Positions 1 to 64,000 of a stretch of 64,000 bases of DNA are shown here, piece after piece. The stretch's first letter is position 1. Every line of letters starts with the position of its first letter. This stretch comes from Aquella oligotrophica (GTDB lineage Bacteria; Pseudomonadota; Gammaproteobacteria; Burkholderiales; UBA11063). Under the pieces are notes generated by a model. That model searched no databases. It had not been told where the DNA came from and worked only from the letters and a program-made list of their open reading frames with translations. The position numbers were made by a program, and so were the translations under genes. The stretch lies in NCBI RefSeq assembly GCF_002892535.1, contig NZ_CP024847.1:930001-994000 (forward strand), given 5' to 3'.

Positions 1-42
1 AGCTTGATTTTATCTTCATGACTTAGTGTCAAATTTGCTAAA

Positions 43-960
43 TTATTCATTTGGCGGAACCTTATTAGGGTTAAGCACAGTAAAAAATTGAATATAAAGA
101 TACTCTGGCTCATCAGTATTAAATTTACAAATATCAGGATAGTTCAAGTACAGCCAATACAGGAAGCCGAGATAATTTGGTGCTAGACATTTGCGCGGAT
201 TACCAACAATAACTCTTGCTGGAGTTAAAATTTGTTGAGCTATCAACTCGTTGATTAAAGCAGATTTTTTGATTTGTTTAACTAAACCGCGATAAGCTTC
301 ATCACCTTTTTTAGTATCAAAAATCTTATATCTTTGTTTCCTTTCCGAGTTAAGCAGTTCATTCAAAATTGGTAAATGCCAGTTGTTTTTTAGCACCGAA
401 CGCGTATATGCATCAGTATTTTTTACATTTGGTTGCGAAGCAGTGTACTGTTTAGCTGCATTTATTTCAAGCTCTGAATAGTTATCCACAGTAATTTGGG
501 TCTGATTTATGTTTGTTATTTTTTCTATATTATTTTTATTTTGTTTTATATTAGGTGTCAAATTTTGCCGATCCGGTTGAACAGCGTTATAAAAATTGAC
601 TGATTTCTCATACGATTCAGGATCATTTTCGAAATTATCCACAACTAATTCTTCAGGGTTTTTTTGAGGGGAATTATGTAGAAAATAATCATAGCCACCT
701 AATAATTGACCATTATTTGGATTTCGTCTTGGTTTTCGACTTATCCAACCAGAATCAATCAATTGTTGAATATAACGTTTTAACGTATTTATACTTATGC
801 CTAATGCTTTGGCTAAATAACTATTAATGACAATCCATCGTTTACCTTTTGAGAGCAAAAACATATAAATAATTTTGGCAATAGGATCTAAAAATGTTGA
901 GTTTAATAAGGCATTGGGAACTGGAGTATAATCTCCGGTAATTTTTGCAGATACAATCAT
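43..960 (-). CDS. Helix-turn-helix protein of integrated element, possibly replication-related
   Basis: A 305-aa protein. A longer frame opens at 993, but the ATG at 960 has a well-placed AGGAG eight bases upstream, so I start there. Residues about 45-85 look like a winged helix-turn-helix: Leu-Ala-Lys-Ala-Leu-Gly-Ile-Ser followed by a recognition-helix-like TLKRYIQQLIDSGWISRK. The middle (about 90-190) is Asn/Gln-rich and probably disordered, and the C-terminal 100 residues form a second compact region. The layout resembles HTH proteins found beside AlpA and integrase genes in P4-like or plasmid-like elements, some of which act in replication. The function is inferred from context only; a plain transcription regulator is equally possible. 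Confidence 0.6.
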   Translation of the reverse strand: MIVSAKITGDYTPVPNALLNSTFLDPIAKIIYMFLLSKGKRWIVINSYLAKALGISINTLKRYIQQLIDSGWISRKPRRNPNNGQLLGGYDYFLHNSPQKNPEELVVDNFENDPESYEKSVNFYNAVQPDRQNLTPNIKQNKNNIEKITNINQTQITVDNYSELEINAAKQYTASQPNVKNTDAYTRSVLKNNWHLPILNELLNSERKQRYKIFDTKKGDEAYRGLVKQIKKSALINELIAQQILTPARVIVGNPRKCLAPNYLGFLYWLYLNYPDICKFNTDEPEYLYIQFFTVLNPNKVPPNE

Positions 961-1064
961 AAATTGCACTCCTAATACGTCGGCAATAGCCAACCATGCA
1001 ACTTACAATAGCATATAAATTTGATTTATGATAAAATGTAAGTCGCTTTGGTGTTAAAAGCATA

Positions 1065-1131
1065 GCTAATAAGGGGTTGCCGCCCCAAATTAGCCAATCA
1101 ATATGGCTAAGTAATTACTGTTACTTAGCCA
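1065..1131. other. Two strong hairpins downstream of the alpA-like gene
   Basis: Two inverted repeats lie side by side between the alpA-like gene and the HTH gene. At 1104-1131, an 11-bp perfect stem TGGCTAAGTAA / TTACTTAGCCA has a 6-nt loop and starts inside the alpA stop codon. At 1065-1094, GCTAAT-AA-GGGG pairs with CCCC-AA-ATTAGC around a 6-nt loop, with the AA/AA as an internal loop. Neither is followed by a clear T-run on the minus strand, so they are weak candidates for intrinsic terminators. They could be attenuators, mRNA-stabilising structures or replication-related palindromes. Confidence 0.5.
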
Positions 1132-1316
1132 TTCAACTCTACTCGCTGCTGTTCAAGCCATTGATCTATTTGTTCGTTACTCCATCTATTTAATCTGTCA
1201 AAAACCTTGAATGCAGGCTTTGGAAAATCCCCAATCACATTCATGTGGCGATACAAAGTAGCACGCGAGATCCCAGTAATATTCAGAACATCTTTCATTG
1301 TTAAATATTTTTTCAT
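1125..1316 (-). CDS. AlpA-family excisionase/regulator
   Basis: A 63-aa protein of the size and pattern of AlpA/phage MerR-like small DNA-binding proteins: an N-terminal MKKYLTMKDVLNITGISRAT, then TLYRHMN, FPKPAF and a C-terminal WSNEQIDQWLEQQ helix. It opens with ATG and an AAGG about 8 nt upstream. In P4-like prophages and islands, AlpA activates the integrase or directs excision; the integrase lies about 1.5 kb upstream on the same strand, which fits that role. Family assignment rests on the HTH motif (ISRATLYRHM) and the trailing Trp-x7-Trp. A generic HTH regulator is the only real alternative. Confidence 0.85.
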   Translation of the reverse strand: MKKYLTMKDVLNITGISRATLYRHMNVIGDFPKPAFKVFDRLNRWSNEQIDQWLEQQRVELNG

Positions 1317-1442
1317 TTAAGTACCTTTCTAAATATATCGATTAATGTCTTAGTATGACATAGCATTATTTAAACTCTTCTCAACAAAATTAATTATATG
1401 TTTTTAAACTGCGAACCTCAAAAAACATTACTTAACCATCTG

Positions 1443-2831
1443 TTATAAATTATGTTTATCTAATAATAAATTTAATTTTTCATAATTGCTTTCAATGATA
1501 GGTTTAAGCATATTTAAACGCAATTTTTCCTGATTTCCCTTTAAATTCCATTTTAAATTTTTTATAAAACTATATATTTCTCTGGATATTTCGCAATATG
1601 TTTCACTACAGCTATATACTCTCTGAGCTAAAATGGGAAACATCCAGTATTTATGATAAGAGAGCACTTTTACATTTTTATCTAATAATTTTGCAATTTT
1701 TAATGGGTCATTACAGTTAATATCCCTATACTCAAATTCATTCAAAAAATCCTTCAATTTTTCTTCTTTTATCTCCATAAAAGAACTGCGATATGGCGAT
1801 TTAAAATCAAGCTTGTGATAGAATAACGAACCATTTTTAATCACTACATGATGAGTTTTAAATAACTCATCTAACGATGATGTACCTGAATCTGCAAGAG
1901 CTACTTTATATTTGCCCCAGAAAAACCCATCAAAATTATTTTTCTTGGCATCAGCTTGTTCTTCATTTAACCGATCTTGAACTTCTTTAGCAATTAACTT
2001 ATGAAAATCTTTATATATCTTACCTTTGCTCTCCAAAAAGTAACAATGAGCTTTATTTTTCCCTCTCATTATTTTTCTATACGTATCTAAGATATCTTCT
2101 CCAATATCAAAAACTAAATCATTAAATGATCTCGGTGAAAATCCAGGGTCCAAAACACTATACTTTAAATACTCATTGGTAATCGTCATAACTAATATTG
2201 GTTTCATGGGAAGCTCTTCTGAGCGGGCAGAGTAGCTTTTCTTTCCTGCTAATGTAAAAATTGGATTAAAACCGTTACTATCAAATAATAGATTGAATTC
2301 AGTCCTAGTTATTGCCCTTAGAGCGGCAATATAAAAGATAATAGACTGGAAATCATTCTCAGAAATAGGTTTTAACCAAAATTTGGAAACTATAAAAAGT
2401 GCACATAATATAACATTGCGAAGATATTCAAACTTAACGCGCTTATCTTTTCTTAACGGAACCAAACGACTTCCATCGAACTTGATTACATTTGACTGAT
2501 CAATAATGCTAATTAGTTCTTGTAAAAACTCCCCTAAAATCTCATAAATTTTTCGACTTAATTCATCTAATGGTAAACCGTGTAAGACTCTATAATTTAA
2601 AACTTCTCTCACTTTCCATAAAAAAAATTGGCTATTTATTAATTTTGTACCTCCCTCAATTACACCTCCAAAGTCAATTTCCCTGTCACCATTCGGAGTA
2701 TTTAGTGTATATCTAAAATATCGTCTAAGAATAGATAGATTTTTTTCGCGTTCTTCCTCTTTATTTAAAAGAGCGAATAGCTGGTCATACATTTCTAAAA
2801 ATTCAGAAAATTTATTTGCAGGTTCATTCAT
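1443..2831 (-). CDS. Unrecognised 462-aa protein, island cargo
   Basis: I do not recognise this protein. The frame opens at 2933, but that start lies inside the integrase gene. The ATG at 2831 has AAAGGGGTGA immediately upstream and begins MNEPANKFSEFLEMYDQ, so I choose it; the gene then starts 14 nt after the integrase stop. It is a soluble-looking, mostly helical protein rich in Lys, Phe, Tyr and Leu, with no signal peptide and one hydrophobic stretch (about 170-190, NVILCALFIVSKFWL) that is too short to call a membrane segment. Recognisable bits such as EIDFGGVIEGGTK and WGKYKVALADSGTSS match no catalytic motif I know. Its place between int and alpA is where satellites and islands often carry accessory or anti-phage genes. 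That role is inference from position only. Confidence 0.7.
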   Translation of the reverse strand: MNEPANKFSEFLEMYDQLFALLNKEEEREKNLSILRRYFRYTLNTPNGDREIDFGGVIEGGTKLINSQFFLWKVREVLNYRVLHGLPLDELSRKIYEILGEFLQELISIIDQSNVIKFDGSRLVPLRKDKRVKFEYLRNVILCALFIVSKFWLKPISENDFQSIIFYIAALRAITRTEFNLLFDSNGFNPIFTLAGKKSYSARSEELPMKPILVMTITNEYLKYSVLDPGFSPRSFNDLVFDIGEDILDTYRKIMRGKNKAHCYFLESKGKIYKDFHKLIAKEVQDRLNEEQADAKKNNFDGFFWGKYKVALADSGTSSLDELFKTHHVVIKNGSLFYHKLDFKSPYRSSFMEIKEEKLKDFLNEFEYRDINCNDPLKIAKLLDKNVKVLSYHKYWMFPILAQRVYSCSETYCEISREIYSFIKNLKWNLKGNQEKLRLNMLKPIIESNYEKLNLLLDKHNL

Positions 2832-2844
2832 CTTAATCACCCCT

Positions 2845-4041
2845 TTAGTATACGGTAGATAGGTAATTATTATATTCAGGGATAAGCGCTTCAACTTTAA
2901 TCGACCACACTTCAAGCATCTTTCGGCGCTCATCTAAATAATCATGCTTAAAATAACTAAGCCCTGACTTGTTTCTAAATTCATGATTAAGTGCTGCTTC
3001 AATAACAATCATATCAAAACCAAGCTCTTGCAATTTTGTTGCTCCAGTTCTCCTTAGGTCATGGATAGTGAATGGTTCCTCTAAAACTGTTTCTGTAAAT
3101 CTTATCATGTTATTTAATGTATTATGGCATGGGCTTTTTCCGGTTTTGCCAGTAAATACTGATTCACATTCACCATTTAACTCTTTTAAAATTCCAAATA
3201 ATTTCAAAGCGCTTTCACTAAGTGGAACTTTTGTTGGCTTATTTGTTTTGTTGATGGGAATATGAAATAACTTGTTTTCAAAATCTACTTGATCCCAAGT
3301 TGCTTGTAAAAGTTCATTTTTACGTACTAATAGAATAAGTAAAAGGTGAACTGCAATTTTCCACTGGGTTCGAATGTTTGCTTTATAAGTCGTATTTAAT
3401 AATAATGATATTTCAATGTCGGAGAGTACTCGTTCTCTAACTCTATCTTGATAGAGAGTACCTACATTTATTCTATCTACAGGGTTTGTGTTTATATAGC
3501 CAATCTCATAAGCATACTTTATGACTTGCTTTAATGTAATGATATTACGCTTTACTGCGGCTGGGCTAATTTTAATTTTTGGTTGAATTAATTTCTTATG
3601 AATGATCTCAGAAGTAAGATCACTAAGTTTTATGGTGCCGATTTTAGCTACTATTTCGCTGTTAATACATCTAACTAATTGAGCTAGTGAAGATTTATTT
3701 TTTCTTACCAGCGGAGCTTGATGTTCAATATACTCTTCCGCGAGCTTTGCGATTGTGATAGAAAGTGCTTTTTGGCGTTCTATATAATCTTTAGGATTAA
3801 TACCTTGTGCAATAAGCTTGCTATATTCCAAAGCTTTATCACGAGCATACGCCAAGGTTACAGCAGGGTAACGTCCAATTGTTATCCAATTTTTAACATT
3901 ACCGAGGTTTACTCTGTAACGGAATGATAACACTCCTTTTTCACTAACTACAAGATATAGATAATCACCATCAGAGTAATTACCTGCTACAGGATTTTTA
4001 TATAATTTATCAACATCTGTTGATTTTAATACATGTTTCAC
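2845..4041 (-). CDS. int: P4-type tyrosine recombinase/integrase
   Basis: A 398-aa site-specific recombinase with a GTG start. Residues 1-90 form the N-terminal domain (DUF4102 type) of P4-like integrases, including WITIGRYPAVTLAYARDKA. A core-binding region covers about 95-190 and the catalytic domain about 205-380. Visible catalytic residues are Arg240 (LLVRKNEL), His327 and Arg330 (IHDLRRTGATKL), His353 (LNHEF), and a candidate nucleophilic Tyr at 363 or 368 (YFKHDYLDERRK). Length and order match functional family members, so it appears intact. It would integrate and excise the element. Its 5' end faces the 3' end of mnmE only 178 bp away, pointing to that gene as the attachment site. Confidence 0.95.
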   Translation of the reverse strand: MKHVLKSTDVDKLYKNPVAGNYSDGDYLYLVVSEKGVLSFRYRVNLGNVKNWITIGRYPAVTLAYARDKALEYSKLIAQGINPKDYIERQKALSITIAKLAEEYIEHQAPLVRKNKSSLAQLVRCINSEIVAKIGTIKLSDLTSEIIHKKLIQPKIKISPAAVKRNIITLKQVIKYAYEIGYINTNPVDRINVGTLYQDRVRERVLSDIEISLLLNTTYKANIRTQWKIAVHLLLILLVRKNELLQATWDQVDFENKLFHIPINKTNKPTKVPLSESALKLFGILKELNGECESVFTGKTGKSPCHNTLNNMIRFTETVLEEPFTIHDLRRTGATKLQELGFDMIVIEAALNHEFRNKSGLSYFKHDYLDERRKMLEVWSIKVEALIPEYNNYLSTVY

Positions 4042-4057
4042 GGCTCTTTTGTCCAGA

Positions 4058-4069
4058 TACTAATTAGTA
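4058..4069. promoter_or_regulatory. Palindrome downstream of the int promoter, possible operator or arm site
   Basis: TACTAATTAGTA is a perfect 12-bp palindrome lying just after the int -10 box, about where transcription would begin. A related sequence, TAGTACTAATA, lies at about 4099-4109 on the other side of the promoter. Paired motifs around an int promoter suit repressor operators or integrase/excisionase arm sites. The DNA is AT-rich, so chance palindromes are possible. Confidence 0.35.
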
Positions 4070-4077
4070 CTTGATAG

Positions 4078-4086
4078 ATTATACCA
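4078..4086 (-). promoter_or_regulatory. Extended -10 promoter of int
   Basis: On the minus strand this reads TGGTATAAT, an extended -10 element 37 nt upstream of the int GTG. No good -35 box sits 16-18 nt before it. Confidence 0.5.
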
Positions 4087-4218
4087 TAGTGCCATATCTA
4101 GTACTAATATATTAAATTATACTGGATTTTATGAGATATATTGAAACATTAAATATTATATAACATACTGAAAAATCAGACAAATATACTATAAAAAAGA
4201 TGCGGTAAGAAACTCATT

Positions 4219-4236
4219 CTACTTTCCGATACAGAA
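4219..4236 (-). other. Putative attachment site at the 3' end of mnmE
   Basis: The last 18 bases of mnmE on the coding strand read TTCTGTATCGGAAAGTAG. From memory, this is close to the 18-bp attB used by Salmonella genomic island 1 at the 3' end of thdF (mnmE). An integrase gene begins 178 bp away. I found no second copy in positions 1-4218, so the matching end would lie left of the window. Confidence 0.5.
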
Positions 4237-5565
4237 TTTACTGAATATCTCACCTAATAAATCATCGGCACTAAATTCTCCGGTAATCTCACCCAACGCA
4301 GTGTGGGCATAACGTAATTCTTCAGCAAGAATCTCAAGTTCCTCCCAGTGCACAAATGCAGTATTGATATGGGACACTGCTTTTTGCATGGCATTAAGAT
4401 GTCGCGTTCTTGCAATAAATAAGCTTTCGGTTGCAGATTCAAAACCAACTGTATCCAATAAATATTTGCGTAGTTCATCAATTCCTGCTTTGTGTTTTGC
4501 CGAGATGTAAATATTGGTTTTCTCTGCTTCTACTGATATACGAGGAACCTCACCAGATAGATCAATCTTATTGTGAACATAAATTTTCTTTACGTGGTCC
4601 GGGACATACTCTAAAATTAATTTATCCTCCGCCATAATTCCAGATCTGCTATCTATCAGGATAATACAGATGTCCGCTTCACTAATAGCATGAATGGCGC
4701 GCTCTATACCTATTTTTTCAACGGCATCTTCTGTCTGTCTAATTCCCGCAGTATCAATAATATTAAAAGGTATTCCATCAATAATGATTTTCTGTTTTAC
4801 AATATCGCGGGTTGTTCCTGCTATATCTGTCACAATTGCAACTTCTTCATTTGCAATTACATTTAACAGACTGGATTTACCAACATTCGGTTGTCCGATA
4901 ATCACAGTATTAACACCATTATTTAGGAAAACACCTTGTCTGGTGGTTTTTAATAGTGGATGAATTTCATTGCGAATTACTTCCAGTTTTTCCTTAATTT
5001 TTGCGTTGGCAACAAACTCAATATCTTCATCAGGAAAATCAAGACTTGCTTCAACAAACATTCTAAGATTGATTAGACGTTCATTAATCGCATTTATGAA
5101 ATGGGAGAATTCGCCACGCAATGACTTAATTGCGCCCTTTGCACTGGCTTCACTTTCTGCATGAATAAGATCGGCAATGCTTTCTGCCTGAAGTAGATCA
5201 AGCTTTCCGTTGAGGTATGCTCGTTTGGTAAATTCGCCAGGCTGTGCATGTCTGCAACCTAATGAAATACAATACTTTAATAGCATATTTAGAACAACGG
5301 GGCTTCCATGTGTTTGTAATTCAACGACATCTTCACCAGTAAAGGATTTTGGGTTGTCAAAATAAATTAAGATTCCCGAGTCAAGAATTTCATTTTTGTC
5401 ATCGTAGAAATTACAATACTGCGCATAACGTGGTTTAAGATTCTTTTTGCCGGAGATGGCTTCGATTATTGGGAATAGGTCATACCCTGAAATGCGGATA
5501 ATTCCTACTCCGGCATATCCTGTCCCAGAAGCGATTGCAACAATATTATCTCGTGTGTAATTCAT
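4219..5565 (-). CDS. mnmE: tRNA uridine-5-carboxymethylaminomethyl(34) synthesis GTPase MnmE
   Basis: A 448-aa, full-length MnmE (TrmE/ThdF). With MnmG it modifies U34 of tRNAs that read split codon boxes. The N-terminal tetrahydrofolate-binding domain begins TIVAIASG-like (DNIVAIASGTGYAGVGIIRI). The G domain, inserted in the helical domain, shows G1 GQPNVGKSS (about 224-232), G2 TDIAGTTRD, G3 DTAG (about 271) and G4 NKID. The protein ends in FCIGK, the conserved C-x-G-K tail with the catalytic cysteine. Although an element appears to be integrated at its 3' end, the reading frame and this tail are preserved, as expected for integration that restores the gene. A copy of the 108-bp repeat lies 18 bp upstream of its start. 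Confidence 0.97.
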   Translation of the reverse strand: MNYTRDNIVAIASGTGYAGVGIIRISGYDLFPIIEAISGKKNLKPRYAQYCNFYDDKNEILDSGILIYFDNPKSFTGEDVVELQTHGSPVVLNMLLKYCISLGCRHAQPGEFTKRAYLNGKLDLLQAESIADLIHAESEASAKGAIKSLRGEFSHFINAINERLINLRMFVEASLDFPDEDIEFVANAKIKEKLEVIRNEIHPLLKTTRQGVFLNNGVNTVIIGQPNVGKSSLLNVIANEEVAIVTDIAGTTRDIVKQKIIIDGIPFNIIDTAGIRQTEDAVEKIGIERAIHAISEADICIILIDSRSGIMAEDKLILEYVPDHVKKIYVHNKIDLSGEVPRISVEAEKTNIYISAKHKAGIDELRKYLLDTVGFESATESLFIARTRHLNAMQKAVSHINTAFVHWEELEILAEELRYAHTALGEITGEFSADDLLGEIFSKFCIGK

Positions 5566-5583
5566 TTTTATCAGCTAAAATGG

Positions 5584-5691
5584 TAACTGCTCGGACTATT
5601 TCGCAATAGCTGTGTTGCAAGGCTCCTCATTTACTTCTCATGTAAACCGCGTCGCATTGCGCCTTGCTCTCGCTGCATATTCCGGCAGTTA
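5584..5691. repeat. 108-bp palindromic intergenic repeat, copy 1
   Basis: First of three copies (also 32477-32584 and 33818-33925), all 108 bp and in the same orientation. The ends are inverted: TAACTGCTCGGA at the left pairs with TCCGGCAGTTA at the right. Inside, GCAAGGC pairs with GCCTTGC, and the centre is TTTAC-7 nt-GTAAA, so the whole unit can fold into one long interrupted stem. It lies between mnmE and the 159-aa gene upstream of it. Similarity to copy 3 continues past the right end (ATAGTATG-GTA-TTAC). It codes for nothing and looks like a REP- or MITE-type element. Confidence 0.8.
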
Positions 5692-5717
5692 CGGGGTCAT
5701 ATAGTATGAGTAATTAC

Positions 5718-6197
5718 CTAAAATGTATAAGCATTAATTATTGAGTCTCCATTTAGCAGGCATAAAATTTGCCAGAAATTAGGCATTACGCTGTAACGGC
5801 GAACTATCTCACGCATTTTTTTTAGGCTTGTGTCCGAAATTATCTGTGTTTCTGCCATTTGCTTTATTAATTTAAGGAGTAGGTAATGTTCGAGTTCATA
5901 ATAAAATTCATCAATCGGTTTGTTACTAATTATACTACCTCTTAATTCTTGCCATTTTGGAATAATGTACTCAAGAAGCTCAGCTTCCTCAGATATTTCA
6001 ATTGTCTTTTCGGTTAATTCTGCTAAGACTTGTGAGTAGCTACTTTTTGCAATTTCATCTTGAAATTTATTAACTTCATTAGCTAATTCACTAATTTCAT
6101 TTAAAGCTGACTTGATAAGCTGATCACTAACGTTTTTTCCTTTTAGAAATTTATTCAGTTGGTGATTAATTTGAGTGTTTGAGGTGAGTTGTTGCAT
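5718..6197 (-). CDS. Hypothetical helical protein, 159 aa
   Basis: I do not recognise the family. The protein is almost wholly alpha-helical by composition. It has a likely coiled-coil section at about 30-75 (ALNEISELANEVNKFQDEI, then a Glu-rich stretch with ISEEAELL) and a more hydrophobic C-terminal part with YYELEHYLLLKLIKQ. There is no signal peptide or membrane segment, so it is probably cytoplasmic. It lies upstream of mnmE on the same strand with the 108-bp repeat in between, and divergently from lptD. The weak upstream sequence (AAAAA before ATG) gives no strong ribosome-binding site. It is probably a real gene because the ORF is the longest in its interval and codon use resembles its neighbours. 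Confidence 0.6.
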   Translation of the reverse strand: MQQLTSNTQINHQLNKFLKGKNVSDQLIKSALNEISELANEVNKFQDEIAKSSYSQVLAELTEKTIEISEEAELLEYIIPKWQELRGSIISNKPIDEFYYELEHYLLLKLIKQMAETQIISDTSLKKMREIVRRYSVMPNFWQILCLLNGDSIINAYTF

Positions 6198-6342
6198 TTT
6201 TTCATCTATGTATAAATTTGATTTTCAATAAGTTATAAAGAATATCTAATTGATATTTTAAGATAACCAAGAATCAATGCAATATTTTATCATAGTTAGA
6301 CCCTCCTTATCTTTTGTTACCGGATGATTACGTGATTAAACA

Positions 6343-6351
6343 TGATATAAT
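6343..6351 (+). promoter_or_regulatory. Extended -10 promoter of lptD-surA-pdxA
   Basis: TGATATAAT, an extended -10 element, ends 44 nt before the lptD ATG. No convincing -35 hexamer is present at 16-18 nt. No other promoter is visible before surA or pdxA, so it probably drives all three. Confidence 0.5.
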
Positions 6352-6395
6352 TATTAGCTTTATTTCTTTTATTACCATTACGCTATCAGGATTGC

Positions 6396-8768
6396 ATGAC
6401 TTATCACAAGCAGAAATTACTCATCATTCTTGGCTTTGCCAACTATTGCAGCTATGCCGCTGGGGATGTATGGTCATTTCTTGGGCAGAGCAAATTGCAA
6501 GAATCCCAGCCTTTAGTTTGCGGCTTGGCTGATGATGCATGGATTGATCAATCTGGACCAGATTATGTCAAATACCCACGAGTTGAGTCGGAAACACTGT
6601 TTTTAACTGCGGATACCATTAATGGACAAAATAAAGGTAATCAGATAGCTCAGGGTAATGTTGTTGGCTACAAGGGGAACCAGACATTTTCTGCAGATTG
6701 GCTAATTTATAATCAGCCAGCTGGTAGGGTTACTACTGGGGACAATATGGTTCTAACCAGACAGTACGATGTTATTACTGGTCAGCAGGCAGATTATTAC
6801 CTTGATTTATATAAGGGCACGTTTACCAAAGCTAATATTTACTTCGAAAGTGGTAATCTTTCTGGGGCTGGGGAGAGCATTAATGTCTATGATAAAAATC
6901 ATTTAGGTATTAGTAATGGCTATTTTACTGGCTGTGATCCCAATGATCCTGCGTGGTATATAAAGTCACAAAATATAAATGTAAACTATCAGGATGCAAG
7001 TGGTACCGCCAGAAATGCTACCATGTATTTTGAGTCCGTGCCAATTTTTGCTACTCCCTATATGAGTTTTCCTTTGGGGCAGCGTAAATCAGGGTGGCTA
7101 ACTCCGCAGTTTGGTGGTACTTCTACTTCAGGGTTTATGGCCTCTGATCCGTATTACTGGAATATGGCACCAAATTATGATATGACGATTACGCCGTACA
7201 TCTGGGCTAATCAGGGGGTTATGGTTTCTGATCAGTTTCGCTATATGACTGAATCAAACGTAGGTAGTATCTATACCGAGCAGCTTCCGTACAATTGGGG
7301 AACAACAGTACCAAATAGTTATCGCTATTATTGGAGTCTTAACGATATTTATACTCCAGTTAATCAGTTACAAATGGGATATAAATATAACGTAGTATCT
7401 GATAGCAACTATTTTAATGATTTTGGAAATTTTTATTCGGTAACGGATAATGTCAACCTAGAACAAAGTGTTTTTGCCAACTACACGCCAACTTGGGGTA
7501 ATGCTGGGATTAAATTACTTAATTACCAGACCTTACAACCTTATGGTTATGCTTCAACCGTACCAATATACTCTTCTTACCCAGCGATAAATTTCAATGT
7601 AAAACCACAAGATATTGGTGAGGGTTTTAAAGGGGCATTAACCAGTAATTATACCTATTTTTATAGTCCGGCAATGCAAAGCGGTCAACGTACTTACTTA
7701 TATCCGAGTATAACCTATCCAATGCAGGCGACTTGGGGGTATTCAACGCCAAAAATTGGTTATAATTATACCTATTATAATCTTGGTGAAGCACCAAATG
7801 TTGCCAACAGTTCAATGCAAGTGCAGCGTGCATTACCAGTTGTTTCACTGGATAACGGTTTATATTTTGATCGACCAATGCAACTTGGTGGTGGCGGAAA
7901 TTTTACTCAGACGCTTGAACCACGATTATATTACCTGTATATTCCACAGAATAATCAAGCAAATTTACCTGATTTTGATACCGCAACAGCTACTTATAAT
8001 TATAATCAGTTATTTAGTGAAAACCGCTTTACTGGTTTTGACCGGATAAATTCAGCAAATGATGTGACTATTGGCGGTACTACCAGAATACTAAACGATT
8101 CAAATGGTATGGAATTAATGAATTTTAGTGCCGGATACAGATATTATATTACGGAACAAAATAATTTTCTTTACGGTAATCAGACGCAGTATGCTCAATT
8201 GTTTTTGCCAAATCCGAATCTTATAGCCGAATTAAATAATAACTGGACCAGAAAATTTTCTACTTCAGCAAGCTTTCAATATTCAACCGTTTATAATACA
8301 GTAGATGCTTATAGTGCAGGATTTAAATTTAATCCAGAAGACTATAAAGTTTTGAATGTAAGATTCCGTTATCAATATCAACTACCGCTTTTCTTTTATG
8401 GATGGACACCTGGGCAGGCGCTAACAGCGAATGGTGCTACATTTGAAAATCAATATGCACTGGATGTTTCCGGACAATGGCCAATATACGATGATAAGCT
8501 TTTTGCTGTTGGACGAAGCAACTATGATTTCACTATGAGTCAGTTTTTGAATCTGGTGGGTGGTGTTGAATATAATGGTGGTTGCTGGACAGTTAGTGCA
8601 GTTTATGAGCAGTTTACCTTTAACGTGAATCAGACACAGATTGGCTATTTCTTACAATTTTCTTTAAAAGGTATCGGTGGTGTTGGTACCGGAGATCCTA
8701 CTTCAGATCTGAAGACAAATGTTCCTGGATATATGCCAATTTCTCAACCACAATTTACAGGGTTTTAG
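6396..8768 (+). CDS. lptD: LPS-assembly outer-membrane protein LptD
   Basis: A 790-aa LptD (Imp/OstA), the outer-membrane barrel that with LptE inserts LPS into the outer leaflet. The N-terminus is a signal peptide (KQKLLIILGFANYCSYA). An LptA-like beta-jellyroll (OstA_N) spans about 60-170 (LTADTINGQNKGNQIAQGNV), followed by the large Tyr/Asn-rich 26-stranded barrel to the C-terminal Phe. Cysteines occur at about 42 (VCGLADD), about 180 (FTGCDPND) and near the C-terminus (GGCWTVS). E. coli LptD has two adjacent C-terminal cysteines and only one is seen here, so the disulfide pattern may be simpler. The start has AGGA five bases upstream. Followed by surA after 8 nt, the conserved operon order. 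Confidence 0.96.
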   Translation: MTYHKQKLLIILGFANYCSYAAGDVWSFLGQSKLQESQPLVCGLADDAWIDQSGPDYVKYPRVESETLFLTADTINGQNKGNQIAQGNVVGYKGNQTFSADWLIYNQPAGRVTTGDNMVLTRQYDVITGQQADYYLDLYKGTFTKANIYFESGNLSGAGESINVYDKNHLGISNGYFTGCDPNDPAWYIKSQNINVNYQDASGTARNATMYFESVPIFATPYMSFPLGQRKSGWLTPQFGGTSTSGFMASDPYYWNMAPNYDMTITPYIWANQGVMVSDQFRYMTESNVGSIYTEQLPYNWGTTVPNSYRYYWSLNDIYTPVNQLQMGYKYNVVSDSNYFNDFGNFYSVTDNVNLEQSVFANYTPTWGNAGIKLLNYQTLQPYGYASTVPIYSSYPAINFNVKPQDIGEGFKGALTSNYTYFYSPAMQSGQRTYLYPSITYPMQATWGYSTPKIGYNYTYYNLGEAPNVANSSMQVQRALPVVSLDNGLYFDRPMQLGGGGNFTQTLEPRLYYLYIPQNNQANLPDFDTATATYNYNQLFSENRFTGFDRINSANDVTIGGTTRILNDSNGMELMNFSAGYRYYITEQNNFLYGNQTQYAQLFLPNPNLIAELNNNWTRKFSTSASFQYSTVYNTVDAYSAGFKFNPEDYKVLNVRFRYQYQLPLFFYGWTPGQALTANGATFENQYALDVSGQWPIYDDKLFAVGRSNYDFTMSQFLNLVGGVEYNGGCWTVSAVYEQFTFNVNQTQIGYFLQFSLKGIGGVGTGDPTSDLKTNVPGYMPISQPQFTGF

Positions 8769-8776
8769 GAGTTAGA

Positions 8777-9202
8777 ATGATTAGAATATTGTTAGTGTTG
8801 ATCTCTGCATTTTCTTTACCAGCTTTTGTTTATGCTAATGAAGCTGAATCTGCATTAGTCTCTGGGGTGGATGCGAGCCAACCTATTGTCGCTGCCAAAA
8901 GTATTACAGCTAGTCAGGTCAAAGCTACTACTCAGGCTCAGAGGTCTCCGTCCTCTGCTGGAAATCGACAGCAGTCAACGGTATTAGTTGATAAGATAGT
9001 TGCTTATGTTAATAAGCGTATTATTACCCAAAATGAGTTAGAGAAGCAGATTGCCCAAACTAGAGATTCACTGCAGCAACGCGGAATTACTAATACAAAT
9101 TACAATGATTTACGTACTAGGGTGCTTGATCAGCTAATTTTACTGCAAATTCAGCTGGACTTGGCTGCTAGAGGGGAATTAAGACTACGGACGCTGAAGT
9201 AA
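8777..9202 (+). pseudogene. surA: surA 5' fragment (N-terminal domain), frameshifted
   Basis: The first 141 codons of the periplasmic chaperone SurA, which escorts outer-membrane proteins such as LptD. It has a good AGGAG ribosome-binding site, a signal peptide (MIRILLVLISAFSLPAFVYA), a low-complexity linker, then the SurA N-terminal helical domain from about residue 70 (VDKIVAYVNKRIITQNELEK). The frame runs into a stop at 9200-9202 after a nonsense tail, GELRLRTLK. One extra G in the GGGG run at 9173-9176 would give GGIKTTDAEVNDAIN, which is normal SurA sequence continuing into the next fragment. Either this is a true 1-nt deletion or a homopolymer sequencing error. SurA matters for envelope assembly, so an error is quite possible. 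Confidence 0.85.
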
Positions 9203-9252
9203 ATGATGCAATTAACAATCTTGAAAAAGCTCAAGGTATAACTGATCAGCAG

Positions 9253-10212
9253 ATGAGGGCAAAGCTTGCTAGGCAGGGGATGTCATATGATGATTTTAGG
9301 CAGCAGTTAAATGATCAGATAACAGCAGATAAATTAAAGCAGCGTGAAGTTGATGCGCGTGTAGTTGTTAATGATGATGAGGTAACCCGGATATTAAATA
9401 GTGAAACCTATAAAAATAGAATTGACTATAGATTATCCGATATTGTAATTAGTATTCCAGAGCAGGCAACTCAAGATGCTGTTGCAAAAAGGGAAGCTTT
9501 GGCAAATCAGGTTTATGCCCAGTTAAAACAAGGTCAGTCATTTGAACAGCTTGCGATCAAATACTCTTCAGCACCAAATGCTTTAAATGGCGGTGATTTA
9601 GGTTGGAAGAGTAATAGTTCCTTGCCCCCAATAGTTCTTGATCCTGTTGCTCAAACGCCGCAAGGCGGAGTTACTCCAGTTATTAAAATGCCAGTTGGTT
9701 TTTTTATTTTTAAGGTAACAGGAGTCAAGCAGCATGGAATGCCGCAAATTGTCAAGCAGTACCATGTTAGGCATATTCTTATAAAGGTTAATGAATTAAC
9801 CAGTGATGAAGAGGCTCATCAGAAGATTAATTCAATCCGTGATCAATTAATCAAGGATAATGGAAATACCGCCAAACAAAATAAAGATTTTATTGATTTG
9901 GCTAAACGGTATTCAGAAGACACCAGCAGTATTAAAGGTGGTGATATAGGCTGGGTTAGTAAAGGGGACACAGTTCCTCAGTTTGAGCAAGCAATGTTAA
10001 AAACTCCTGTTGGGCAAATCAGTGAACCAGTTCGAAGCCCATTTGGTTGGCATCTTCTTGAAGTTACTGAAACACGTGATAGTAATCTTGCTAATGACAA
10101 AGAAAAGGCGGAGATTCGTCAGGAGTTAAGAGAAATGAAGGCGCAAATGCTTTATACTGAATGGGTGCGCAACCTACGTGAGATGGCTTATGTAAAGCTT
10201 AATGATAACTAA
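9253..10212 (+). pseudogene. surA: surA 3' fragment (two parvulin domains), frameshifted
   Basis: The remainder of SurA in the -1-shifted frame. The open frame actually runs from 9172 and continues the N-terminal domain (IKTTDAEVN, then ITDQQMRAKLARQGMSY); the first ATG is at 9253. Two peptidyl-prolyl isomerase (parvulin) domains follow: the first at about 55-155 of this fragment (FEQLAIKYS, GGDLGWK), the second at about 170-290 (YHVRHILIKVNE, FIDLAKRYSED, GGDIGWVSKGD, PFGWHLLEV). A C-terminal helix (QMLYTEWVRNLREMAYVKL) completes the fold. All parts of SurA are present; only the frame is broken. Taken from this ATG alone the product would have no signal peptide and could not reach the periplasm. 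Confidence 0.85.
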
Positions 10213-11203
10213 GATGAATAAGAAGCCATTAATTTGTATTACAACTGGGGAACCCGCAGGAATTGGTCCCGAAATTTGCCTTGATCTAATTAATTCTCCT
10301 TATGTTGATAGTCATAATTTATTATTGATCGGAGATGTTCATCTTCTTAATAAACGGGCGAAATCTTTGGGTAAAGATGTTGATTTCATTATAATTAGTA
10401 ATCCCGATGATTTTCCAGTCTTGAAATATGGGCAGTTGGCAGTGCTGCATGTTGACTGTCCTGATCATAACTGTATTGGTAGACCATTAGCTATTAATGC
10501 CAGCTATGTTTTAAATACTCTTGATATTGCAATAGATCTTTGTAAAAAGGGCGCGAGTAAAGTAATTGTTACTGCTCCGGTTAATAAGGATGTATTAAAT
10601 CAAGGAGCAATTGATTTTATTGGGCATACTGAGTATTTTGCCGAAAAATTTGGTGTAAAAAAAGTCGTGATGATGCTGGCTAATAACCTATTACGTGTGG
10701 CATTACTAACTACGCATATACCATTGGCAAAAGTTCCCTCTCAGATTACTCCTGAAAATTTAGATTCAGCAATCCAAATAATTCATGATAGTTTTACAAG
10801 TAATTTTAATCAGCCTCAACCGCGAATTGCAGTTTGTGGTTTAAATCCCCATGCTGGTGAAAATGGTTATCTTGGCATGGAAGAGATTAATATAATCAAT
10901 CCGGTTATAGAAAAATGGCAGCAAGTTGGTTACTTAGTTTCGGGTTCTTACCCGGCGGATACTATTTTTAATCGGGCTTCTGAATTTGATGTTATTCTTG
11001 CTATGTATCATGATCAAGGTTTACCAGTGTTGAAATATTCAGGATTTGAAACTGGTGTGAATATTACTTTAGGTTTACCCATTATTAGAACCTCGGTTGA
11101 TCATGGTACTGCACTTGATCTTGCCGGAAAAGGACTGGCTTCATCTGTAAGCTTGCATTCTGCCATTGAGATTGCTATTCAACTTTCATTTACTTCGGGG
11201 TAA
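10202..11203 (+). CDS. pdxA: 4-hydroxythreonine-4-phosphate dehydrogenase PdxA
   Basis: A 333-aa (or 329-aa) enzyme of pyridoxal 5'-phosphate synthesis, oxidising 4-phosphohydroxy-L-threonine with NAD. The N-terminal motif ITTGEPAGIGPEI is diagnostic. Metal-binding histidines are visible in IGHTEYFAEKFG, LLTTHIPLAKV and AMYHDQGLPVLKY, and NPHAGENGYLG is also conserved. The first ATG (10202) overlaps the end of surA by 11 nt; the second (10214, starting MNKKPLICI) is just past the surA stop and matches the usual N-terminal length better. Neither has a strong ribosome-binding site, suggesting translational coupling to surA. In E. coli ksgA follows; here it does not. Confidence 0.96.
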   Translation: MITKMNKKPLICITTGEPAGIGPEICLDLINSPYVDSHNLLLIGDVHLLNKRAKSLGKDVDFIIISNPDDFPVLKYGQLAVLHVDCPDHNCIGRPLAINASYVLNTLDIAIDLCKKGASKVIVTAPVNKDVLNQGAIDFIGHTEYFAEKFGVKKVVMMLANNLLRVALLTTHIPLAKVPSQITPENLDSAIQIIHDSFTSNFNQPQPRIAVCGLNPHAGENGYLGMEEINIINPVIEKWQQVGYLVSGSYPADTIFNRASEFDVILAMYHDQGLPVLKYSGFETGVNITLGLPIIRTSVDHGTALDLAGKGLASSVSLHSAIEIAIQLSFTSG

Positions 11204-11310
11204 ATTCCATCATCTGGATTGATCCTCTTTCACTCTCGTTATTGTAGCTAGTGTTATTCTATTGTTAAATAATAATTAGTGCTTGCTGTATTATATTTAA
11301 ACATTATGTG

Positions 11311-11319
11311 TGATAAAAT
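11311..11319 (+). promoter_or_regulatory. Extended -10 promoter of the 304-aa gene
   Basis: TGATAAAAT, an extended -10 element 29 nt upstream of the GTG start at 11349. No clear -35 box. Confidence 0.4.
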
Positions 11320-11348
11320 AGCATGTCTTAATCGTTAATGGAGCAGTT

Positions 11349-12263
11349 GTGAAAGATTTTGTGTGGAATAATAGTCAAATAAATACATTGCTTGGTGCTG
11401 CCAAATTTATTGCTTCAGTTGGGGATAAATATGATCTATCCGAAAGAAATATTCAGTGCTTACAGTTAAGTTCTTACTTTTTATTATCAACAGAAATAGA
11501 CATTAATGAGATTCCATTTGCAAATCCAATTGAACTAGCTGCTACGCTTCAGGATAGTGAGCAGAAAAAAGCTGCTTTAGAGTTTTTGGTTTTAGCCATG
11601 CATTACGTAGAAGATTATCTTGATGAGAAAAGAATTCTTGTGGAAGGATATCTGCGTTCACTTAAATTAAGTGATCTATTGCTCAAGCAGTTAAGCCAAA
11701 CGTTTAATCAGTATCAGCAGCTTATTGAATATAATGAATTTCGTAAAGCATTGAAATCAACAGTTGGTCGAACTTCTAGTAATGATTCCGATGATAGATT
11801 TATGCTTAATGAGAATAGTCCTGGCTTAAGTGATAAGTATCAGAAATTAACTCTTCTTGCAAAAAATAGCTTAGGTTATAATTTATATAAATCATACCGA
11901 AAAAATAAATTCCCATTGCCCGGCGAACGGCTACTATCCAATGATAAAATAGTTCTGATTTACGATATTGTGAAATTAATTGCTGGTTATCGATACGATA
12001 TAAGAGGTGATCTTTTTACATTAGCCTTTATTGCTGGAAATTTGATGAGTGGTTCCTTTATTGTTGCGGCTATTGGAATTATTGAGTACTATTACCAAAA
12101 TCCAAATGCAATTAAAAAGGTTAATAAACTTGAACGCAAGAAGTATTGGAATGCTATCAGGGTGGGTATGAATTGTTCCTTAGATTTCACTGATAACTGG
12201 GAATATGAGGCAAACTTTATTAAAAGTTTGAATGATTTAAGAGCTGAATGTAATCTTGTTTAA
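11349..12263 (+). CDS. Hypothetical protein with TerB-like and Coq4-like segments
   Basis: A 304-aa soluble protein starting with GTG, preceded by GGAG at a good distance. Residues about 45-120 (FANPIELAATLQDSEQKKAA, then VLAMHYVEDYLDEKRI) resemble the helical TerB/tellurite-resistance fold. Residues about 175-240 (SLGYNLYKSYRKNKFPLPGE, then LIAGYRYDIRGDLFTLAFIA) resemble Coq4-type proteins, which have LG..Y..NG.PLPGE followed by HD..H.L.GY.TD. Here the HDxxH metal motif reads YDIVK, so a metal site like that of Coq4 seems absent. Both resemblances are from memory of the pattern and not proven. Its own promoter and an isolated position between pdxA and typA suggest a monocistronic unit. Function unknown. 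Confidence 0.6.
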   Translation: MKDFVWNNSQINTLLGAAKFIASVGDKYDLSERNIQCLQLSSYFLLSTEIDINEIPFANPIELAATLQDSEQKKAALEFLVLAMHYVEDYLDEKRILVEGYLRSLKLSDLLLKQLSQTFNQYQQLIEYNEFRKALKSTVGRTSSNDSDDRFMLNENSPGLSDKYQKLTLLAKNSLGYNLYKSYRKNKFPLPGERLLSNDKIVLIYDIVKLIAGYRYDIRGDLFTLAFIAGNLMSGSFIVAAIGIIEYYYQNPNAIKKVNKLERKKYWNAIRVGMNCSLDFTDNWEYEANFIKSLNDLRAECNLV

Positions 12264-12423
12264 GGTTGAAATAGATTTATATTATCTTGAAATGAATAGC
12301 TTTAAAGTTTAAAATACATAAGCTTTGGTTTTTTCGGTTACTTCCAATTTGTTGTAGTTTCAATTAAAGAGTTTAACCATATTTAGAATATTGATATTAC
12401 TGGTTAAATAATACTTTCAAGTA

Positions 12424-12432
12424 TGCTATAAT
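12424..12432 (+). promoter_or_regulatory. Extended -10 promoter of typA
   Basis: TGCTATAAT lies 36 nt before the typA TTG. The best -35 candidate at 17 nt is only TTAAAT, so it reads as an extended -10 promoter. Confidence 0.55.
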
Positions 12433-12467
12433 ACGCGTTAATTTTTGGTTAATTATTAGGAATAACA

Positions 12468-14303
12468 TTGAGTAACGCAACACGCACTAATTTAAGAAAT
12501 ATCGCAATAATCGCCCACGTAGATCATGGGAAAACAACTTTGGTAGATAAACTCTTGCAGCAAGCAGGAACATTTTCCGCGCATCAACAGGTAGCTGAGC
12601 GGGTAATGGATAGTAATGATCTAGAAAAGGAGCGCGGTATTACAATTCTCGCAAAAAATGCTTCTTTAGATTATAAAGGAGTTCGGGTTAATATCGTGGA
12701 TACTCCTGGACATGCTGATTTCGGAGGCGAAGTTGAGCGTGTACTTGGAATGGTTGATGGTGTACTTCTTTTGGTTGACGCCGTTGAAGGTCCTATGCCG
12801 CAAACCCGTTTTGTAACTAGAAAAGCACTATCACTTGGGTTAAAACCAATTGTGGTGATTAATAAAATTGATAGACCTGGTGCTCGTCCTGATTGGGTGA
12901 TAGACCAGACTTTTGACTTATTTGATAAACTTGGGGCAACGGAAGAACAGCTTGATTTTCCTGTTGTTTATGCCTCTGCATTAAATGGTTATGCTTCGCT
13001 TGAAGCTTCAGAAAACCCCGGTAATATGGAGGCATTATTTGATACAGTTTTAAATAATGTGCCAGCACCAGTTGGTGATGATGAAGGCAGTTTACAGTTG
13101 CAAATTGCTGCACTAGATTACAATAGTTTTGTCGGACGAATTGGTATTGGACGAATCCGTCGTGGCAAAATCAGGGCTGGTCAGCAGATATGTGTTGCTC
13201 ACGGTCCTGATGGTGAGAAAAAAAATGCAAAAATAAATCAGGTTCAAGTATTTAGCGGTTTGGAACGCAAGTTAGTAGATGAAGCTTCTGCTGGAGATAT
13301 TGTTCTGATTAACGGGATAGAAGAGCTAAACATAGGTGTAACGATCTGTGATGTAGCAAATCCTGATCCATTGCCAATGTTAAAAGTTGATGAACCTACT
13401 ATTAGTATGACATTTCAGGTCAATACTTCTCCACTAGCTGGAACTGAAGGTAAATTTGTAACTAGTCGTCAGATTCGCGATCGTTTGAACAAAGAGCTTC
13501 TGACAAATGTAGCATTGCGTGTAGAAGATACGGCAAATACTGATGAATTTCTTGTTTCTGGACGTGGTGAATTGCATCTTACCATCCTACTTGAAAACAT
13601 GCGTCGTGAAGGCTTTGAAATGGCAGTTGCTAAGCCACATGTGGTGATGAAGACTATCAATGGTGAAACCTGTGAACCATATGAGTTGCTTACTATTGAT
13701 GTAGAAGAAGAGCATCAGGGGGCAGTTATGGAAGAGCTTGGACGTCGTAAAGGTGAAATGCTTGACATGTCTAGCGATGGTAAAGGTAGAACCAGAATTG
13801 AATACCGTATTCCTGCTAGGGGTTTAATTGGTTTTCAGGGGGAGTTTCTGACTCTTACTCGTGGAACTGGTCTTATTGCACATGTATTTGATGATTATGG
13901 TCCAGTTAAAGCAGATATTCCAGGTCGTCGCAATGGCGTGCTTATTTCTCAGGAAGATGGAGCGGCAGTTGCCTATGCACTATGGAATCTGGAAGATCGG
14001 GGTAGAATGTTTGTTAGTCCTGGCGAAAAGCTTTATAATGGTATGATTATTGGTATTCATAGCCGCGATAATGATTTGAATGTTAACCCGATTAAGGGTA
14101 AAAAACTTACTAATGTTCGTGCATCAGGTACTGATGAAGCTGTTCGGCTTACTCCTCCCATTAAGCTAACTCTTGAAAGTGCGATTGAATTTATCGATGA
14201 TGATGAGTTGGTTGAGATTACTCCACAAAATATTCGTTTGCGTAAACGTCATCTTGATGAGAATGAGCGTAAGCGCGCAGCAAAACAAAGTTTGGCTAAT
14301 TAA
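12468..14303 (+). CDS. typA: Ribosome-associated translational GTPase TypA/BipA
   Basis: A 611-aa member of the EF-G-like GTPases, acting on the ribosome in large-subunit assembly and stress or cold adaptation. G1 is AHVDHGKTT (16-24), G2 ERGITI, G3 DTPGHADF, G4 NKID (about 131) and G5 YASALNG. Domain II, an EF-G-like domain III and V, and the BipA-specific C-terminal domain follow ([48 protein letters not shown]). Full length for the family. The start is TTG, with AGGA six bases upstream; no ATG is near. Confidence 0.97.
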
Positions 14304-14330
14304 TTATATATTATTTATAAGGAATCTTTG

Positions 14331-14684
14331 ATGATTGTTCATGTGGCTAAAGATGAATTAATTTGGGAAGAAGTGAATCATCACGTTTTAAATCGGGTAA
14401 CTGCAGAAGTTGTGAATATGTTTCATGCAGAAGCACTCTACTATAAAAACGATGATTTATCTGTAAGATCAACTTTCAAGCTTCAGGAAAAAAAGGAAGG
14501 GGATAAACCTTATAGCGTGAACCTTGTAAGTTATACCCATGTTGGACCAGATTTGATGCGTCTTGAGTTTACTGAAACAAGACATATTGGTGATTATGGT
14601 TCTATTGAAGAAGCAAAAGAAGCAGTACATCATTATTTTTACAAGCATCTTCATCCTAAACATAGCCATCATCACCATTTCTAA
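14331..14684 (+). CDS. Hypothetical 117-aa protein with His-rich tail
   Basis: A small cytoplasmic protein I do not recognise. The ATG at 14331 has AAGGAA at ideal distance; the in-frame TTG just before it is not needed. The body is an alpha/beta mix (YSVNLVSYTHVGPDLMRLEF) with Glu-rich helices. The C-terminus is HHYFYKHLHPKHSHHHHF, a cluster of histidines that could bind metal such as nickel or zinc, though that is only suggested by composition. It follows typA after 27 nt, probably in the same transcript, and precedes the tRNA-Arg gene. Confidence 0.65.
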   Translation: MIVHVAKDELIWEEVNHHVLNRVTAEVVNMFHAEALYYKNDDLSVRSTFKLQEKKEGDKPYSVNLVSYTHVGPDLMRLEFTETRHIGDYGSIEEAKEAVHHYFYKHLHPKHSHHHHF

Positions 14685-14716
14685 ATAACTTAGGCTCTTA
14701 GAAACCTTTCGTAGCT

Positions 14717-14791
14717 GTCTTCGTAGTTAAATGGATATAACGGCCCCCTCCTAAGGGGCAGTTACAGGTTCGATTCCTGTCGAGGGCACCA
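14717..14791 (+). tRNA. tRNA-Arg (anticodon CCT)
   Basis: 75 nt including an encoded CCA end. The acceptor stem pairs GTCTTCG with CGAGGGC (with two G-T pairs). The anticodon stem GCCCC/GGGGC carries loop CTCCTAA, giving anticodon CCT (codon AGG). The T arm is ACAGG-TTCGATT-CCTGT. An intrinsic terminator follows at once. Confidence 0.96.
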
Positions 14792-14802
14792 TGAAGATAA
14801 TA

Positions 14803-14832
14803 AAAAACCTGATCGTTTGATCAGGTTTTTTT
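14803..14832. terminator. Bidirectional intrinsic terminator after tRNA-Arg
   Basis: AAAAACCTGATC-GTTT-GATCAGG followed by seven T: a 7-bp GC-containing stem with a T-run, and an A-run on the other side. It can stop the tRNA transcript on the plus strand and the convergent symporter gene on the minus strand. Confidence 0.92.
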
Positions 14833-14846
14833 GAGGCTTTTTGTGA

Positions 14847-16082
14847 TTAATCCTTATGCCATTTGTCAATAAAGGTTGTCATTACTGCATTAGCATAGAC
14901 ATTGGTTGCACTTCGCCCCATATCCGCAAAAGCATCAATTGGTAATAATAGTAATACACTTGCCGCAGGGAAGTGAAAGGCTGTTACTGCTGAAGAGATT
15001 ACCATAATTGAAGCACGAGGTACCCCAGCAATACCTTTAGATGTAACTAACAACATAAAGAATATGTATAACTTGTCAGTGAATGCAATATCAATTCCAA
15101 AGACTTGAGTGATGAAAATAATTGCAAAGCTGAAATATACCATTGATCCTATCATGTTAAATGAGTATCCCATCGGTAGTACAAAACTACTGATTTTCTC
15201 ACGCACCCCATAGTTTTCAAGCTCTTCAAATACAGCAGGGTAGGCAACTTCTGAGGATGAGGTTGCAAATGATAATGATAGTGGTGGAATAAGTGCTGAT
15301 ATTAGTTGATTAATTTTACGTCCAACCACTTTTAGTGACAGAAGATAAATTGCAAACCAAACAATAATTAATGCTAGGTAGTATTCAAGAATAAATACCA
15401 GATAAGTATAAAGAACCCCAAACCCATTTTTGATAATTACATTGGAAATTGAGGCAAATACTGCAATTGGAACTAGTTTCATTACTGAATGACAAATTGC
15501 AAACATGGCATGCATAATGCCATCAAGTACGTCACGGATTGCATCGCGACCTTTAGCATCAATTTTAGTTAGTGCGAAGCCAAAAAACAGTGAAAAGATT
15601 ACAATTTGAATAATATGGTTACCAGCAAAAGCATTAACCACGTTATCTGGAATAGTCTCTTTTACAAAGTGAGATAACGAAATTGATGATGAATCAAATT
15701 TTCCACCAGCAGTTGTTCCTGCTTCAAGCAAACTTTTACCTACTTCTGTCATTGATAGACCCGGCTTGAATAAATCAATGATGAACCAGCCAATAAATAA
15801 CGAACAGATTGATGAGATAAGAAATAAGCCTAAAACCCGAGCGAATAATACACCTAATCCTTTAGCATTATCACCAATATTTATCACCCCAAGAGTTAGT
15901 GAGGCAAAAATTAATGGTGCAACAATCATTTTGATTAGTTTGATAAATATGTCTGAAGCCATGCCCAAATATTCAAGCAGGCTGGCAGTAGCTGTCTGAT
16001 TTGGCTGAATTACATTGCGAATTAGCCAACCAAACAGGATACCCAGAATGAGACTGATAATAATCGCTCTAGCAGCTTTCAT
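14847..16082 (-). CDS. Dicarboxylate/amino-acid:cation symporter (DAACS family)
   Basis: A 411-aa inner-membrane symporter of the GltP/GltT/DctA family, taking up glutamate, aspartate or C4-dicarboxylates with protons or sodium. Eight or so membrane segments plus two re-entrant hairpins are expected. Family marks seen are the serine-rich hairpin (FATSSSEVAYPAVFEELEN), MGYSFNMIGS, which corresponds to the conserved NMDGT region, and AFADMGRSATNVYANAV (usually D..R....V.GD in helix 8). The altered SSSEVAYP and NMIGS suggest a specificity somewhat different from classic GltP. It lies downstream of asparaginase and aspartase genes on the same strand, so aspartate or fumarate is the likely substrate. 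GAGGGTA upstream supports the start. Confidence 0.9.
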   Translation of the reverse strand: MKAARAIIISLILGILFGWLIRNVIQPNQTATASLLEYLGMASDIFIKLIKMIVAPLIFASLTLGVINIGDNAKGLGVLFARVLGLFLISSICSLFIGWFIIDLFKPGLSMTEVGKSLLEAGTTAGGKFDSSSISLSHFVKETIPDNVVNAFAGNHIIQIVIFSLFFGFALTKIDAKGRDAIRDVLDGIMHAMFAICHSVMKLVPIAVFASISNVIIKNGFGVLYTYLVFILEYYLALIIVWFAIYLLSLKVVGRKINQLISALIPPLSLSFATSSSEVAYPAVFEELENYGVREKISSFVLPMGYSFNMIGSMVYFSFAIIFITQVFGIDIAFTDKLYIFFMLLVTSKGIAGVPRASIMVISSAVTAFHFPAASVLLLLPIDAFADMGRSATNVYANAVMTTFIDKWHKD

Positions 16083-16239
16083 ATAATAAATACCCTCATT
16101 GATAAAAAATAAAATTATAAATACCAGCTATATTGTAGCATTAAAAAGATTGTTTAATATTTGAAAACATTCATATTTATGCCCAATTTTACTTTTGTTT
16201 TGTTTAAATATTAAAAAGTGTTGATAAAAAAAACAGCAG

Positions 16240-17598
16240 TTATTTATTTTTATCGAAGAAGCTTTGCGGAACAAAGCCCATTTCCACTGCAACTTTCTTA
16301 TATGATTCGCCAGTTTCATTGACTTTAGCAATGATTTCTGCCACACTATCATAGCCAATTATGGATATCAACTCTGTTGCAGCAGTTGGACAGCGCTCAA
16401 AGTAAGCTTCGCACAATTCCTTATTGGCAGTGATTCCTTTTACTACAGTATTAGTAAAACGTTCCAAACCATCCCGCAATAGCGTCAGGCTCTCAATCAT
16501 TGCATCAGCAATTAGTGGTTCCCAAGCATTTAGCTCAAATTCACCAACCGTACATTCAGAAATAATTAAGTCATTACCCAAGAGCTTATATGCAATCTGC
16601 ATGATAAATTCAGCACCAACCGGATTTACTTTTTTGGGCATAATGCTTGAACCAGCCTGTAATGCAGGTAGATCTATTTCATGGATCGAAGTTGTTGGAC
16701 CAGAATTCATTAGGCGCAAATCATTAGCAATTTTGCGTAAATTAAGCCCACAAATTTTGACCATACTTGAAAGCTGGGGAAACACATCCAGATTTTGGGT
16801 GCCGTCAACTAAGTCTTCACAAGCTGTAATCGGTGTACCAGTAACTTTGCGTAACTCTTCAATTACCGCGATTCGATAATCAGGATGATTTGATACTCCG
16901 GTACCAATTGCATCACCACCCATGTTAACTTGTAAAAATAGTTCTTTTACTTGGTGTAATCTACGAACATCTCGGTTTATTGCCATTGAATAAACTTTGA
17001 ATTCGCGACCAAGCGCAATTGGAACTGCATCTTCAAGCTGGGTGCGTCCCATTTTCATGATGTCTTTGAACTCATTGGCTTTATCTTCCAATGCTCGTCT
17101 TAACAATTTAAGATTTTTTTCTACATCATTAATTAGCTCATAAATTGCAATCTTGATGGCAGTTGGATAGGAGTCATTAGTTGATTGAGATGCATTTACA
17201 TGGTTGATTGGTGATAAAATGTCATATCTTGCTTTTTCATACCCCAAATGTTCAAGTGCGATATTAGCAATTACCTCATTCGCATTCATATTGGTTGAGG
17301 TTCCGGCTCCCCCCTGAATTGCTGGTATTATAAATTCGTCATGGTATTTTCCAGAGAGAATTTCTTCACAAGCAAAATTTATTGCGTTACGGATTTCTTT
17401 GGAGAACTTACCTGTCCGGCAATTAGCATTTGCGGCTGCCATTTTCACTTTGGCAAAAGCATTTATCAAATATGAATGAGTAAGGTGATAATCTTTCAGC
17501 CTAAAATTTTCCAGGGCTCGTGCAGTATGGACCCCATAGTATGCATTTTGGGGTACTTTAAATTCGCCGATAAAGTCTTTTTCTATCCGGTATTCCAT
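16240..17598 (-). CDS. aspA: Aspartate ammonia-lyase (aspartase)
   Basis: A 452-aa enzyme of the fumarase/aspartase superfamily that deaminates L-aspartate to fumarate and ammonium. The signature GSSIMPKKVNP, the flexible catalytic loop, is present; GGAGTSTNMNANEVIAN and VNASQSTNDSYPT are the other two conserved active-site regions. MnVNEVIAN-type wording with TSTNMN favours aspartase or class II fumarase; the asparaginase just upstream and symporter downstream favour aspartase. Slightly shorter than E. coli AspA (478). AAGGGA precedes the ATG. It starts 25 nt after the asparaginase stop, so the two are co-transcribed. Confidence 0.92.
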   Translation of the reverse strand: MEYRIEKDFIGEFKVPQNAYYGVHTARALENFRLKDYHLTHSYLINAFAKVKMAAANANCRTGKFSKEIRNAINFACEEILSGKYHDEFIIPAIQGGAGTSTNMNANEVIANIALEHLGYEKARYDILSPINHVNASQSTNDSYPTAIKIAIYELINDVEKNLKLLRRALEDKANEFKDIMKMGRTQLEDAVPIALGREFKVYSMAINRDVRRLHQVKELFLQVNMGGDAIGTGVSNHPDYRIAVIEELRKVTGTPITACEDLVDGTQNLDVFPQLSSMVKICGLNLRKIANDLRLMNSGPTTSIHEIDLPALQAGSSIMPKKVNPVGAEFIMQIAYKLLGNDLIISECTVGEFELNAWEPLIADAMIESLTLLRDGLERFTNTVVKGITANKELCEAYFERCPTAATELISIIGYDSVAEIIAKVNETGESYKKVAVEMGFVPQSFFDKNK

Positions 17599-17623
17599 CT
17601 TATCCCTTTGTTAATAAATTTAT

Positions 17624-18673
17624 TTAATATGTGTAAAAATTTTTCTGAATTTGCTTAACATCATTGGTTGTCAGTAAACTTAGCATTAAAAGAATGCGTG
17701 CTTTTTGAGGATTCAAATCGTCCCCAGCAATCAGGTCATAGGTTGTGTCAAGATTATTATAGTCATAACTTACTTCACCACTACCAACCCTGCTACTTCT
17801 AACAATTACAATACCTTTCTTACGCGCGTTAATCAAGAAATCTTTTTCATAATCCGGGATATTGCCATCGCCAACACCTGCAATCACAATCCCTTTAAGG
17901 TTTTTAGTTTTTAGTATATTGTCAAGCATTTCAGTATCAACACCGACGTTCTCATAAACCACTGCTACCGATGGTAATGATTTGATATTGCTAATGTTAA
18001 ATGGTGCATCATATGCATTTGCACGCCCGTTGTCATGGTAATTTACTTTACCCATAACAACGTGACCGATTGGTCCTGTGTTAGGTGATTGAAAAGTATC
18101 TACATTGGTTGTATTTGTTTTAGTAACATCACGACCATCATAAATTCCATCATTCATTACTACCATTACTCCACGACCAATAGATTTAGGATTTATTGCT
18201 ACCGCTACTGCATTATATAGATTTAATGGACCATCAGCACTGATTGCAGTAGCAGGACGCATTGCCCCAACGATAATGATAGGTTTTTTAGTTTTAATTA
18301 CAAGATCAAGAAAATATGCTGTTTCTTCTAGCGTGTCTGTGCCATGAGTAACTACTACAGCACTTACGTTTGGATCATTGATAACTTTATTTACTTCATT
18401 GGCAAGCTTTAACCAATCTGAGAGTGTAACATTTCCGCTATCTTTGTTATAAACCTGTTCGTATTTTATATTTGCTAGATTGTCTAGTCCTGGCACTGAT
18501 GCAATAATCTGTTCAGCCGTCAAGCTTCCTGCTTTGTATGTTGTAGATGTTTGTGAACTAGCTGTACCTGCAATAGTTCCACCTGTTGCTAATAAATAAA
18601 CTGTTGGCTTATTTGCCGCATAGGCAATGAAGGATATTAATGATAAAACAATAGAAAATAGGAGCCTACGCAT
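17624..18673 (-). CDS. ansB: Periplasmic type II L-asparaginase
   Basis: A 349-aa exported asparaginase that hydrolyses asparagine to aspartate and ammonia. I start at the ATG at 18673, which has AGGA eight bases upstream; the longer frame to 18754 only adds untypical residues before the signal peptide. The signal is MRRLLFSIVLSLISFIAYA, cleaved before Asn-Lys-Pro. Catalytic motifs: LLATGGTIAG with the nucleophilic Thr, and VVTHGTDTLEET with the second Thr-Asp pair; GAMRPATAISADGPLNLYNA is also conserved. The signal peptide marks it as the high-affinity periplasmic type. It heads the ansB-aspA-symporter run, so asparagine can be split outside, taken up as aspartate and deaminated to fumarate. 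Confidence 0.94.
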   Translation of the reverse strand: MRRLLFSIVLSLISFIAYAANKPTVYLLATGGTIAGTASSQTSTTYKAGSLTAEQIIASVPGLDNLANIKYEQVYNKDSGNVTLSDWLKLANEVNKVINDPNVSAVVVTHGTDTLEETAYFLDLVIKTKKPIIIVGAMRPATAISADGPLNLYNAVAVAINPKSIGRGVMVVMNDGIYDGRDVTKTNTTNVDTFQSPNTGPIGHVVMGKVNYHDNGRANAYDAPFNISNIKSLPSVAVVYENVGVDTEMLDNILKTKNLKGIVIAGVGDGNIPDYEKDFLINARKKGIVIVRSSRVGSGEVSYDYNNLDTTYDLIAGDDLNPQKARILLMLSLLTTNDVKQIQKNFYTY

Positions 18674-18710
18674 AATCATCTTCCTTGAAAATAGTAATGG
18701 ACAACTTTGG

Positions 18711-18719
18711 ATTATATCA
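18711..18719 (-). promoter_or_regulatory. Extended -10 promoter of the asparaginase operon
   Basis: On the minus strand this reads TGATATAAT, 37 nt before the asparaginase ATG, without a good -35 box. It lies inside the over-long upstream reading frame, which supports the downstream start. Confidence 0.5.
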
Positions 18720-18874
18720 ACCAATCTGATTTCTTTGTCATATGCAATGCACAAAAAAGATTCATTTTAGCAACTATATTTATTAATGTTCTGATATTGT
18801 TATATATTTAATTGCAGCTAAAATATAAATAATTTTACTAATTTAGCTAGTTTAAATCTGGTTTTTACTCAATC

Positions 18875-18883
18875 TGTTATAAT
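18875..18883 (+). promoter_or_regulatory. Extended -10 promoter of the pseudouridine synthase-dnaG unit
   Basis: TGTTATAAT lies 35 nt before the ATG at 18919. No -35 hexamer is evident. dnaG follows with overlapping codons and shares this promoter. Confidence 0.5.
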
Positions 18884-18918
18884 TCTTAGCTAATAAATTA
18901 TCTTGAATAAAGTTATAC

Positions 18919-19629
18919 ATGACACTAGTTAGATTAAATAAGTATTTAAAAGATATGGGGCTTTGCTCACGGCGTAAAGCGGATGAGTTTATTGCTAAAG
19001 GCTATGTCAAAATTAATGGTGAAATTATCACTGAATTAGGCTATAAAGTTAATAGTGAGCTAGATAAAGTTGAAATATTGCCAGAATTAAAACAGGAAAC
19101 AGATTCCTTTGTATATATTCTTCTTAATAAGCCCAAAAACTATGTTTGTAGTCATAGCCGCAAAGATGGTAAACCTGTTTTTGACCTATTGCCGGATATA
19201 AAAGATTTGACTTATGCTGGACGACTTGATAAGGATAGTCATGGATTATTGCTACTATCTAATGATGGTAAGTTTGTGTATCAGGCTTTTGGGGCTGAGT
19301 TTATAAAAGAGAAAGAGTATTTGGTAAGGGTTGATAAGCCAGTAACTCCAGAATTTATTCGATCGCAGATATCAGGGAGTATTGTTCTTGATGGCAAGCA
19401 ATTAAGACCAGCTAAATTAAAGCAGGTAAATGATAATGTTTACCGGATTACACTAACAGAAGGAATAAATAGGCAAATTCGACGGATGGCAGAAGTTATG
19501 GGCTATAAGGTTCTTGATTTAAAGAGAATCCGTATTGGTAATATCGATGATCGCAGTTTGTTACCGGGAAAATGGCGTTATCTTACGGATAAGGAAATTA
19601 GCCAAGTTATGAATAAGACGGGTAAATAA
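18919..19629 (+). CDS. 23S rRNA pseudouridine synthase, RluF/RsuA family
   Basis: A 236-aa RNA-modifying enzyme. An N-terminal S4 RNA-binding domain (VRLNKYLKDMGLCSRRKADE) precedes the catalytic domain with YAGRLDKDSHGLLLLSNDG, whose Asp is the catalytic residue, then KEYLVRVDKP and GINRQIRRMAEVMGYKV. The sequence KDSHGL and the EKEYLVRVDKPVTPEFI pattern are nearest to RluF (U2604) among RsuA, RluB, RluE and RluF, but substrate cannot be fixed by eye. The stop shares a base with the dnaG start (TAATG), so the two genes are translationally coupled. Confidence 0.88.
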   Translation: MTLVRLNKYLKDMGLCSRRKADEFIAKGYVKINGEIITELGYKVNSELDKVEILPELKQETDSFVYILLNKPKNYVCSHSRKDGKPVFDLLPDIKDLTYAGRLDKDSHGLLLLSNDGKFVYQAFGAEFIKEKEYLVRVDKPVTPEFIRSQISGSIVLDGKQLRPAKLKQVNDNVYRITLTEGINRQIRRMAEVMGYKVLDLKRIRIGNIDDRSLLPGKWRYLTDKEISQVMNKTGK

Positions 19630-21368
19630 TGCAAATTCCACAGAGTGTCATTGATGAGGTAAATCAGCGTGCTGATTTGGTCGAAGTGATTGGTAAGCAC
19701 CTAAAACTAAAAAGATCAGGGCAGAATTATTTCGCCTGTTGCCCGTTTCATAATGAAAAATCCCCATCATTTTCAATTAGCCCGGTAAAACAGATGTACC
19801 ATTGCTTTGGTTGTGGCGAATCTGGGAATGCTGTTAGTTTTGTAATGAAGTATCAGGGACTTGATTTTGTTTCCGCTATTCAGTCGCTTGCCGAGCAGTA
19901 TGGTGTAACTATCCCAGAGGATGAGCGCCAGGAAAAAATCAGCCGAGAGGAGCAGCAAAAGCGTAAAGAGCATAAGCTTAACATTTATGAGACGCTGGAG
20001 AAAGCTTGCCTATACTACCGACAGCAGCTAAGTCAGTCTAGTGTTGCCTTACATTATTTACGTGAAAAACGCGGACTTTCTCCCGAGATTATAAATAAAT
20101 TTAGTTTAGGTTATACCCCGGCAGGCTTTAATAATCTCCAGCAGGCATTTCCAGATTATCCGACTAATAAGCTTCTACTGGATGCGGGTCTAGTGGTAGT
20201 TAACGATAATAATAAACGCTATGATCGCTTTCGGGAGCGGGTGATTTTTCCAATTCGTAATATTAAAGGCGAAATTATTGGTTTTGGCGGTCGGATAATA
20301 GCTAAAGGGGAGCCAAAATACCTTAATTCGCCTGAAACGGAATTATTTAATAAATCGCATGAGCTTTATGGTTTATATGAAGCCAAAAAAGAGATCCGTG
20401 ATCTTAATCAAGTATTTGTGGTTGAGGGGTATATGGATGTAATTGCTCTTAATCAATATGGAATCAATAATGTTGTAGCCACAATGGGAACAGCAGCGAC
20501 CGAAGAGCATATCAAGACTATGTTTAGATTTTGCGACAATATTTGCTATTCATTTGATGGTGATAATGCTGGGAAGAAAGCAGCGTGGCGCGCACTTGAG
20601 CGTTCGATTGGTTTGGTTACTGACATTAAATCGGTTAATTTTCTCTTCCTGCCAGAAGAGCACGATCCAGATAGTTATATTCGCGAAAATGGTACAGACG
20701 CATTTAAAAATTTGGCAAATAATCATTCTACTGGATTAATTACTTTTTTATTAAATCAACTCCTTGAGGAAGTAAATATTGCCACTGACGAAGGTAAAGC
20801 GCGTTTAATCAGTCTGGTTAAACCTTACACTGAGCAGATAAAGGCAATTGCTTTACAGGTTATTTTAAAAAAGCAGCTTGCTACCATGGTTGATTTAGAT
20901 CCTTCGGTGGTTGAAAGTATTTTAAATAATCGGAGCAGGTTTGCTTTTTATAATAAATCACTTAAAAATATTTCTAATGCATATCAGAATAATCTGAAAC
21001 GCCAACCATTAAATCTGAATCTTCTTGAAAATATTATTCAGGCTTTATTTAATCAGCCGCTTCTAGCTCGTGAGTTCCCGTTACCTGAAATACATGTTCT
21101 TGAAACGAAAGATCTGGATCTTAGTGAGCTTTTTATATTGATTGCTTATCTTGAAGCTCATTGTGATAGTTTTGATGATATTGTAATTACTGACTTAAAA
21201 ATGATGACTAATTTTTCGCATGTCAATTTGTTATCAATTTACCAAAAAGTAAAAATGGAACGGGAGAACTTCACGAATACGTTTACTTTTAGCAAAGAAG
21301 ACTATTGTAAAAAACTTCATGAGCTAGTTTATGAAAAAAAACGTCCGAGAATGCCAAAATTAAATTGA
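19629..21368 (+). CDS. dnaG: DNA primase DnaG
   Basis: A 579-aa bacterial primase that makes RNA primers for replication. The N-terminal CHC2 zinc finger has Cys38-x2-His41 (CCPFHNEKSPSF) and Cys59-x2-Cys62 (YHCFGCGESGN). The catalytic core includes RFRERVIFPIRN, IIGFGGRI and PKYLNSPET, and the TOPRIM domain has VVEGYMDVIAL and SFDGDNAGKKAAWRA, with the metal-binding acidic residues. The C-terminal helicase-binding part is present but divergent. Usual neighbours rpsU and rpoD are absent; instead a pseudouridine synthase gene overlaps its start. Confidence 0.97.
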   Translation: MQIPQSVIDEVNQRADLVEVIGKHLKLKRSGQNYFACCPFHNEKSPSFSISPVKQMYHCFGCGESGNAVSFVMKYQGLDFVSAIQSLAEQYGVTIPEDERQEKISREEQQKRKEHKLNIYETLEKACLYYRQQLSQSSVALHYLREKRGLSPEIINKFSLGYTPAGFNNLQQAFPDYPTNKLLLDAGLVVVNDNNKRYDRFRERVIFPIRNIKGEIIGFGGRIIAKGEPKYLNSPETELFNKSHELYGLYEAKKEIRDLNQVFVVEGYMDVIALNQYGINNVVATMGTAATEEHIKTMFRFCDNICYSFDGDNAGKKAAWRALERSIGLVTDIKSVNFLFLPEEHDPDSYIRENGTDAFKNLANNHSTGLITFLLNQLLEEVNIATDEGKARLISLVKPYTEQIKAIALQVILKKQLATMVDLDPSVVESILNNRSRFAFYNKSLKNISNAYQNNLKRQPLNLNLLENIIQALFNQPLLAREFPLPEIHVLETKDLDLSELFILIAYLEAHCDSFDDIVITDLKMMTNFSHVNLLSIYQKVKMERENFTNTFTFSKEDYCKKLHELVYEKKRPRMPKLN

Positions 21369-21437
21369 AGCCCGAGCAAATTAGCCATTTCTGATGGTTC
21401 TATAATATAATACTGGAAAGTTTTCTAAGGATAGTGA

Positions 21438-22979
21438 ATGCGTAAATTATCAACGTTTCAGCTAGTGCTGTTATCTACAGGCGGTATGATTGGCAGTGGC
21501 TGGTTATTTTCCCCATATTATGGACTACAAACAGCTGGAGGGGGAGTTATTCTTTCTTGGACTATAACCGCTTTATTAACCTTGATATTAGGGTTAACTT
21601 TTGCCGAAGTTGCTACTTGTCTTCCTGTTGTTGGTGGCTTGATGCGTTTTATGGGGGTTACGCATAGTCGGACTTTAGGCTTCATGTTTCTGGTTCTTGG
21701 TTGGATTAGCTATATTGTTTATTTACCGCTTGAAGCTCAATCTGCGATTCAGTATCTTGGCTTCTGGATTCCACAGTTAGTTAGCAATCATGATGGCAAC
21801 GTTTCGCTTTCTTCTGCTGGGCTATGGGCTGCATTAGTGATTATGGTATTTCTAACCTGGTTCAATACATTACATTTATCTAAAGTTAGTAAGACTAACG
21901 CCGCTGTCAGTTTATGGAAAATTTTTATTCCACTACTAATTGCTTGGGGGATGATACTAGTATTTGGTAAGCCAGAGCATTTTTTTGCAAGCGACCATTT
22001 ACCCAAACTTGCTTTTGAGCCGGTTTTATTAGCGATAACCTCAAGTGGTCTGGCATTTGCTTTTTCTGGTTTTCAAAATGGATTGATTTTAGCAAATAGT
22101 ACCAGTAATCCAAAACGGGCAATACCATGGTCGATTTTTGCGCCAGTTATAATTGGTTGGGTGTTATATTCTTCATTATCACTAATGTTTATGTTTTGCT
22201 TGCCATCTGAAAAATTTGCACTAGTAAAAGCAGTAGCACCTCTACTTGGCTTATTAAGTTTATTTGGCTTAAACTATATATATATTATTCTGTTTGTTGA
22301 TGCGGTAATTGCACCACTTGGGACGGCAAATGTTTTTACTGCAGTAACCGGACGTATTCTTTTAGGACTTGGGCGTGAGTTTTTCCCAAGATCAATTTTG
22401 ACTAGACTTAATAAATCTAATGCTCCTGCTATTTGTCTTTGGATAAATATGTTACTTGGTATCTGCTTTTTGCTTCCTTTTCCAACTTGGACGGAATTAG
22501 TAAATTTTTTATCATCTCTGGTATTATTAAGTTGTATGTCTGGTCCGGTGGCATTGATTATCTTACGACGTAAATTTCCTACGCTTGAGCGTAAATTTAC
22601 CGTGCCACTATATAGACTAACTGGTTATTTGGCTTTTGTTAGCTGTGGTTTGTTTGTTTACTGGTCAGGTACGCAAAATCTTCTTTATTTGGTTATTCTG
22701 ATTATTGCCGTTGCAATTGTTTACGCTACAATATTTGCTAAAGCTAACTTTATCAAAGTAATTGCTGAAAGCTGGTTTCTAATTGTATATATCGCTATTT
22801 TATATCTGATTTCAGAGCTACATGGTAAGTCAATTATATCTTTCCCTAGTGATAACTATCTAGTAATATTGGTTAGTTTGTTTTTTTGCTGGATCTTTGT
22901 CAATAAGCATGACCAAATAGAAAGTATTGCAGCTAAGATTGAGCAGTTTAAGCATGAGGTGGCAAATGAACAGCACTAG
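21438..22979 (+). CDS. APC-family amino-acid permease
   Basis: A 513-aa inner-membrane permease with about 12-14 hydrophobic segments. The first carries LLSTGGMIGSGWLFSPYYG, the substrate-binding GSG region of amino acid/polyamine/organocation transporters; FAFSGFQNGLILANSTSNPKRAIP is the TM6 region and VTGRILLGLGREFFP is typical of the family. AGGATAGTGA precedes the ATG. Overlapping TATAAT boxes at 21401-21411 may be the promoter. The substrate is not readable from sequence. It overlaps the downstream hydrolase gene by 14 nt. Confidence 0.9.
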   Translation: MRKLSTFQLVLLSTGGMIGSGWLFSPYYGLQTAGGGVILSWTITALLTLILGLTFAEVATCLPVVGGLMRFMGVTHSRTLGFMFLVLGWISYIVYLPLEAQSAIQYLGFWIPQLVSNHDGNVSLSSAGLWAALVIMVFLTWFNTLHLSKVSKTNAAVSLWKIFIPLLIAWGMILVFGKPEHFFASDHLPKLAFEPVLLAITSSGLAFAFSGFQNGLILANSTSNPKRAIPWSIFAPVIIGWVLYSSLSLMFMFCLPSEKFALVKAVAPLLGLLSLFGLNYIYIILFVDAVIAPLGTANVFTAVTGRILLGLGREFFPRSILTRLNKSNAPAICLWINMLLGICFLLPFPTWTELVNFLSSLVLLSCMSGPVALIILRRKFPTLERKFTVPLYRLTGYLAFVSCGLFVYWSGTQNLLYLVILIIAVAIVYATIFAKANFIKVIAESWFLIVYIAILYLISELHGKSIISFPSDNYLVILVSLFFCWIFVNKHDQIESIAAKIEQFKHEVANEQH

Positions 22980-23598
22980 CCTTATATTACCTAAAAATGC
23001 ACGCCAGCTATTCATTCAGGGACCAGCGGGGCTTCTTGATGTTCTTGAATTAAGTCCCAAAGAAGCAGTTCGTGGAGTGGCACTTATTATTCATCCAGAC
23101 CCTAAAGGTGGTGGAACTTATACCAATAAAATAGTCCAAACAATTGCCAAGGTTATGAATGCTAAAGGTTATATTTGTTACTGTCCAAATCTAAGAGGAG
23201 TAGGGCAGAGTGATGGAGAGCATGATTTTGGCAATGGGGAAGTAGATGATGGATTAGCTATCTATGATTATTTACGTAAGTTATATCCGGAATTACCTTT
23301 TACTTTGGCTGGGTTTTCATTTGGTTCGGCTGTGGTTTCAAATGTTGCAGCTAAACGTGAGCATCAGCAATTATTGCTCGTTGGTCCAGCAGTTACGCGC
23401 TATAATGTAGTAGTTCCTGATCCAAGTAAGACTTTTATTGTTCATGGTAAGGATGATGAGGTTATCCCACTAGATGCGGTTTATCTTTGGGCGGGAAAAT
23501 ATGATATGCCAGTAAGTGTCTTTATTAATACTGGACATTTTTTTCATGGTAAGCTAGTACAGCTACAAAATTATTTATCCCGTATTTTAGTAGTTTAG
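22966..23598 (+). CDS. Alpha/beta-hydrolase
   Basis: A 210-aa single-domain alpha/beta-hydrolase. The frame is open from 22927, but the ATG at 22966 has GAGG a few bases upstream and begins MNSTSLILPKNARQLF, so I use it. The nucleophile Ser is in LAGFSFGSAV, the acid in VHGKDDEVIP and the catalytic His in NTGHFFHGKL. The oxyanion-loop region reads HPDPKGGGTYTNKI. This pattern (HPhP.GGtm.N..v, GFSFG) fits the small serine hydrolases often annotated as YhhN/CoCE-like or dienelactone-hydrolase-like, and is common in beta- and gammaproteobacteria. Natural substrate unknown. Two bases separate it from the next glycosyltransferase gene. Confidence 0.88.
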   Translation: MNSTSLILPKNARQLFIQGPAGLLDVLELSPKEAVRGVALIIHPDPKGGGTYTNKIVQTIAKVMNAKGYICYCPNLRGVGQSDGEHDFGNGEVDDGLAIYDYLRKLYPELPFTLAGFSFGSAVVSNVAAKREHQQLLLVGPAVTRYNVVVPDPSKTFIVHGKDDEVIPLDAVYLWAGKYDMPVSVFINTGHFFHGKLVQLQNYLSRILVV

Positions 23599-23600
23599 AT

Positions 23601-24695
23601 ATGCATATTTGTCATATTACTTCTGTCCACCCACGCTATGATATTCGGATTTTTATTAAAGAGTGTAGGGCGTTAGCCCACAATCATGATGTTAGCCTGA
23701 TAGTTGCTGATTCTCTTGGGGAAGAAATTAAAGATGGAATAAAAATTCATGATGTTGGTAAACCAGTAGGTGGCAGATTACAAAGAATCAGAAAAACCAG
23801 TCGGGAAATATTTGATAAAGTACTTGAGCTAAAGCCTGAGGTTATTCACTTTCATGATCCCGAACTTATTGGTATCGGAGTTAAATTAGCTAAATTAGGG
23901 TATAAAGTAATTTATGATGTCCACGAAGATGTGCCAAAGCAGGTTTTAAATAAGCATTGGATTCCGAAAGCTATCCGCCCTCTCGTTTCATGGTTAGTTA
24001 AATATCGTGAAGCAACAGCGGCAAGGGCTTTTACCGGAATAGTTACTGCCACTGAGATTATAGCTGATCGATTTAGAAAGTCAAATCCGAATACCTGTGC
24101 CATTCATAATTATCCAATCCTTGCTGAGCTTGATGTGGCTGCAATTGATTGGAGTAGTCGTTCTGATAACCTCTGCTATTTGGGGAGTATTTCGGAAACT
24201 CGTGGCATATTACCACTTATTGATTCACTATCAATAAGTAATTTAAAGCTTGATTTGGCTGGTCCTTTCAGTAACGAGGGAATTGAAAAACAAGTTAAGA
24301 ATAGTGCTGGGTATAGTAACGTCAGGTATCATGGGGTGCTTGATCGTAATGGCGTCAAATCAGTTTTATCCTCGGTGAAAATCGGCATGGTAACTTTATT
24401 GCCAACACCAAGCTATGTGGAGTCTTTACCGATTAAGCTTTTTGAATATATGCTTTCAGGTATTCCTGTAATTGCTTCTGATTTTGAATTATGGCGTCCA
24501 ATTGTTTTAGATAATAATTGTGGACTTATGGTAGATCCAGCTAATCCTGATGAAATTGCTAAGGCTTGCCAGAAGATTTTGTCTGATCCGGTCGAAGCTC
24601 GCCAGATGGGAGAAAATGGGCGTAGGGCTGTTCTTGAAAATTATAGCTGGGAACGAGAGCAGCAGCGGTTACTTGATTTTTATCATAAACTTTAA
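23601..24695 (+). CDS. Glycosyltransferase family 4
   Basis: A 364-aa GT-B fold glycosyltransferase, probably cytoplasmic or peripheral at the inner membrane. The N-terminal half shows CHITSVHPRYDIRIFIKECR and VIHFHDPELIGIG. The C-terminal nucleotide-sugar half shows LCYLGSISETRGI, then PIKLFEYMLSGIPVIASDFE, the E-x7-E-type motif region of GT4 enzymes. It is separate from the main polysaccharide locus and coupled to the hydrolase gene. Its stop codon overlaps the stop of the convergent tatC gene (TTAA shared). Donor and acceptor cannot be told. Confidence 0.9.
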   Translation: MHICHITSVHPRYDIRIFIKECRALAHNHDVSLIVADSLGEEIKDGIKIHDVGKPVGGRLQRIRKTSREIFDKVLELKPEVIHFHDPELIGIGVKLAKLGYKVIYDVHEDVPKQVLNKHWIPKAIRPLVSWLVKYREATAARAFTGIVTATEIIADRFRKSNPNTCAIHNYPILAELDVAAIDWSSRSDNLCYLGSISETRGILPLIDSLSISNLKLDLAGPFSNEGIEKQVKNSAGYSNVRYHGVLDRNGVKSVLSSVKIGMVTLLPTPSYVESLPIKLFEYMLSGIPVIASDFELWRPIVLDNNCGLMVDPANPDEIAKACQKILSDPVEARQMGENGRRAVLENYSWEREQQRLLDFYHKL

Positions 24696-25423
24696 GTTTG
24701 CGGGTTCTGTTTTATAAAAATTTTTGCAGCAATTACGCCTAATTCATATAATAGATAAAGCGGTATAGCTAGCATTGTTTGCGATAATACGTCCGGTGGG
24801 GTAACTATTGCTGCGATTACAAATGCGCCAACAAACATATAGGGGCGGATTTTAGTAGCGGTGTTGATAGTAAGAAAATTAAATTTAATCAAGAAAAAGA
24901 TTATTACCGGTGTTTCAAATGTTAAGCCAAATGTGAAAAATAATGTTAATACAAAATCAAGATATTTTCCAATATCAGTTAGCATTGTTATTGAATCGGG
25001 TTTAATGCTACCAATAAAATGAAATATTGCCGGTAATACCAAATAGTAGCAAAAAGTAATGCCGCCAATAAATAATAAAAATGAACTGCTAATTGTACCT
25101 AAGAGCAACTTTTTTTCTTGTTGGTAGAGGCCTGGTGCAATAAACTTCCACAGCTGAAAGATTATCAGCGGTAGGCTAATAATAAATGCAACTAGAGCGG
25201 TTAGCTTTAATGGGACAAAAAATGGTGAAGTTATATCCGTTGCTATTAATTGCGAGTTTTTGGGTAAAAACCTTCCAATTGGAGTAGCTAGTAATTGATA
25301 AAGTCTATTACTAAAAGGAAATAGGGCAATAAAAACTACTACAAATCCAAGTCCAGCTATTATAATCCGCTTTCTCAGTTCAATCAGGTGTGAAATAAAT
25401 ACTTGATCTATCTGCTTATTCAT
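24692..25423 (-). CDS. tatC: Sec-independent protein translocase TatC
   Basis: A 243-aa inner-membrane receptor subunit of the twin-arginine translocase with six membrane segments. I start at ATG 25423, giving MNKQIDQVFISHLIELRKRI; SHLxELRxR is the conserved TatC N-terminus that binds signal peptides. The 30 extra residues of the longer frame lie inside tatB and are unlikely. FQLWKFIAPGLYQQEKK and FGLTFETPVIIFFL are further family marks, including the conserved Glu. It overlaps the end of tatB by 8 nt. Confidence 0.95.
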   Translation of the reverse strand: MNKQIDQVFISHLIELRKRIIIAGLGFVVVFIALFPFSNRLYQLLATPIGRFLPKNSQLIATDITSPFFVPLKLTALVAFIISLPLIIFQLWKFIAPGLYQQEKKLLLGTISSSFLLFIGGITFCYYLVLPAIFHFIGSIKPDSITMLTDIGKYLDFVLTLFFTFGLTFETPVIIFFLIKFNFLTINTATKIRPYMFVGAFVIAAIVTPPDVLSQTMLAIPLYLLYELGVIAAKIFIKQNPQT

Positions 25424-25772
25424 CAAATAATTCCGGTTCTCGATTGAAATCAAGTTCTGGTTGATAGAGGAAATAAAATTCCTGATAGTCAAACTCCTCA
25501 TTCTGCAAATCATTTATTTGGATTAGAGGCGTTTCTATCCTGAATTGATTTTTGATTTGATCGATTTGTTGCTGAAATTCTGTTTTTAGGTTATTAAACT
25601 GTTCAATACCTGTCGTTTCATACAGCTGTGAACGAATATTGCTACTCATTTCGCGGAAAGTTGCAACTACTTTACCTGCTTTTCTGGCAATTATAGGCAA
25701 TTGTTCTGGACCAAAAATGATTAGTGAAATTACCAGTATAAGAATAATTTCACTAAAGCTAATACCAAACAT
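25416..25772 (-). CDS. tatB: Sec-independent protein translocase TatB
   Basis: A 118-aa TatB: one N-terminal membrane segment ([20 protein letters not shown]) followed by the Gly-Pro hinge (FGPEQLPIIARKAGK) and an amphipathic helix, then an acidic, Gln-rich tail. The Glu near the start of the membrane helix and the EQLP hinge distinguish TatB from TatA. It sits between tatA and tatC, overlapping tatA by one base (TAATG) and tatC by eight. Confidence 0.95.
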   Translation of the reverse strand: MFGISFSEIILILVISLIIFGPEQLPIIARKAGKVVATFREMSSNIRSQLYETTGIEQFNNLKTEFQQQIDQIKNQFRIETPLIQINDLQNEEFDYQEFYFLYQPELDFNREPELFDE

Positions 25773-25948
25773 TATTTTTTACTATCTTCTGAATGTTGTT
25801 TGTTATTAGTATTCTCATCGGTGGCGTTTTTAAAATTTTTTACTGCCTCGCCCAAATCCTGCCCGATATTCTTGAGTTTCTTGGTTCCAAAGACCATCAC
25901 AACAATTAAAAGCACGATTAACCAGTGCCAAATACTTATACTACCCAT
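25772..25948 (-). CDS. tatA: Sec-independent protein translocase TatA
   Basis: A short 58-aa gene found by reading the minus strand upstream of tatB. The protein begins [20 protein letters not shown], a single membrane helix, then [19 protein letters not shown], the conserved Gly hinge and amphipathic helix of TatA, and a short Asn/Lys-rich tail. The conserved F-G-x-K-K-L pattern is clear. AGGAAAA lies about 10 nt before the ATG. TatA oligomers form the translocation pore with TatBC. The stop overlaps the tatB start by one base. Confidence 0.95.
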
Positions 25949-25962
25949 TTTCTATTTTCCTG

Positions 25963-26283
25963 TTAACGATTACCAAAAACATGTATATGCAGGTGAAAAA
26001 CCTCTTGTCCACCTCCAATGCCAGTATTAATTTGGGTTTTATATCCTTTATTTAATCCATGAAGGAGGGCTAATTTATTAGCTGTAATCATCATTTTTCC
26101 CATCAAATCCTGATCCGCATCTGTAAGTTCCAACATGCTTTCGATATGTTTTTTGGGGATTAACAATAGATGGACATCTGCTTTAGGGTTGATATCGTTA
26201 AAAACAAAGAGATCTTCATCCTGATACACTATTTTTGTTGGTATTGAACCATTAATAAGTTTACAAAATATACAATTAGTCAT
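25963..26283 (-). CDS. HIT-family (HINT-like) nucleotide hydrolase
   Basis: A 106-aa histidine-triad protein. The active-site motif His-x-His-x-His-x-x is FHLHIHVFGNR near the C-terminus. The N-terminus (CIFCKLINGSIPTKIVYQDE) has the Cys-x-x-Cys typical of HINT proteins, and DINPKADVHLLLIPKKHI follows. Such enzymes hydrolyse adenosine phosphoramidates. GGAAAG precedes the ATG. The gene is 14 nt upstream of tatA on the same strand; HIT-tat linkage is common in betaproteobacteria. Confidence 0.94.
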   Translation of the reverse strand: MTNCIFCKLINGSIPTKIVYQDEDLFVFNDINPKADVHLLLIPKKHIESMLELTDADQDLMGKMMITANKLALLHGLNKGYKTQINTGIGGGQEVFHLHIHVFGNR

Positions 26284-26441
26284 GAATTTCTTTCCATTTG
26301 TATAAAATCATTGGCTTGAATAGCTTTAAATCTTGATCTTGATGCGTATCGGGTGGTTTATGAATTTATTTATTATAAAGATCTAAACTCAATAAATAGC
26401 ACCCTTCAATATAAGCAAGTATTATACAGCTATTTATTTGA

Positions 26442-26450
26442 TGATATAAT
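26442..26450 (+). promoter_or_regulatory. Extended -10 promoter of the DUF945-like gene
   Basis: TGATATAAT about 95 nt before the ATG at 26545, without a recognisable -35 box. The 5' leader would be about 88 nt. Confidence 0.45.
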
Positions 26451-26544
26451 TATAGCTTAAAATTTTGGTTGTTAACAAGTGCAATACTGATTAAAGCTGT
26501 TACCATTCGGTTTTATGGTGGCTGCTTGTGGTATAGGAAGTTTA

Positions 26545-28098
26545 ATGTTAAAAAAGATATTGAAAATAAAGCTTAAGGTTGTTGGTGGGATTTTACTGAT
26601 TCTATTACTAGTACAATTAATTTCTGCATATTTCTTTGGTGTAATGGCAGAAAAACAACTGGATTTGCAGTTTAAATATATTACTGATACATCATTGATT
26701 AAGGTCGTTAGTCGAGACTATAATCGTGGTTGGCTTACTTCAAATGAAAGTGTAGTTTTATCGGTTAATAATCAGGTGCTAAAAAATGTACTGGCAATTT
26801 TACCTGGTGCTAATGCCCATGAATCAATTAATGCGCTTGCAAATGGTACTTATCAGATTCATTATACAACTAAAATAACTCACGGTTTATTTGCTGGCTG
26901 GTTGCATGGGACATTTATTCCCACATTGGCTTATGCTTCAACTGATATAGTTTTTCCTGACAAAATAGACAAACTTTTAACAAAATTTTTTGCTAGTAAA
27001 AAACCACTTGAAATAAACAATGTTATTTATTTAAATAAATCTGGACGCTATGTAATTTATTCACCAGGCTTTGGTTATGATGAAGCTTTATCTGGAGTAA
27101 AGATAAATTGGGGTGGTTTATATCTGAAAGTTGCGTATAATCCAGAATTTAATTATTTTAAAAATGATTTGTCAGCACCATTATTTGAATTGAATGCACC
27201 AACCAAAGGAGAGTTTGTTTTCAATGGGTTTGAATATGCTTCAGACTCACGTTATAGTGTAAACAATATAAAAGTTGGAACGACCGCGCTCAAGCTTGAC
27301 AATCTTAGGGTTGCTATGGCTGAATCTAATTCTGTTGGGCTGCGATTTGGTGAGATGGTTCACGCTCTGGTTGGGGTAAATTCAGCTGATTTTCTAAATG
27401 GAATTGATGTTATAAACCCGGCAAATTTTCAGATCCAAAATGTGGTTTATAATGCGATAAGTAAGGATGAAAATAATTTCTTTAGTGCTGCAGCCAAGGC
27501 TGGATTTGAGAGCCTAACTAGTAATAATAGAAAATATGGTCCAATGAATTTTGATTTGAGTCTAAATCATATTTCTTCGCCTGAATTTAGTAAATTACTT
27601 GATAATTTGAATGATACTGCCGGGCAGGATCAAACAGATCAACTAAGTAGAGACAAAACTATTGCCATGCTAAAAACGTATTTGACTCCTATTTTTGTAC
27701 AGCAACCTGAGGTTATATTAAATGGTTTCAGTTTGGTAACTCCAGATGGTGTAATTTCTCTTTCCGGGCGTGCGACTACAATTAATTTTGAATCTTCAGA
27801 TATGCAAGATCAGGCAAGCTTTATGAAGAAAATGTCGGCAAATATGAAATTTTCCGTACCTAAATCAGTTCTGGCATACTTCTTTATTTTACAAATGAAG
27901 TATTTCTTGACCGCAGGAAATGCGCAAATGGATCAACAAAGTAGCGATGCGTTGGCAAAAGTGGTTAATATACTTCTTGATAATCAGTTACATGTTTGGC
28001 TGAAAAAAGGGTTCTTAACGCAGAAAGAAAGCATGATTAGTAGTACAATTTCGCTTGAAAGTGGAACTGTTTACCTAAACGGCATTCCTACTAAATAG
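26545..28098 (+). CDS. DUF945 (YdgA-like) envelope protein
   Basis: A 517-aa protein with an N-terminal signal anchor (KVVGGILLILLLVQLISAYF) followed by a long beta-rich periplasmic domain, as in the YdgA/DUF945 family of proteobacteria. I start at ATG 26545, which has AGGAAG at the right distance; the frame begins ten codons earlier. Supporting family-like features are the early QLDLQFKYI, a Tyr-x-Arg-Gly-Trp stretch (YNRGWLTSNESVVL) and repeated beta-strand blocks ending in a domain rich in Asn and Leu. Molecular function of the family is unclear. It lies 9 nt before an MFS transporter gene, so the two are probably co-transcribed. Confidence 0.75.
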   Translation: MLKKILKIKLKVVGGILLILLLVQLISAYFFGVMAEKQLDLQFKYITDTSLIKVVSRDYNRGWLTSNESVVLSVNNQVLKNVLAILPGANAHESINALANGTYQIHYTTKITHGLFAGWLHGTFIPTLAYASTDIVFPDKIDKLLTKFFASKKPLEINNVIYLNKSGRYVIYSPGFGYDEALSGVKINWGGLYLKVAYNPEFNYFKNDLSAPLFELNAPTKGEFVFNGFEYASDSRYSVNNIKVGTTALKLDNLRVAMAESNSVGLRFGEMVHALVGVNSADFLNGIDVINPANFQIQNVVYNAISKDENNFFSAAAKAGFESLTSNNRKYGPMNFDLSLNHISSPEFSKLLDNLNDTAGQDQTDQLSRDKTIAMLKTYLTPIFVQQPEVILNGFSLVTPDGVISLSGRATTINFESSDMQDQASFMKKMSANMKFSVPKSVLAYFFILQMKYFLTAGNAQMDQQSSDALAKVVNILLDNQLHVWLKKGFLTQKESMISSTISLESGTVYLNGIPTK

Positions 28099-28107
28099 AT
28101 AAATAAG

Positions 28108-29394
28108 ATGCAAGAATCATTAAATAGTAATTCATTATTAAATAGTCGTAAGTTTTTACCACTATTTACAATACAGTTTTTAAATGCTATTAATGATCAT
28201 ATATTAAAAAATGCCATCCTTGTTATGATTACGTATCAGGGAATGGTGCTGGCAGGATTGAGTCGTGAGCTTTCAGTAAATATTGCTACTTTACTCTTTA
28301 TCCTGCCGTTTTTTCTCTGCTCGGCATATGCTGGTAAACTGGCTGATACTTATAGTAAAGTATTTCTTATAAAAATAATCAAATTTTGTGAGATAGGTAT
28401 AGTCATAGTTGCAATAATGGGCTTTATCACACATAATTTCTATATTTCAATTACTTCACTGGTTGCCATGGGCATACATTCAAGCTTTTTTGGTCCAATA
28501 AAATATTCAATTCTTCCGCAGTATTTTAGTGAGCGAAAACCGTTATTACTCGCTAATGGTTACATTGAGCTGGGTACTTTTGTGGCAGTCCTTCTTGGGC
28601 AAATGCTTGGCAGCTGGTATATGGCAAATAGGCAGCTAGAAATAGTTGTCGCAATGATGTTGGTATCAACATTTATGGGATTATTATTAAGTTTTCGCCT
28701 AGAAAAAACTATTCCTGCTGGCGAGCAGGAGAAAATAAATTGGAATGTTTTTCAGGAAACTTACCGAGTTTATAAGAAAATTACTGTTAATAAAAATATT
28801 CGCAATAACCTGCATGCCATTTCTTGGTTTTGGGCAATGGGAGTCATCTATACAACTCAACTTCCTGTATTTACTGAAAGCTATATGGGTGGCTGTGCAC
28901 ATGTATTTAGTATTTTATTAGGAGTGTTTTCTGTTTCAATTGGGCTTGGCTCGGTTGTCTGTGCCAAAATTTCTAATGGTCATATTCATAAACGGTTTGT
29001 TATTTATGGTGCTTTAGGAAAATCTGTTTTTAGTGTGATTCTGTTGTTTCTAAATTATACTGTAAAAAACCATTGCTTGGATCTTCCTGAGTTTAGTCAT
29101 CAATTAATTGGTCTTTTAAACTTTGGTTTAATCTTTCTAATTGGCTTTTCAGCTGGCTTTTACTCAGTAACTTGTTATAATGAATTACAGGTAATTTCGC
29201 CAATTAACATTTTATCTCAGGTGATTGCGGTAAATAATTTAATGAATGCGGCCTATATGGTTGTAGCATCTATTTTATGTTCAATTTTATTAATTTTTAT
29301 TAGCCTTTGGTGGTTATTAATGCTTACAGTTATTTGTAATTGTATTTTTGTACTTATCTATTGGCGCTTAAACTTTAAATTAGTTAACAATTAA
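28108..29394 (+). CDS. MFS transporter, LplT-like (lysophospholipid)
   Basis: A 428-aa major-facilitator protein with about 12 membrane helices. The N-terminal QFLNAINDHILKNAILVMIT and HSSFFGPIKYSILPQYF match the LplT branch, which flips lysophospholipids across the inner membrane for re-acylation. In E. coli lplT is paired with aas, and in many proteobacteria the MFS domain is fused to acyltransferase and acyl-ACP synthetase domains. Here the protein ends after the transporter and no acyltransferase gene follows. Its 3' end is only 10 nt from the convergent smr gene. Confidence 0.85.
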   Translation: MQESLNSNSLLNSRKFLPLFTIQFLNAINDHILKNAILVMITYQGMVLAGLSRELSVNIATLLFILPFFLCSAYAGKLADTYSKVFLIKIIKFCEIGIVIVAIMGFITHNFYISITSLVAMGIHSSFFGPIKYSILPQYFSERKPLLLANGYIELGTFVAVLLGQMLGSWYMANRQLEIVVAMMLVSTFMGLLLSFRLEKTIPAGEQEKINWNVFQETYRVYKKITVNKNIRNNLHAISWFWAMGVIYTTQLPVFTESYMGGCAHVFSILLGVFSVSIGLGSVVCAKISNGHIHKRFVIYGALGKSVFSVILLFLNYTVKNHCLDLPEFSHQLIGLLNFGLIFLIGFSAGFYSVTCYNELQVISPINILSQVIAVNNLMNAAYMVVASILCSILLIFISLWWLLMLTVICNCIFVLIYWRLNFKLVNN

Positions 29395-29404
29395 TATCTT
29401 TTTC

Positions 29405-29986
29405 TCATCGACCTAATTTTATTATTGTAACCCCGTTTCCTCCCTGTTTTGGGCTTCCATAGCTATAGCCAATGATTTGTGGTAGGTTTTGCAGATATCT
29501 GCGCACAATATTCATTAATACGGGTTGATTGTTGATTGAATTTTCTCCTTGACCATGAATTATTTTTAGGCAGCTAGCCTTATCATTTGCATTTATAAAC
29601 CTTTCTAATAGATCTAGGGCATGTAACTTACTATAGTTATGTAAATCAAGTACTGCACTTATTCTGAACTTTTCGTTACGCAGCTCTTTTGGTAGATTCT
29701 TTTGACCATACCGGAAAAAAGTAGCATCACTTTTGTATTCATCGAAAAAGTCAAATCCTTCCTGTTGCCTAGATTCGTATGGCTGAATTAATTTTCTTTC
29801 CAATTTTATCTGAGTTAGTTGTAATTCAACCGTATCATTACTAATGGCTTTAATATTGTTTTTGAGACAGTAATCTTTGAAGCTGATATCATCAAGCGTT
29901 TCATTTTTTGATTCTTGTTTTTCTATTCGATTTTTACTTATAAGTGTAGATTGTTTCTTTAGTTTTTTTAACTTGTCATGCCACAT
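29405..29986 (-). CDS. Smr-domain protein
   Basis: A 193-aa protein with a C-terminal Smr (small MutS-related) domain at about 105-193: AVLDLHNYSKLHALDLLERF (the LDLHG-like motif), CLKIIHGQGENS (HGKG-like) and the final GGNGVTIIKLGR. Such stand-alone Smr proteins act as endonucleases or in ribosome-collision handling. The LDLH motif keeps its His. I start at ATG 29986; the longer frame would use TTG at 30007. The N-terminal half is basic and helical (MWHDKLKKLKKQSTL). Confidence 0.88.
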   Translation of the reverse strand: MWHDKLKKLKKQSTLISKNRIEKQESKNETLDDISFKDYCLKNNIKAISNDTVELQLTQIKLERKLIQPYESRQQEGFDFFDEYKSDATFFRYGQKNLPKELRNEKFRISAVLDLHNYSKLHALDLLERFINANDKASCLKIIHGQGENSINNQPVLMNIVRRYLQNLPQIIGYSYGSPKQGGNGVTIIKLGR

Positions 29987-30074
29987 AATTATTTGCTTTA
30001 TCTTCAATTAAAATTATTTCTTGGGAGTGCGTGCCGATTATCAGTCCTCTTGTAAGCTCCCTACATCATTTATA

Positions 30075-30083
30075 TGCTATAAT
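30075..30083 (+). promoter_or_regulatory. Extended -10 promoter of msbA
   Basis: TGCTATAAT lies 42 nt before the msbA ATG at 30126; no clear -35 box. Confidence 0.5.
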
Positions 30084-30125
30084 TGATGATAACATATAAC
30101 TTGATAAAATTTCAATGGGGCATTT

Positions 30126-31886
30126 ATGGCAAAAGTTAGTTTTGATGAATCGTATCAATTATACCGTCGTATTTTTACGGCTTACCTCTCAAAATATTGG
30201 CGTAAATTTTCAATTTCTCTTGTAGCTATGGCTGTTGCAGCAGCTACCGAGCCTGCATTTGCTAGACTTATGAAGCCCTTAATTGATAAAGGCTTTACCG
30301 ACCAGGATAAGACTGCCATGATTCTTACTCCCTTGGCCGTAATGGGGATATTTTTTATCCGTGGTGCTGCATCATATGTTAATGAAACAACATCAACTTG
30401 GCTATCTGGTACTGTTGTAGAGCAGATGCGTCAGCAAATGTTTAATAAATTATTGCGTATGCCTGTTGCTTACTACGATAATCATAATTCTGGACGCATG
30501 ATTTCACGGATTTTATTTGATGTAACTCAAATTACGGATGCCGGGTTTAATGTCATTACAGTTACTGTTAAGGATGGCCTGACCATTATTGGATTATTAG
30601 GGCTTTTATTTTATACCGACTGGCAATTAACTTTGTTTTGTTTTTTTACCATGCCATTTGTTTTAGTTTTGGTAAGAATACTTGCCAAGCGCCTGCGTAA
30701 ATTAAATAAAAATAATCAGGAACAGTATGGTGAAATGACTCAGGTAGTGACCGAAGCTGTGTCAGGTCAGAAAGTAGTCAAACTTTTTGATGGTTATAGT
30801 TATGAAACCTCAAGATTTACTGACTTTGCTTCATCAATCAAAAAAAATAATGTTCGTCAGTCAGGAACTTCTTCACTTAATTCGGGATTAAGTCAATTTC
30901 TATTCGCAATGGCATTATCATGTATTCTTTATTTTGCAACTAGTCGTTCGCAAGCAAGCGGTTTTACTGCAGGGGACTTTGTTTCATTTATTACTGCGAT
31001 GATTATGATTGCCCAGCCAATGAAACGTATTACCAATGTAACCCAGTCATTGCAACGTGGTTTAGCTTCTGCTGAGTCAGTTTTTGAGTTTCTTGACGAA
31101 AAAGAGGAGGCTGATGATGGGCATGCTGAATTAGAAACAATTACTGGTAACATATCAATTCAGAATATGAGTTTTAAATATCCAGTTGCAGAAGACATGG
31201 CATTAAAAAATATAAGTGTTGAGATTCGTGCAGGGGAGACCGTTGCTTTAGTTGGTAGCTCCGGAAGTGGTAAAACTACTCTTGCCAATATGATTCCGCG
31301 TTTTTATTCACCAACCACAGGGGTAATAACTCTTGATAATCAGGATTTGGAAACTATTGCACTTAAAAGTTTGCGTAAGCATATTGCTTTAGTTAGTCAA
31401 GAGGTCGTGCTTTTTAATGATTCGGTTTATAATAATATTGCTTATGGTAGTAATTCTAACTTTACCAAGGAAGATGTTTATAATGCCGCAAAATTAGCTA
31501 ATGCATTAGAATTCATCGAGCAACTTCCAAATGGCTTTGATACTGATATTGGTGAAAATGGAACTCGTTTATCCGGCGGACAAAAACAGCGACTGGCAAT
31601 AGCGCGTGCATTATTAAAAAATGCGCCGATACTTGTTTTGGATGAAGCTACTTCTGCTTTAGATAATCAGTCGGAAAAGCTTGTGCAAGAAGCTTTAGAC
31701 CGATTAATGTCTAACCGAACAACATTAGTCATTGCCCATCGCCTGTCAACGATTCAGCATGCTGATAAAATTATTGTTATGGATAAGGGGCAGATTATTG
31801 AGGTCGGGAAACATGATGAACTATTGGCAAATAACGGTCATTATGCCAACCTATATAATATCCAGTTTAGAAATAATGGTGTATAA
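30126..31886 (+). CDS. msbA: Lipid A export ABC transporter MsbA
   Basis: A 586-aa half-transporter that flips lipid A-core across the inner membrane. Six membrane helices (about 25-310) include MRQQMFNKLLRMPVAYYD and SGRMISRILFDV, typical of MsbA. The nucleotide-binding domain has Walker A GSSGSGKTTL (near 380), the Q-loop SLRKHIALVSQEVVLFND, signature LSGGQKQRLAIARAL, Walker B ILVLDEATSALD and the H-loop VIAHRLSTIQ. Length and spacing are standard. It forms a single-gene unit ended by the terminator at 31914-31943. Confidence 0.95.
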   Translation: MAKVSFDESYQLYRRIFTAYLSKYWRKFSISLVAMAVAAATEPAFARLMKPLIDKGFTDQDKTAMILTPLAVMGIFFIRGAASYVNETTSTWLSGTVVEQMRQQMFNKLLRMPVAYYDNHNSGRMISRILFDVTQITDAGFNVITVTVKDGLTIIGLLGLLFYTDWQLTLFCFFTMPFVLVLVRILAKRLRKLNKNNQEQYGEMTQVVTEAVSGQKVVKLFDGYSYETSRFTDFASSIKKNNVRQSGTSSLNSGLSQFLFAMALSCILYFATSRSQASGFTAGDFVSFITAMIMIAQPMKRITNVTQSLQRGLASAESVFEFLDEKEEADDGHAELETITGNISIQNMSFKYPVAEDMALKNISVEIRAGETVALVGSSGSGKTTLANMIPRFYSPTTGVITLDNQDLETIALKSLRKHIALVSQEVVLFNDSVYNNIAYGSNSNFTKEDVYNAAKLANALEFIEQLPNGFDTDIGENGTRLSGGQKQRLAIARALLKNAPILVLDEATSALDNQSEKLVQEALDRLMSNRTTLVIAHRLSTIQHADKIIVMDKGQIIEVGKHDELLANNGHYANLYNIQFRNNGV

Positions 31887-31913
31887 TAAACTACATTTTT
31901 GCAGCTTAATGAT

Positions 31914-31943
31914 AAAAAAGTTGGTTTTAAAACCAACTTTTTT
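31914..31943. terminator. Bidirectional terminator between msbA and ppiB
   Basis: AAAAAAGTTGGTTTTAAAACCAACTTTTTT is a near-perfect palindrome: stem GTTGGTTT/AAACCAAC flanked by an A-run and T-run, so it can serve msbA on the plus strand and ppiB on the minus strand. Confidence 0.93.
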
Positions 31944-31958
31944 ATTTTGAACTAATGA

Positions 31959-32456
31959 TTAGACTATTTCCGCACTTTCGATGACAATGGCTTCTAGAGG
32001 GACATCGTCATGCATACCATGACGACCCGTTGCAACTAGTTTGATTTTATCCACAACTTCAGTACCTTCAACTACTTTGCCAAATACGGCGTAGCCCCAA
32101 CCATGAAGATTTTCACCACTGAAATTTAGAAAATCATTGTCTTTAACATTGATGAAAAATTGTGCCGTAGCCGAATGTGGTTGCATAGTACGCGCCATTG
32201 CAATTGTGTATTTATCATTTTTAAGACCATTATTAGCTTCATTCTTGATTGGCTCGCGAGTAGTAGATTCTTTCATGTTTTTATCCATGCCACCACCTTG
32301 AATCATAAAATTATCAATTACACGATGAAAAATCTTACCATTATAGTGACCTGATTTAACATATTCGACAAAATTAGCTACCGTCAAAGGGGCTTTTTCG
32401 GCATTTAATTCCAGTTTGATATCACCATGAGTGGTTTTTAGTAATACTTGAGTCAT
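31959..32456 (-). CDS. ppiB: Peptidyl-prolyl cis-trans isomerase B (cyclophilin)
   Basis: A 165-aa cytoplasmic cyclophilin. Active-site residues are visible in [16 protein letters not shown] (the FHR.I..FM.QGG motif), [18 protein letters not shown] and [10 protein letters not shown]. There is no signal peptide, so it is the PpiB type rather than periplasmic PpiA. AAAGGAAAAAG before the ATG is a strong ribosome-binding site. A copy of the 108-bp repeat lies 20 bp upstream of the start. Confidence 0.96.
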
Positions 32457-32476
32457 CTTTTTCCTTTCAATAATTG

Positions 32477-32584
32477 TAACTGCTCGGACTATCTCTCAAT
32501 AGCTACGTTGCAAGACTCCTTATTTACTTGTTTTGTAAACTGCGTCATCTTGCGCCTTGCTCTTGCTAAATATTCCGGCAGTTA
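32477..32584. repeat. 108-bp palindromic intergenic repeat, copy 2
   Basis: Same length and orientation as copies 1 and 3. The outer arms are identical to copy 1 (TAACTGCTCGGA / TCCGGCAGTTA). The centre keeps TTTAC-GTAAA while the 7-nt loop between changes (TTGTTTT instead of TTCTCAT), so the stem is kept while the loop drifts. It lies just upstream of ppiB and downstream of the gamma-carbonic-anhydrase-like gene. Confidence 0.8.
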
Positions 32585-32626
32585 ATGCGGTTACACTGTC
32601 TGAATAGTTATTCAATAATTTATTCA

Positions 32627-33154
32627 TTATCTATGAGACTTAGCGATTTTAACATAATGTTGTGCCGAATAGGCAATATGCTCGATTTCACTCTCACTAA
32701 GCTTACGGATTTGTTTAACTGGATTCCCAAAGTAAAGATAGCCCGATTCCAGCCGTTTACCTTGTGGAACTAAACTTCCGGCACCAATCATGACGTTTGA
32801 TTCGATATATGCATTATCAAGAATAGTTGTACCCATACCGATAAATACATTATTAGCGAGCGTACAAGCATGCAAGCAGCAGTTGTGTCCAATGGTTACA
32901 TTATCACCGATTATTAATGGGGTTTCTTCCGTCCGTCCGGGATTGCTATGCGTAACATGAAGCATAGTTAGATCCTGAACATTACTGTTCTTACCAATTT
33001 TGATATAACTTACATCGCCACGAGCAACTGAATTACACCAGATTGAGGCATTTTCAGCAATAAATACTTTGCCAATAATTACTGCGCTATCATCGACATA
33101 AGCACTATCATGAATTTCAGGTGAAATCCCAGCATATTTACGGATATTCTTCAT
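32627..33154 (-). CDS. Gamma-carbonic-anhydrase-like hexapeptide protein (YrdA type)
   Basis: A 175-aa left-handed beta-helix protein with hexapeptide repeats (VIIGKVFIAENASIWCNSVA, then VARGDVSYIKIGKNSNVQD). The three zinc-ligand histidines of gamma-carbonic anhydrases appear in MLHVTHSN and TIGHNCCLHAC. Length and pattern match YrdA/PaaY-like trimers, whose activity varies. It begins two bases after hslV on the same strand, so it is translated from an hslV transcript; the usual partner hslU is not here. Copies of the 108-bp repeat lie on both sides of this gene pair. Confidence 0.92.
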   Translation of the reverse strand: MKNIRKYAGISPEIHDSAYVDDSAVIIGKVFIAENASIWCNSVARGDVSYIKIGKNSNVQDLTMLHVTHSNPGRTEETPLIIGDNVTIGHNCCLHACTLANNVFIGMGTTILDNAYIESNVMIGAGSLVPQGKRLESGYLYFGNPVKQIRKLSESEIEHIAYSAQHYVKIAKSHR

Positions 33155-33156
33155 GA

Positions 33157-33699
33157 TTAGAAGTCAATCGTTTCAATAACATGATTAAGATTAGTATAAA
33201 TGCAAACTTCACCAGCGATAGTTAATGATTTCTTAACGATTTCAGAGGCAGATAAATGTTCAGTGTTATCTGTCAATGCTTTAGCCGCTGAATAAGCATA
33301 TGAACCACCCGAACCAATTGCCGCAATATTATGTTCCGGTTCTAGCACATCACCTGTTCCGGTAATAATCAGACTATGTTCTTTATCAGCAACAATCAAC
33401 ATTGCTTCAAGCTTTTGTAATACCCGGTCGGTACGCCACTCTTTGGCTAACTCAACTGCTGATCGCATCAATGCTCCACCATGTTGTTCCAGCTTAGCTT
33501 CGAATCTTTCAAATAGCGTAAACGCATCTGCTGTAGCGCCAGCAAAGCCAGCTAATACCTGCCCTTTATATAAGCGACGAATCTTCCGTGCGGTTGATTT
33601 TATTACTACATGTCCGAGTGTTACCTGTCCATCTCCGCCAACTGCTACCTGATTTCCTTTGCGTACGGCAACAATGGTGGTGCCATGATATTGTTCCAT
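33157..33699 (-). CDS. hslV: ATP-dependent protease subunit HslV
   Basis: A 180-aa proteasome-like peptidase that works with the HslU ATPase. I start at ATG 33699 with AAAGGAAT upstream; the ten residues before it in the longer frame are unlikely. The short propeptide MEQYHG is cleaved to expose the catalytic Thr of [40 protein letters not shown] and ICIYTN-like [15 protein letters not shown] complete the family pattern. Complete and apparently active. hslU is not adjacent on either side, which is unusual. Confidence 0.96.
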
Positions 33700-33817
33700 T
33701 TTTATTCCTTTCGCTTGATGTTTGTGCAAGATTATAGCCTATATTATGATAAAATATGTGCCCTAAATTCAAGAATTCAAGAGCACCTACTCATGATATC
33801 TAAATTTAGTTATAATA

Positions 33818-33925
33818 AAACTGCTCGTACTATCTCGCAATAGCTGCGTTACAAGGCTCCTTATTTACTTCTCATGTAAATCGCGTCGCCTTGCGCCTTG
33901 CTCTTGCTATATATTCCGGCAGTTA
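33818..33925. repeat. 108-bp palindromic intergenic repeat, copy 3
   Basis: Third copy, with arms AAACTGCTCG / TTCCGGCAGTTA, internal CAAGGC / GCCTTG and central TTTACTTCTCATGTAAA. Similarity to copy 1 continues about 25 bp past the right end (ACATAGTATGGGTAGTTAC). It lies between the divergent hslV and thrS genes. Its own right arm ends 54 bp before the thrS start. Confidence 0.8.
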
Positions 33926-33979
33926 CAGGAGTTACATAGTATGGGTAGTTACAATAAAATTTTAGATTAAGGAATATAA

Positions 33980-35866
33980 ATGTTACGAATTACTTTGCCA
34001 GATGGTGCAGTACGTGAATTTGCCGATTCAGTAACTGTACTTGATGTTGCCAAAAACATCAGTTCAGGTCTGGCTAAAGCGACTTTAGCCGGAGTAGTTG
34101 ATGGAAAACTTGTTGATGCGAGTTTTACCCTTACCACAGATAGTAAGCTCCAGTTAGTCACTGATAAAGATAGTGAAGGTCTGGAAGTAATTCGTCATTC
34201 GACAGCACATTTGTTAGCGCAGGCAGTAAAACAGCTTTATCCTACTGCACAGGTTACTATCGGTCCGGTAATTGACAATGGTTTTTATTATGATTTTAGC
34301 TTTGAGCGCACATTTACTCCAGAAGACCTTGTAGCCATAGAAAAGAAAATGGCGAATCTGGTAGATCAAAATATTCAGGTTGAACGCGTAGAAATGACTC
34401 GTGAAGATGCGATTAAATATTTTGATTCAATCGGTGAGAAATATAAAGTTGAGATCATTAGTGCAATCCCGGCTGGTGAGGTTATCTCCCTTTATAAACA
34501 GGGGGATTTTATTGATTTATGCCGTGGTCCACATGTACCAAGCACCAGTAAATTGAAGGCTTTCAAACTAATGAAAGTTGCTGGAGCTTATTGGCGTGGA
34601 GACTCTAATAACGAGATGTTGCAGCGGATTTATGGTACTGCTTGGCGCAATAAAGATGAGCTAAAAGAATATCTACATATGCTTGAAGAGGCGGAGAAGC
34701 GTGATCATCGTAAGATTGGTAAACAGCTAGACCTATTCCATTTGCAGGAAGAAGCGCCAGGTATGGTATTTTGGCATCCTAAAGGCTGGGCTATCTGGCA
34801 GACAATTGAACAATATCTACGTAAAGAGCTGGATAAAGACGGCTATAAGGAAATCAAAACTCCACAAGTGGTAGATAAGATTCTTTGGGAAAAGTCTGGA
34901 CATATGCAAAATTATGGTGAAAATATGTTCTTAACTTCATCGGAAAACCGTGATTATGCAGTTAAACCAATGAATTGTCCATGTCATGTATTGGTATTTA
35001 ATCAGGGGCTTAAATCTTACCGGGATTTGCCATTACGCTTAGCTGAATTTGGTTCGTGTCATAGGAATGAGCCATCGGGTGCATTACATGGTATTATGCG
35101 TGTGCGTGGTTTTGTCCAAGATGATGCGCATATTTTCTGTACTGATGAGCAGATTGGTAGTGAAGCGGCAAAATTTATTGATTTAACTTATCGAGTATAT
35201 CAAAAATTTGGTTTTGATAAGGTTGATTTAAAGCTTTCTACTCGCCCGGAAAAACGGGTTGGTGCTGATGAACTATGGGATTCAGCTGAAGCTGCTTTAG
35301 CTAAAGCGCTAGATGATAAAGGTTTACCATATACTCTACAGCCGGGTGAGGGTGCATTTTATGGACCGAAAATTGAATTTGCGTTAAAAGACTGCTTGGG
35401 TCGAGAATGGCAATGTGGTACTTTGCAGCTTGATTTCAACTTACCTGAGCGATTAGGCGCATCATATATTGCTGAAGATGGTAGCAAGAAAATTCCAGTC
35501 ATGCTCCATCGTGCAGCTCTTGGTTCGCTTGAGCGCTTTATTGGAGTATTGATTGAGCATTATGCAGGTAATCTGCCATTTTGGCTAGCACCTGTTCAGG
35601 CTGTTGTATTAAACATTTCTGAAAAACAGAATGATTATGCGAATAAAGTATATGAGGCTTTAAGAGATGCTGGGGTTCGTGCTGAAATTGATTTATCAAA
35701 TGAGAAGATCGGTTATAAAATCCGTCAGCAATCAATGCAAAAAGTTCCATATTTGCTTGTGATCGGTGATAGCGAGATGCAAAATAATCAAGTAACAGTC
35801 CGTAAACAGGATGGCACAGATCTTGGTGCAATGACTCTTGATGAGTTTTTGCTTCTGGATAAGTAG
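33980..35866 (+). CDS. thrS: Threonyl-tRNA synthetase
   Basis: A 628-aa class II aminoacyl-tRNA synthetase. The N-terminal TGS domain ([20 protein letters not shown]) and the editing domain with [16 protein letters not shown] and the Cys of [11 protein letters not shown] are present. The catalytic core has [13 protein letters not shown] (zinc Cys), [34 protein letters not shown] and [20 protein letters not shown]; the C-terminal anticodon-binding domain ends the protein. AAGGA lies before the ATG. In most proteobacteria infC, rpmI and rplT follow; here an intrinsic terminator and an unrelated lipoprotein gene follow. Confidence 0.97.
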
Positions 35867-35880
35867 CCAAAGTGTTCAAT

Positions 35881-35918
35881 AAACCAAATGGAGTCTTGTT
35901 TAAGGCTCCATTTGGTTT
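35881..35918 (+). terminator. Intrinsic terminator after thrS
   Basis: AAACCAAATGGAG pairs exactly with CTCCATTTGGTTT around a 12-nt loop: a 13-bp stem starting 14 nt after the thrS stop, with a short T-run. It separates thrS from the lipoprotein-polysaccharide unit. Confidence 0.8.
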
Positions 35919-35935
35919 ATAGTGTTTATAAAATG

Positions 35936-35944
35936 TGTTACAAT
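35936..35944 (+). promoter_or_regulatory. Extended -10 promoter of the lipoprotein-polysaccharide unit
   Basis: TGTTACAAT lies 35 nt before the TTG start at 35980. No terminator is visible between here and the right edge, so it may drive much of the polysaccharide locus. Confidence 0.4.
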
Positions 35945-35979
35945 TGCTATTGATAGCAAATTTATTTTGGGGTAAGTAT

Positions 35980-36585
35980 TTGAAGAATAAATTAATCTTA
36001 TTATCTTTAATTGGCTTGATGACAGCATGTGCATCGCATAGCCAGTCTTCTAATCCGACAACAAGTGTTAGCAATGCTAGTGTAAATCAGACTGCGGCAA
36101 ATAATTCAGCTACAGCAACAGAGTCAACATTGCCTGTATTGGTTGAAGATACGGTTATAAAACAACAGATGCCAAATGCTATTTTGTTTGATCTTTATGA
36201 AAGTAGAGTTAGTCAGCAATTTATGCCAATAATTGCTTGGAATGCAGGCTATTTACTCCGGTTCCCAAATGCAAAAGTGGAGATTCAGGGAAATGCTGAT
36301 GATAAGCATAATTCAGTATCTGATGAAAAACTAGCTATGGCAAGAGCGCAAAATGTTAAAGACGTTCTACTTTATATGGGCGTAAGTGATCAGCAGATTA
36401 GTATAAAATCATTAGGTAATAAACATCCTGTTTTTGCTAAAGACAGTGATGGACACCAGCCACGTAATCAACGAGTCGATATCATGTATACTGTTGCTCC
36501 GCCGCAAGGCTATCATATTGATAAAATCCCAGTTGTGATTACTACTTCAGTAGAGCAGGTAGCTATTCCTGAGCCAATCTATTAG
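35980..36585 (+). CDS. OmpA-like lipoprotein
   Basis: A 201-aa outer-membrane lipoprotein. The start is TTG at 35980 with GGGGTAA upstream; it gives MKNKLILLSLIGLMTAC, a lipoprotein signal with lipobox Leu-Met-Thr-Ala-Cys (the longer frame from 35935 buries this signal). After a Ser/Asn/Thr-rich linker, an OmpA C-terminal peptidoglycan-binding domain spans about 80-185: AILFDLYESRV, VEIQGNADDKHNSVSDEKLA, MARAQNVKDVLLYMGV, then NQRVDIMY with the conserved Arg. Similar to Pal-like and YiaD-like proteins that tie the outer membrane to peptidoglycan. It lies 20 nt before glf without a terminator. Confidence 0.88.
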   Translation: MKNKLILLSLIGLMTACASHSQSSNPTTSVSNASVNQTAANNSATATESTLPVLVEDTVIKQQMPNAILFDLYESRVSQQFMPIIAWNAGYLLRFPNAKVEIQGNADDKHNSVSDEKLAMARAQNVKDVLLYMGVSDQQISIKSLGNKHPVFAKDSDGHQPRNQRVDIMYTVAPPQGYHIDKIPVVITTSVEQVAIPEPIY

Positions 36586-36605
36586 AGATATAAGGGTTTA
36601 GTATC

Positions 36606-37754
36606 ATGAGTATGTTTGATTATGTGGTTGTCGGAGCTGGATTATCTGGTGTTGTCATGGCAGAGCGGATTGCAAGCCAGCTAAAAAAGCGAGTGCTGAT
36701 TATTGAACGCCGGGAACATGTTGGTGGCAATACCTACGACTATTATAACGAAGATGGTATTTTAGTTAGCCGTTATGGCCCACATGTATTTCATACTAAG
36801 CTAAAAGAAATCTGGGGGTATCTATCTCAGTTTACCGAGTGGCATCACTATCAGCATAAGGTTTTAGGACATGTGGACGGTAATTTGGTGCCAATTCCAT
36901 TCAACTTAAACAGCATTAAAATACTATTTCCCAAGCCCGTTGCTGAAAAATTAAGTAGTAAGTTAATAAACTTCTTTGGTTATGGCAATAAGGTTCATGT
37001 TTTAGAACTTAAAGAAACTAAGGATGAAGATCTGAAGTTTCTTGCCGATTATGTGTATGATAAGGTGTTTTTAAATTTTACCCATAAACAGTGGGGATTA
37101 AGACCTGAAGAACTTGATGTATCAATTACTGGGCGAGTGCCAATTTATATTTCTTATGATGATAGGTATTTCAAGGATGAATTTCAGGGAGTACCAAAGT
37201 TTGGTTATGCGCGGATGATTAAAAATATGCTTAATCATAATAATATCAAATTAATGCTAAATACTGATTATCGCGAGGTTCTAACGGTAAATCATTTAAC
37301 AAAACAGATTAAATTATTTGGACAGCCATTTGAAGGGAAGCTAATTTATACTGGTAAAATTGATGAATTATTTGATTTTTGTTTTGGTGAATTGCCGTAT
37401 CGGGGGCTGGAACTTAAATTTGAAACTGTTAACCGGGAGTTTTATCAGGAAGCTGGAACGATTCACTTTTCAAATGAATACGAATTTACTCGGGTTTCAG
37501 AAATGAAAAGAATTACCGGGCAAAAGAGTAATGTTACAACAATTATTCGTGAATTTCCCAAAGATTGTAATCGTAATGATATTCCATATTATCCGATTCC
37601 ACAACAAGAAAATATTGAAAAATTTAATCAGTATAAAGAAAAAGCCAAAGATTATCCAAATATAATTTTAACTGGTAGGCTTGCTGATTATAAATACTAT
37701 GATATGCATGCATCAATCCTGATGGCATTAGACAAATTTAAAAAAGGATTATGA
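36606..37754 (+). CDS. glf: UDP-galactopyranose mutase
   Basis: A 382-aa flavoenzyme that interconverts UDP-galactopyranose and UDP-galactofuranose. The N-terminal FAD-binding motif is [18 protein letters not shown] followed by [22 protein letters not shown] and the active-site Arg region ([18 protein letters not shown]) match Glf. Its presence implies galactofuranose in the surface glycan. AAGGG lies nine bases upstream of the first ATG. Its stop overlaps the gmd start (ATGA). Confidence 0.96.
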
Positions 37755-38830
37755 CTTTGAAAAAAGTAGCATTAATAACTGGAATCAATGGTCAAGATGG
37801 CTCATATTTGGCAGAATTATTGATAGAAAAAGGTTACGAGGTTCATGGTATTCTTCGTCGTAGTTCAATTTTTAATACGCAACGGATAGAGCATTTATAT
37901 CTTGATGATCTAGTTGAAGATATGCATAAAGAACGTAAGCTACAATTACATTATGGCGATATGACTGATTCAACTTCATTAATTCATATTATCCAAAAAA
38001 CCCAGCCAGATGAGATTTATAATCTGGCGGCACAATCACATGTAAAAGTATCGTTTGAGATTCCTGAATATACTGCAAATGGTGATGCAATTGGAACGCT
38101 ACGAATTTTGGAAGCTGTACGAATGCTAGGCTTGGAAAAGAAAACTCGGATTTATCAGGCATCAACTTCTGAATTATATGGTAAAGTACAGGAAATCCCA
38201 CAAACTGAAACTACCCCATTTTATCCACGTTCGCCTTATGCGGTAGCGAAGCAATATGCGTTCTGGATTACCAAAAATTACCGTGAGGCATATAATATGT
38301 ATGCGGTAAATGGTATCTTATTCAATCATGAATCAGAACGGCGTGGTGAGACTTTTGTAACTCGTAAGATTACCTTAGCCGTTGCCAATATCAAAAAGGG
38401 CTATCAAAAAAAATTATATTTAGGTAACCTAAACTCCCTACGTGACTGGGGTTATGCCAAAGATTATGTTGAATGTATGTGGATGATACTTCAACACGAT
38501 ACCCCAGAAGATTTTGTAATTGCAACAGGTGAGCAACATTCAGTACGTGAATTTACTGAGCTAGCATTTAAAGTTGCTGGAATCGATATTGAATGGCGAG
38601 GTGAAGGTATTAATGAGCAAGGAGTTTGCCGTCAGAGTGGTCAAGTATTGGTAGAAGTAGATCCAAAGTATTTTCGCCCAACAGAAGTGGATACCTTACT
38701 GGGGAATCCGGCAAAAGCTAGAGAGCTATTGGGCTGGAATCCAACCAAAACATCCTTTGAACAGCTAGTTAAGATTATGACAACACACGATTTAGATTAT
38801 GTTGAAAGAATGAGATTGGCGAGATATTAA
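37751..38830 (+). CDS. gmd: GDP-mannose 4,6-dehydratase
   Basis: A 359-aa SDR enzyme that converts GDP-mannose to GDP-4-keto-6-deoxymannose. The NADP-binding motif is [42 protein letters not shown], the catalytic SELYGK and [13 protein letters not shown] (Tyr-x3-Lys) and [17 protein letters not shown] are all diagnostic. Overlaps glf by 4 nt and is followed by fcl after 1 nt. With Fcl it supplies GDP-L-fucose, used by the GT11 fucosyltransferase nearby. Confidence 0.97.
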
Positions 38831-38831
38831 G

Positions 38832-39920
38832 ATGGATAAAAAAAGTAAAATTTATATTGCGGGACATCGTGGGCTGGTTGGTTCAGCGCTAGTTCGGAAC
38901 TTACAGGTAAATGGTTATACAAATTTGGTATTAAAAACCCATGCTGAACTTGATTTGACAAATCAACAGGCAGTACATGAGTTTTTTGCCAAAGAACAGC
39001 CTGAATATGTATTTTTAGCTGCGGCTAAAGTTGGCGGGATTCATGCTAATAATACTTACCGGGCAGATTTTATCTATGATAATCTACAGATTCAGAATAA
39101 TATTATTCATGCCAGTTATCAGAATAATGTCAAGAAACTATTATTTCTTGGTAGCAGTTGCATTTATCCTAAAGAGGCACCTCAACCGATGCCTGAAGAT
39201 TGCCTCTTAACAGGAGTGCTTGAATATACTAATGAACCATATGCAATAGCTAAAATTGCTGGTATTAAGCTATGCGAAAGCTATAATCTGCAGTACGGGA
39301 CTAATTATATAGCGGTTATGCCAACCAATCTTTATGGACCGAATGATAATTTTGATCTTGAGAAATCACACGTGTTACCTGCAATGATACGTAAGATACA
39401 TCTGGCAAAATTGCTGGATGAGGGGAATTATTTAGAGATTGCAAAAAATCTGAGCATCAATCCTGACAATACTTTATTGGAAAAGACTCTTGCTAAATAT
39501 GGTATAACTAAAATTGCTAAGATAACAACATTGAAGCTCTGGGGTAGTGGCAATCCATATCGAGAGTTTTTGCATGTAGATGATATGGCAGATGCATGTA
39601 TTTATGTCATGAATAAAGTTGATTTTACCGATCTTATCAAAGGTAAGAGCGAAATTAGAAATACTCACATCAATATTGGAACTGGTGAGGATTTAACAAT
39701 TAGGGAATTGGCATATTTAATCAAGGAACAAATCCAGTTTAATGGACAGATAGAATTTGATGCAACTAAACCAGACGGAACTTATCGTAAACTACAAGAT
39801 GTAAGTAAACTGCATCAACTTGGTTGGCGGCATAAGATCAAGCTTTCAAGTGGAGTAAAAGAATTAAGTGACTGGTATTTAAATAATAACCTTGTTAGCA
39901 GCAAAAATGACCAATTTTAG
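38832..39920 (+). CDS. fcl: GDP-L-fucose synthase
   Basis: A 362-aa SDR epimerase/reductase that finishes GDP-L-fucose. Motifs: [66 protein letters not shown] (Tyr-x3-Lys) and [10 protein letters not shown]. It is about 40 residues longer than E. coli Fcl because of an insertion at about 195-240 ([19 protein letters not shown]) before [18 protein letters not shown]. The active site is unaffected. The stop lies inside the start of the wzx gene. Confidence 0.96.
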
Positions 39921-41157
39921 AAAATATGCAAGTAGTGCTGTTTTTCGAAATTTTGTTTATCTAAATCTGACACAGGTAATAAATTATATTTTTCCATTCG
40001 TAACCTTTCCTTATGTATCAAGGATTTTTTCCCAAGATAATTATGGTTTAATCATTACTGCTACAGCATTTGCCAGTTATCTTGGTTTATTTACCGATTT
40101 TGGTTTTAATCTTTCAGCAACTCGCGACATTGCAAAAGAAGCAAAAGAAAATCCACTAGCAATTAATCGGATTTTTAATAGTGTAATAACTGCTAAAATT
40201 GTTTTATATTTTGTTTTTTTAATTCCGTTATGTGGCTTTATTTTTATTTCGGATAAATACAGCAGGCATGCTTCAATTTTTATGTGGTATTTTGCTGGGG
40301 TTTTCGGTAATTTATTATTTCCTACTTGGTATTTTCAGGCCACCAATAATATGCAGAATATTGCCAAATTTAATTTGCTAAGTAGAGTTCTTGGTGTATT
40401 ATTATTATTCTTGATTGTACGGAATAATGATGATCTTCTAAATTTTGCTATAATGAATGCTGTTATTTCATTAATAATAGGGGTACTGGCTATCTATATT
40501 GTTATCAGCAAATATCATATTCATCTTAAATTGTCATTTAAGTTCACAGCCTTACTGGTTACCATTAAGGAGGGCTTTGCAAGTTTTACCGCAGTACTAC
40601 TGATTAGTTTTTATACCACATTTAACTCTCTTCTACTAAGTTGGTTTTGTGGTTATAAAGATGTTGCTATTTATGGTGTTGCAGATAAAATTATTGGTAT
40701 AGTGTTAACAGTACAAGGGGCGTTAATTCAGGCAGTTTACCCGTCGATAACAGCCGAAGAACAAGGTTCAATTATCAAGCATAAAACATTGAAGTTATTC
40801 CGGTATAATATTTTCTTAGGGGTTATGATTTGTGTGTTCCTTAATTTATTTGCACCTTTAATAATTCATATCTTTACCGGACATAAATATGATCTTTCTA
40901 TCCCTGTCTTGCGCATTTTATCGTTAGTCCCTATAATTATGGCTTTCTCGTCAGCATTGTCAACATACTGCTTTGCGTTAAAGAAAGAGCGATATCAGGT
41001 ATATGCTTATATTATAGGTGTCATTTACTGTATTATGGCTAATTTAATTCTTATTAAAAATTATACTTATTTTGCGGTGAGCTATAACTATCTATTGTGT
41101 GAGATTATAAGCTTATTTGCTCTATATTTATTCATAAAAAATATAAAGTCAAGGTAA
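39907..41157 (+). CDS. wzx: Polysaccharide flippase, Wzx/RfbX family
   Basis: A 416-aa membrane protein with about 12 hydrophobic helices and few charges, of the MOP/PST flippase superfamily. The N-terminal [20 protein letters not shown] and [20 protein letters not shown] match O-antigen flippases, and [19 protein letters not shown] is the central cytoplasmic loop. It moves undecaprenyl-linked repeat units to the periplasm. ATG 39907 is preferred over the TTG at 39892; both overlap the 3' end of fcl. No Wzy-type polymerase is seen in the window. Confidence 0.88.
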
Positions 41158-41158
41158 T

Positions 41159-41917
41159 ATGACTATGAAAGATTCAATTGCGATAATTTATAAACTTTAT
41201 AAATTACAAACAAAAGAGCTCTTCAAGCAGTTGGCTAAACTTTTTCTGTTCTACAAAGAAAAGAAAGTATTTTTGGCAAATAGCAATCAAAAACGCTTTG
41301 AGCTTGGTCAAGACTATCCATGTTTACTTGATCGCACAAAAACAACGGGTTTTGATCCACATTACTTATATCATGTGGCTTGGGCATGTCGAAAGATTGT
41401 CGCAATTAACCCATCGAAGCATATTGATATTTCTTCGTCATTAAATTTTTGTGCAAATGTTTCAGCAATTGTGCCTACAGAATTTTATGATTTTAGACCA
41501 GCAGATATATGTCTTGACGGTCTAGTGTGTAAATCAGCCAATATTTTAGACTTGCCACATGAAGATAATAGTGTAGAATCATTATCATGTATGCATGTTG
41601 TTGAACATATTGGTCTTGGGCGTTATGGTGATAGTATAGACTATAATGGTGATTTGAAGGCTATTCGTGAACTTAAACGAGTTCTTAGGGCTGATGGCAG
41701 CCTAATTTTTGTGGTTCCAATATCAGCAACGCCTGAAATTGAATTTAACGCTCATCGGAAATACAGCTTTGAGCAGGTTATGGATTTATTTGCTGAGTTT
41801 AAATTAATTGAACATGCTCTAGTCACAGACGAACATCAATTTGTTATAAATCCAGAACCTCAGTTATACCAGGCACAACATTATGGATGTGGGTGTTTTT
41901 GGTTTAAAAAAAGATAA
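41159..41917 (+). CDS. DUF268-like, methyltransferase-like protein
   Basis: A 252-aa protein with a class I methyltransferase-like fold. SCMHVVEHIGLGRYGDSID followed by DLKAIRELKRVLRADGSLIF is the post-motif II/III region of SAM enzymes, and IDISSSLNFCANVSAIVP replaces the usual Gly-rich motif I. This matches the DUF268 family often found in glycan loci. The normal SAM-binding glycines are not evident, so it may not methylate. Starts at the first of two ATGs, with AAGG just upstream. It lies between wzx and a GT2 gene. Confidence 0.75.
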   Translation: MTMKDSIAIIYKLYKLQTKELFKQLAKLFLFYKEKKVFLANSNQKRFELGQDYPCLLDRTKTTGFDPHYLYHVAWACRKIVAINPSKHIDISSSLNFCANVSAIVPTEFYDFRPADICLDGLVCKSANILDLPHEDNSVESLSCMHVVEHIGLGRYGDSIDYNGDLKAIRELKRVLRADGSLIFVVPISATPEIEFNAHRKYSFEQVMDLFAEFKLIEHALVTDEHQFVINPEPQLYQAQHYGCGCFWFKKR

Positions 41918-41933
41918 TTTGAGTTTAAAGCTG

Positions 41934-42860
41934 ATGAACCTAGTTAGCGTAATTATGCCAGTTTATAATTCCAGAAAGTATCTAGCTCGTGCAATAGAGA
42001 GTATTTTGCATCAGACTCATACTAATTTGGAGCTAATCATTATTGATGATTGCTCTAGTGATGATAGTCTTGAAATAGCAGAAAGCTATCAAATACGAGA
42101 TAATAGGGTTAGAATAATAGCTAACTCCAAAAATAAAAAGCAAGCTTATTGTCGAAATATCGGGATTGAACTCTCCTCTGGTGACTATATTGCATTTCTT
42201 GATTCTGACGATATCGCCTGTGAGAATAGAATTCAGCTCCAGCTTGGATATCTTGAAAATAATCCAGATTGTGTAGGTTGTGGAAGCTATGGAGAGTATA
42301 TAGATAAAGATGGTAATTTATCTGGACGGTATATAATACCTCCAGTTAACTATCCGTTGATCAAGGCTGAAGCTTTTTTTGGAGATAATCCATTTATTCA
42401 GTCCTCCATGATGCTACGGAAAGATATTCTCAATAAATATAACCTGAGATATGATGAATCATATGGGGGTATAGCAGAAGACTATCAATTCTGGTTACAA
42501 ATTCTGAAAAATGATTTAAAATTATTAAACATTAACAAACCTCTTGTTTATTATCGTTTTGGTGATAATTTACAGGCTACCGTAATGAATAGCCACAAAT
42601 TTAGACCAGTTGTTGAGGCTATGGTTATTGAAAATATTGAGTTAATCTGTCATAAAAAATATATTGGAAAACTATATCGGCAAAGTCTTTTACGAGACGA
42701 TTTTTTAAGGAAAGTGGTAGCTATTCTACTCTATCCATTAGCCGCAATAATGATTATTTATTCTAATAATAAATCCAAAATATTAGATAAGGATGCTTTA
42801 AAAAAGACTCTATACATGCATTCTCCTCGAATTAATTTACTTCGCTTTGTTTTAAGGTGA
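41934..42860 (+). CDS. Glycosyltransferase family 2 (copy A)
   Basis: A 308-aa GT-A enzyme starting at ATG 41934, 17 nt after the previous stop (a longer frame from 41883 adds untypical residues). Motifs: VSVIMPVYNSRKYLARAIES, LIIIDDCSSDDSLEIAESYQ and the DxD-like AFLDSDDIA; later AEDYQFWLQI (the ED acceptor motif). The C-terminal end has a hydrophobic and basic patch (YPLAAIMIIYSNN) suited to membrane association. It is strongly similar to the GT2 at 44472, and the two flank the GT6-GT11 pair. Sugar specificity is not readable. Confidence 0.9.
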   Translation: MNLVSVIMPVYNSRKYLARAIESILHQTHTNLELIIIDDCSSDDSLEIAESYQIRDNRVRIIANSKNKKQAYCRNIGIELSSGDYIAFLDSDDIACENRIQLQLGYLENNPDCVGCGSYGEYIDKDGNLSGRYIIPPVNYPLIKAEAFFGDNPFIQSSMMLRKDILNKYNLRYDESYGGIAEDYQFWLQILKNDLKLLNINKPLVYYRFGDNLQATVMNSHKFRPVVEAMVIENIELICHKKYIGKLYRQSLLRDDFLRKVVAILLYPLAAIMIIYSNNKSKILDKDALKKTLYMHSPRINLLRFVLR

Positions 42861-42862
42861 TC

Positions 42863-43645
42863 ATGAAAATCGCAATACTATATATTTGTACCGGAAAATA
42901 TGATGTTTTCTGGAGTGAGTTTTATGATAGCTGTAAAAAAATGTTTTGTCCGGAACAAGAAAAGCACTTTTTTGTATTTACTGATTCACCACGAATTCAT
43001 GGCGATGAGCATGTTAGTATTATCTATCAGGATAATTTAGGGTGGCCATTTAATACCTTATACAGATATAAAATGTTTTTGAGAATAGAAGAACAACTAC
43101 TTAATTTTGATAAAGTGGTGTTTTTTAATGGCAATTGTGTTTTTGTGGATAACGTTGAATTTAATGAGTTCTTTGGAGTTGAGTCTAAGTTATTAGCTTG
43201 TCTTCATCCGGGATTCTTTGACAAAAAGCATGAAGAGTATACTTATGAGAAGAGAGAAACCTCTACCGCATTTGTAATAAAACCATGGAAATACTTTGCT
43301 GGCGGTATAAATGGTGGAGATAGTCGCTTATTTCTTGAAATGTGCCATAAAATTTCTGAAAATATTGAAATTGATTTAAATAATGGTATTGTTGCTCTGT
43401 GGCATGATGAAAGTCACTGGAATAGTCTACTTAATAACGAACGTAGTTTGATTGAGCCAATATTACATATTCTATCTCCGGCGTATCTATATCCAAATGG
43501 CTGGGAGATCCCGTTTTTGGCAAAAATTCGGTTACGGGATAAAAATAATTATGGGGGTCATGGATTTTTGCGTGGAGAGCGTAATATGGAAAGCCGGGTT
43601 AAAAGATTTCTCAAGTTTATGGCAGGGAAGTTTAAATGCAGATAG
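42863..43645 (+). CDS. Glycosyltransferase family 6 (ABO-like alpha-1,3-Gal/GalNAc transferase)
   Basis: A 260-aa bacterial member of the family that contains the human A and B blood-group transferases. Start is ATG 42863, with AAGG at ideal spacing; GTG 42857 is less likely. Family marks: AILYICTGKYDVFW, FFVFTDSPR, NLGWPFNTLYRYKMFLRIEE, HPGFF, FAGGINGGDSRLFLEMCHK, HDESHWN and SPAYLYPNGWEIPF. Where animal enzymes have the metal-binding DxD, this has Asn-Gly-Asn at 89-91 (FFNGNCVF). The NxN variant is known in bacterial metal-independent GT6 enzymes. It likely adds alpha-1,3-linked Gal or GalNAc to a galactose that carries alpha-1,2-fucose. Overlaps the following GT11 gene. Confidence 0.93.
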   Translation: MKIAILYICTGKYDVFWSEFYDSCKKMFCPEQEKHFFVFTDSPRIHGDEHVSIIYQDNLGWPFNTLYRYKMFLRIEEQLLNFDKVVFFNGNCVFVDNVEFNEFFGVESKLLACLHPGFFDKKHEEYTYEKRETSTAFVIKPWKYFAGGINGGDSRLFLEMCHKISENIEIDLNNGIVALWHDESHWNSLLNNERSLIEPILHILSPAYLYPNGWEIPFLAKIRLRDKNNYGGHGFLRGERNMESRVKRFLKFMAGKFKCR

Positions 43646-44475
43646 TGTGGTGTCTAGGTGGATTAGGGAATCAGATGTTTCAATATGCCTTTTATCGTAA
43701 ACTTGAATTGATGGGGAAAGAAGTATACCTTGATTTAAGTGAATTTAATAATTATGATCTCCATAATGGTTTTGAGTTACAAAAAATATTTGCAGTTGCT
43801 CCTAAAATTATTCCATCTATTGCAGTGAAAAAATTCCGGCAAAATAAATTTTTTAAAGTACTTGCCAGATTAAAACTTTATCAACGAATTATTAGCCAAT
43901 CGGAATTTAACTTTAATTCCAAATATCTTGATTATTCTTTCTCACGTTATCTGATTGGCTACTGGCAGTCTGAATCATATTTTGCAGAAATAGAGCGGCA
44001 GATTAGGGAGGATTTTACTTTTCCATCTCTAGATGCCGCTAATCAGCTTATTGCTAATCAGATAAGGAGCACTAATGCTATTTCTTTGCACGTTAGAATG
44101 GGTGACTATGTTAATCATCCATTGCATGGAGGCATTTGCACTAAGGAGTTTTATTTAAGAGCGATAGATATAATCAAAGATAAAGTAGAAGGTCCACAAT
44201 TTTTTGTATTTTCGAATGAAATTGACTGGTGTAAAAATAATCTTCCATTAGCTAATGCAGTTTATGTGGGTGGAAATGATGGTGAAAACAGTTATCGTGA
44301 TATGCAGTTAATGAGCCTATGTAAGCATAATATAATTGCCAATAGCTCCTTCAGTTGGTGGGGTGCATGGCTAAATAGTAATATCAATAAAATTGTAATT
44401 GCTCCGGCAAAGTGGTTTAATGATCCACAAATAAATACTAGTGATTTATTGCCAGCCTCTTGGGTAAAAATATGA
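43636..44475 (+). CDS. Alpha-1,2-fucosyltransferase, GT11 family
   Basis: A 279-aa fucosyltransferase of the FutC/WbgL/WbnK family (GT11), adding L-fucose from GDP-fucose to galactose. N-terminal WCLGGLGNQMFQYAFYRKLE is the family hallmark; the donor motif HxRxGDY is HVRMGDY at 152-158; AVYVGGNDGENSYRDMQLMS and NSSFSWWGAWLN are the other conserved blocks. GDP-fucose is provided by Gmd and Fcl in the same locus. Overlaps the GT6 gene by 10 nt; the GT2 start overlaps its stop (ATGA). Confidence 0.95.
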   Translation: MQIVWCLGGLGNQMFQYAFYRKLELMGKEVYLDLSEFNNYDLHNGFELQKIFAVAPKIIPSIAVKKFRQNKFFKVLARLKLYQRIISQSEFNFNSKYLDYSFSRYLIGYWQSESYFAEIERQIREDFTFPSLDAANQLIANQIRSTNAISLHVRMGDYVNHPLHGGICTKEFYLRAIDIIKDKVEGPQFFVFSNEIDWCKNNLPLANAVYVGGNDGENSYRDMQLMSLCKHNIIANSSFSWWGAWLNSNINKIVIAPAKWFNDPQINTSDLLPASWVKI

Positions 44476-45401
44476 ATAGTCCATTAGTTTCAGTAGTAAT
44501 GCCGGTATATAATGCTGAAAAGTATGTTGCTGAAGCGGTTGAGAGTATATTGAATCAGTCATATACCAATTTTGAATTTATTATCATTGATGACTGTTCT
44601 ACAGATAATAGTTTTGAGATTCTTAAAAGATATAGAAATAGTGATAATAGAATAAAGCTTTTTCATAATGAAACGAATTGCAAATTACCTACTACATTAA
44701 ATCTTGCGATTGACCATGCAGTAGGGAAATATATATTACGGATGGATGCAGACGATATATCTTTACCAGACAGATTAGTCAAGCAGGTTGAATTTATGGA
44801 GGCTAATCCTGAAATTGGTGTAAGCGGTACTTGGTATAATGTATTTGATGATGGTATGGAAAAAATGCTTTATCATGAACAAAAGCCACTTGAGCATGAT
44901 ATGATACTAATTTATATGAATCTGCTTGATAATCCAATAGGGCATCCTACGGTAATTTTGCGCAGAGAAATTTTGAAAAATAATCATTATCCGGAAGATA
45001 TGAGGAATAATGCAGAGGATTATAGTTTGTGGTTAACTTTAAGCCAAAAAGGTATTAAATTTGCAAATCTCCCAGAATATACTCTAAGCTACAGACTCTC
45101 TAAATCATCTCTAAGTCAGGCAAACCAAAAAAATATTAATCTTACCCTAGTAGAAGTTATTTCATATACATTAACTAAGCTTAAAATTAAGCACAAAAAA
45201 ATTAATTACTACCTAAATGCTTTTGTCCTTCCTGGAAGCCTTTTTAGCAAATTATATAATATGTTATGGTCAACCTATGTATTAAAAGAGATTGAAAATA
45301 ATAATCGCAAAATTCAAATCTTTCCAGAAAAAGAATTATCTTTATTTGTCCGCGAACTTTCAATTGTTAATAAGCTAATTAGGAAAGTTAGATTACAATG
45401 A
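44472..45401 (+). CDS. Glycosyltransferase family 2 (copy B)
   Basis: A 309-aa GT-A enzyme; the start ATG overlaps the fucosyltransferase stop as ATGA. VSVVMPVYNAEKYVAEAVES, FIIIDDCSTDNSFEILKRYR and MDADDISLPDRL (the DxD site) are clear, followed by NAEDYSLWLTLSQKG. It resembles the GT2 copy A (about 41934) closely in its first 60 residues, so the two probably arose by duplication. Specificity unknown. Next gene starts with ATGA overlap. Confidence 0.9.
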   Translation: MNSPLVSVVMPVYNAEKYVAEAVESILNQSYTNFEFIIIDDCSTDNSFEILKRYRNSDNRIKLFHNETNCKLPTTLNLAIDHAVGKYILRMDADDISLPDRLVKQVEFMEANPEIGVSGTWYNVFDDGMEKMLYHEQKPLEHDMILIYMNLLDNPIGHPTVILRREILKNNHYPEDMRNNAEDYSLWLTLSQKGIKFANLPEYTLSYRLSKSSLSQANQKNINLTLVEVISYTLTKLKIKHKKINYYLNAFVLPGSLFSKLYNMLWSTYVLKEIENNNRKIQIFPEKELSLFVRELSIVNKLIRKVRLQ

Positions 45402-46516
45402 CAAAAAAGATTTTATTTATTACGGAGGATTATATTTGTGGTGGTGTTGCTACAGTTTCACAAACACTTAAACAAGCTATTAATCTTGATTGCAATTATC
45501 AAATGGATATAGGATTATTGAATTCCAGAAATGATTATGCAGGTTTTAAACCAGTATTTATTTTAAACCAGCACGAAGCCAAAAATAAAGTTATGAAATT
45601 ATTTAGATTGTTCTCGGATAGTCTAAAATTATCCCGAAAAATCTCAGGTTATGACATTATCATCGTTAATGGTGATTTGTTTCAGGTGGTGATTCCGGTT
45701 TGGATATTTTCTCTTTTCAAAAAAATAAGAGTTATCGCGTGGGTACATGCCTGTCTTGATAAAGTAAAATATTATCCAAACCAGCTTATCAAGAGTATTC
45801 ACTGCATCGGATTAAAATCTTTTACACAAATTGTTTGTGTAAGTCATGAGTCGGCACGAAGTCTAGCTGCATACGCTGGGGCGGAAATATCAACCAGAAT
45901 TGAAGTAATTTATAATCCATTTATAATTACTGAATTAGAAAAAGCATTGCCGATTGCTGACTTAGATAATCGGAAAATAAAAATTATTGTGTTAGGGCGT
46001 CTGGTGGCAGAGAAAAATTTTGCCTTATTAATAAGGGCTCTCAGTATGTTACAGAACAAAAATCTTCAGTTGATTATTTGTGGTGAGGGTAGTGAAAAAA
46101 ATGCGCTTATTGAGGAAGCAATTGCTCTAAATGTTTATGAACAATTACTATTTGTAGGACAAACAGACAATCCTCTTGGGTACATTGCTGCTTCTGATAT
46201 ACTTGTTTCTACTTCTACCACGGAAGCATTACCCTCAGTTATCATTGAAGCTCTGGCATTATCCAAAGTTATTATTGCTACCGATACAGGAGCAAGAGAG
46301 ATCTTAACTCATGGTTGCGGAGTTATTATTCCTGTCAATGAACCAGCTATTCTTGCTCAGGCAATTGAGAAAGTCATTAATGATGAGTTATTACGAAAGC
46401 AATTGATACAAAATAGGCATTTAGCGTTAAAACCTTTTATGATTGAAAATGTTATTCCCTACTGGTTGAAAACGTTTGCTCGGTTATTTGAAAATGATGC
46501 AAAAAATTTATATTAA
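45398..46516 (+). CDS. Glycosyltransferase family 4
   Basis: A 372-aa GT-B enzyme. N-terminal FITEDYICGGVATVSQTLKQ; nucleotide-sugar half with KIIVLGRLVAEKNFALLIRA, LIICGEGSEKNALIEEA, FVGQTDNPLGYIAASDI and the E-x7-E motif TTEALPSVIIEALALSKVII. The C-terminal amphipathic end (ENVIPYWLKTFARLFEND) suits membrane contact. It overlaps the genes on both sides, so translation is coupled. Confidence 0.92.
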   Translation: MTKKILFITEDYICGGVATVSQTLKQAINLDCNYQMDIGLLNSRNDYAGFKPVFILNQHEAKNKVMKLFRLFSDSLKLSRKISGYDIIIVNGDLFQVVIPVWIFSLFKKIRVIAWVHACLDKVKYYPNQLIKSIHCIGLKSFTQIVCVSHESARSLAAYAGAEISTRIEVIYNPFIITELEKALPIADLDNRKIKIIVLGRLVAEKNFALLIRALSMLQNKNLQLIICGEGSEKNALIEEAIALNVYEQLLFVGQTDNPLGYIAASDILVSTSTTEALPSVIIEALALSKVIIATDTGAREILTHGCGVIIPVNEPAILAQAIEKVINDELLRKQLIQNRHLALKPFMIENVIPYWLKTFARLFENDAKNLY

Positions 46517-47570
46517 TGGTTATTTCCTGACTGAACAGGTAAAAGGTGGTGTGAATCGTTTTGCATTACAAATGACAATTGCGTTTGATAAGATCATTAA
46601 ATCAATGGTTCAAGATAGTCAAACTGAATTTATTTTGTTAGTCCCAAAGATAAATTTTTTGGAGGTTTCTCTTAAGAATATAAAAATACATGAAATTACT
46701 TATTTTCAAAATAAATACCTTTGGGAGCAGATACTACTCCCATTATACACAGGTAAAAGCTTTTTGATTAATTTTGCTAATTTTGCGCCAATTATTAAAA
46801 AAAATCAGTTATGTGTGATCCATGATGCGCTGATTTTTAGATATCCAGAGTCATATAGCTGGAAATTCAGGCTAATTACACAATTTTTTCATAAACAGTT
46901 AGTTATGAGGTCTGAATATATTGGTACAGTTTCTAATTTTAGTGCTAGAGAAATTAATGCTGTAATAGGCAAACCAAAAAATCCAGTAGTCGTATTTGGT
47001 AATAGTGCAGATAATTTTACTTACACAAGTGAATCTTCTGAATACCTACAAATGATTGGTATTGTCAGGGAGGGCTATATACTTTCTATCTTTTCACAAA
47101 AAAATTCAAGCTATAAAAATATTCGAGCTTATCTTGATGCGATAGCTAAAGTTAATTATACTTTTGTATGCGTAGGCAGTGTTGAAATAGAAAAAGAATC
47201 TATGCCTGATAATCTTATTCAGTTAGGAGTTGTTTCCGATGCTCAATTACATACATTATATCAGAACGCATATGCAACTTTAGTTCCTTCACTGTATGAA
47301 GGGTTTGGGATTCCATTACTTGAAGCAATTTCCTCCGGGAGTCCGTTAATTATTTCAGATATTCCAGTCTTTCGGGAGATTATTAAAGAAGCTGCAATTT
47401 ATTTTGATCCACATAATTCAGATGATATTATTGCTAAAATAGAGTATCTATTAAAAAATTCAGAACTGAGAGAATCATTAATTGTAAATGGACGAAAAAT
47501 TTTGCCACTATACTCATGGAGCGTTTATGCAGAGCAGCTTAAAGAGCTTATTGAGGATCATATATTATGA
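46494..47570 (+). CDS. Glycosyltransferase family 4, paralogue of the gene at 61813
   Basis: A 358-aa GT4 enzyme. I use ATG 46494 (or 46497), giving MQKIYINGYFLTEQVKGGVN; the open frame begins at 46476. Family motifs are LWEQILLPLYT, NFANFAPIIKKNQLCVIHDA and the acceptor site VPSLYEGFGIPLLEAISSGS. These regions match the gene at 61813 (LWEQLGLPWYS, FPSLYEGFGIPVVEAMGLG), suggesting a paralogous pair. The type is frequent among O-antigen mannosyl- or rhamnosyltransferases, but specificity is not determined. It ends ATGA-coupled to the GT9 gene. Confidence 0.9.
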   Translation: MMQKIYINGYFLTEQVKGGVNRFALQMTIAFDKIIKSMVQDSQTEFILLVPKINFLEVSLKNIKIHEITYFQNKYLWEQILLPLYTGKSFLINFANFAPIIKKNQLCVIHDALIFRYPESYSWKFRLITQFFHKQLVMRSEYIGTVSNFSAREINAVIGKPKNPVVVFGNSADNFTYTSESSEYLQMIGIVREGYILSIFSQKNSSYKNIRAYLDAIAKVNYTFVCVGSVEIEKESMPDNLIQLGVVSDAQLHTLYQNAYATLVPSLYEGFGIPLLEAISSGSPLIISDIPVFREIIKEAAIYFDPHNSDDIIAKIEYLLKNSELRESLIVNGRKILPLYSWSVYAEQLKELIEDHIL

Positions 47571-48583
47571 AAATCCTATTAATTAAGCGTGGGGCAATTG
47601 GTGATTTATTAATGGCTACGCCATTGATTCGTCAGCTTAAATTAAAATGTAATGCCAGTATTGACCTTCTGGTTGGCGAGAATGCTGCAATTGCCTGTAG
47701 GGATAACCCTCACCTTAATAGGCTAATTATATTACCCGATACTGATTTTTCAATTAAAGGTGTATTTAGATTTGCTATACAATTAATTAGACTTCGTAAG
47801 CAATATGATTATGTCTTTCTTCTTGATAAACACTGGTATTTTAATCTGATGGCTAATCTGCTTTGCACCAAAACTGTTGGTTATTATCGTGAGGATTGGC
47901 AAAAATTCACTTTATATTATCCAGTATTATATAATGACGTAACACGCTACCATTGCTACTATTATCTTGATTTATTAAAGCAAAGTAATCTTGCTAGCCC
48001 TGATTATACCGATATCCAGATTGATTTACCAATTAAAGATAGTGACCAAAAATATATCAATGAAAAACTTTATGAAAATAATCTTGAAGATTTTGTTGTT
48101 CTCGTAAATAGTGGCGGAAATAACGCCTATGAGAAGACAGGTATCCGGATGTTACCAGAAGATAAAGTTATTGAATTACTTGAGCTCATTATTCAGCAAA
48201 GGAAAAAAATTATTCTAATTGGTGGTAAAGTGGATCGGGTAAATTATGATGATTATATTAGTCAATTGCTTGATAATTCTAATTGTTATAACTGGGCGGG
48301 AGAGTTATCTTTGGCGCAAAGTGCCTATTTGATTAGTAAAGCTAGAATATTTTATACAACTGATTGTGGGGCAATGCATTTTGGTGTTGCGATGGGGCTT
48401 CATGCTCGACTGAAAGCATTTTTTGGACCATCTGATCCGCGACATATATTACCACCAGATTATATTGGGAGATCATCGATCTGGCATGATAAAGAGAATT
48501 TTGACCCAGCTTATCAGTTAGAAGGTGTAATTGATAAAAATAAGAAATTCTTTCGCAATATTAGAATATCAGATTATGTGTGA
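47567..48583 (+). CDS. Glycosyltransferase family 9 (heptosyltransferase-like)
   Basis: A 338-aa GT-B enzyme of the ADP-heptose:LPS heptosyltransferase family. N-terminal KILLIKRGAIGDLLMATPLI is the hallmark; the C-terminal part has NSGGNNAYEKTGIRMLPEDK, WAGELSLAQSAYLISKARIF and TTDCGAMHFGVAMGL (the D..pxH..aA motif with Asp then Met-His). Such enzymes add heptose to the LPS core, but locus members can use other sugars. Starts by ATGA overlap with the previous gene. An 84-bp gap follows. Confidence 0.92.
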   Translation: MKILLIKRGAIGDLLMATPLIRQLKLKCNASIDLLVGENAAIACRDNPHLNRLIILPDTDFSIKGVFRFAIQLIRLRKQYDYVFLLDKHWYFNLMANLLCTKTVGYYREDWQKFTLYYPVLYNDVTRYHCYYYLDLLKQSNLASPDYTDIQIDLPIKDSDQKYINEKLYENNLEDFVVLVNSGGNNAYEKTGIRMLPEDKVIELLELIIQQRKKIILIGGKVDRVNYDDYISQLLDNSNCYNWAGELSLAQSAYLISKARIFYTTDCGAMHFGVAMGLHARLKAFFGPSDPRHILPPDYIGRSSIWHDKENFDPAYQLEGVIDKNKKFFRNIRISDYV

Positions 48584-48667
48584 TAAGAGCAATTTTAGCA
48601 AATAAATTTATTTCTAAATTCAGATACTCTTATAATAATGGATAAATTGTTTTTTTAGTGTTAAGTA

Positions 48668-49372
48668 ATGAATAAACTGTGGTATAGACTTCTGGGCATT
48701 GGAATAAGTGCATTAGTTATTTATATGCTCTTTAATCACTATGGTTTATGGTCATATTTAAGTCTAGATGGATTTAATCACTATCATCAGCAGATACTAG
48801 AGTTCGAGCAAAAACATGTAATTAGTTTTACGCTTATTTATATCCTGAGCTATATTGTATTAATTGCTTGTTGTATTCCTGGGACAATATTATTTGACCT
48901 TTTGGCTGGTTTTATTTATGGGACGGTTTTAGGTACACCAATTGTTCTTGTTAGCTATCTTAGTGGCGCGATACTTAATTTTATACTAGTTCGGACGCTA
49001 TTTAAAGATGTTCTTCATCAAAAATTTTCTCATCTTCGGCATATTGTTTTGCGCGATGGTGGACGTACAAGAACCGCTTATAACCTTATTGGTTTACGAT
49101 TTATTCCAATAATTCCTTTCTGGTTACTCAATATACTTGCTGCAATTTTGGATATTCCCTTAGTTACTTTTATTATTACTACATTTATCGGCATCATTCC
49201 GACTTCGGTAATTTATGTCATGATTGGTAATGGAGTACGTAGTCAATTGGCAGAAAATGCAAAAGTTTCTTTAGACGTTTTAACTAATCCTGAACTATGG
49301 ATTCCGCTGGTATTGCTGGCATTATTAATAATTATTCCGAATTTATATAAAAGCTTTAAGAAAAATAGTTAA
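48668..49372 (+). CDS. TVP38/TMEM64 family membrane protein (VTT domain)
   Basis: A 234-aa integral membrane protein. Residues about 60-195 form the VTT/SNARE-associated domain of the DedA superfamily: IACCIPGTILFDLLAGFIYG (the glycine-rich re-entrant part), YLSGAILNFILVRTLF, and the signature RFIPIIPFWLLNILAAILDI, which has the conserved Arg and prolines. DedA-type proteins recycle lipid carriers such as undecaprenyl phosphate, and TVP38 members may move lipids, which would suit a glycan locus. A TATAAT at 48631-48636 in the gap before it could be a local promoter, but no -35 or extended -10 is seen. Confidence 0.85.
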   Translation: MNKLWYRLLGIGISALVIYMLFNHYGLWSYLSLDGFNHYHQQILEFEQKHVISFTLIYILSYIVLIACCIPGTILFDLLAGFIYGTVLGTPIVLVSYLSGAILNFILVRTLFKDVLHQKFSHLRHIVLRDGGRTRTAYNLIGLRFIPIIPFWLLNILAAILDIPLVTFIITTFIGIIPTSVIYVMIGNGVRSQLAENAKVSLDVLTNPELWIPLVLLALLIIIPNLYKSFKKNS

Positions 49373-49377
49373 ATTTT

Positions 49378-50790
49378 ATGCAGTTAAAAAAAAATACCAT
49401 ACAGAAAATTGGCTTGATTGGGGCAGATATTATCAGCCTAACAGTAGCATTTCTTTTAGCAATCTCTCTTACCCAGCGTTATCATTTAGATTTATTTAAT
49501 AGTCCTTGGTCAAATTTTTTTCATTTCGGGGTTTCTAAGCTCTTAGGTGTATTAATAATAGCTATTTTCTGGTATGCGGAGCAATACACCAAACGGAGAC
49601 CTTTTTGGGAAGAGTTGCTTCAAACCTACCGGATTATTGGACTCTTAATTGTTATTAATCTGGGACTTTCTTTTGTAATGGGTAAATCTTCATTAAAAGT
49701 CCTCATTGTAGGTTTTTGGGTTTCTTTTGCAATAGTATTACCATTAATTAGGATATGTGCCAAGCTGTTAATGTCAAACTTTAATATTTGGCAAAGAAAT
49801 TTATATATCATTGGTACTGGTACTACAGCAAAAGAGGCGTATGAATTATTTGCACTAAATATTCTCATGGGTTATCGTATTAAGAAATTTGTTACAACAA
49901 ATTCTTCTGTGGCAGATTTAGATCTTCCTGCTGGGGTTGTCCATATTGATGAATTACTTGAACTTGTTAAAGCAGATAGTGAATGTGAAATTATTGTTGC
50001 ATTAAGTTATCAAGAATTAAATAATCAAATGAAGATGATAAATTATTTACAACATAATTGTATGTATTTATCTGTGTTACCCGAAATTACTGGTCTAGCT
50101 TTATATGGCGCACATATAGATCATTTTTTTGGTAATGATCATTTAATTTTACGCTTAAACAATAATCTAGCTCGTCCTTTTAATGCCTTTCTAAAAAGAG
50201 TATTTGATCTGATACTGGTTGTAGTTGGGTTAATAATTTTAAGCCCTGTATTTCTTACAATCGCTTTTATTATAAAACTTACAACTAAAGACAAGGTTTT
50301 TTTCTTCCACAAAAGAGTTGGTAAACATGGTAAACCATTTTATTGTATTAAGTTTCAAACTATGTATCCTAACAGTAGTGAATTATTAGCTAAATTACTC
50401 GAAAATAGCCCTGATGCAAGATTGGAATGGGAAAAAGACTTTAAGCTGAAAAACGACCCACGAGTTACAGCAATTGGTAAATTTTTACGTAAAACTAGCC
50501 TTGATGAGTTGCCACAGCTATTTAATGTCTTACGTGGAGAAATGAGCCTTGTTGGTCCGCGACCAATAATTGATCGGGAGATAGAGCGTTATGAGGATGG
50601 TTACTATTATTATCAATTGGTATTACCTGGTATAACTGGATTATGGCAAGTAAGTGGAAGAAATGATGTTGGTTATAAAAACCGGGTTAGACTAGACGAG
50701 TGGTATGTTAAAAACTGGTCTTTATGGTATGATATTGTTATAATAATAAAAACTTTTGGCGTAGTTTTAAAAAGAACTGGAGCCTACTAA
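49378..50790 (+). CDS. wbaP: Undecaprenyl-phosphate sugar-1-phosphotransferase, WbaP-type
   Basis: A 470-aa polyprenyl-glycosylphosphotransferase that starts repeat-unit synthesis by loading a sugar-1-phosphate on undecaprenyl phosphate. Four N-terminal membrane helices (about 10-125) and a cytoplasmic CoA-binding-like region precede the catalytic part: membrane helix LILVVVGLIILSPVFLTIAF, KVFFFHKRVGKHGKPFYCIK, LRKTSLDELPQLFNVLRGEM (the conserved Asp-Glu), SLVGPRP and ITGLWQVSGR. The long N-terminus matches WbaP (galactose-1-phosphate) rather than short PglC-type enzymes, but the sugar is inferred. Confidence 0.92.
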   Translation: MQLKKNTIQKIGLIGADIISLTVAFLLAISLTQRYHLDLFNSPWSNFFHFGVSKLLGVLIIAIFWYAEQYTKRRPFWEELLQTYRIIGLLIVINLGLSFVMGKSSLKVLIVGFWVSFAIVLPLIRICAKLLMSNFNIWQRNLYIIGTGTTAKEAYELFALNILMGYRIKKFVTTNSSVADLDLPAGVVHIDELLELVKADSECEIIVALSYQELNNQMKMINYLQHNCMYLSVLPEITGLALYGAHIDHFFGNDHLILRLNNNLARPFNAFLKRVFDLILVVVGLIILSPVFLTIAFIIKLTTKDKVFFFHKRVGKHGKPFYCIKFQTMYPNSSELLAKLLENSPDARLEWEKDFKLKNDPRVTAIGKFLRKTSLDELPQLFNVLRGEMSLVGPRPIIDREIERYEDGYYYYQLVLPGITGLWQVSGRNDVGYKNRVRLDEWYVKNWSLWYDIVIIIKTFGVVLKRTGAY

Positions 50791-50830
50791 CCTAAATTCT
50801 GCTTTTATCTCTTAACCCTTGATAAAGCTA

Positions 50831-50839
50831 TGCTATAAT
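50831..50839 (+). promoter_or_regulatory. Extended -10 promoter of the POT transporter gene
   Basis: TGCTATAAT lies 35 nt before the ATG at 50875, with no -35 at 17 nt. It may also serve wzm and wzt, which follow without a terminator. Confidence 0.5.
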
Positions 50840-50874
50840 TTAGTTTGATTAAAACTAATCATGGGGTGGGGTAA

Positions 50875-52359
50875 ATGTCTAATAGTCAGTCAGGAAATTT
50901 TCTTAAACAGCCTTTTTTTATCCTGTGTTTTCTAGAGTTCTTTGAGCGTTTTGGCTATTACGGCTTTAATTATATCTCGATTTATTTTTATATCTCAAAA
51001 CTTGGCTTTTCGGAGTCTCAGGCAACAGTCCTGATGGGGGGATTTGCTGCACTTACCTATGTTTTTAATGCTGTTGGTGGCTATGTGGCAGACAATGTAC
51101 TTGGTATCAAAAGGACCATGTTTGTTGGAGCGGCGTTACTATGTTTAGGCTATGCGTCTTTAGCGATTGGAAGTAGTTTAAGCCCTCATCTGGTATATCC
51201 AGCACTTGCCTTCATTATCATTGGTTCATGTCTATTTAAACCTGCGCCAACCAATCTTATTGCTGCGATTTATGGTTCAGATAAAAGTAAGCTTGATTCA
51301 ACCTATACCTACTTTTATATGTCTATCAATATGGGGTCATTTTGCGCCTCAATTCTTATCCCTTTATTAGCTAAGAATGTTGGTTATACAGTAGCACTAT
51401 TGGTTTGCTCTATTGGACTTTTGTTAGGGATTATCTATAACATCAAACATTATTATGTTATTCGTGAAGTGGATAATCGTATCGGGCTTATTCCTTTAAA
51501 TGTAAAAAAAATAGCTCCTTTTATACTGTCTGTAATTGTGGGGATAGTATTTGTAACGGTTATGCTTGAAAATGATGGTCTTATTAACTGGTTATTAACA
51601 ATTGCTTCAGTAATCATTTTTACGCTATTTATTTGGCAAATTATAAAAGAAGAAAGTCGCTCACAAAAACAAAAAATGATTGTTGCTGTAGTCTTACTAT
51701 TCTATGCAGTCGTGTTTTTTGTTATCTACCAGCAAAAAAATACTTCATTTATGCTATTTAATAAACATCACGTGAATCTTAATTTTTTAGGTTGGGATAT
51801 AAACCCACAAACAGTACCAGGATTTTTGGGGACAAGTGGGATTATTCTTTTGTCGCCAATTTTTGCCGCTATGTATCGCAGATTGGGTAAGCGTGATTTG
51901 GCTTTGCCACAAAAATTTGCTATTGGGCTTTTCTTAAGTGCTTCTGCCTACGGACTATTATTTTTAGTCTGTTTATTTACTAATCCAAGTGACAAAATTA
52001 GTTTTGCTTGGGAAATACTTTCAATTTCAGTATTTTTTGCTTCTTCTGAGTTGCTAATCAGTGCGTTAGGCGTATCATTAATGGCACAGCTTGTCCCAGA
52101 TCGGATGCGTGGTTTTGCCATGGGGACATGGTTTATCACTAGTGCCTTAGGGATAAAGCTAGGTTCATATGTTGCTTCACTAGTTGCTAATAATGCCGGG
52201 AAAGGTAAAATAGATGTTGTTTATTCTGCTAGTGAACAGATCGCTAGTTTTGAAAAATACCAACATTTATTTGGTTCTATAGCCGCATTTGGCTTGGCTT
52301 GTGGGGTTATTGCTTGGCTTATCGGTGGTAGGTTAACCAGAATGATCGGAAATAATTAA
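50875..52359 (+). CDS. POT-family (PTR2) peptide:proton symporter
   Basis: A 494-aa membrane transporter of the proton-dependent oligopeptide family with about 14 helices. FLEFFERFGYYGFNYISIYF contains the ExxERFxYY proton-coupling motif; GGYVADNVLGIKRTMFVGA and YTYFYMSINMGSFCASILIP are the other signatures. It takes up di- and tripeptides. It has its own promoter and no evident link to glycan assembly, yet lies between wbaP and wzm; only 5 bases separate its stop from wzm. Confidence 0.93.
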   Translation: MSNSQSGNFLKQPFFILCFLEFFERFGYYGFNYISIYFYISKLGFSESQATVLMGGFAALTYVFNAVGGYVADNVLGIKRTMFVGAALLCLGYASLAIGSSLSPHLVYPALAFIIIGSCLFKPAPTNLIAAIYGSDKSKLDSTYTYFYMSINMGSFCASILIPLLAKNVGYTVALLVCSIGLLLGIIYNIKHYYVIREVDNRIGLIPLNVKKIAPFILSVIVGIVFVTVMLENDGLINWLLTIASVIIFTLFIWQIIKEESRSQKQKMIVAVVLLFYAVVFFVIYQQKNTSFMLFNKHHVNLNFLGWDINPQTVPGFLGTSGIILLSPIFAAMYRRLGKRDLALPQKFAIGLFLSASAYGLLFLVCLFTNPSDKISFAWEILSISVFFASSELLISALGVSLMAQLVPDRMRGFAMGTWFITSALGIKLGSYVASLVANNAGKGKIDVVYSASEQIASFEKYQHLFGSIAAFGLACGVIAWLIGGRLTRMIGNN

Positions 52360-52364
52360 TTTTT

Positions 52365-53153
52365 ATGAAAATAGCATTACTCGCAATAAAAAATCGTAAA
52401 ATGCTTTTAAATCTGATAAAGTCAGACTTTAAAAATCGCTATTTGGGTAATCATTTGGGAATCGTTTGGGCATTTATTCAACCCTTAGTGATGGTTGCAG
52501 TTTACTGGTTTGTTTTTACCAAAGGTTTTCGGGCGCAAGCGGTATCTGATGTTCCATTTCTCCTGTGGCTTCTAGCAGGAATGGTTCCTTGGTTTCTACT
52601 TAATGATGCAATTATGAGTGCCAGTAATGCCATAACTAGTCAAAGTTTTCTTGTCAAGAAGATAGTATTTGAGGTTAAGTTACTTCCATTGGTAAAGATT
52701 GGCTCAGCAATTATAGTGAATTTGGCATTCTGGATATTCTTAATTTTGGTGTGTTTTTTATATGGTTACTATCCAAACTTAATTTGGCTGCAATTGATTT
52801 ATTTCTTTTTGTGTACTATTGCGATTAGCCTTAGTTTGAGCCTGTTATTTTCTGCGGTAATGCCATTTTTGCCTGACGTAGGACAGATTCTTGCCGTGGT
52901 TTTTCAGGTGTTATTTTGGGCGACTCCGGTTATGTGGAACCCTGCCATGCTACATGGTAAGCTTACATATATAATTAAACTAAATCCATTTGCATATTTG
53001 GTGATTGGTTTTCGAGAAACTCTAATTAACCAACAAGCATTCTGGCTACATTATAATCAGATGATTTATTTTTGGGCTTTCACACTTTGTTGCTATTGGC
53101 TTGGAAATCGGACATTTAATAAACTTCGTCCGCATTTTGCTGATGTATTGTAG
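52365..53153 (+). CDS. wzm: Polysaccharide ABC transporter permease Wzm
   Basis: A 262-aa ABC-2 type permease with six membrane helices. DFKNRYLGNHLGIVWAFIQP is the characteristic N-terminal motif of Wzm/KpsM/TagG permeases; VMWNPAMLHGKLTYIIKLNPFA is near the C-terminal signature. Together with Wzt it exports completed, lipid-linked polysaccharide to the periplasmic face. Preceded by a poor ribosome-binding site; wzt follows after 15 nt. Confidence 0.94.
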   Translation: MKIALLAIKNRKMLLNLIKSDFKNRYLGNHLGIVWAFIQPLVMVAVYWFVFTKGFRAQAVSDVPFLLWLLAGMVPWFLLNDAIMSASNAITSQSFLVKKIVFEVKLLPLVKIGSAIIVNLAFWIFLILVCFLYGYYPNLIWLQLIYFFLCTIAISLSLSLLFSAVMPFLPDVGQILAVVFQVLFWATPVMWNPAMLHGKLTYIIKLNPFAYLVIGFRETLINQQAFWLHYNQMIYFWAFTLCCYWLGNRTFNKLRPHFADVL

Positions 53154-53168
53154 GATATTGAGCGTTCT

Positions 53169-54452
53169 ATGACTAATGATATTGCAATAAAAGTAGAAAA
53201 TTTATCTAAAGTTTATAAACTTTATAATGCTCCGATTGATCGGTTAAAAGAGGCACTAAATCCATTTAAAAAGAAATACCATAAGGATTTTTATGCCTTA
53301 AATGGTATTTCATTTGAGGTGAAAAAAGGTGATTGTGTAGGTATCGTTGGGCGTAATGGAGCTGGTAAATCAACTTTATTGAAAATAATTACTGGTGTTT
53401 TAACCCCAACTGGAGGTAGAGTTACTGTTAATGGACGAGTCTCTGCTTTACTAGAGTTAGGCGCCGGGTTTAATCCTGAATATACTGGACTTGAGAATAT
53501 TTATTTTCAAGGTAATCTAATGGGCTTTAGCAAGTTAGAAATGGATGCCAGAGTACAGAATATACTTGAATTTGCAGATATAGGTGATTTCATTCATCAG
53601 CCAGTTAAATCTTACTCATCAGGAATGTTTGCTAGACTTGCATTTTCAGTAGCTATTAATGTAGAGCCTGAGATATTAATTGTAGATGAAGCATTAAGTA
53701 CTGGTGACTTTATGTTTCAGTTTAAATGTTTACAGAAAATTAAAGAGTTTAGACGAAAAGGAGTAACTATCCTATTTGTATCTCACTCCGCACAGTCAAT
53801 TATTGAATACTGCAATTATGCAGTTTTTTTATATCAGGGTGGTATTCACTCCGAATCCTATGATGTAAAGAAATTAATTTATACTTATGAAGAGTATATT
53901 CGTACTAATAAGTCTGAAATCAAGGGTAATGATATTATAAAAACCCCAATGAAGTATGATGAATATGATTTTTTAACTGAACCAAACCAAGAGTTAGCTG
54001 AGCACAGGATCGGAACGCATGCGGCAATACTTCGTGAAGTTTATTTTATTCAGGATGGTAAAGAGTTTTCTGAAAATATTGTTCTTGAAGCAGGACTAGT
54101 GACTAAGTTAAAAATAATTATTTTATCAAAAGAGGCACTACAGCAAACTGTTGTTGGCATGAGTATTCGAAATATCAGCGGACTTGCTATTTGGGGGGAT
54201 AATACTTTAAATTCAATAGGTAGTATGTTTGAATTAAAAGAAGGGGTAAACGTCCTTGAATTTGAGTTTAATCTAAGTCTTAAAGCCGGTGAGTATGTTT
54301 ATCTTGCAGGCTTGGCTGATTTTTCTACTGGTAATAGGATTGAATTGGATCAGCGTTGGCCAATGAAGAAAATAACAGTTATCTCTAATAGAAATATGTC
54401 TGAAGGTTTTATTTTTGCACCACTTAGGTATTTGTCCGGGTTATCGCAGTGA
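53169..54452 (+). CDS. wzt: Polysaccharide ABC transporter ATPase Wzt with C-terminal domain
   Basis: A 427-aa ATP-binding subunit. Walker A is GRNGAGKST (61-69), the signature YSSGMFARLAFSVA (near 150) and Walker B ILIVDEALSTGD, with the H-loop VSHSAQSI. Residues about 255-427 are an extra beta-sandwich domain (TKLKIIILSKEAL, ISGLAIWGDNT, SLKAGEYVYLAGLADFSTG) found in Wzt proteins that read a terminal chemical cap on the glycan before export. It is coupled by GTGA to a CDP-glycerol phosphotransferase-like gene, which could supply that cap (inference). Confidence 0.95.
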   Translation: MTNDIAIKVENLSKVYKLYNAPIDRLKEALNPFKKKYHKDFYALNGISFEVKKGDCVGIVGRNGAGKSTLLKIITGVLTPTGGRVTVNGRVSALLELGAGFNPEYTGLENIYFQGNLMGFSKLEMDARVQNILEFADIGDFIHQPVKSYSSGMFARLAFSVAINVEPEILIVDEALSTGDFMFQFKCLQKIKEFRRKGVTILFVSHSAQSIIEYCNYAVFLYQGGIHSESYDVKKLIYTYEEYIRTNKSEIKGNDIIKTPMKYDEYDFLTEPNQELAEHRIGTHAAILREVYFIQDGKEFSENIVLEAGLVTKLKIIILSKEALQQTVVGMSIRNISGLAIWGDNTLNSIGSMFELKEGVNVLEFEFNLSLKAGEYVYLAGLADFSTGNRIELDQRWPMKKITVISNRNMSEGFIFAPLRYLSGLSQ

Positions 54453-55744
54453 AATCTATATTAAAAAAAATTAGGAATAGGTTGATTCAGCCTATTTGGG
54501 ATGAAATTAATGAAATGAGGAATTCTATAAATAAAATTCCTCATTTACTAATCAATAGTACCTCTTCTAATTATGTTCATAGTAAAAGTAAGATTAAAGT
54601 ACTATTTTTGGTGCAAAGCTCCGAATTTTGGTATGCATTAGAAACTATATATTTAAAGATGTTGAATGATAAAGACTTTATACCTATACTTTTTATAATT
54701 CCATCACGTTATTCTGAAGATGGTGGGTTTGAGAATAAATCGCTTAATTACTTTCAAACTAAACAATATACAAATATTCTATACTTTGAGAATGAGGAAG
54801 CAATTCCTGATAATATAATAGAAATGCTTAATCCTGATGTTATTTTTAGGCAGGCTCCGTGGGAGCATTTGGTGCCATCTATTTTCAGAACCGAGCAATT
54901 AAAACAACGTAGAATATGTTATATCCCATACGCTATACATACGCTTAATACAGAAGAAGTTTTTTATAATCAGAAGCTGCATAATTATGCTTGGAGGTTG
55001 TATAGTGATAGCCAGCATTTACATGAGTGCTATGGTAGCTATAATTTGGTCAAGAACTATAATTCCGTGGTTGTAGGAAATACTAAGTTTGAATATATAG
55101 ATAACCAATTAAATTCTACTGAGCATTTACCTTGGCCAGTTAGCATTGACAACCGAATCCCTAAATTAAAAATTCTATGGTGCCCACATCATAGCTTGGA
55201 AACTTGGCTGGGGTTTGCTACGTTTCATAAAAACTATATGGATATTTTGGAGTTTGCCGTTGCACATCCAGAGTATGATATTGTTTTTAGACCACATCCA
55301 GCAATGAAAACGGCATTAATTACAAATAATAAAATGACTTTGTCTGAATATGATGGGTTTTTTAGTAAACTTGCCCAGTTACCAAATTGCTATATTGATG
55401 CTGGGGCTGAGTATATTCATTTATTTCATCACTCTGATTTGCTTGTAGCCGATGGCATTGCTTTTTTATTTGAGTATCTGCTAACTAAAAAACCAATTAT
55501 TAGGATTGATAGCCAGCAGAGCGTTGGATTTAACAGTTATTATGCTAAATTTCAGCAAGCGTGGTATGTAGTTAATAGTATTGATGCAGTTGGTAATGTT
55601 ATTTTAGATATTTTAAATAATTCAGATGATTTAGAATCTAAGCGCAATAGCTTTAGCCAAGAACTTTATAACGCCTCAATCGAGCTTCTACCTAGTGATA
55701 AAATTATTGCAGATTTGAAAGAGTCTTTATTGGGTGGTAATTAA
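54449..55744 (+). CDS. CDP-glycerol glycerophosphotransferase-like protein (TagB/TagF family)
   Basis: A 431-aa enzyme starting with GTG inside the wzt stop (GTGA). The C-terminal half (about 230-400) has the CDP-glycerol:poly(glycerophosphate) transferase pattern: ILWCPHHSLETW, DIVFRPHPAMKTAL, HHSDLLVADGIAFLFEYLLT and KPIIRIDSQ. The paired PHH and RPHP histidines are the catalytic bases of TagB/TagF. The N-terminal part (VLFLVQSSEFWYALETIY) is the acceptor half. The CDP-glycerol synthase gene tagD follows immediately, which supports glycerol-phosphate as the group transferred. Confidence 0.88.
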   Translation: MKSILKKIRNRLIQPIWDEINEMRNSINKIPHLLINSTSSNYVHSKSKIKVLFLVQSSEFWYALETIYLKMLNDKDFIPILFIIPSRYSEDGGFENKSLNYFQTKQYTNILYFENEEAIPDNIIEMLNPDVIFRQAPWEHLVPSIFRTEQLKQRRICYIPYAIHTLNTEEVFYNQKLHNYAWRLYSDSQHLHECYGSYNLVKNYNSVVVGNTKFEYIDNQLNSTEHLPWPVSIDNRIPKLKILWCPHHSLETWLGFATFHKNYMDILEFAVAHPEYDIVFRPHPAMKTALITNNKMTLSEYDGFFSKLAQLPNCYIDAGAEYIHLFHHSDLLVADGIAFLFEYLLTKKPIIRIDSQQSVGFNSYYAKFQQAWYVVNSIDAVGNVILDILNNSDDLESKRNSFSQELYNASIELLPSDKIIADLKESLLGGN

Positions 55745-55746
55745 TT

Positions 55747-56136
55747 GTGAAAAAGATTTTAACCTATGGAACATTTGATTTAACTCATATTGGGCATATT
55801 AATTTGCTTAGACGGGCTAAAGCACTAGGTGATTATTTGATTGTTGGATTATCGACTGATGAGTTTAATCAGATAAAAGGAAAGTCTTCTATTTTTCCAT
55901 ATGAACATAGGAAAATTATACTTGAGTCAATACGTTTTGTTGATCAGGTAATAGCAGAAAGGTGCTGGGAACAGAAAATTAATGATATCAATGAACTAAA
56001 TGTGGATATATTTGTGATTGGGGATGATTGGCGTGGTAAATTTGATTTTCTAAAAGAGTTTTGTGAAGTAATCTATTTACCGCGAACCGAGGATATTTCT
56101 ACCACACAAATTAAAGAAGCCATAACTTTGATCTAA
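55747..56136 (+). CDS. tagD: Glycerol-3-phosphate cytidylyltransferase
   Basis: A 129-aa nucleotidyltransferase making CDP-glycerol from CTP and glycerol-3-phosphate. Motifs: KILTYGTFDLTHIGHINLLR, with the HxGH site (HIGH), DYLIVGLSTDEFNQIKGK, and the C-terminal RTEDISTTQIKEAI (RTxxISTT). Size and pattern match TagD/GCT; TarI-like enzymes are larger. The start is GTG 2 nt after the previous stop. Its product is the donor for the phosphotransferase just upstream. Confidence 0.95.
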   Translation: MKKILTYGTFDLTHIGHINLLRRAKALGDYLIVGLSTDEFNQIKGKSSIFPYEHRKIILESIRFVDQVIAERCWEQKINDINELNVDIFVIGDDWRGKFDFLKEFCEVIYLPRTEDISTTQIKEAITLI

Positions 56137-56152
56137 TATTTTCAGGATATTT

Positions 56153-57952
56153 ATGCAGTATTTTGAATACTTAAAAGGGGTCACACAAAATCGTGACGAT
56201 CAATATTATGTAGAATTTGTTAAACGGTTACCGTATAACTTTAAACCAAATGATGTTAAGTTAATTGCTTTTTATTTACCACAGTTTCATTCTTTTATAG
56301 AAAATGATACTTGGTGGGGGAAAGGTTTCACCGAGTGGACAAATGTATCCAAGGCTATTCCTCAATTTGAAAATCATTATCAACCACGTCTGCCGGGAGA
56401 ACTAGGTTACTATAATCTTTTAACCGATGGCGTTATAGAGCGCCAAGTTGATCTAGCTAAACAATATGGCATTTATGGTTTTTGCTTTCATTTTTATATA
56501 TTTGATGATCGTAAACGCTTGCTTGAAAAGCCATTAAATAAATTTCTTGAGTCTAAAGATCTCGATATGCCTTTTTGCCTTTGTTATGCAAATGAAAACT
56601 GGACTAAACGTTGGGATGGGTTGGATCATGAAATATTACAAAAGCAATCATATTCGTCCACTTATGTTCATGATTTAGTTTATGAGTTAAAACCTTATTT
56701 GGCTGATGAGCGCTATATACGAATAAATGATAAACCATTAGTAATTATTTATCGTATTTCTCTACTTCCTGATGTTGAGAGTTTTGTCAAGTCATTCCGC
56801 GAGCTATGTTTAGAAAAAAATATTGGAGAAGTTTACTTGACCGCAGTGCTCACTGGGGATGGTATTGATGCCAGAAAATTTGGCTTTGATGATAATCTTG
56901 AGTTTCCGCCGCATAAGGTACTACAAAAAGAAATTACTGGAGATCAAGTCATGTATAATGATATCTATAATGGCACAATATTTGATTATCCACAAATAGT
57001 AGTTAATGAATTGGATAAATCAATAGATTTTCCTCGTATGCGAGGAGTTATGCCATCATGGGATAATGAGGCTCGTAAACCTGGACGAGGGCATACTTAT
57101 CACGGCTCCAATCCTGAGCTATATAAATTATGGTTGGCTGGGGTTTGTAATAAAACCAAAGAAGAGCGCTGTGAGGAACAGAGATTTGTATTTATAAATG
57201 CGTGGAATGAGTGGGCAGAGGGAGCATACCTTGAGCCAGATCGTCGTTATGGTTATGCTTATTTGGAGGCAACTTATCAGGCGTTGTCGGTTAATTTAAC
57301 CCCGGAAGAGGCTTTACTTCAGGTAAAACAAAATATTTTGGAACAAGAGAATAAAACCAAAGTATCCAAAATTGATTTATTCCCGGATGGCTCATATATG
57401 CAGTTATTCTATTATCAAAATAATACAATTAACCTAAAAGATAGTCAACATTATTATTTTACTGATAATCTCAAAGCACAATATGAATTTGATTTATCCA
57501 GTATTCCAAATATCGATCATTTACGGCTTGATTTAACTAATTTTCCAGTTAAGGCTAATATCATTAACGTTCGGCTGGTTGATCAGCATGGGAAGTATCA
57601 TGATATTAAACCATGCTACAATAATGCTGATAATATTTCTGGAAGCGTGTATTTATTTCTTCATAATGATCCAATTCTAGTTTATTATGTAACAGAGTAT
57701 GGGAATAACTTTTCACGTTTATTGGTTTACGTTGAATTAACTGTAATAAAAAATTCTGAAATACTGCATTATAAGACAGAAATATTGCAGGAAAAAATAC
57801 AAGAAATAGATGTATTAAACATCCAAGTAGCTGAAAAGAGTCAAATAGTTAAAGCTAAACAAGAATATATTGATGAATTACATAATTCTTTAAGCTGGAA
57901 ACTTACAGCTCCACTTCGCAAAATTAAATCTTTATTATCCAGAATAATCTAA
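56153..57952 (+). CDS. WbsX-like (GH99-like) glycan protein with coiled-coil tail
   Basis: A 599-aa protein. Residues about 35-380 form the WbsX/glycoside-hydrolase-99-like barrel: LIAFYLPQFHSFIENDTWWG, KGFTEWTNVSKA, YGFCFHFYIF, ANENWTKRWDG and FINAWNEWAEGAYLEPD, with carboxylates typical of the family. A beta domain spans about 420-540, then a coiled coil (ILQEKIQEIDVLNIQVAEKS) and a terminal SLSWKLTAPLRKIKSLLSRI, a motif often seen at the ends of glycan-assembly proteins. Whether it hydrolyses or transfers sugar is unknown. AGGATAT precedes the ATG. Confidence 0.85.
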   Translation: MQYFEYLKGVTQNRDDQYYVEFVKRLPYNFKPNDVKLIAFYLPQFHSFIENDTWWGKGFTEWTNVSKAIPQFENHYQPRLPGELGYYNLLTDGVIERQVDLAKQYGIYGFCFHFYIFDDRKRLLEKPLNKFLESKDLDMPFCLCYANENWTKRWDGLDHEILQKQSYSSTYVHDLVYELKPYLADERYIRINDKPLVIIYRISLLPDVESFVKSFRELCLEKNIGEVYLTAVLTGDGIDARKFGFDDNLEFPPHKVLQKEITGDQVMYNDIYNGTIFDYPQIVVNELDKSIDFPRMRGVMPSWDNEARKPGRGHTYHGSNPELYKLWLAGVCNKTKEERCEEQRFVFINAWNEWAEGAYLEPDRRYGYAYLEATYQALSVNLTPEEALLQVKQNILEQENKTKVSKIDLFPDGSYMQLFYYQNNTINLKDSQHYYFTDNLKAQYEFDLSSIPNIDHLRLDLTNFPVKANIINVRLVDQHGKYHDIKPCYNNADNISGSVYLFLHNDPILVYYVTEYGNNFSRLLVYVELTVIKNSEILHYKTEILQEKIQEIDVLNIQVAEKSQIVKAKQEYIDELHNSLSWKLTAPLRKIKSLLSRII

Positions 57953-57991
57953 CGATTTTGACTCCTTCCTGAAAGAAGAAAAGGTAATTAC

Positions 57992-59740
57992 ATGACTAAG
58001 GCTATGTTGCATACAATAAGAAAGTATATTGCACATATTTATCGATTTATAAAAACTCCCAATAAACAGCAGAGCATAGAAAAATTAAAAAATTTAATTA
58101 ATGAAAAAGGTATTGTTTCAGGGATTCAAAGTTATTTGGATTACCTGCACATGGAAGAAAAAATTTATGAAGAGAGCTTGTTATTTCAGAAAAATTCTGG
58201 TTCTGTAGTAATACTTACCACATTACATTGTTTATATATTGCGAATTTAATAAAGCATAATTTAAGTAATATTGGTATAGAAGCTGATATTATTCTCAGA
58301 AAGCCTGAAAATGGCTATAGTTATAAATTACATTATGTTATTTGCCCGCAAATTTTTGATGAACTTCCTGAATTTTATATTGCTTTCCAGTTGGAGCAAT
58401 CAGTTAACTCAAGATGGTTCACAGATAAATATTTTGAGCTATTAAATTCAGCAAAAGCTATATTTGATTATTCATTAATAAATGTGGATTTCTTATTGGC
58501 TAATAAAATACCATTTAGTAAAGTATACTATCTCCCGATTTATTATTTTAATAATTATTCCACTTACCTTAATTTAGCGAACTCAGTTGAAGAAGAGTAT
58601 GATGTTGTATTTTATGGCGACCCTAATAATTCTCGCCGCCAATATTTTCTTGAAATGATTCAGCAGTATTATTCTGTTAAAATAGTAAAAGAAGTATTTG
58701 GGGTAGAGTTGTATAAGGAACTATTAAAAGCAAAGATTATTATTAATATTCATTACTATGAAGGTGCATTACTTGAAACAACTAGGCTTTATGAAAGCCT
58801 CGCCCTAGATCGGCTGATCATTTCAGAAAAAAGTGTTGATCAGATGTATCATCAGGAACTTGAAGAAATTATTGATTTTGTTGAGATTGGCGATGCTGCT
58901 AAAATGGTTGATAAAATTGGTTTTTGGCTGAAGAATGAGCAATTGAGGCACGAAAAAATAGCTGCTAATAAAGAAAAATTAACTAAGCTCCAAAATCAGT
59001 TTACATTCTATTTTTATCGCTATTTATTAAGTGTTGATTTGATTACATTTGATGAGTTCTGGCAGCATTGTGGTAATCAAATTATTTTTGATAAGAACTT
59101 TTATTGTTTAAGTTTACCCGAATCTTTAGCGCGGAGAAAAGATTTTATTAAAGATAATAAATATGGGGCGCAAATATATAATGGATTACGACATAATTTA
59201 GGCTGGGTAGGTTGTGGTTTAAGCTTTAAATCATTAATTAAGCGAGCCAAGGAGCAAAATCTTGAATATGTTATTATTTGTGAAGATGATGTAGAGTTCT
59301 ACAGTGATTTTGCAGATAAATTAAAGCAAATTTTGGGATATCTAAATACTCATGACAATTGGGGGGTTTTTTCTGGATTACTTGCAGATTTACACCCGGA
59401 TACTAAAATCCTAGAGATTGATGAACACGATGGAATAGAGTATATTTTTATCAATAAACTCATTAGTATGGTATTTAATATTTATCATAAATCTGTGTTT
59501 GATATTATTTTAAACTGGGATGAAAGATTGAGGGATCCCCATACTAATACTATAGATAAATTTATTGAAAGCTATGATATTAAAGTAATTACGACTTTAC
59601 CATATCTCGTTGGTCATAAAGAAAGCCTTGATTCAACCATATGGGGGTTTCAAAACACACAGTATAATGAATTAATAACCAAAAGTATAACTGCCTTGCA
59701 GCAAAAAGTATCTGATTATAAGTTAGTTAACAATAAATAA
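57992..59740 (+). CDS. Two-domain protein: GT-B-like N-terminus fused to a GT25-like C-terminus
   Basis: A 582-aa fusion. Residues about 65-350 look like a CgeB/DUF3880-type GT-B glycosyltransferase: VVFYGDPNNSRRQYFLEMIQ, IIINIHYYEGALLETTRLYE and SLALDRLIISEKS. Residues about 365-570 resemble the GT25 LPS glycosyltransferase family (LgtB/LgtE type): FYCLSLPESLARRKDFIKD, GLSFKSLIKRAKEQN and VIICEDDVEF (the EDD metal site). AAAGGTAATTAC gives a good ribosome-binding site. Two transferase domains in one chain suggest that it adds two sugars in succession. The N-terminal call is the less certain. Confidence 0.8.
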   Translation: MTKAMLHTIRKYIAHIYRFIKTPNKQQSIEKLKNLINEKGIVSGIQSYLDYLHMEEKIYEESLLFQKNSGSVVILTTLHCLYIANLIKHNLSNIGIEADIILRKPENGYSYKLHYVICPQIFDELPEFYIAFQLEQSVNSRWFTDKYFELLNSAKAIFDYSLINVDFLLANKIPFSKVYYLPIYYFNNYSTYLNLANSVEEEYDVVFYGDPNNSRRQYFLEMIQQYYSVKIVKEVFGVELYKELLKAKIIINIHYYEGALLETTRLYESLALDRLIISEKSVDQMYHQELEEIIDFVEIGDAAKMVDKIGFWLKNEQLRHEKIAANKEKLTKLQNQFTFYFYRYLLSVDLITFDEFWQHCGNQIIFDKNFYCLSLPESLARRKDFIKDNKYGAQIYNGLRHNLGWVGCGLSFKSLIKRAKEQNLEYVIICEDDVEFYSDFADKLKQILGYLNTHDNWGVFSGLLADLHPDTKILEIDEHDGIEYIFINKLISMVFNIYHKSVFDIILNWDERLRDPHTNTIDKFIESYDIKVITTLPYLVGHKESLDSTIWGFQNTQYNELITKSITALQQKVSDYKLVNNK

Positions 59741-59742
59741 TT

Positions 59743-60645
59743 ATGTGTGTAATTTCAGTAATAGTCCCCGTATATAACACAGAAAACTATTTAAGAAGGT
59801 GTCTTGATTCGTTAGTAAACCAAACACTAGCAGATATTGAGATAATAGTAGTTAATGATTCAAGTCCTGATTATAGTCAACAAATTATTGATGAATATGT
59901 TTCTAATTATCCCAAACAAGTAAAATCTTTTATTAAACCAAATGGGGGGTTAAGTTCTACCAGAAACTTTGGAGTTACTAAAGCTTGTGGTAACTACATC
60001 TCTTTTGTTGATAGTGACGATTGGGTGGATTTTAATTTATATCAAATAATGTACGCTGCTGCTATTAAAGACAACTGTGATATAGTTTGCTGTGACTTTA
60101 TTGAGAAATATTCAGGCTTTGAGCTTATTCGTTCAGTTATTCCTGAAAATAATTATGGTAATCGTTATATTGGTAATGTTATTGCCTGTAATAAAATATA
60201 TAGACGACAGTTTTGGCAAGAGAACGGATTTAATTTTTTTCATGGTATTTATCATGAAGACTTAGAGCTTATCCCAAGAGTATTATTGGCAAGCCAGAAG
60301 ACAGGGTATATTAATTCAAGTTATTACTATTATGAAAAAACAAATTCATCTGCAATTACTAGTGGAAATATTTTGCATATTGAGGTTTTTCCATTAATTT
60401 GTGAGCGACTAGTTCAGTTTAATTCTAATCATAACAGTGAATTTGAGGTTTTTATTGCGGATCTTGCTTATATATATATTATGCAAAATAAAGACTCTAC
60501 ACAATCACAGCAGTTTTTCTTGCTACACAAGAAATTATTTAGGCTCAAAGTTACTTTGAAGCTCAAACGGAAAATAATGATTATATTACTTAGATTTAAT
60601 TTTAAGCTCTTTCATAAGCTAAATCAGTATGTGGGATCAAGGTGA
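59743..60645 (+). CDS. Glycosyltransferase family 2
   Basis: A 300-aa GT-A enzyme. ISVIVPVYNTENYLRRCLDS, IEIIVVNDSSPDYSQQIIDE, GGLSSTRNFGVTKACGNYIS and FVDSDDWVD (DxD) are intact, with HEDLELIPR as the later ED motif. It differs from the paired GT2 copies upstream, being of the EpsJ-like type. It starts 2 nt after the previous stop. Its end overlaps the next GTG start by 4 nt. Confidence 0.92.
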   Translation: MCVISVIVPVYNTENYLRRCLDSLVNQTLADIEIIVVNDSSPDYSQQIIDEYVSNYPKQVKSFIKPNGGLSSTRNFGVTKACGNYISFVDSDDWVDFNLYQIMYAAAIKDNCDIVCCDFIEKYSGFELIRSVIPENNYGNRYIGNVIACNKIYRRQFWQENGFNFFHGIYHEDLELIPRVLLASQKTGYINSSYYYYEKTNSSAITSGNILHIEVFPLICERLVQFNSNHNSEFEVFIADLAYIYIMQNKDSTQSQQFFLLHKKLFRLKVTLKLKRKIMIILLRFNFKLFHKLNQYVGSR

Positions 60646-61820
60646 GTAAACGGTTGCTTGTAGTATGTCCATTTGCTTGTTATCCTTCAACTCATGGTGG
60701 TAAGCTGGATATTTATAATTCATTAATTCAGCTTGCTTCTGTGGAATTAAATATATGTGTTGATTTACTGTATTGCGATTATGAGAAGCAATCGTCCGCT
60801 GCTGATTCACATTTAAAAAAATATGCAGGAATAAATGAAATTCACTTTCTGCAAATAAAAAAGAATAAGTTCCTAAGCCTGCTATATTTATTCTATTATA
60901 AGCCAAATTACTCCATGCTTTATCGTTGTTTAGCAGATTTTAAACCAGAACAACAATATGATTATATTTTAATTCATGGGTTTCATGCTGACTCAATCTT
61001 AGAAAATGTTAATTTAACTAGTGCCCGATTCTTTTATAGAATGCATAATTATGAATATGCATATTCAATGCAAAAAATCCCCCTTGAAAAAAATCTCTTG
61101 ATGAAGCTATTAAGGTTATATGATAATTTAAAAATTAAATTTCGTGAAAAGTGGCTAATAGCTAAAACGGAAAAGGTCTTATGTATATCCTCTGAAGAAT
61201 ATAAATTTTTCTCAGCTAGTTATGGAAAAAAAATATATTTCCTACCTACCTATCTGGATACTAGTAAGTTTGTTTCATTTAAAAATAGCAATAAGCCTCA
61301 TCCGATAGTGTTATTTGTCGGTAATCTCTTTACGCTATATAATAAAGAAGCTCTGATTTGGTATTTAGAGAATATTCATGGGCGTATTAAGTCTTCTATA
61401 AGCGATTATAAATTTATAATTGCTGGCAGTACTGCTGGAAGTGATACAAAATGGTTGCAAGATATTATTCAAAAAGATAAACACATAAATGTTTATTTTA
61501 ATGTGGAGGATATGGCAGCAATTTACCAGATGGCAAAAGTTTTTGTTAATCCTATGCAAAATGGTGCAGGGGTTAAATTAAAAACTTTGGATGGCATAAT
61601 TAATGGTATTCCGGTGGTTTCTACAACTGTAGGTGCTAGTGGTACAGGGCTATCTCATCGTGCGCATTGTCTTATTGCTGATTCGATTAATGAATTTTGT
61701 AATGCTGTTATTTTACTTCTGCAAGATGCAAGCTTGGCACGATCTTTGGTAGATAACGGACAACAGTATTTAAAAGAGAAATTTTGCAGTTTGGCTATTT
61801 TGGATACCATTTATGACTGA
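60642..61820 (+). CDS. Glycosyltransferase family 4
   Basis: A 392-aa GT-B enzyme with a GTG start inside the previous stop codon (GTGA). N-terminal LLVVCPFACYPSTHGGKLDI; the donor half has VLFVGNLFTLYNKEALIWYL, FIIAGSTAGSDTKWLQDI, FNVEDMAAIYQMAKVFVNP and GAGVKLKTLDGIINGIPVVS (the acceptor/donor loop). A glycan locus member with unknown sugar. Overlaps the next gene by 8 nt. Confidence 0.9.
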   Translation: MSKRLLVVCPFACYPSTHGGKLDIYNSLIQLASVELNICVDLLYCDYEKQSSAADSHLKKYAGINEIHFLQIKKNKFLSLLYLFYYKPNYSMLYRCLADFKPEQQYDYILIHGFHADSILENVNLTSARFFYRMHNYEYAYSMQKIPLEKNLLMKLLRLYDNLKIKFREKWLIAKTEKVLCISSEEYKFFSASYGKKIYFLPTYLDTSKFVSFKNSNKPHPIVLFVGNLFTLYNKEALIWYLENIHGRIKSSISDYKFIIAGSTAGSDTKWLQDIIQKDKHINVYFNVEDMAAIYQMAKVFVNPMQNGAGVKLKTLDGIINGIPVVSTTVGASGTGLSHRAHCLIADSINEFCNAVILLLQDASLARSLVDNGQQYLKEKFCSLAILDTIYD

Positions 61821-62934
61821 AGGAAGGTTCACTTTTTATCTCAATATGCGCTTTCTTACTCAGCGAATTACTGGAGTCCAGCGCTTTGCTTATGAAATTA
61901 CTAAGGAGTTAGATAAGTTACTAGTATGTTATCCCGAAATTAAGCTTATTGGTTTACTGCCAAATACTCCTGTTTATAGTGGATATGATCTAGCCAGCTA
62001 TCAAAATATAAAACTAGAGAAATATGGTAAGCTATCTGGACATTTATGGGAGCAGCTTGGGTTACCTTGGTATTCTCGTGGTAATCCGCTAATAAATTTA
62101 TGTAACTCCTCACCTATTTTTAAGTCAAATAAATATCTTGTATTACATGATGCCATATTTATGACTAAGCTTGATAGTCAAAAGTGGTGGTTTAAGCTAT
62201 GGTATCGGCTGCAAATGGTTAGCAATAAGCTAAGCTGTAAAAAATGGTATACTGTTTCTCATTTTTCGCAATGTGAAATTGCGAGGCTCTTAAGAGTTAG
62301 TCCAGATAAAATTACAGTACTTGGTAATGCACCTAGTTTATCTTCCTGTAAATCCTCTGTTAACAATTTTAAAATAGGGAATCAGCTCAAGGGGAAAAAG
62401 TTCTTTTTGATGATTGGTTCCAATTCAAAGCGCAAAAATATTGAACTAGTTGCACGTCAATTTGCCGATAATCCCTTATTGTCAGAAATTAAACTGGTTA
62501 TTGTTGGCGGTGTTTTTTCTAACTTGGGAGGTGTTAGGCTTCCAGATGCGGAGAATATAATTCATTTGGGCTATGTAGCAGATAGTGAGCTGGTGAATCT
62601 GTATCAAAATGCGCTAGGGTTGATCTTTCCTTCTTTATATGAAGGATTTGGTATTCCTGTAGTAGAAGCAATGGGATTAGGCTGTCCGGTAATAGTTTCA
62701 AATATTCCCGTTATGCGTGAAATTTGTGGGGAAGCTGGTCTCTATTTTAATCCAGAGAATGCTGATGGCTTGGTAAATCATCTACTTCATTTACAAAGCG
62801 ATGCATACTATTCTAGCCAAGCCATAAAGGTTATTCAGCAGTCTTATAACTATAAGTGGGCAAAATTTGCTAAAATCATGTTAGATTCAATTATTACTCT
62901 AAAAGAAACGAATGAAAGTAGCAATAGTTCATGA
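61813..62934 (+). CDS. Glycosyltransferase family 4, paralogue of the gene at 46494
   Basis: A 373-aa GT4 enzyme beginning inside the previous gene. YLNMRFLTQRITGVQRFAYE, HLWEQLGLPWYSRGNPL, NLCNSSPIFKSNKYLVLHDA and FPSLYEGFGIPVVEAMGLG parallel the gene at 46494 segment by segment. Conserved Glu residues of the E-x7-E motif are present. Its stop overlaps the start of the last GT4 gene by 23 nt. Confidence 0.9.
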   Translation: MTEGRFTFYLNMRFLTQRITGVQRFAYEITKELDKLLVCYPEIKLIGLLPNTPVYSGYDLASYQNIKLEKYGKLSGHLWEQLGLPWYSRGNPLINLCNSSPIFKSNKYLVLHDAIFMTKLDSQKWWFKLWYRLQMVSNKLSCKKWYTVSHFSQCEIARLLRVSPDKITVLGNAPSLSSCKSSVNNFKIGNQLKGKKFFLMIGSNSKRKNIELVARQFADNPLLSEIKLVIVGGVFSNLGGVRLPDAENIIHLGYVADSELVNLYQNALGLIFPSLYEGFGIPVVEAMGLGCPVIVSNIPVMREICGEAGLYFNPENADGLVNHLLHLQSDAYYSSQAIKVIQQSYNYKWAKFAKIMLDSIITLKETNESSNSS

Positions 62935-64000
62935 CTGGCTTTATACTTATGCGGGTGCAGAGAAGGTTCTTGAACGGATAATTAACTGTTTTTCGGAAGC
63001 TGATTTATTTAGTTTAATAGATTTTCTTCCCGAGAATAAGCGCGATTTTATCCAGAATAAACCCGTTAAGACGTCCTTTATCCAGAAAATGCCGTTTGCC
63101 AGAACGAAACATCGGCATTATTTACCACTAATGCCACTTGCCATAGAGCAATTGGATTTAAGGTCGTATGATCTTGTAATTAGTAGTTCGCATGCCGTTG
63201 CCAAAGGTATTTTGACATCCCCGCACCAATTACATATCTGTTATTGTCATTCGCCAATCCGTTACGCTTGGGATATGCAGCATCAGTATCTGGAAGAGGC
63301 TAATTTAACTAGGGGTGTTAAGTCTTGGTTGACTCGGTATTTATTGCATAAAATTCGCTTATGGGATTATCGGACGGCAAACGGGGTTGATTATTTTATT
63401 GCTAATTCAAAATTTATTGCAAGCCGTATTTGGAAAACATATCGGCGGGAAGCTCAGGTAATTTATCCACCAGTAGATATTAGCAAATTTGCTTTATATG
63501 AAGGCGTACGTGAAGATTATTATTTGACTGCATCTCGATTTGTACCATATAAGAAAATAGTTTTGATTGCTGAGTCCTTTAAAGCGATGCCAGAGCGCAA
63601 ATTGAAAATAGTTGGAACTGGTCCGGATGCTTCGAAAATTAAAGAAATAGCCAACTCTTCAACAAATATTGAATATCTTGGTTTTGTGGAAGATGATGAG
63701 CTAATTTCTCTAATGCGAAAAGCTAGGGCTTTTGTTTTTGCTGCTGAGGAGGATTTTGGTATCATTCCAGTTGAAGCGCAGGCATGTGGAACTCCAGTAA
63801 TTGCATATAAGCGGGGTGGTAGTGCCGAAACAGTTATTGATGCTCCAGTATCATCAAGAAGTGGAGTGTTTTTTACTGAGCAGTCAGTGAATGCCATTGT
63901 TGATGCCCTAGCTAGATTTGAAGAATTGCCAGAAATTGAACCTGCTATTTGTAGAGCAAACGCAGAGCAGTTCTCAGTAGCGCGTTTTTGCTCAGAATTT
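62912..64000 (+). CDS. Glycosyltransferase family 4, WbaZ/mannosyltransferase-like, cut by the window end
   Basis: An open frame from ATG 62912 runs to the last base without a stop (363 codons), so the gene is incomplete here. It starts MKVAIVHDWLYTYAGAEKVL, the hallmark of WbaZ-type mannosyl-/rhamnosyltransferases; HICYCHSPIRYAWDMQHQYL and FIANSKFIASRIWKTYRR follow. The donor half shows YYLTASRFVPYKKIVLIAES, LKIVGTGPD and AEEDFGIIPVEAQACGTPVI. It overlaps the preceding GT4 gene by 23 nt. Mannose is plausible given the GDP-mannose pathway genes in the locus, but not shown. Confidence 0.93.
   Translation, partial: MKVAIVHDWLYTYAGAEKVLERIINCFSEADLFSLIDFLPENKRDFIQNKPVKTSFIQKMPFARTKHRHYLPLMPLAIEQLDLRSYDLVISSSHAVAKGILTSPHQLHICYCHSPIRYAWDMQHQYLEEANLTRGVKSWLTRYLLHKIRLWDYRTANGVDYFIANSKFIASRIWKTYRREAQVIYPPVDISKFALYEGVREDYYLTASRFVPYKKIVLIAESFKAMPERKLKIVGTGPDASKIKEIANSSTNIEYLGFVEDDELISLMRKARAFVFAAEEDFGIIPVEAQACGTPVIAYKRGGSAETVIDAPVSSRSGVFFTEQSVNAIVDALARFEELPEIEPAICRANAEQFSVARFCSEF

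Follow-up and report, generated by a model that had tools for sequence, protein, structure and literature searches.

A predicted blood-group-A-type capping module in an exchangeable surface-glycan cassette of Aquella oligotrophica

A family 6 glycosyltransferase gene (GT6) and a family 11 gene (GT11) that overlap in the genome of Aquella oligotrophica P08T probably encode the A-type capping module for a surface glycan whose locus is serotype-like, with the blood group A trisaccharide as the module's predicted product. The organism is a free-living member of the Neisseriaceae from laboratory tap water (PMC6612550). Within the 64,000-nucleotide stretch of DNA that was analysed (the window), the first-pass annotation had described a GT6 gene overlapping a GT11 gene at 42863-44475, with gmd and fcl in the same locus. 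Profile matches confirm both families (PF03414 and NF041524 for GT6, PF01531 for GT11), and the reading frames of the pair share 10 nt. The GDP-fucose genes, matched by TIGR01472 and NF047922, are likewise present, and both lie in one swapped block with the pair.

Gene content of the locus and proposed route

The genes GT2a-GT6-GT11-GT2b are found in this order, all on the plus strand like the rest of the locus, inside a run that starts with glf, gmd, fcl, wzx and a methyltransferase gene and continues with GT4a, GT4b, GT9, DedA and WbaP. The UDP-galactopyranose mutase gene glf (36606..37754) matches PF03275 (236 bits) and, over the cut-off, TIGR00031 (437 bits), and galactofuranose (Galf) would therefore also be expected in the glycan. 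The genes for GDP-mannose 4,6-dehydratase (gmd, 37751..38830; TIGR01472, 587 bits, cut-off 415) and GDP-L-fucose synthase (fcl, 38832..39920; PF01370) are located 4-5 kb upstream of the GT6-GT11 pair. In the profile search, fcl scores 473 bits against NF047922 over two stretches; an insert of about 35 aa near residues 195-230 keeps the score slightly below the 500-bit cut-off. Next are genes for a Wzx-type flippase (39910..41157; PF01943, 138.7 bits), a SAM methyltransferase-like protein (41159..41917; DUF268, 46.8 bits; Methyltransf_11, 24.9 bits) and the GT2 glycosyltransferase GT2a (41931..42860; PF00535, 132 bits). GT6 (42863..43645) is a predicted metal-independent alpha-1,3-N-acetylgalactosaminyltransferase and GT11 (43636..44475) a predicted alpha-1,2-fucosyltransferase. 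Downstream are a second GT2 gene, GT2b (44472..45401; PF00535, 134 bits), whose place beside GT11 is conserved across the genus, and two GT4 genes, GT4a (45398..46516; PF00534, 110 bits) and GT4b (46494..47570; profile match). The locus ends with a heptosyltransferase-like GT9 gene (47567..48583; PF01075) that is conserved in the related genomes G302, G165, G259 and G127, a DedA/VTT membrane protein gene belonging to the conserved frame of the locus (48668..49372; PF09335), and a gene for a WbaP-type undecaprenyl-phosphate hexose-1-phosphate transferase, the first-step enzyme (49378..50790; TIGR03022, 464 bits, cut-off 403), which has relatives throughout the genus. No ORF for a Wzy polymerase was found at 36-51 kb of the window, which counts against the reading proposed below, and Wzy_C proteins are encoded only elsewhere in the genome.

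Also elsewhere in the genome are ManC, GalE and a WbpP-type UDP-GlcNAc/GalNAc epimerase (453 bits to 1sb8), which make a supply of GDP-mannose, UDP-Gal and UDP-GalNAc plausible. We propose that WbaP would load hexose-1-phosphate onto undecaprenyl phosphate and that the GT2 and GT4 enzymes would extend it, with one of them, perhaps GT2b, providing a terminal beta-galactose. GT11, judging by its family, would transfer L-fucose in alpha-1,2 linkage to that galactose from GDP-fucose made by Gmd and Fcl, and GT6, for which homology is a stronger guide, would add GalNAc alpha-1,3 to the same galactose in a metal-independent reaction. The same strong homology predicts that the product would be GalNAc-alpha1,3-(Fuc-alpha1,2)-Gal, carried on a lipid-linked glycan. 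This unit could then be flipped by Wzx and passed to LPS, or to protein by one of two PglL-type ligases encoded in the genome (L099 and L100, each with PglL_A, Wzy_C and Wzy_C_2). We infer the acceptor, donor and linkage of GT6 and GT11 from sequence.

Other genomic regions have related content. A second glycan locus at window 52365-64000 encodes a Wzm/Wzt ABC exporter, a WbsX-type protein and a GT25-like protein, and a second WbaP gene is located just past the window end, at genome 994048 (L124:48-1460). A second gmd at 2.81 Mb of the genome (L123:12562-13635), about 98% identical to the window copy, belongs to a different sugar cluster and has no neighbouring fcl, a pattern suggestive of recent duplication or gene conversion. 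An integrase-like ORF at window 2845-4041 adjoins a gene that reads, by eye, as mnmE (4219-5565), and this site is probably the end of a genomic island.

Predicted activities of GT6 and GT11

GT6 has 260 residues, encoded from an ATG at 42863 (with an in-frame GTG at 42857) to a stop ending at 43645. Profile search places it in family 6 (PF03414, 82.7 bits, cut-off 25; NCBIfam NF041524, 266.6 bits, cut-off 250), and the phmmer E-value is about 1e-60 for the solved Bacteroides ovatus enzyme BoGT6a, compared with about 3e-20 for human ABO transferases. Its AlphaFold model (pLDDT 92.5) has the GT-A fold of the ABO/BoGT6a type, matches 4cj8/4ayj first and human GTA/GTB next, and superposes on BoGT6a with UDP-GalNAc at 1.8 Å, with 43% identity and a TM of 0.90 by target length (4cj8). 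The DxD motif is replaced by NxN (N89-G90-N91), as in metal-independent bacterial GT6 enzymes. The comparison with BoGT6a covered 21 positions, most of them ligand contacts given in PMC3961637; 20 are identical, and the sole change is A96 of NAN to Gly. Those kept include NxN, H122, T134, the A-G-G donor loop, WHDE and K231; in the numbering of the Aquella enzyme, H115, T127, A146-G147-G148, W180-E183 and K227 apply, and the catalytic Glu of WHDE, E183, aligns with E192 of BoGT6a. A basic helix at the C-terminus (residues 242-256) may bind the membrane.

The donor loop reads A-G-G in both the window GT6 and BoGT6a, L-G-G in human A, and Q-G-C in WbnI, the B enzyme of E. coli O86. By the human donor rule, GalNAc is preferred where position 268 is occupied by the small residue Gly, and the Aquella GT6 has Gly at the corresponding site. 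The A- or B-type branched unit anticipated by the first-pass annotation is supported by the enzyme families, with A indicated rather than B: the A-G-G loop and the 20 of 21 shared positions favour GalNAc over Gal as the predicted donor, by a rule that is not absolute. That the same module would instead use UDP-Gal, or both donors, and build a B determinant or a mixture seems rather unlikely. UDP-Gal should be available to GT6 through GalE, human-enzyme donor rules are imperfect across GT6, and closely related GT6 sequences can differ in having an A-type or a B-type loop; however, the loop is identical to that of a proven GalNAc transferase, and the Gly at the human-268-equivalent site also speaks for GalNAc.

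GT11 has 279 residues and belongs to family 11 by its match to PF01531 (122.4 bits, cut-off 23.9). Since phmmer against PDB sequences gave only chance matches to a cytokine receptor, we relied on a model and a fold search. The model (pLDDT 90) has as its best solved fold match Arabidopsis FUT1 (E 2e-7), an alpha-1,2-fucosyltransferase with galactose as its acceptor. GDP-colitose was considered as the donor and rejected, given that fcl adjoins gmd and that no colitose-type aminotransferase is among the listed locus genes; E. coli O55, whose enzyme is a relative of GT11, carries colitose. The HxRRGDY motif (residues 152-158, window 44100 region) reads HVRMGDYV in the Aquella protein, with the first Arg kept and Met in place of the second. 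Arg-Arg is kept in 65 of 75 GT11 rows in the motif table, and Arg-Met is found in the window, G165, G259 and G127, so that four GT11 proteins of the genus Aquella have HxRMGDY, whether or not GT6 accompanies them. The first Arg of the motif is reported to be critical (PMC4202792), and GT11, which keeps it, would be expected to be active; Met at the second position counts against the proposed reading. The alpha-1,2 linkage is not certain, because one GT11, from Helicobacter hepaticus, is an alpha-1,3-fucosyltransferase (PMC4202792).

The two enzymes are also associated beyond this genome. GT6 was found in 3 of the 23 genomes of the genus and GT11 in 7. In all three GT6 carriers (the window, G165 and G259), GT11 is directly downstream with the 10-nt overlap, and a GT2b relative comes after it (51% in G259, 43-44% in G165); GT2b homologues also occur near GT11 in G127, G303 and G308. 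GT11 is adjacent or fused in 29 of 80 named GT6 loci, which are the best matches to the window query and not a random sample (24 on the same strand, 3 on the opposite strand and 2 as one polypeptide). The pairing spans phyla, and is found in candidate-phylum bacteria, a methanotroph and cyanophages. Chance adjacency of the two genes was rejected in view of the fusions and of the overlap and gene order that three genomes share.

The fused genes are at L019:1226-2806 and L037:2098-3741, from a Magasanikbacteria MAG and a Kuenenia MAG. In cyanophages, GT11 and GT6 are side by side in Synechococcus phage B23 (L006:3213-4723), Bellamy (GT11 at 159115-159891, GT6 at 159891-160589), S-CAM9 and DSL-LC02, and it is possible that this is an A/B-type module on a virus genome. 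The GT6 of phage B23 has a DxD-type motif (DAD).

A second alternative is that the enzymes have separate targets, GT6 acting on unfucosylated galactose to give an alpha-Gal-like or Forssman-like structure and GT11 acting elsewhere in the glycan. Family GT6 also holds enzymes for non-fucosylated acceptors (PMC3961637), and the Gal-contacting residues of the Aquella GT6 are common to such enzymes, which counts against the fucosylated acceptor that we assume. In addition, 24 of the 80 loci have no GT11 within the flank examined, where flanking DNA is often incomplete. We nevertheless regard separate targets as improbable, given the conserved overlap and order, the two known fusions, and the use of Fuc-alpha-1,2-Gal by the characterised bacterial GT6 enzymes BoGT6a, WbnI and that of Helicobacter mustelae (PMC4202792).

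A swapped cassette and its variants in the genus

Comparison of genome sequences demonstrates that close relatives exchange the segment from gmd to GT4 as a single cassette, with G302 providing the strongest new evidence. In a blastn comparison of L165, a sequence of genome G302, with the window, the swapped segment is about 9 kb long (37745..46711-46760, plus strand, with the right border dependent on the alignment), has a GC content of 33.4% and contains gmd-fcl-wzx-MT-GT2-GT6-GT11-GT2-GT4. DNA of G302 matches the window at 31958-37744 (88-91%) and at about 46712-52224 (93%), or about 90-93% over both syntenic flanks, and between these flanks has about 4.6 kb with another flippase, other transferases and other sugar genes. 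The left border is at glf, 98% identical in G302, and the right border is within GT4b, 75% identical. GT6, GT11 and a true fcl were not found elsewhere in G302, a genome that is 81% complete. Because the whole block is replaced, gmd, fcl, GT6 and GT11 are present or absent as a set, and their joint exchange identifies a serotype-type cassette that brings its own fucose pathway. At the swap border of G302, a 66-aa glf-like stretch (44%; L165:9888-10079) adjoins the intact glf and is possibly a recombination remnant.

The GT9-DedA-WbaP frame also occurs in G165, G259 and G127, with other contents. At this locus the window and G165 have an A-type GT6 (A-G-G in both), G259 has a B-like GT6 (Q-G-A) with an fcl fragment just upstream at the contig end, and G302 has no fucose module; GT11 without GT6 is found in G127 and probably in G303 and G308. 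In the GT6 tree, G259 groups with an A-G-G sequence (L008) within a five-member clade that has full support and contains the window sequence, so the Q-G-A change looks derived. In human cis-AB variants, G-G-A can mean dual donor use, and for this reason B-like is only a prediction for the G259 enzyme. We tentatively suggest that this one serotype locus is, for the genus Aquella, a bacterial analogue of the ABO locus, with variation kept by phage or grazer selection and not by an animal host, although we consider this idea doubtful as yet.

Bacterial blood-group A/B epitopes are usually considered in terms of host mimicry or of the origin of natural anti-A/B antibodies, and the first-pass annotation had interpreted the pair as a host-like mimic. 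The predicted trisaccharide is identical to the vertebrate antigen and gut genera are among the named bacterial GT6 carriers, but acquisition to resemble animal tissue is highly improbable for a tap-water isolate (PMC6612550) whose nearest GT6 genes are bacterial and not vertebrate, whose GT6 has relatives in a methanotroph, in candidate phyla and in other environmental MAGs, and whose gene pair is also carried by cyanophages. Transfer of GT6 from vertebrates to Aquella was rejected, as the closest genes are bacterial: a fully supported clade joins the window GT6 with Methylomonas and a Sphingobacteriaceae MAG.

The cassette most likely makes a blood-group-A-like surface sugar, as predicted from sequence. 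The suggestion that this is a new case holds for the further example in Aquella and not for its kind, since E. coli O86, H. mustelae and B. ovatus are already known to form A/B-type epitopes in which GT6 follows an alpha-1,2-fucosyltransferase (PMC4202792, PMC3961637). What is added here is a self-contained swapped cassette, an A/B-like loop difference in one genus, and a non-host setting; this setting speaks against mimicry as a general explanation of the GT6-GT11 pair. Together with the cyanophage pair, the tap-water cassette and the loops in the genus suggest that ABH-type diversity also serves phage or grazer interactions, for which Aquella would be a simple, low-risk test system. GT6 and GT11 may also be of use as metal-independent tools in making the A antigen.

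Comparison with known systems

WbsJ, the alpha-1,2-fucosyltransferase of E. coli O128, is a GT11 enzyme 32-34% identical to the window GT11, with 78% DNA identity over 122 bp; the GT2 encoded after it is about 41% identical to GT2b. The O128 locus differs in having no GT6 in the annotated stretch, and WbsJ has HIRRGDY where the window protein has HVRMGDY. BgtA, the GTA-like enzyme of H. mustelae, is comparable by its published activity as a bacterial blood-group-A synthase on Fuc-alpha-1,2-Gal (PMC4202792), but its source is a ferret gastric pathogen, unlike Aquella.

The parallel with E. coli O86 drawn by the first-pass annotation is borne out: in a complete E. coli genome, wbnI and an alpha-1,2-fucosyltransferase gene lie within the O86 locus, which, like the window, combines GT6 and GT11 with a GDP-fucose pathway in a Wzx-type locus. 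WbnI was reached via the GT11 search; no E. coli GT6 was matched when the query was a GT6 gene from Helicobacter. The two systems differ in that WbnI is B-type, with the loop Q-G-C and 33% identity to the Aquella GT6, the O86 GT6 and GT11 genes are not adjacent, and wzy is within the O86 locus.

BoGT6a of B. ovatus (PDB 4AYJ, 4CJ8; PMC3961637) is a proven A synthase from a gut bacterium, whereas the enzyme of the water isolate Aquella, 43-46% identical to it, has a predicted activity. The two enzymes share the GT6 family, the NxN motif, the A-G-G donor loop and the fold.
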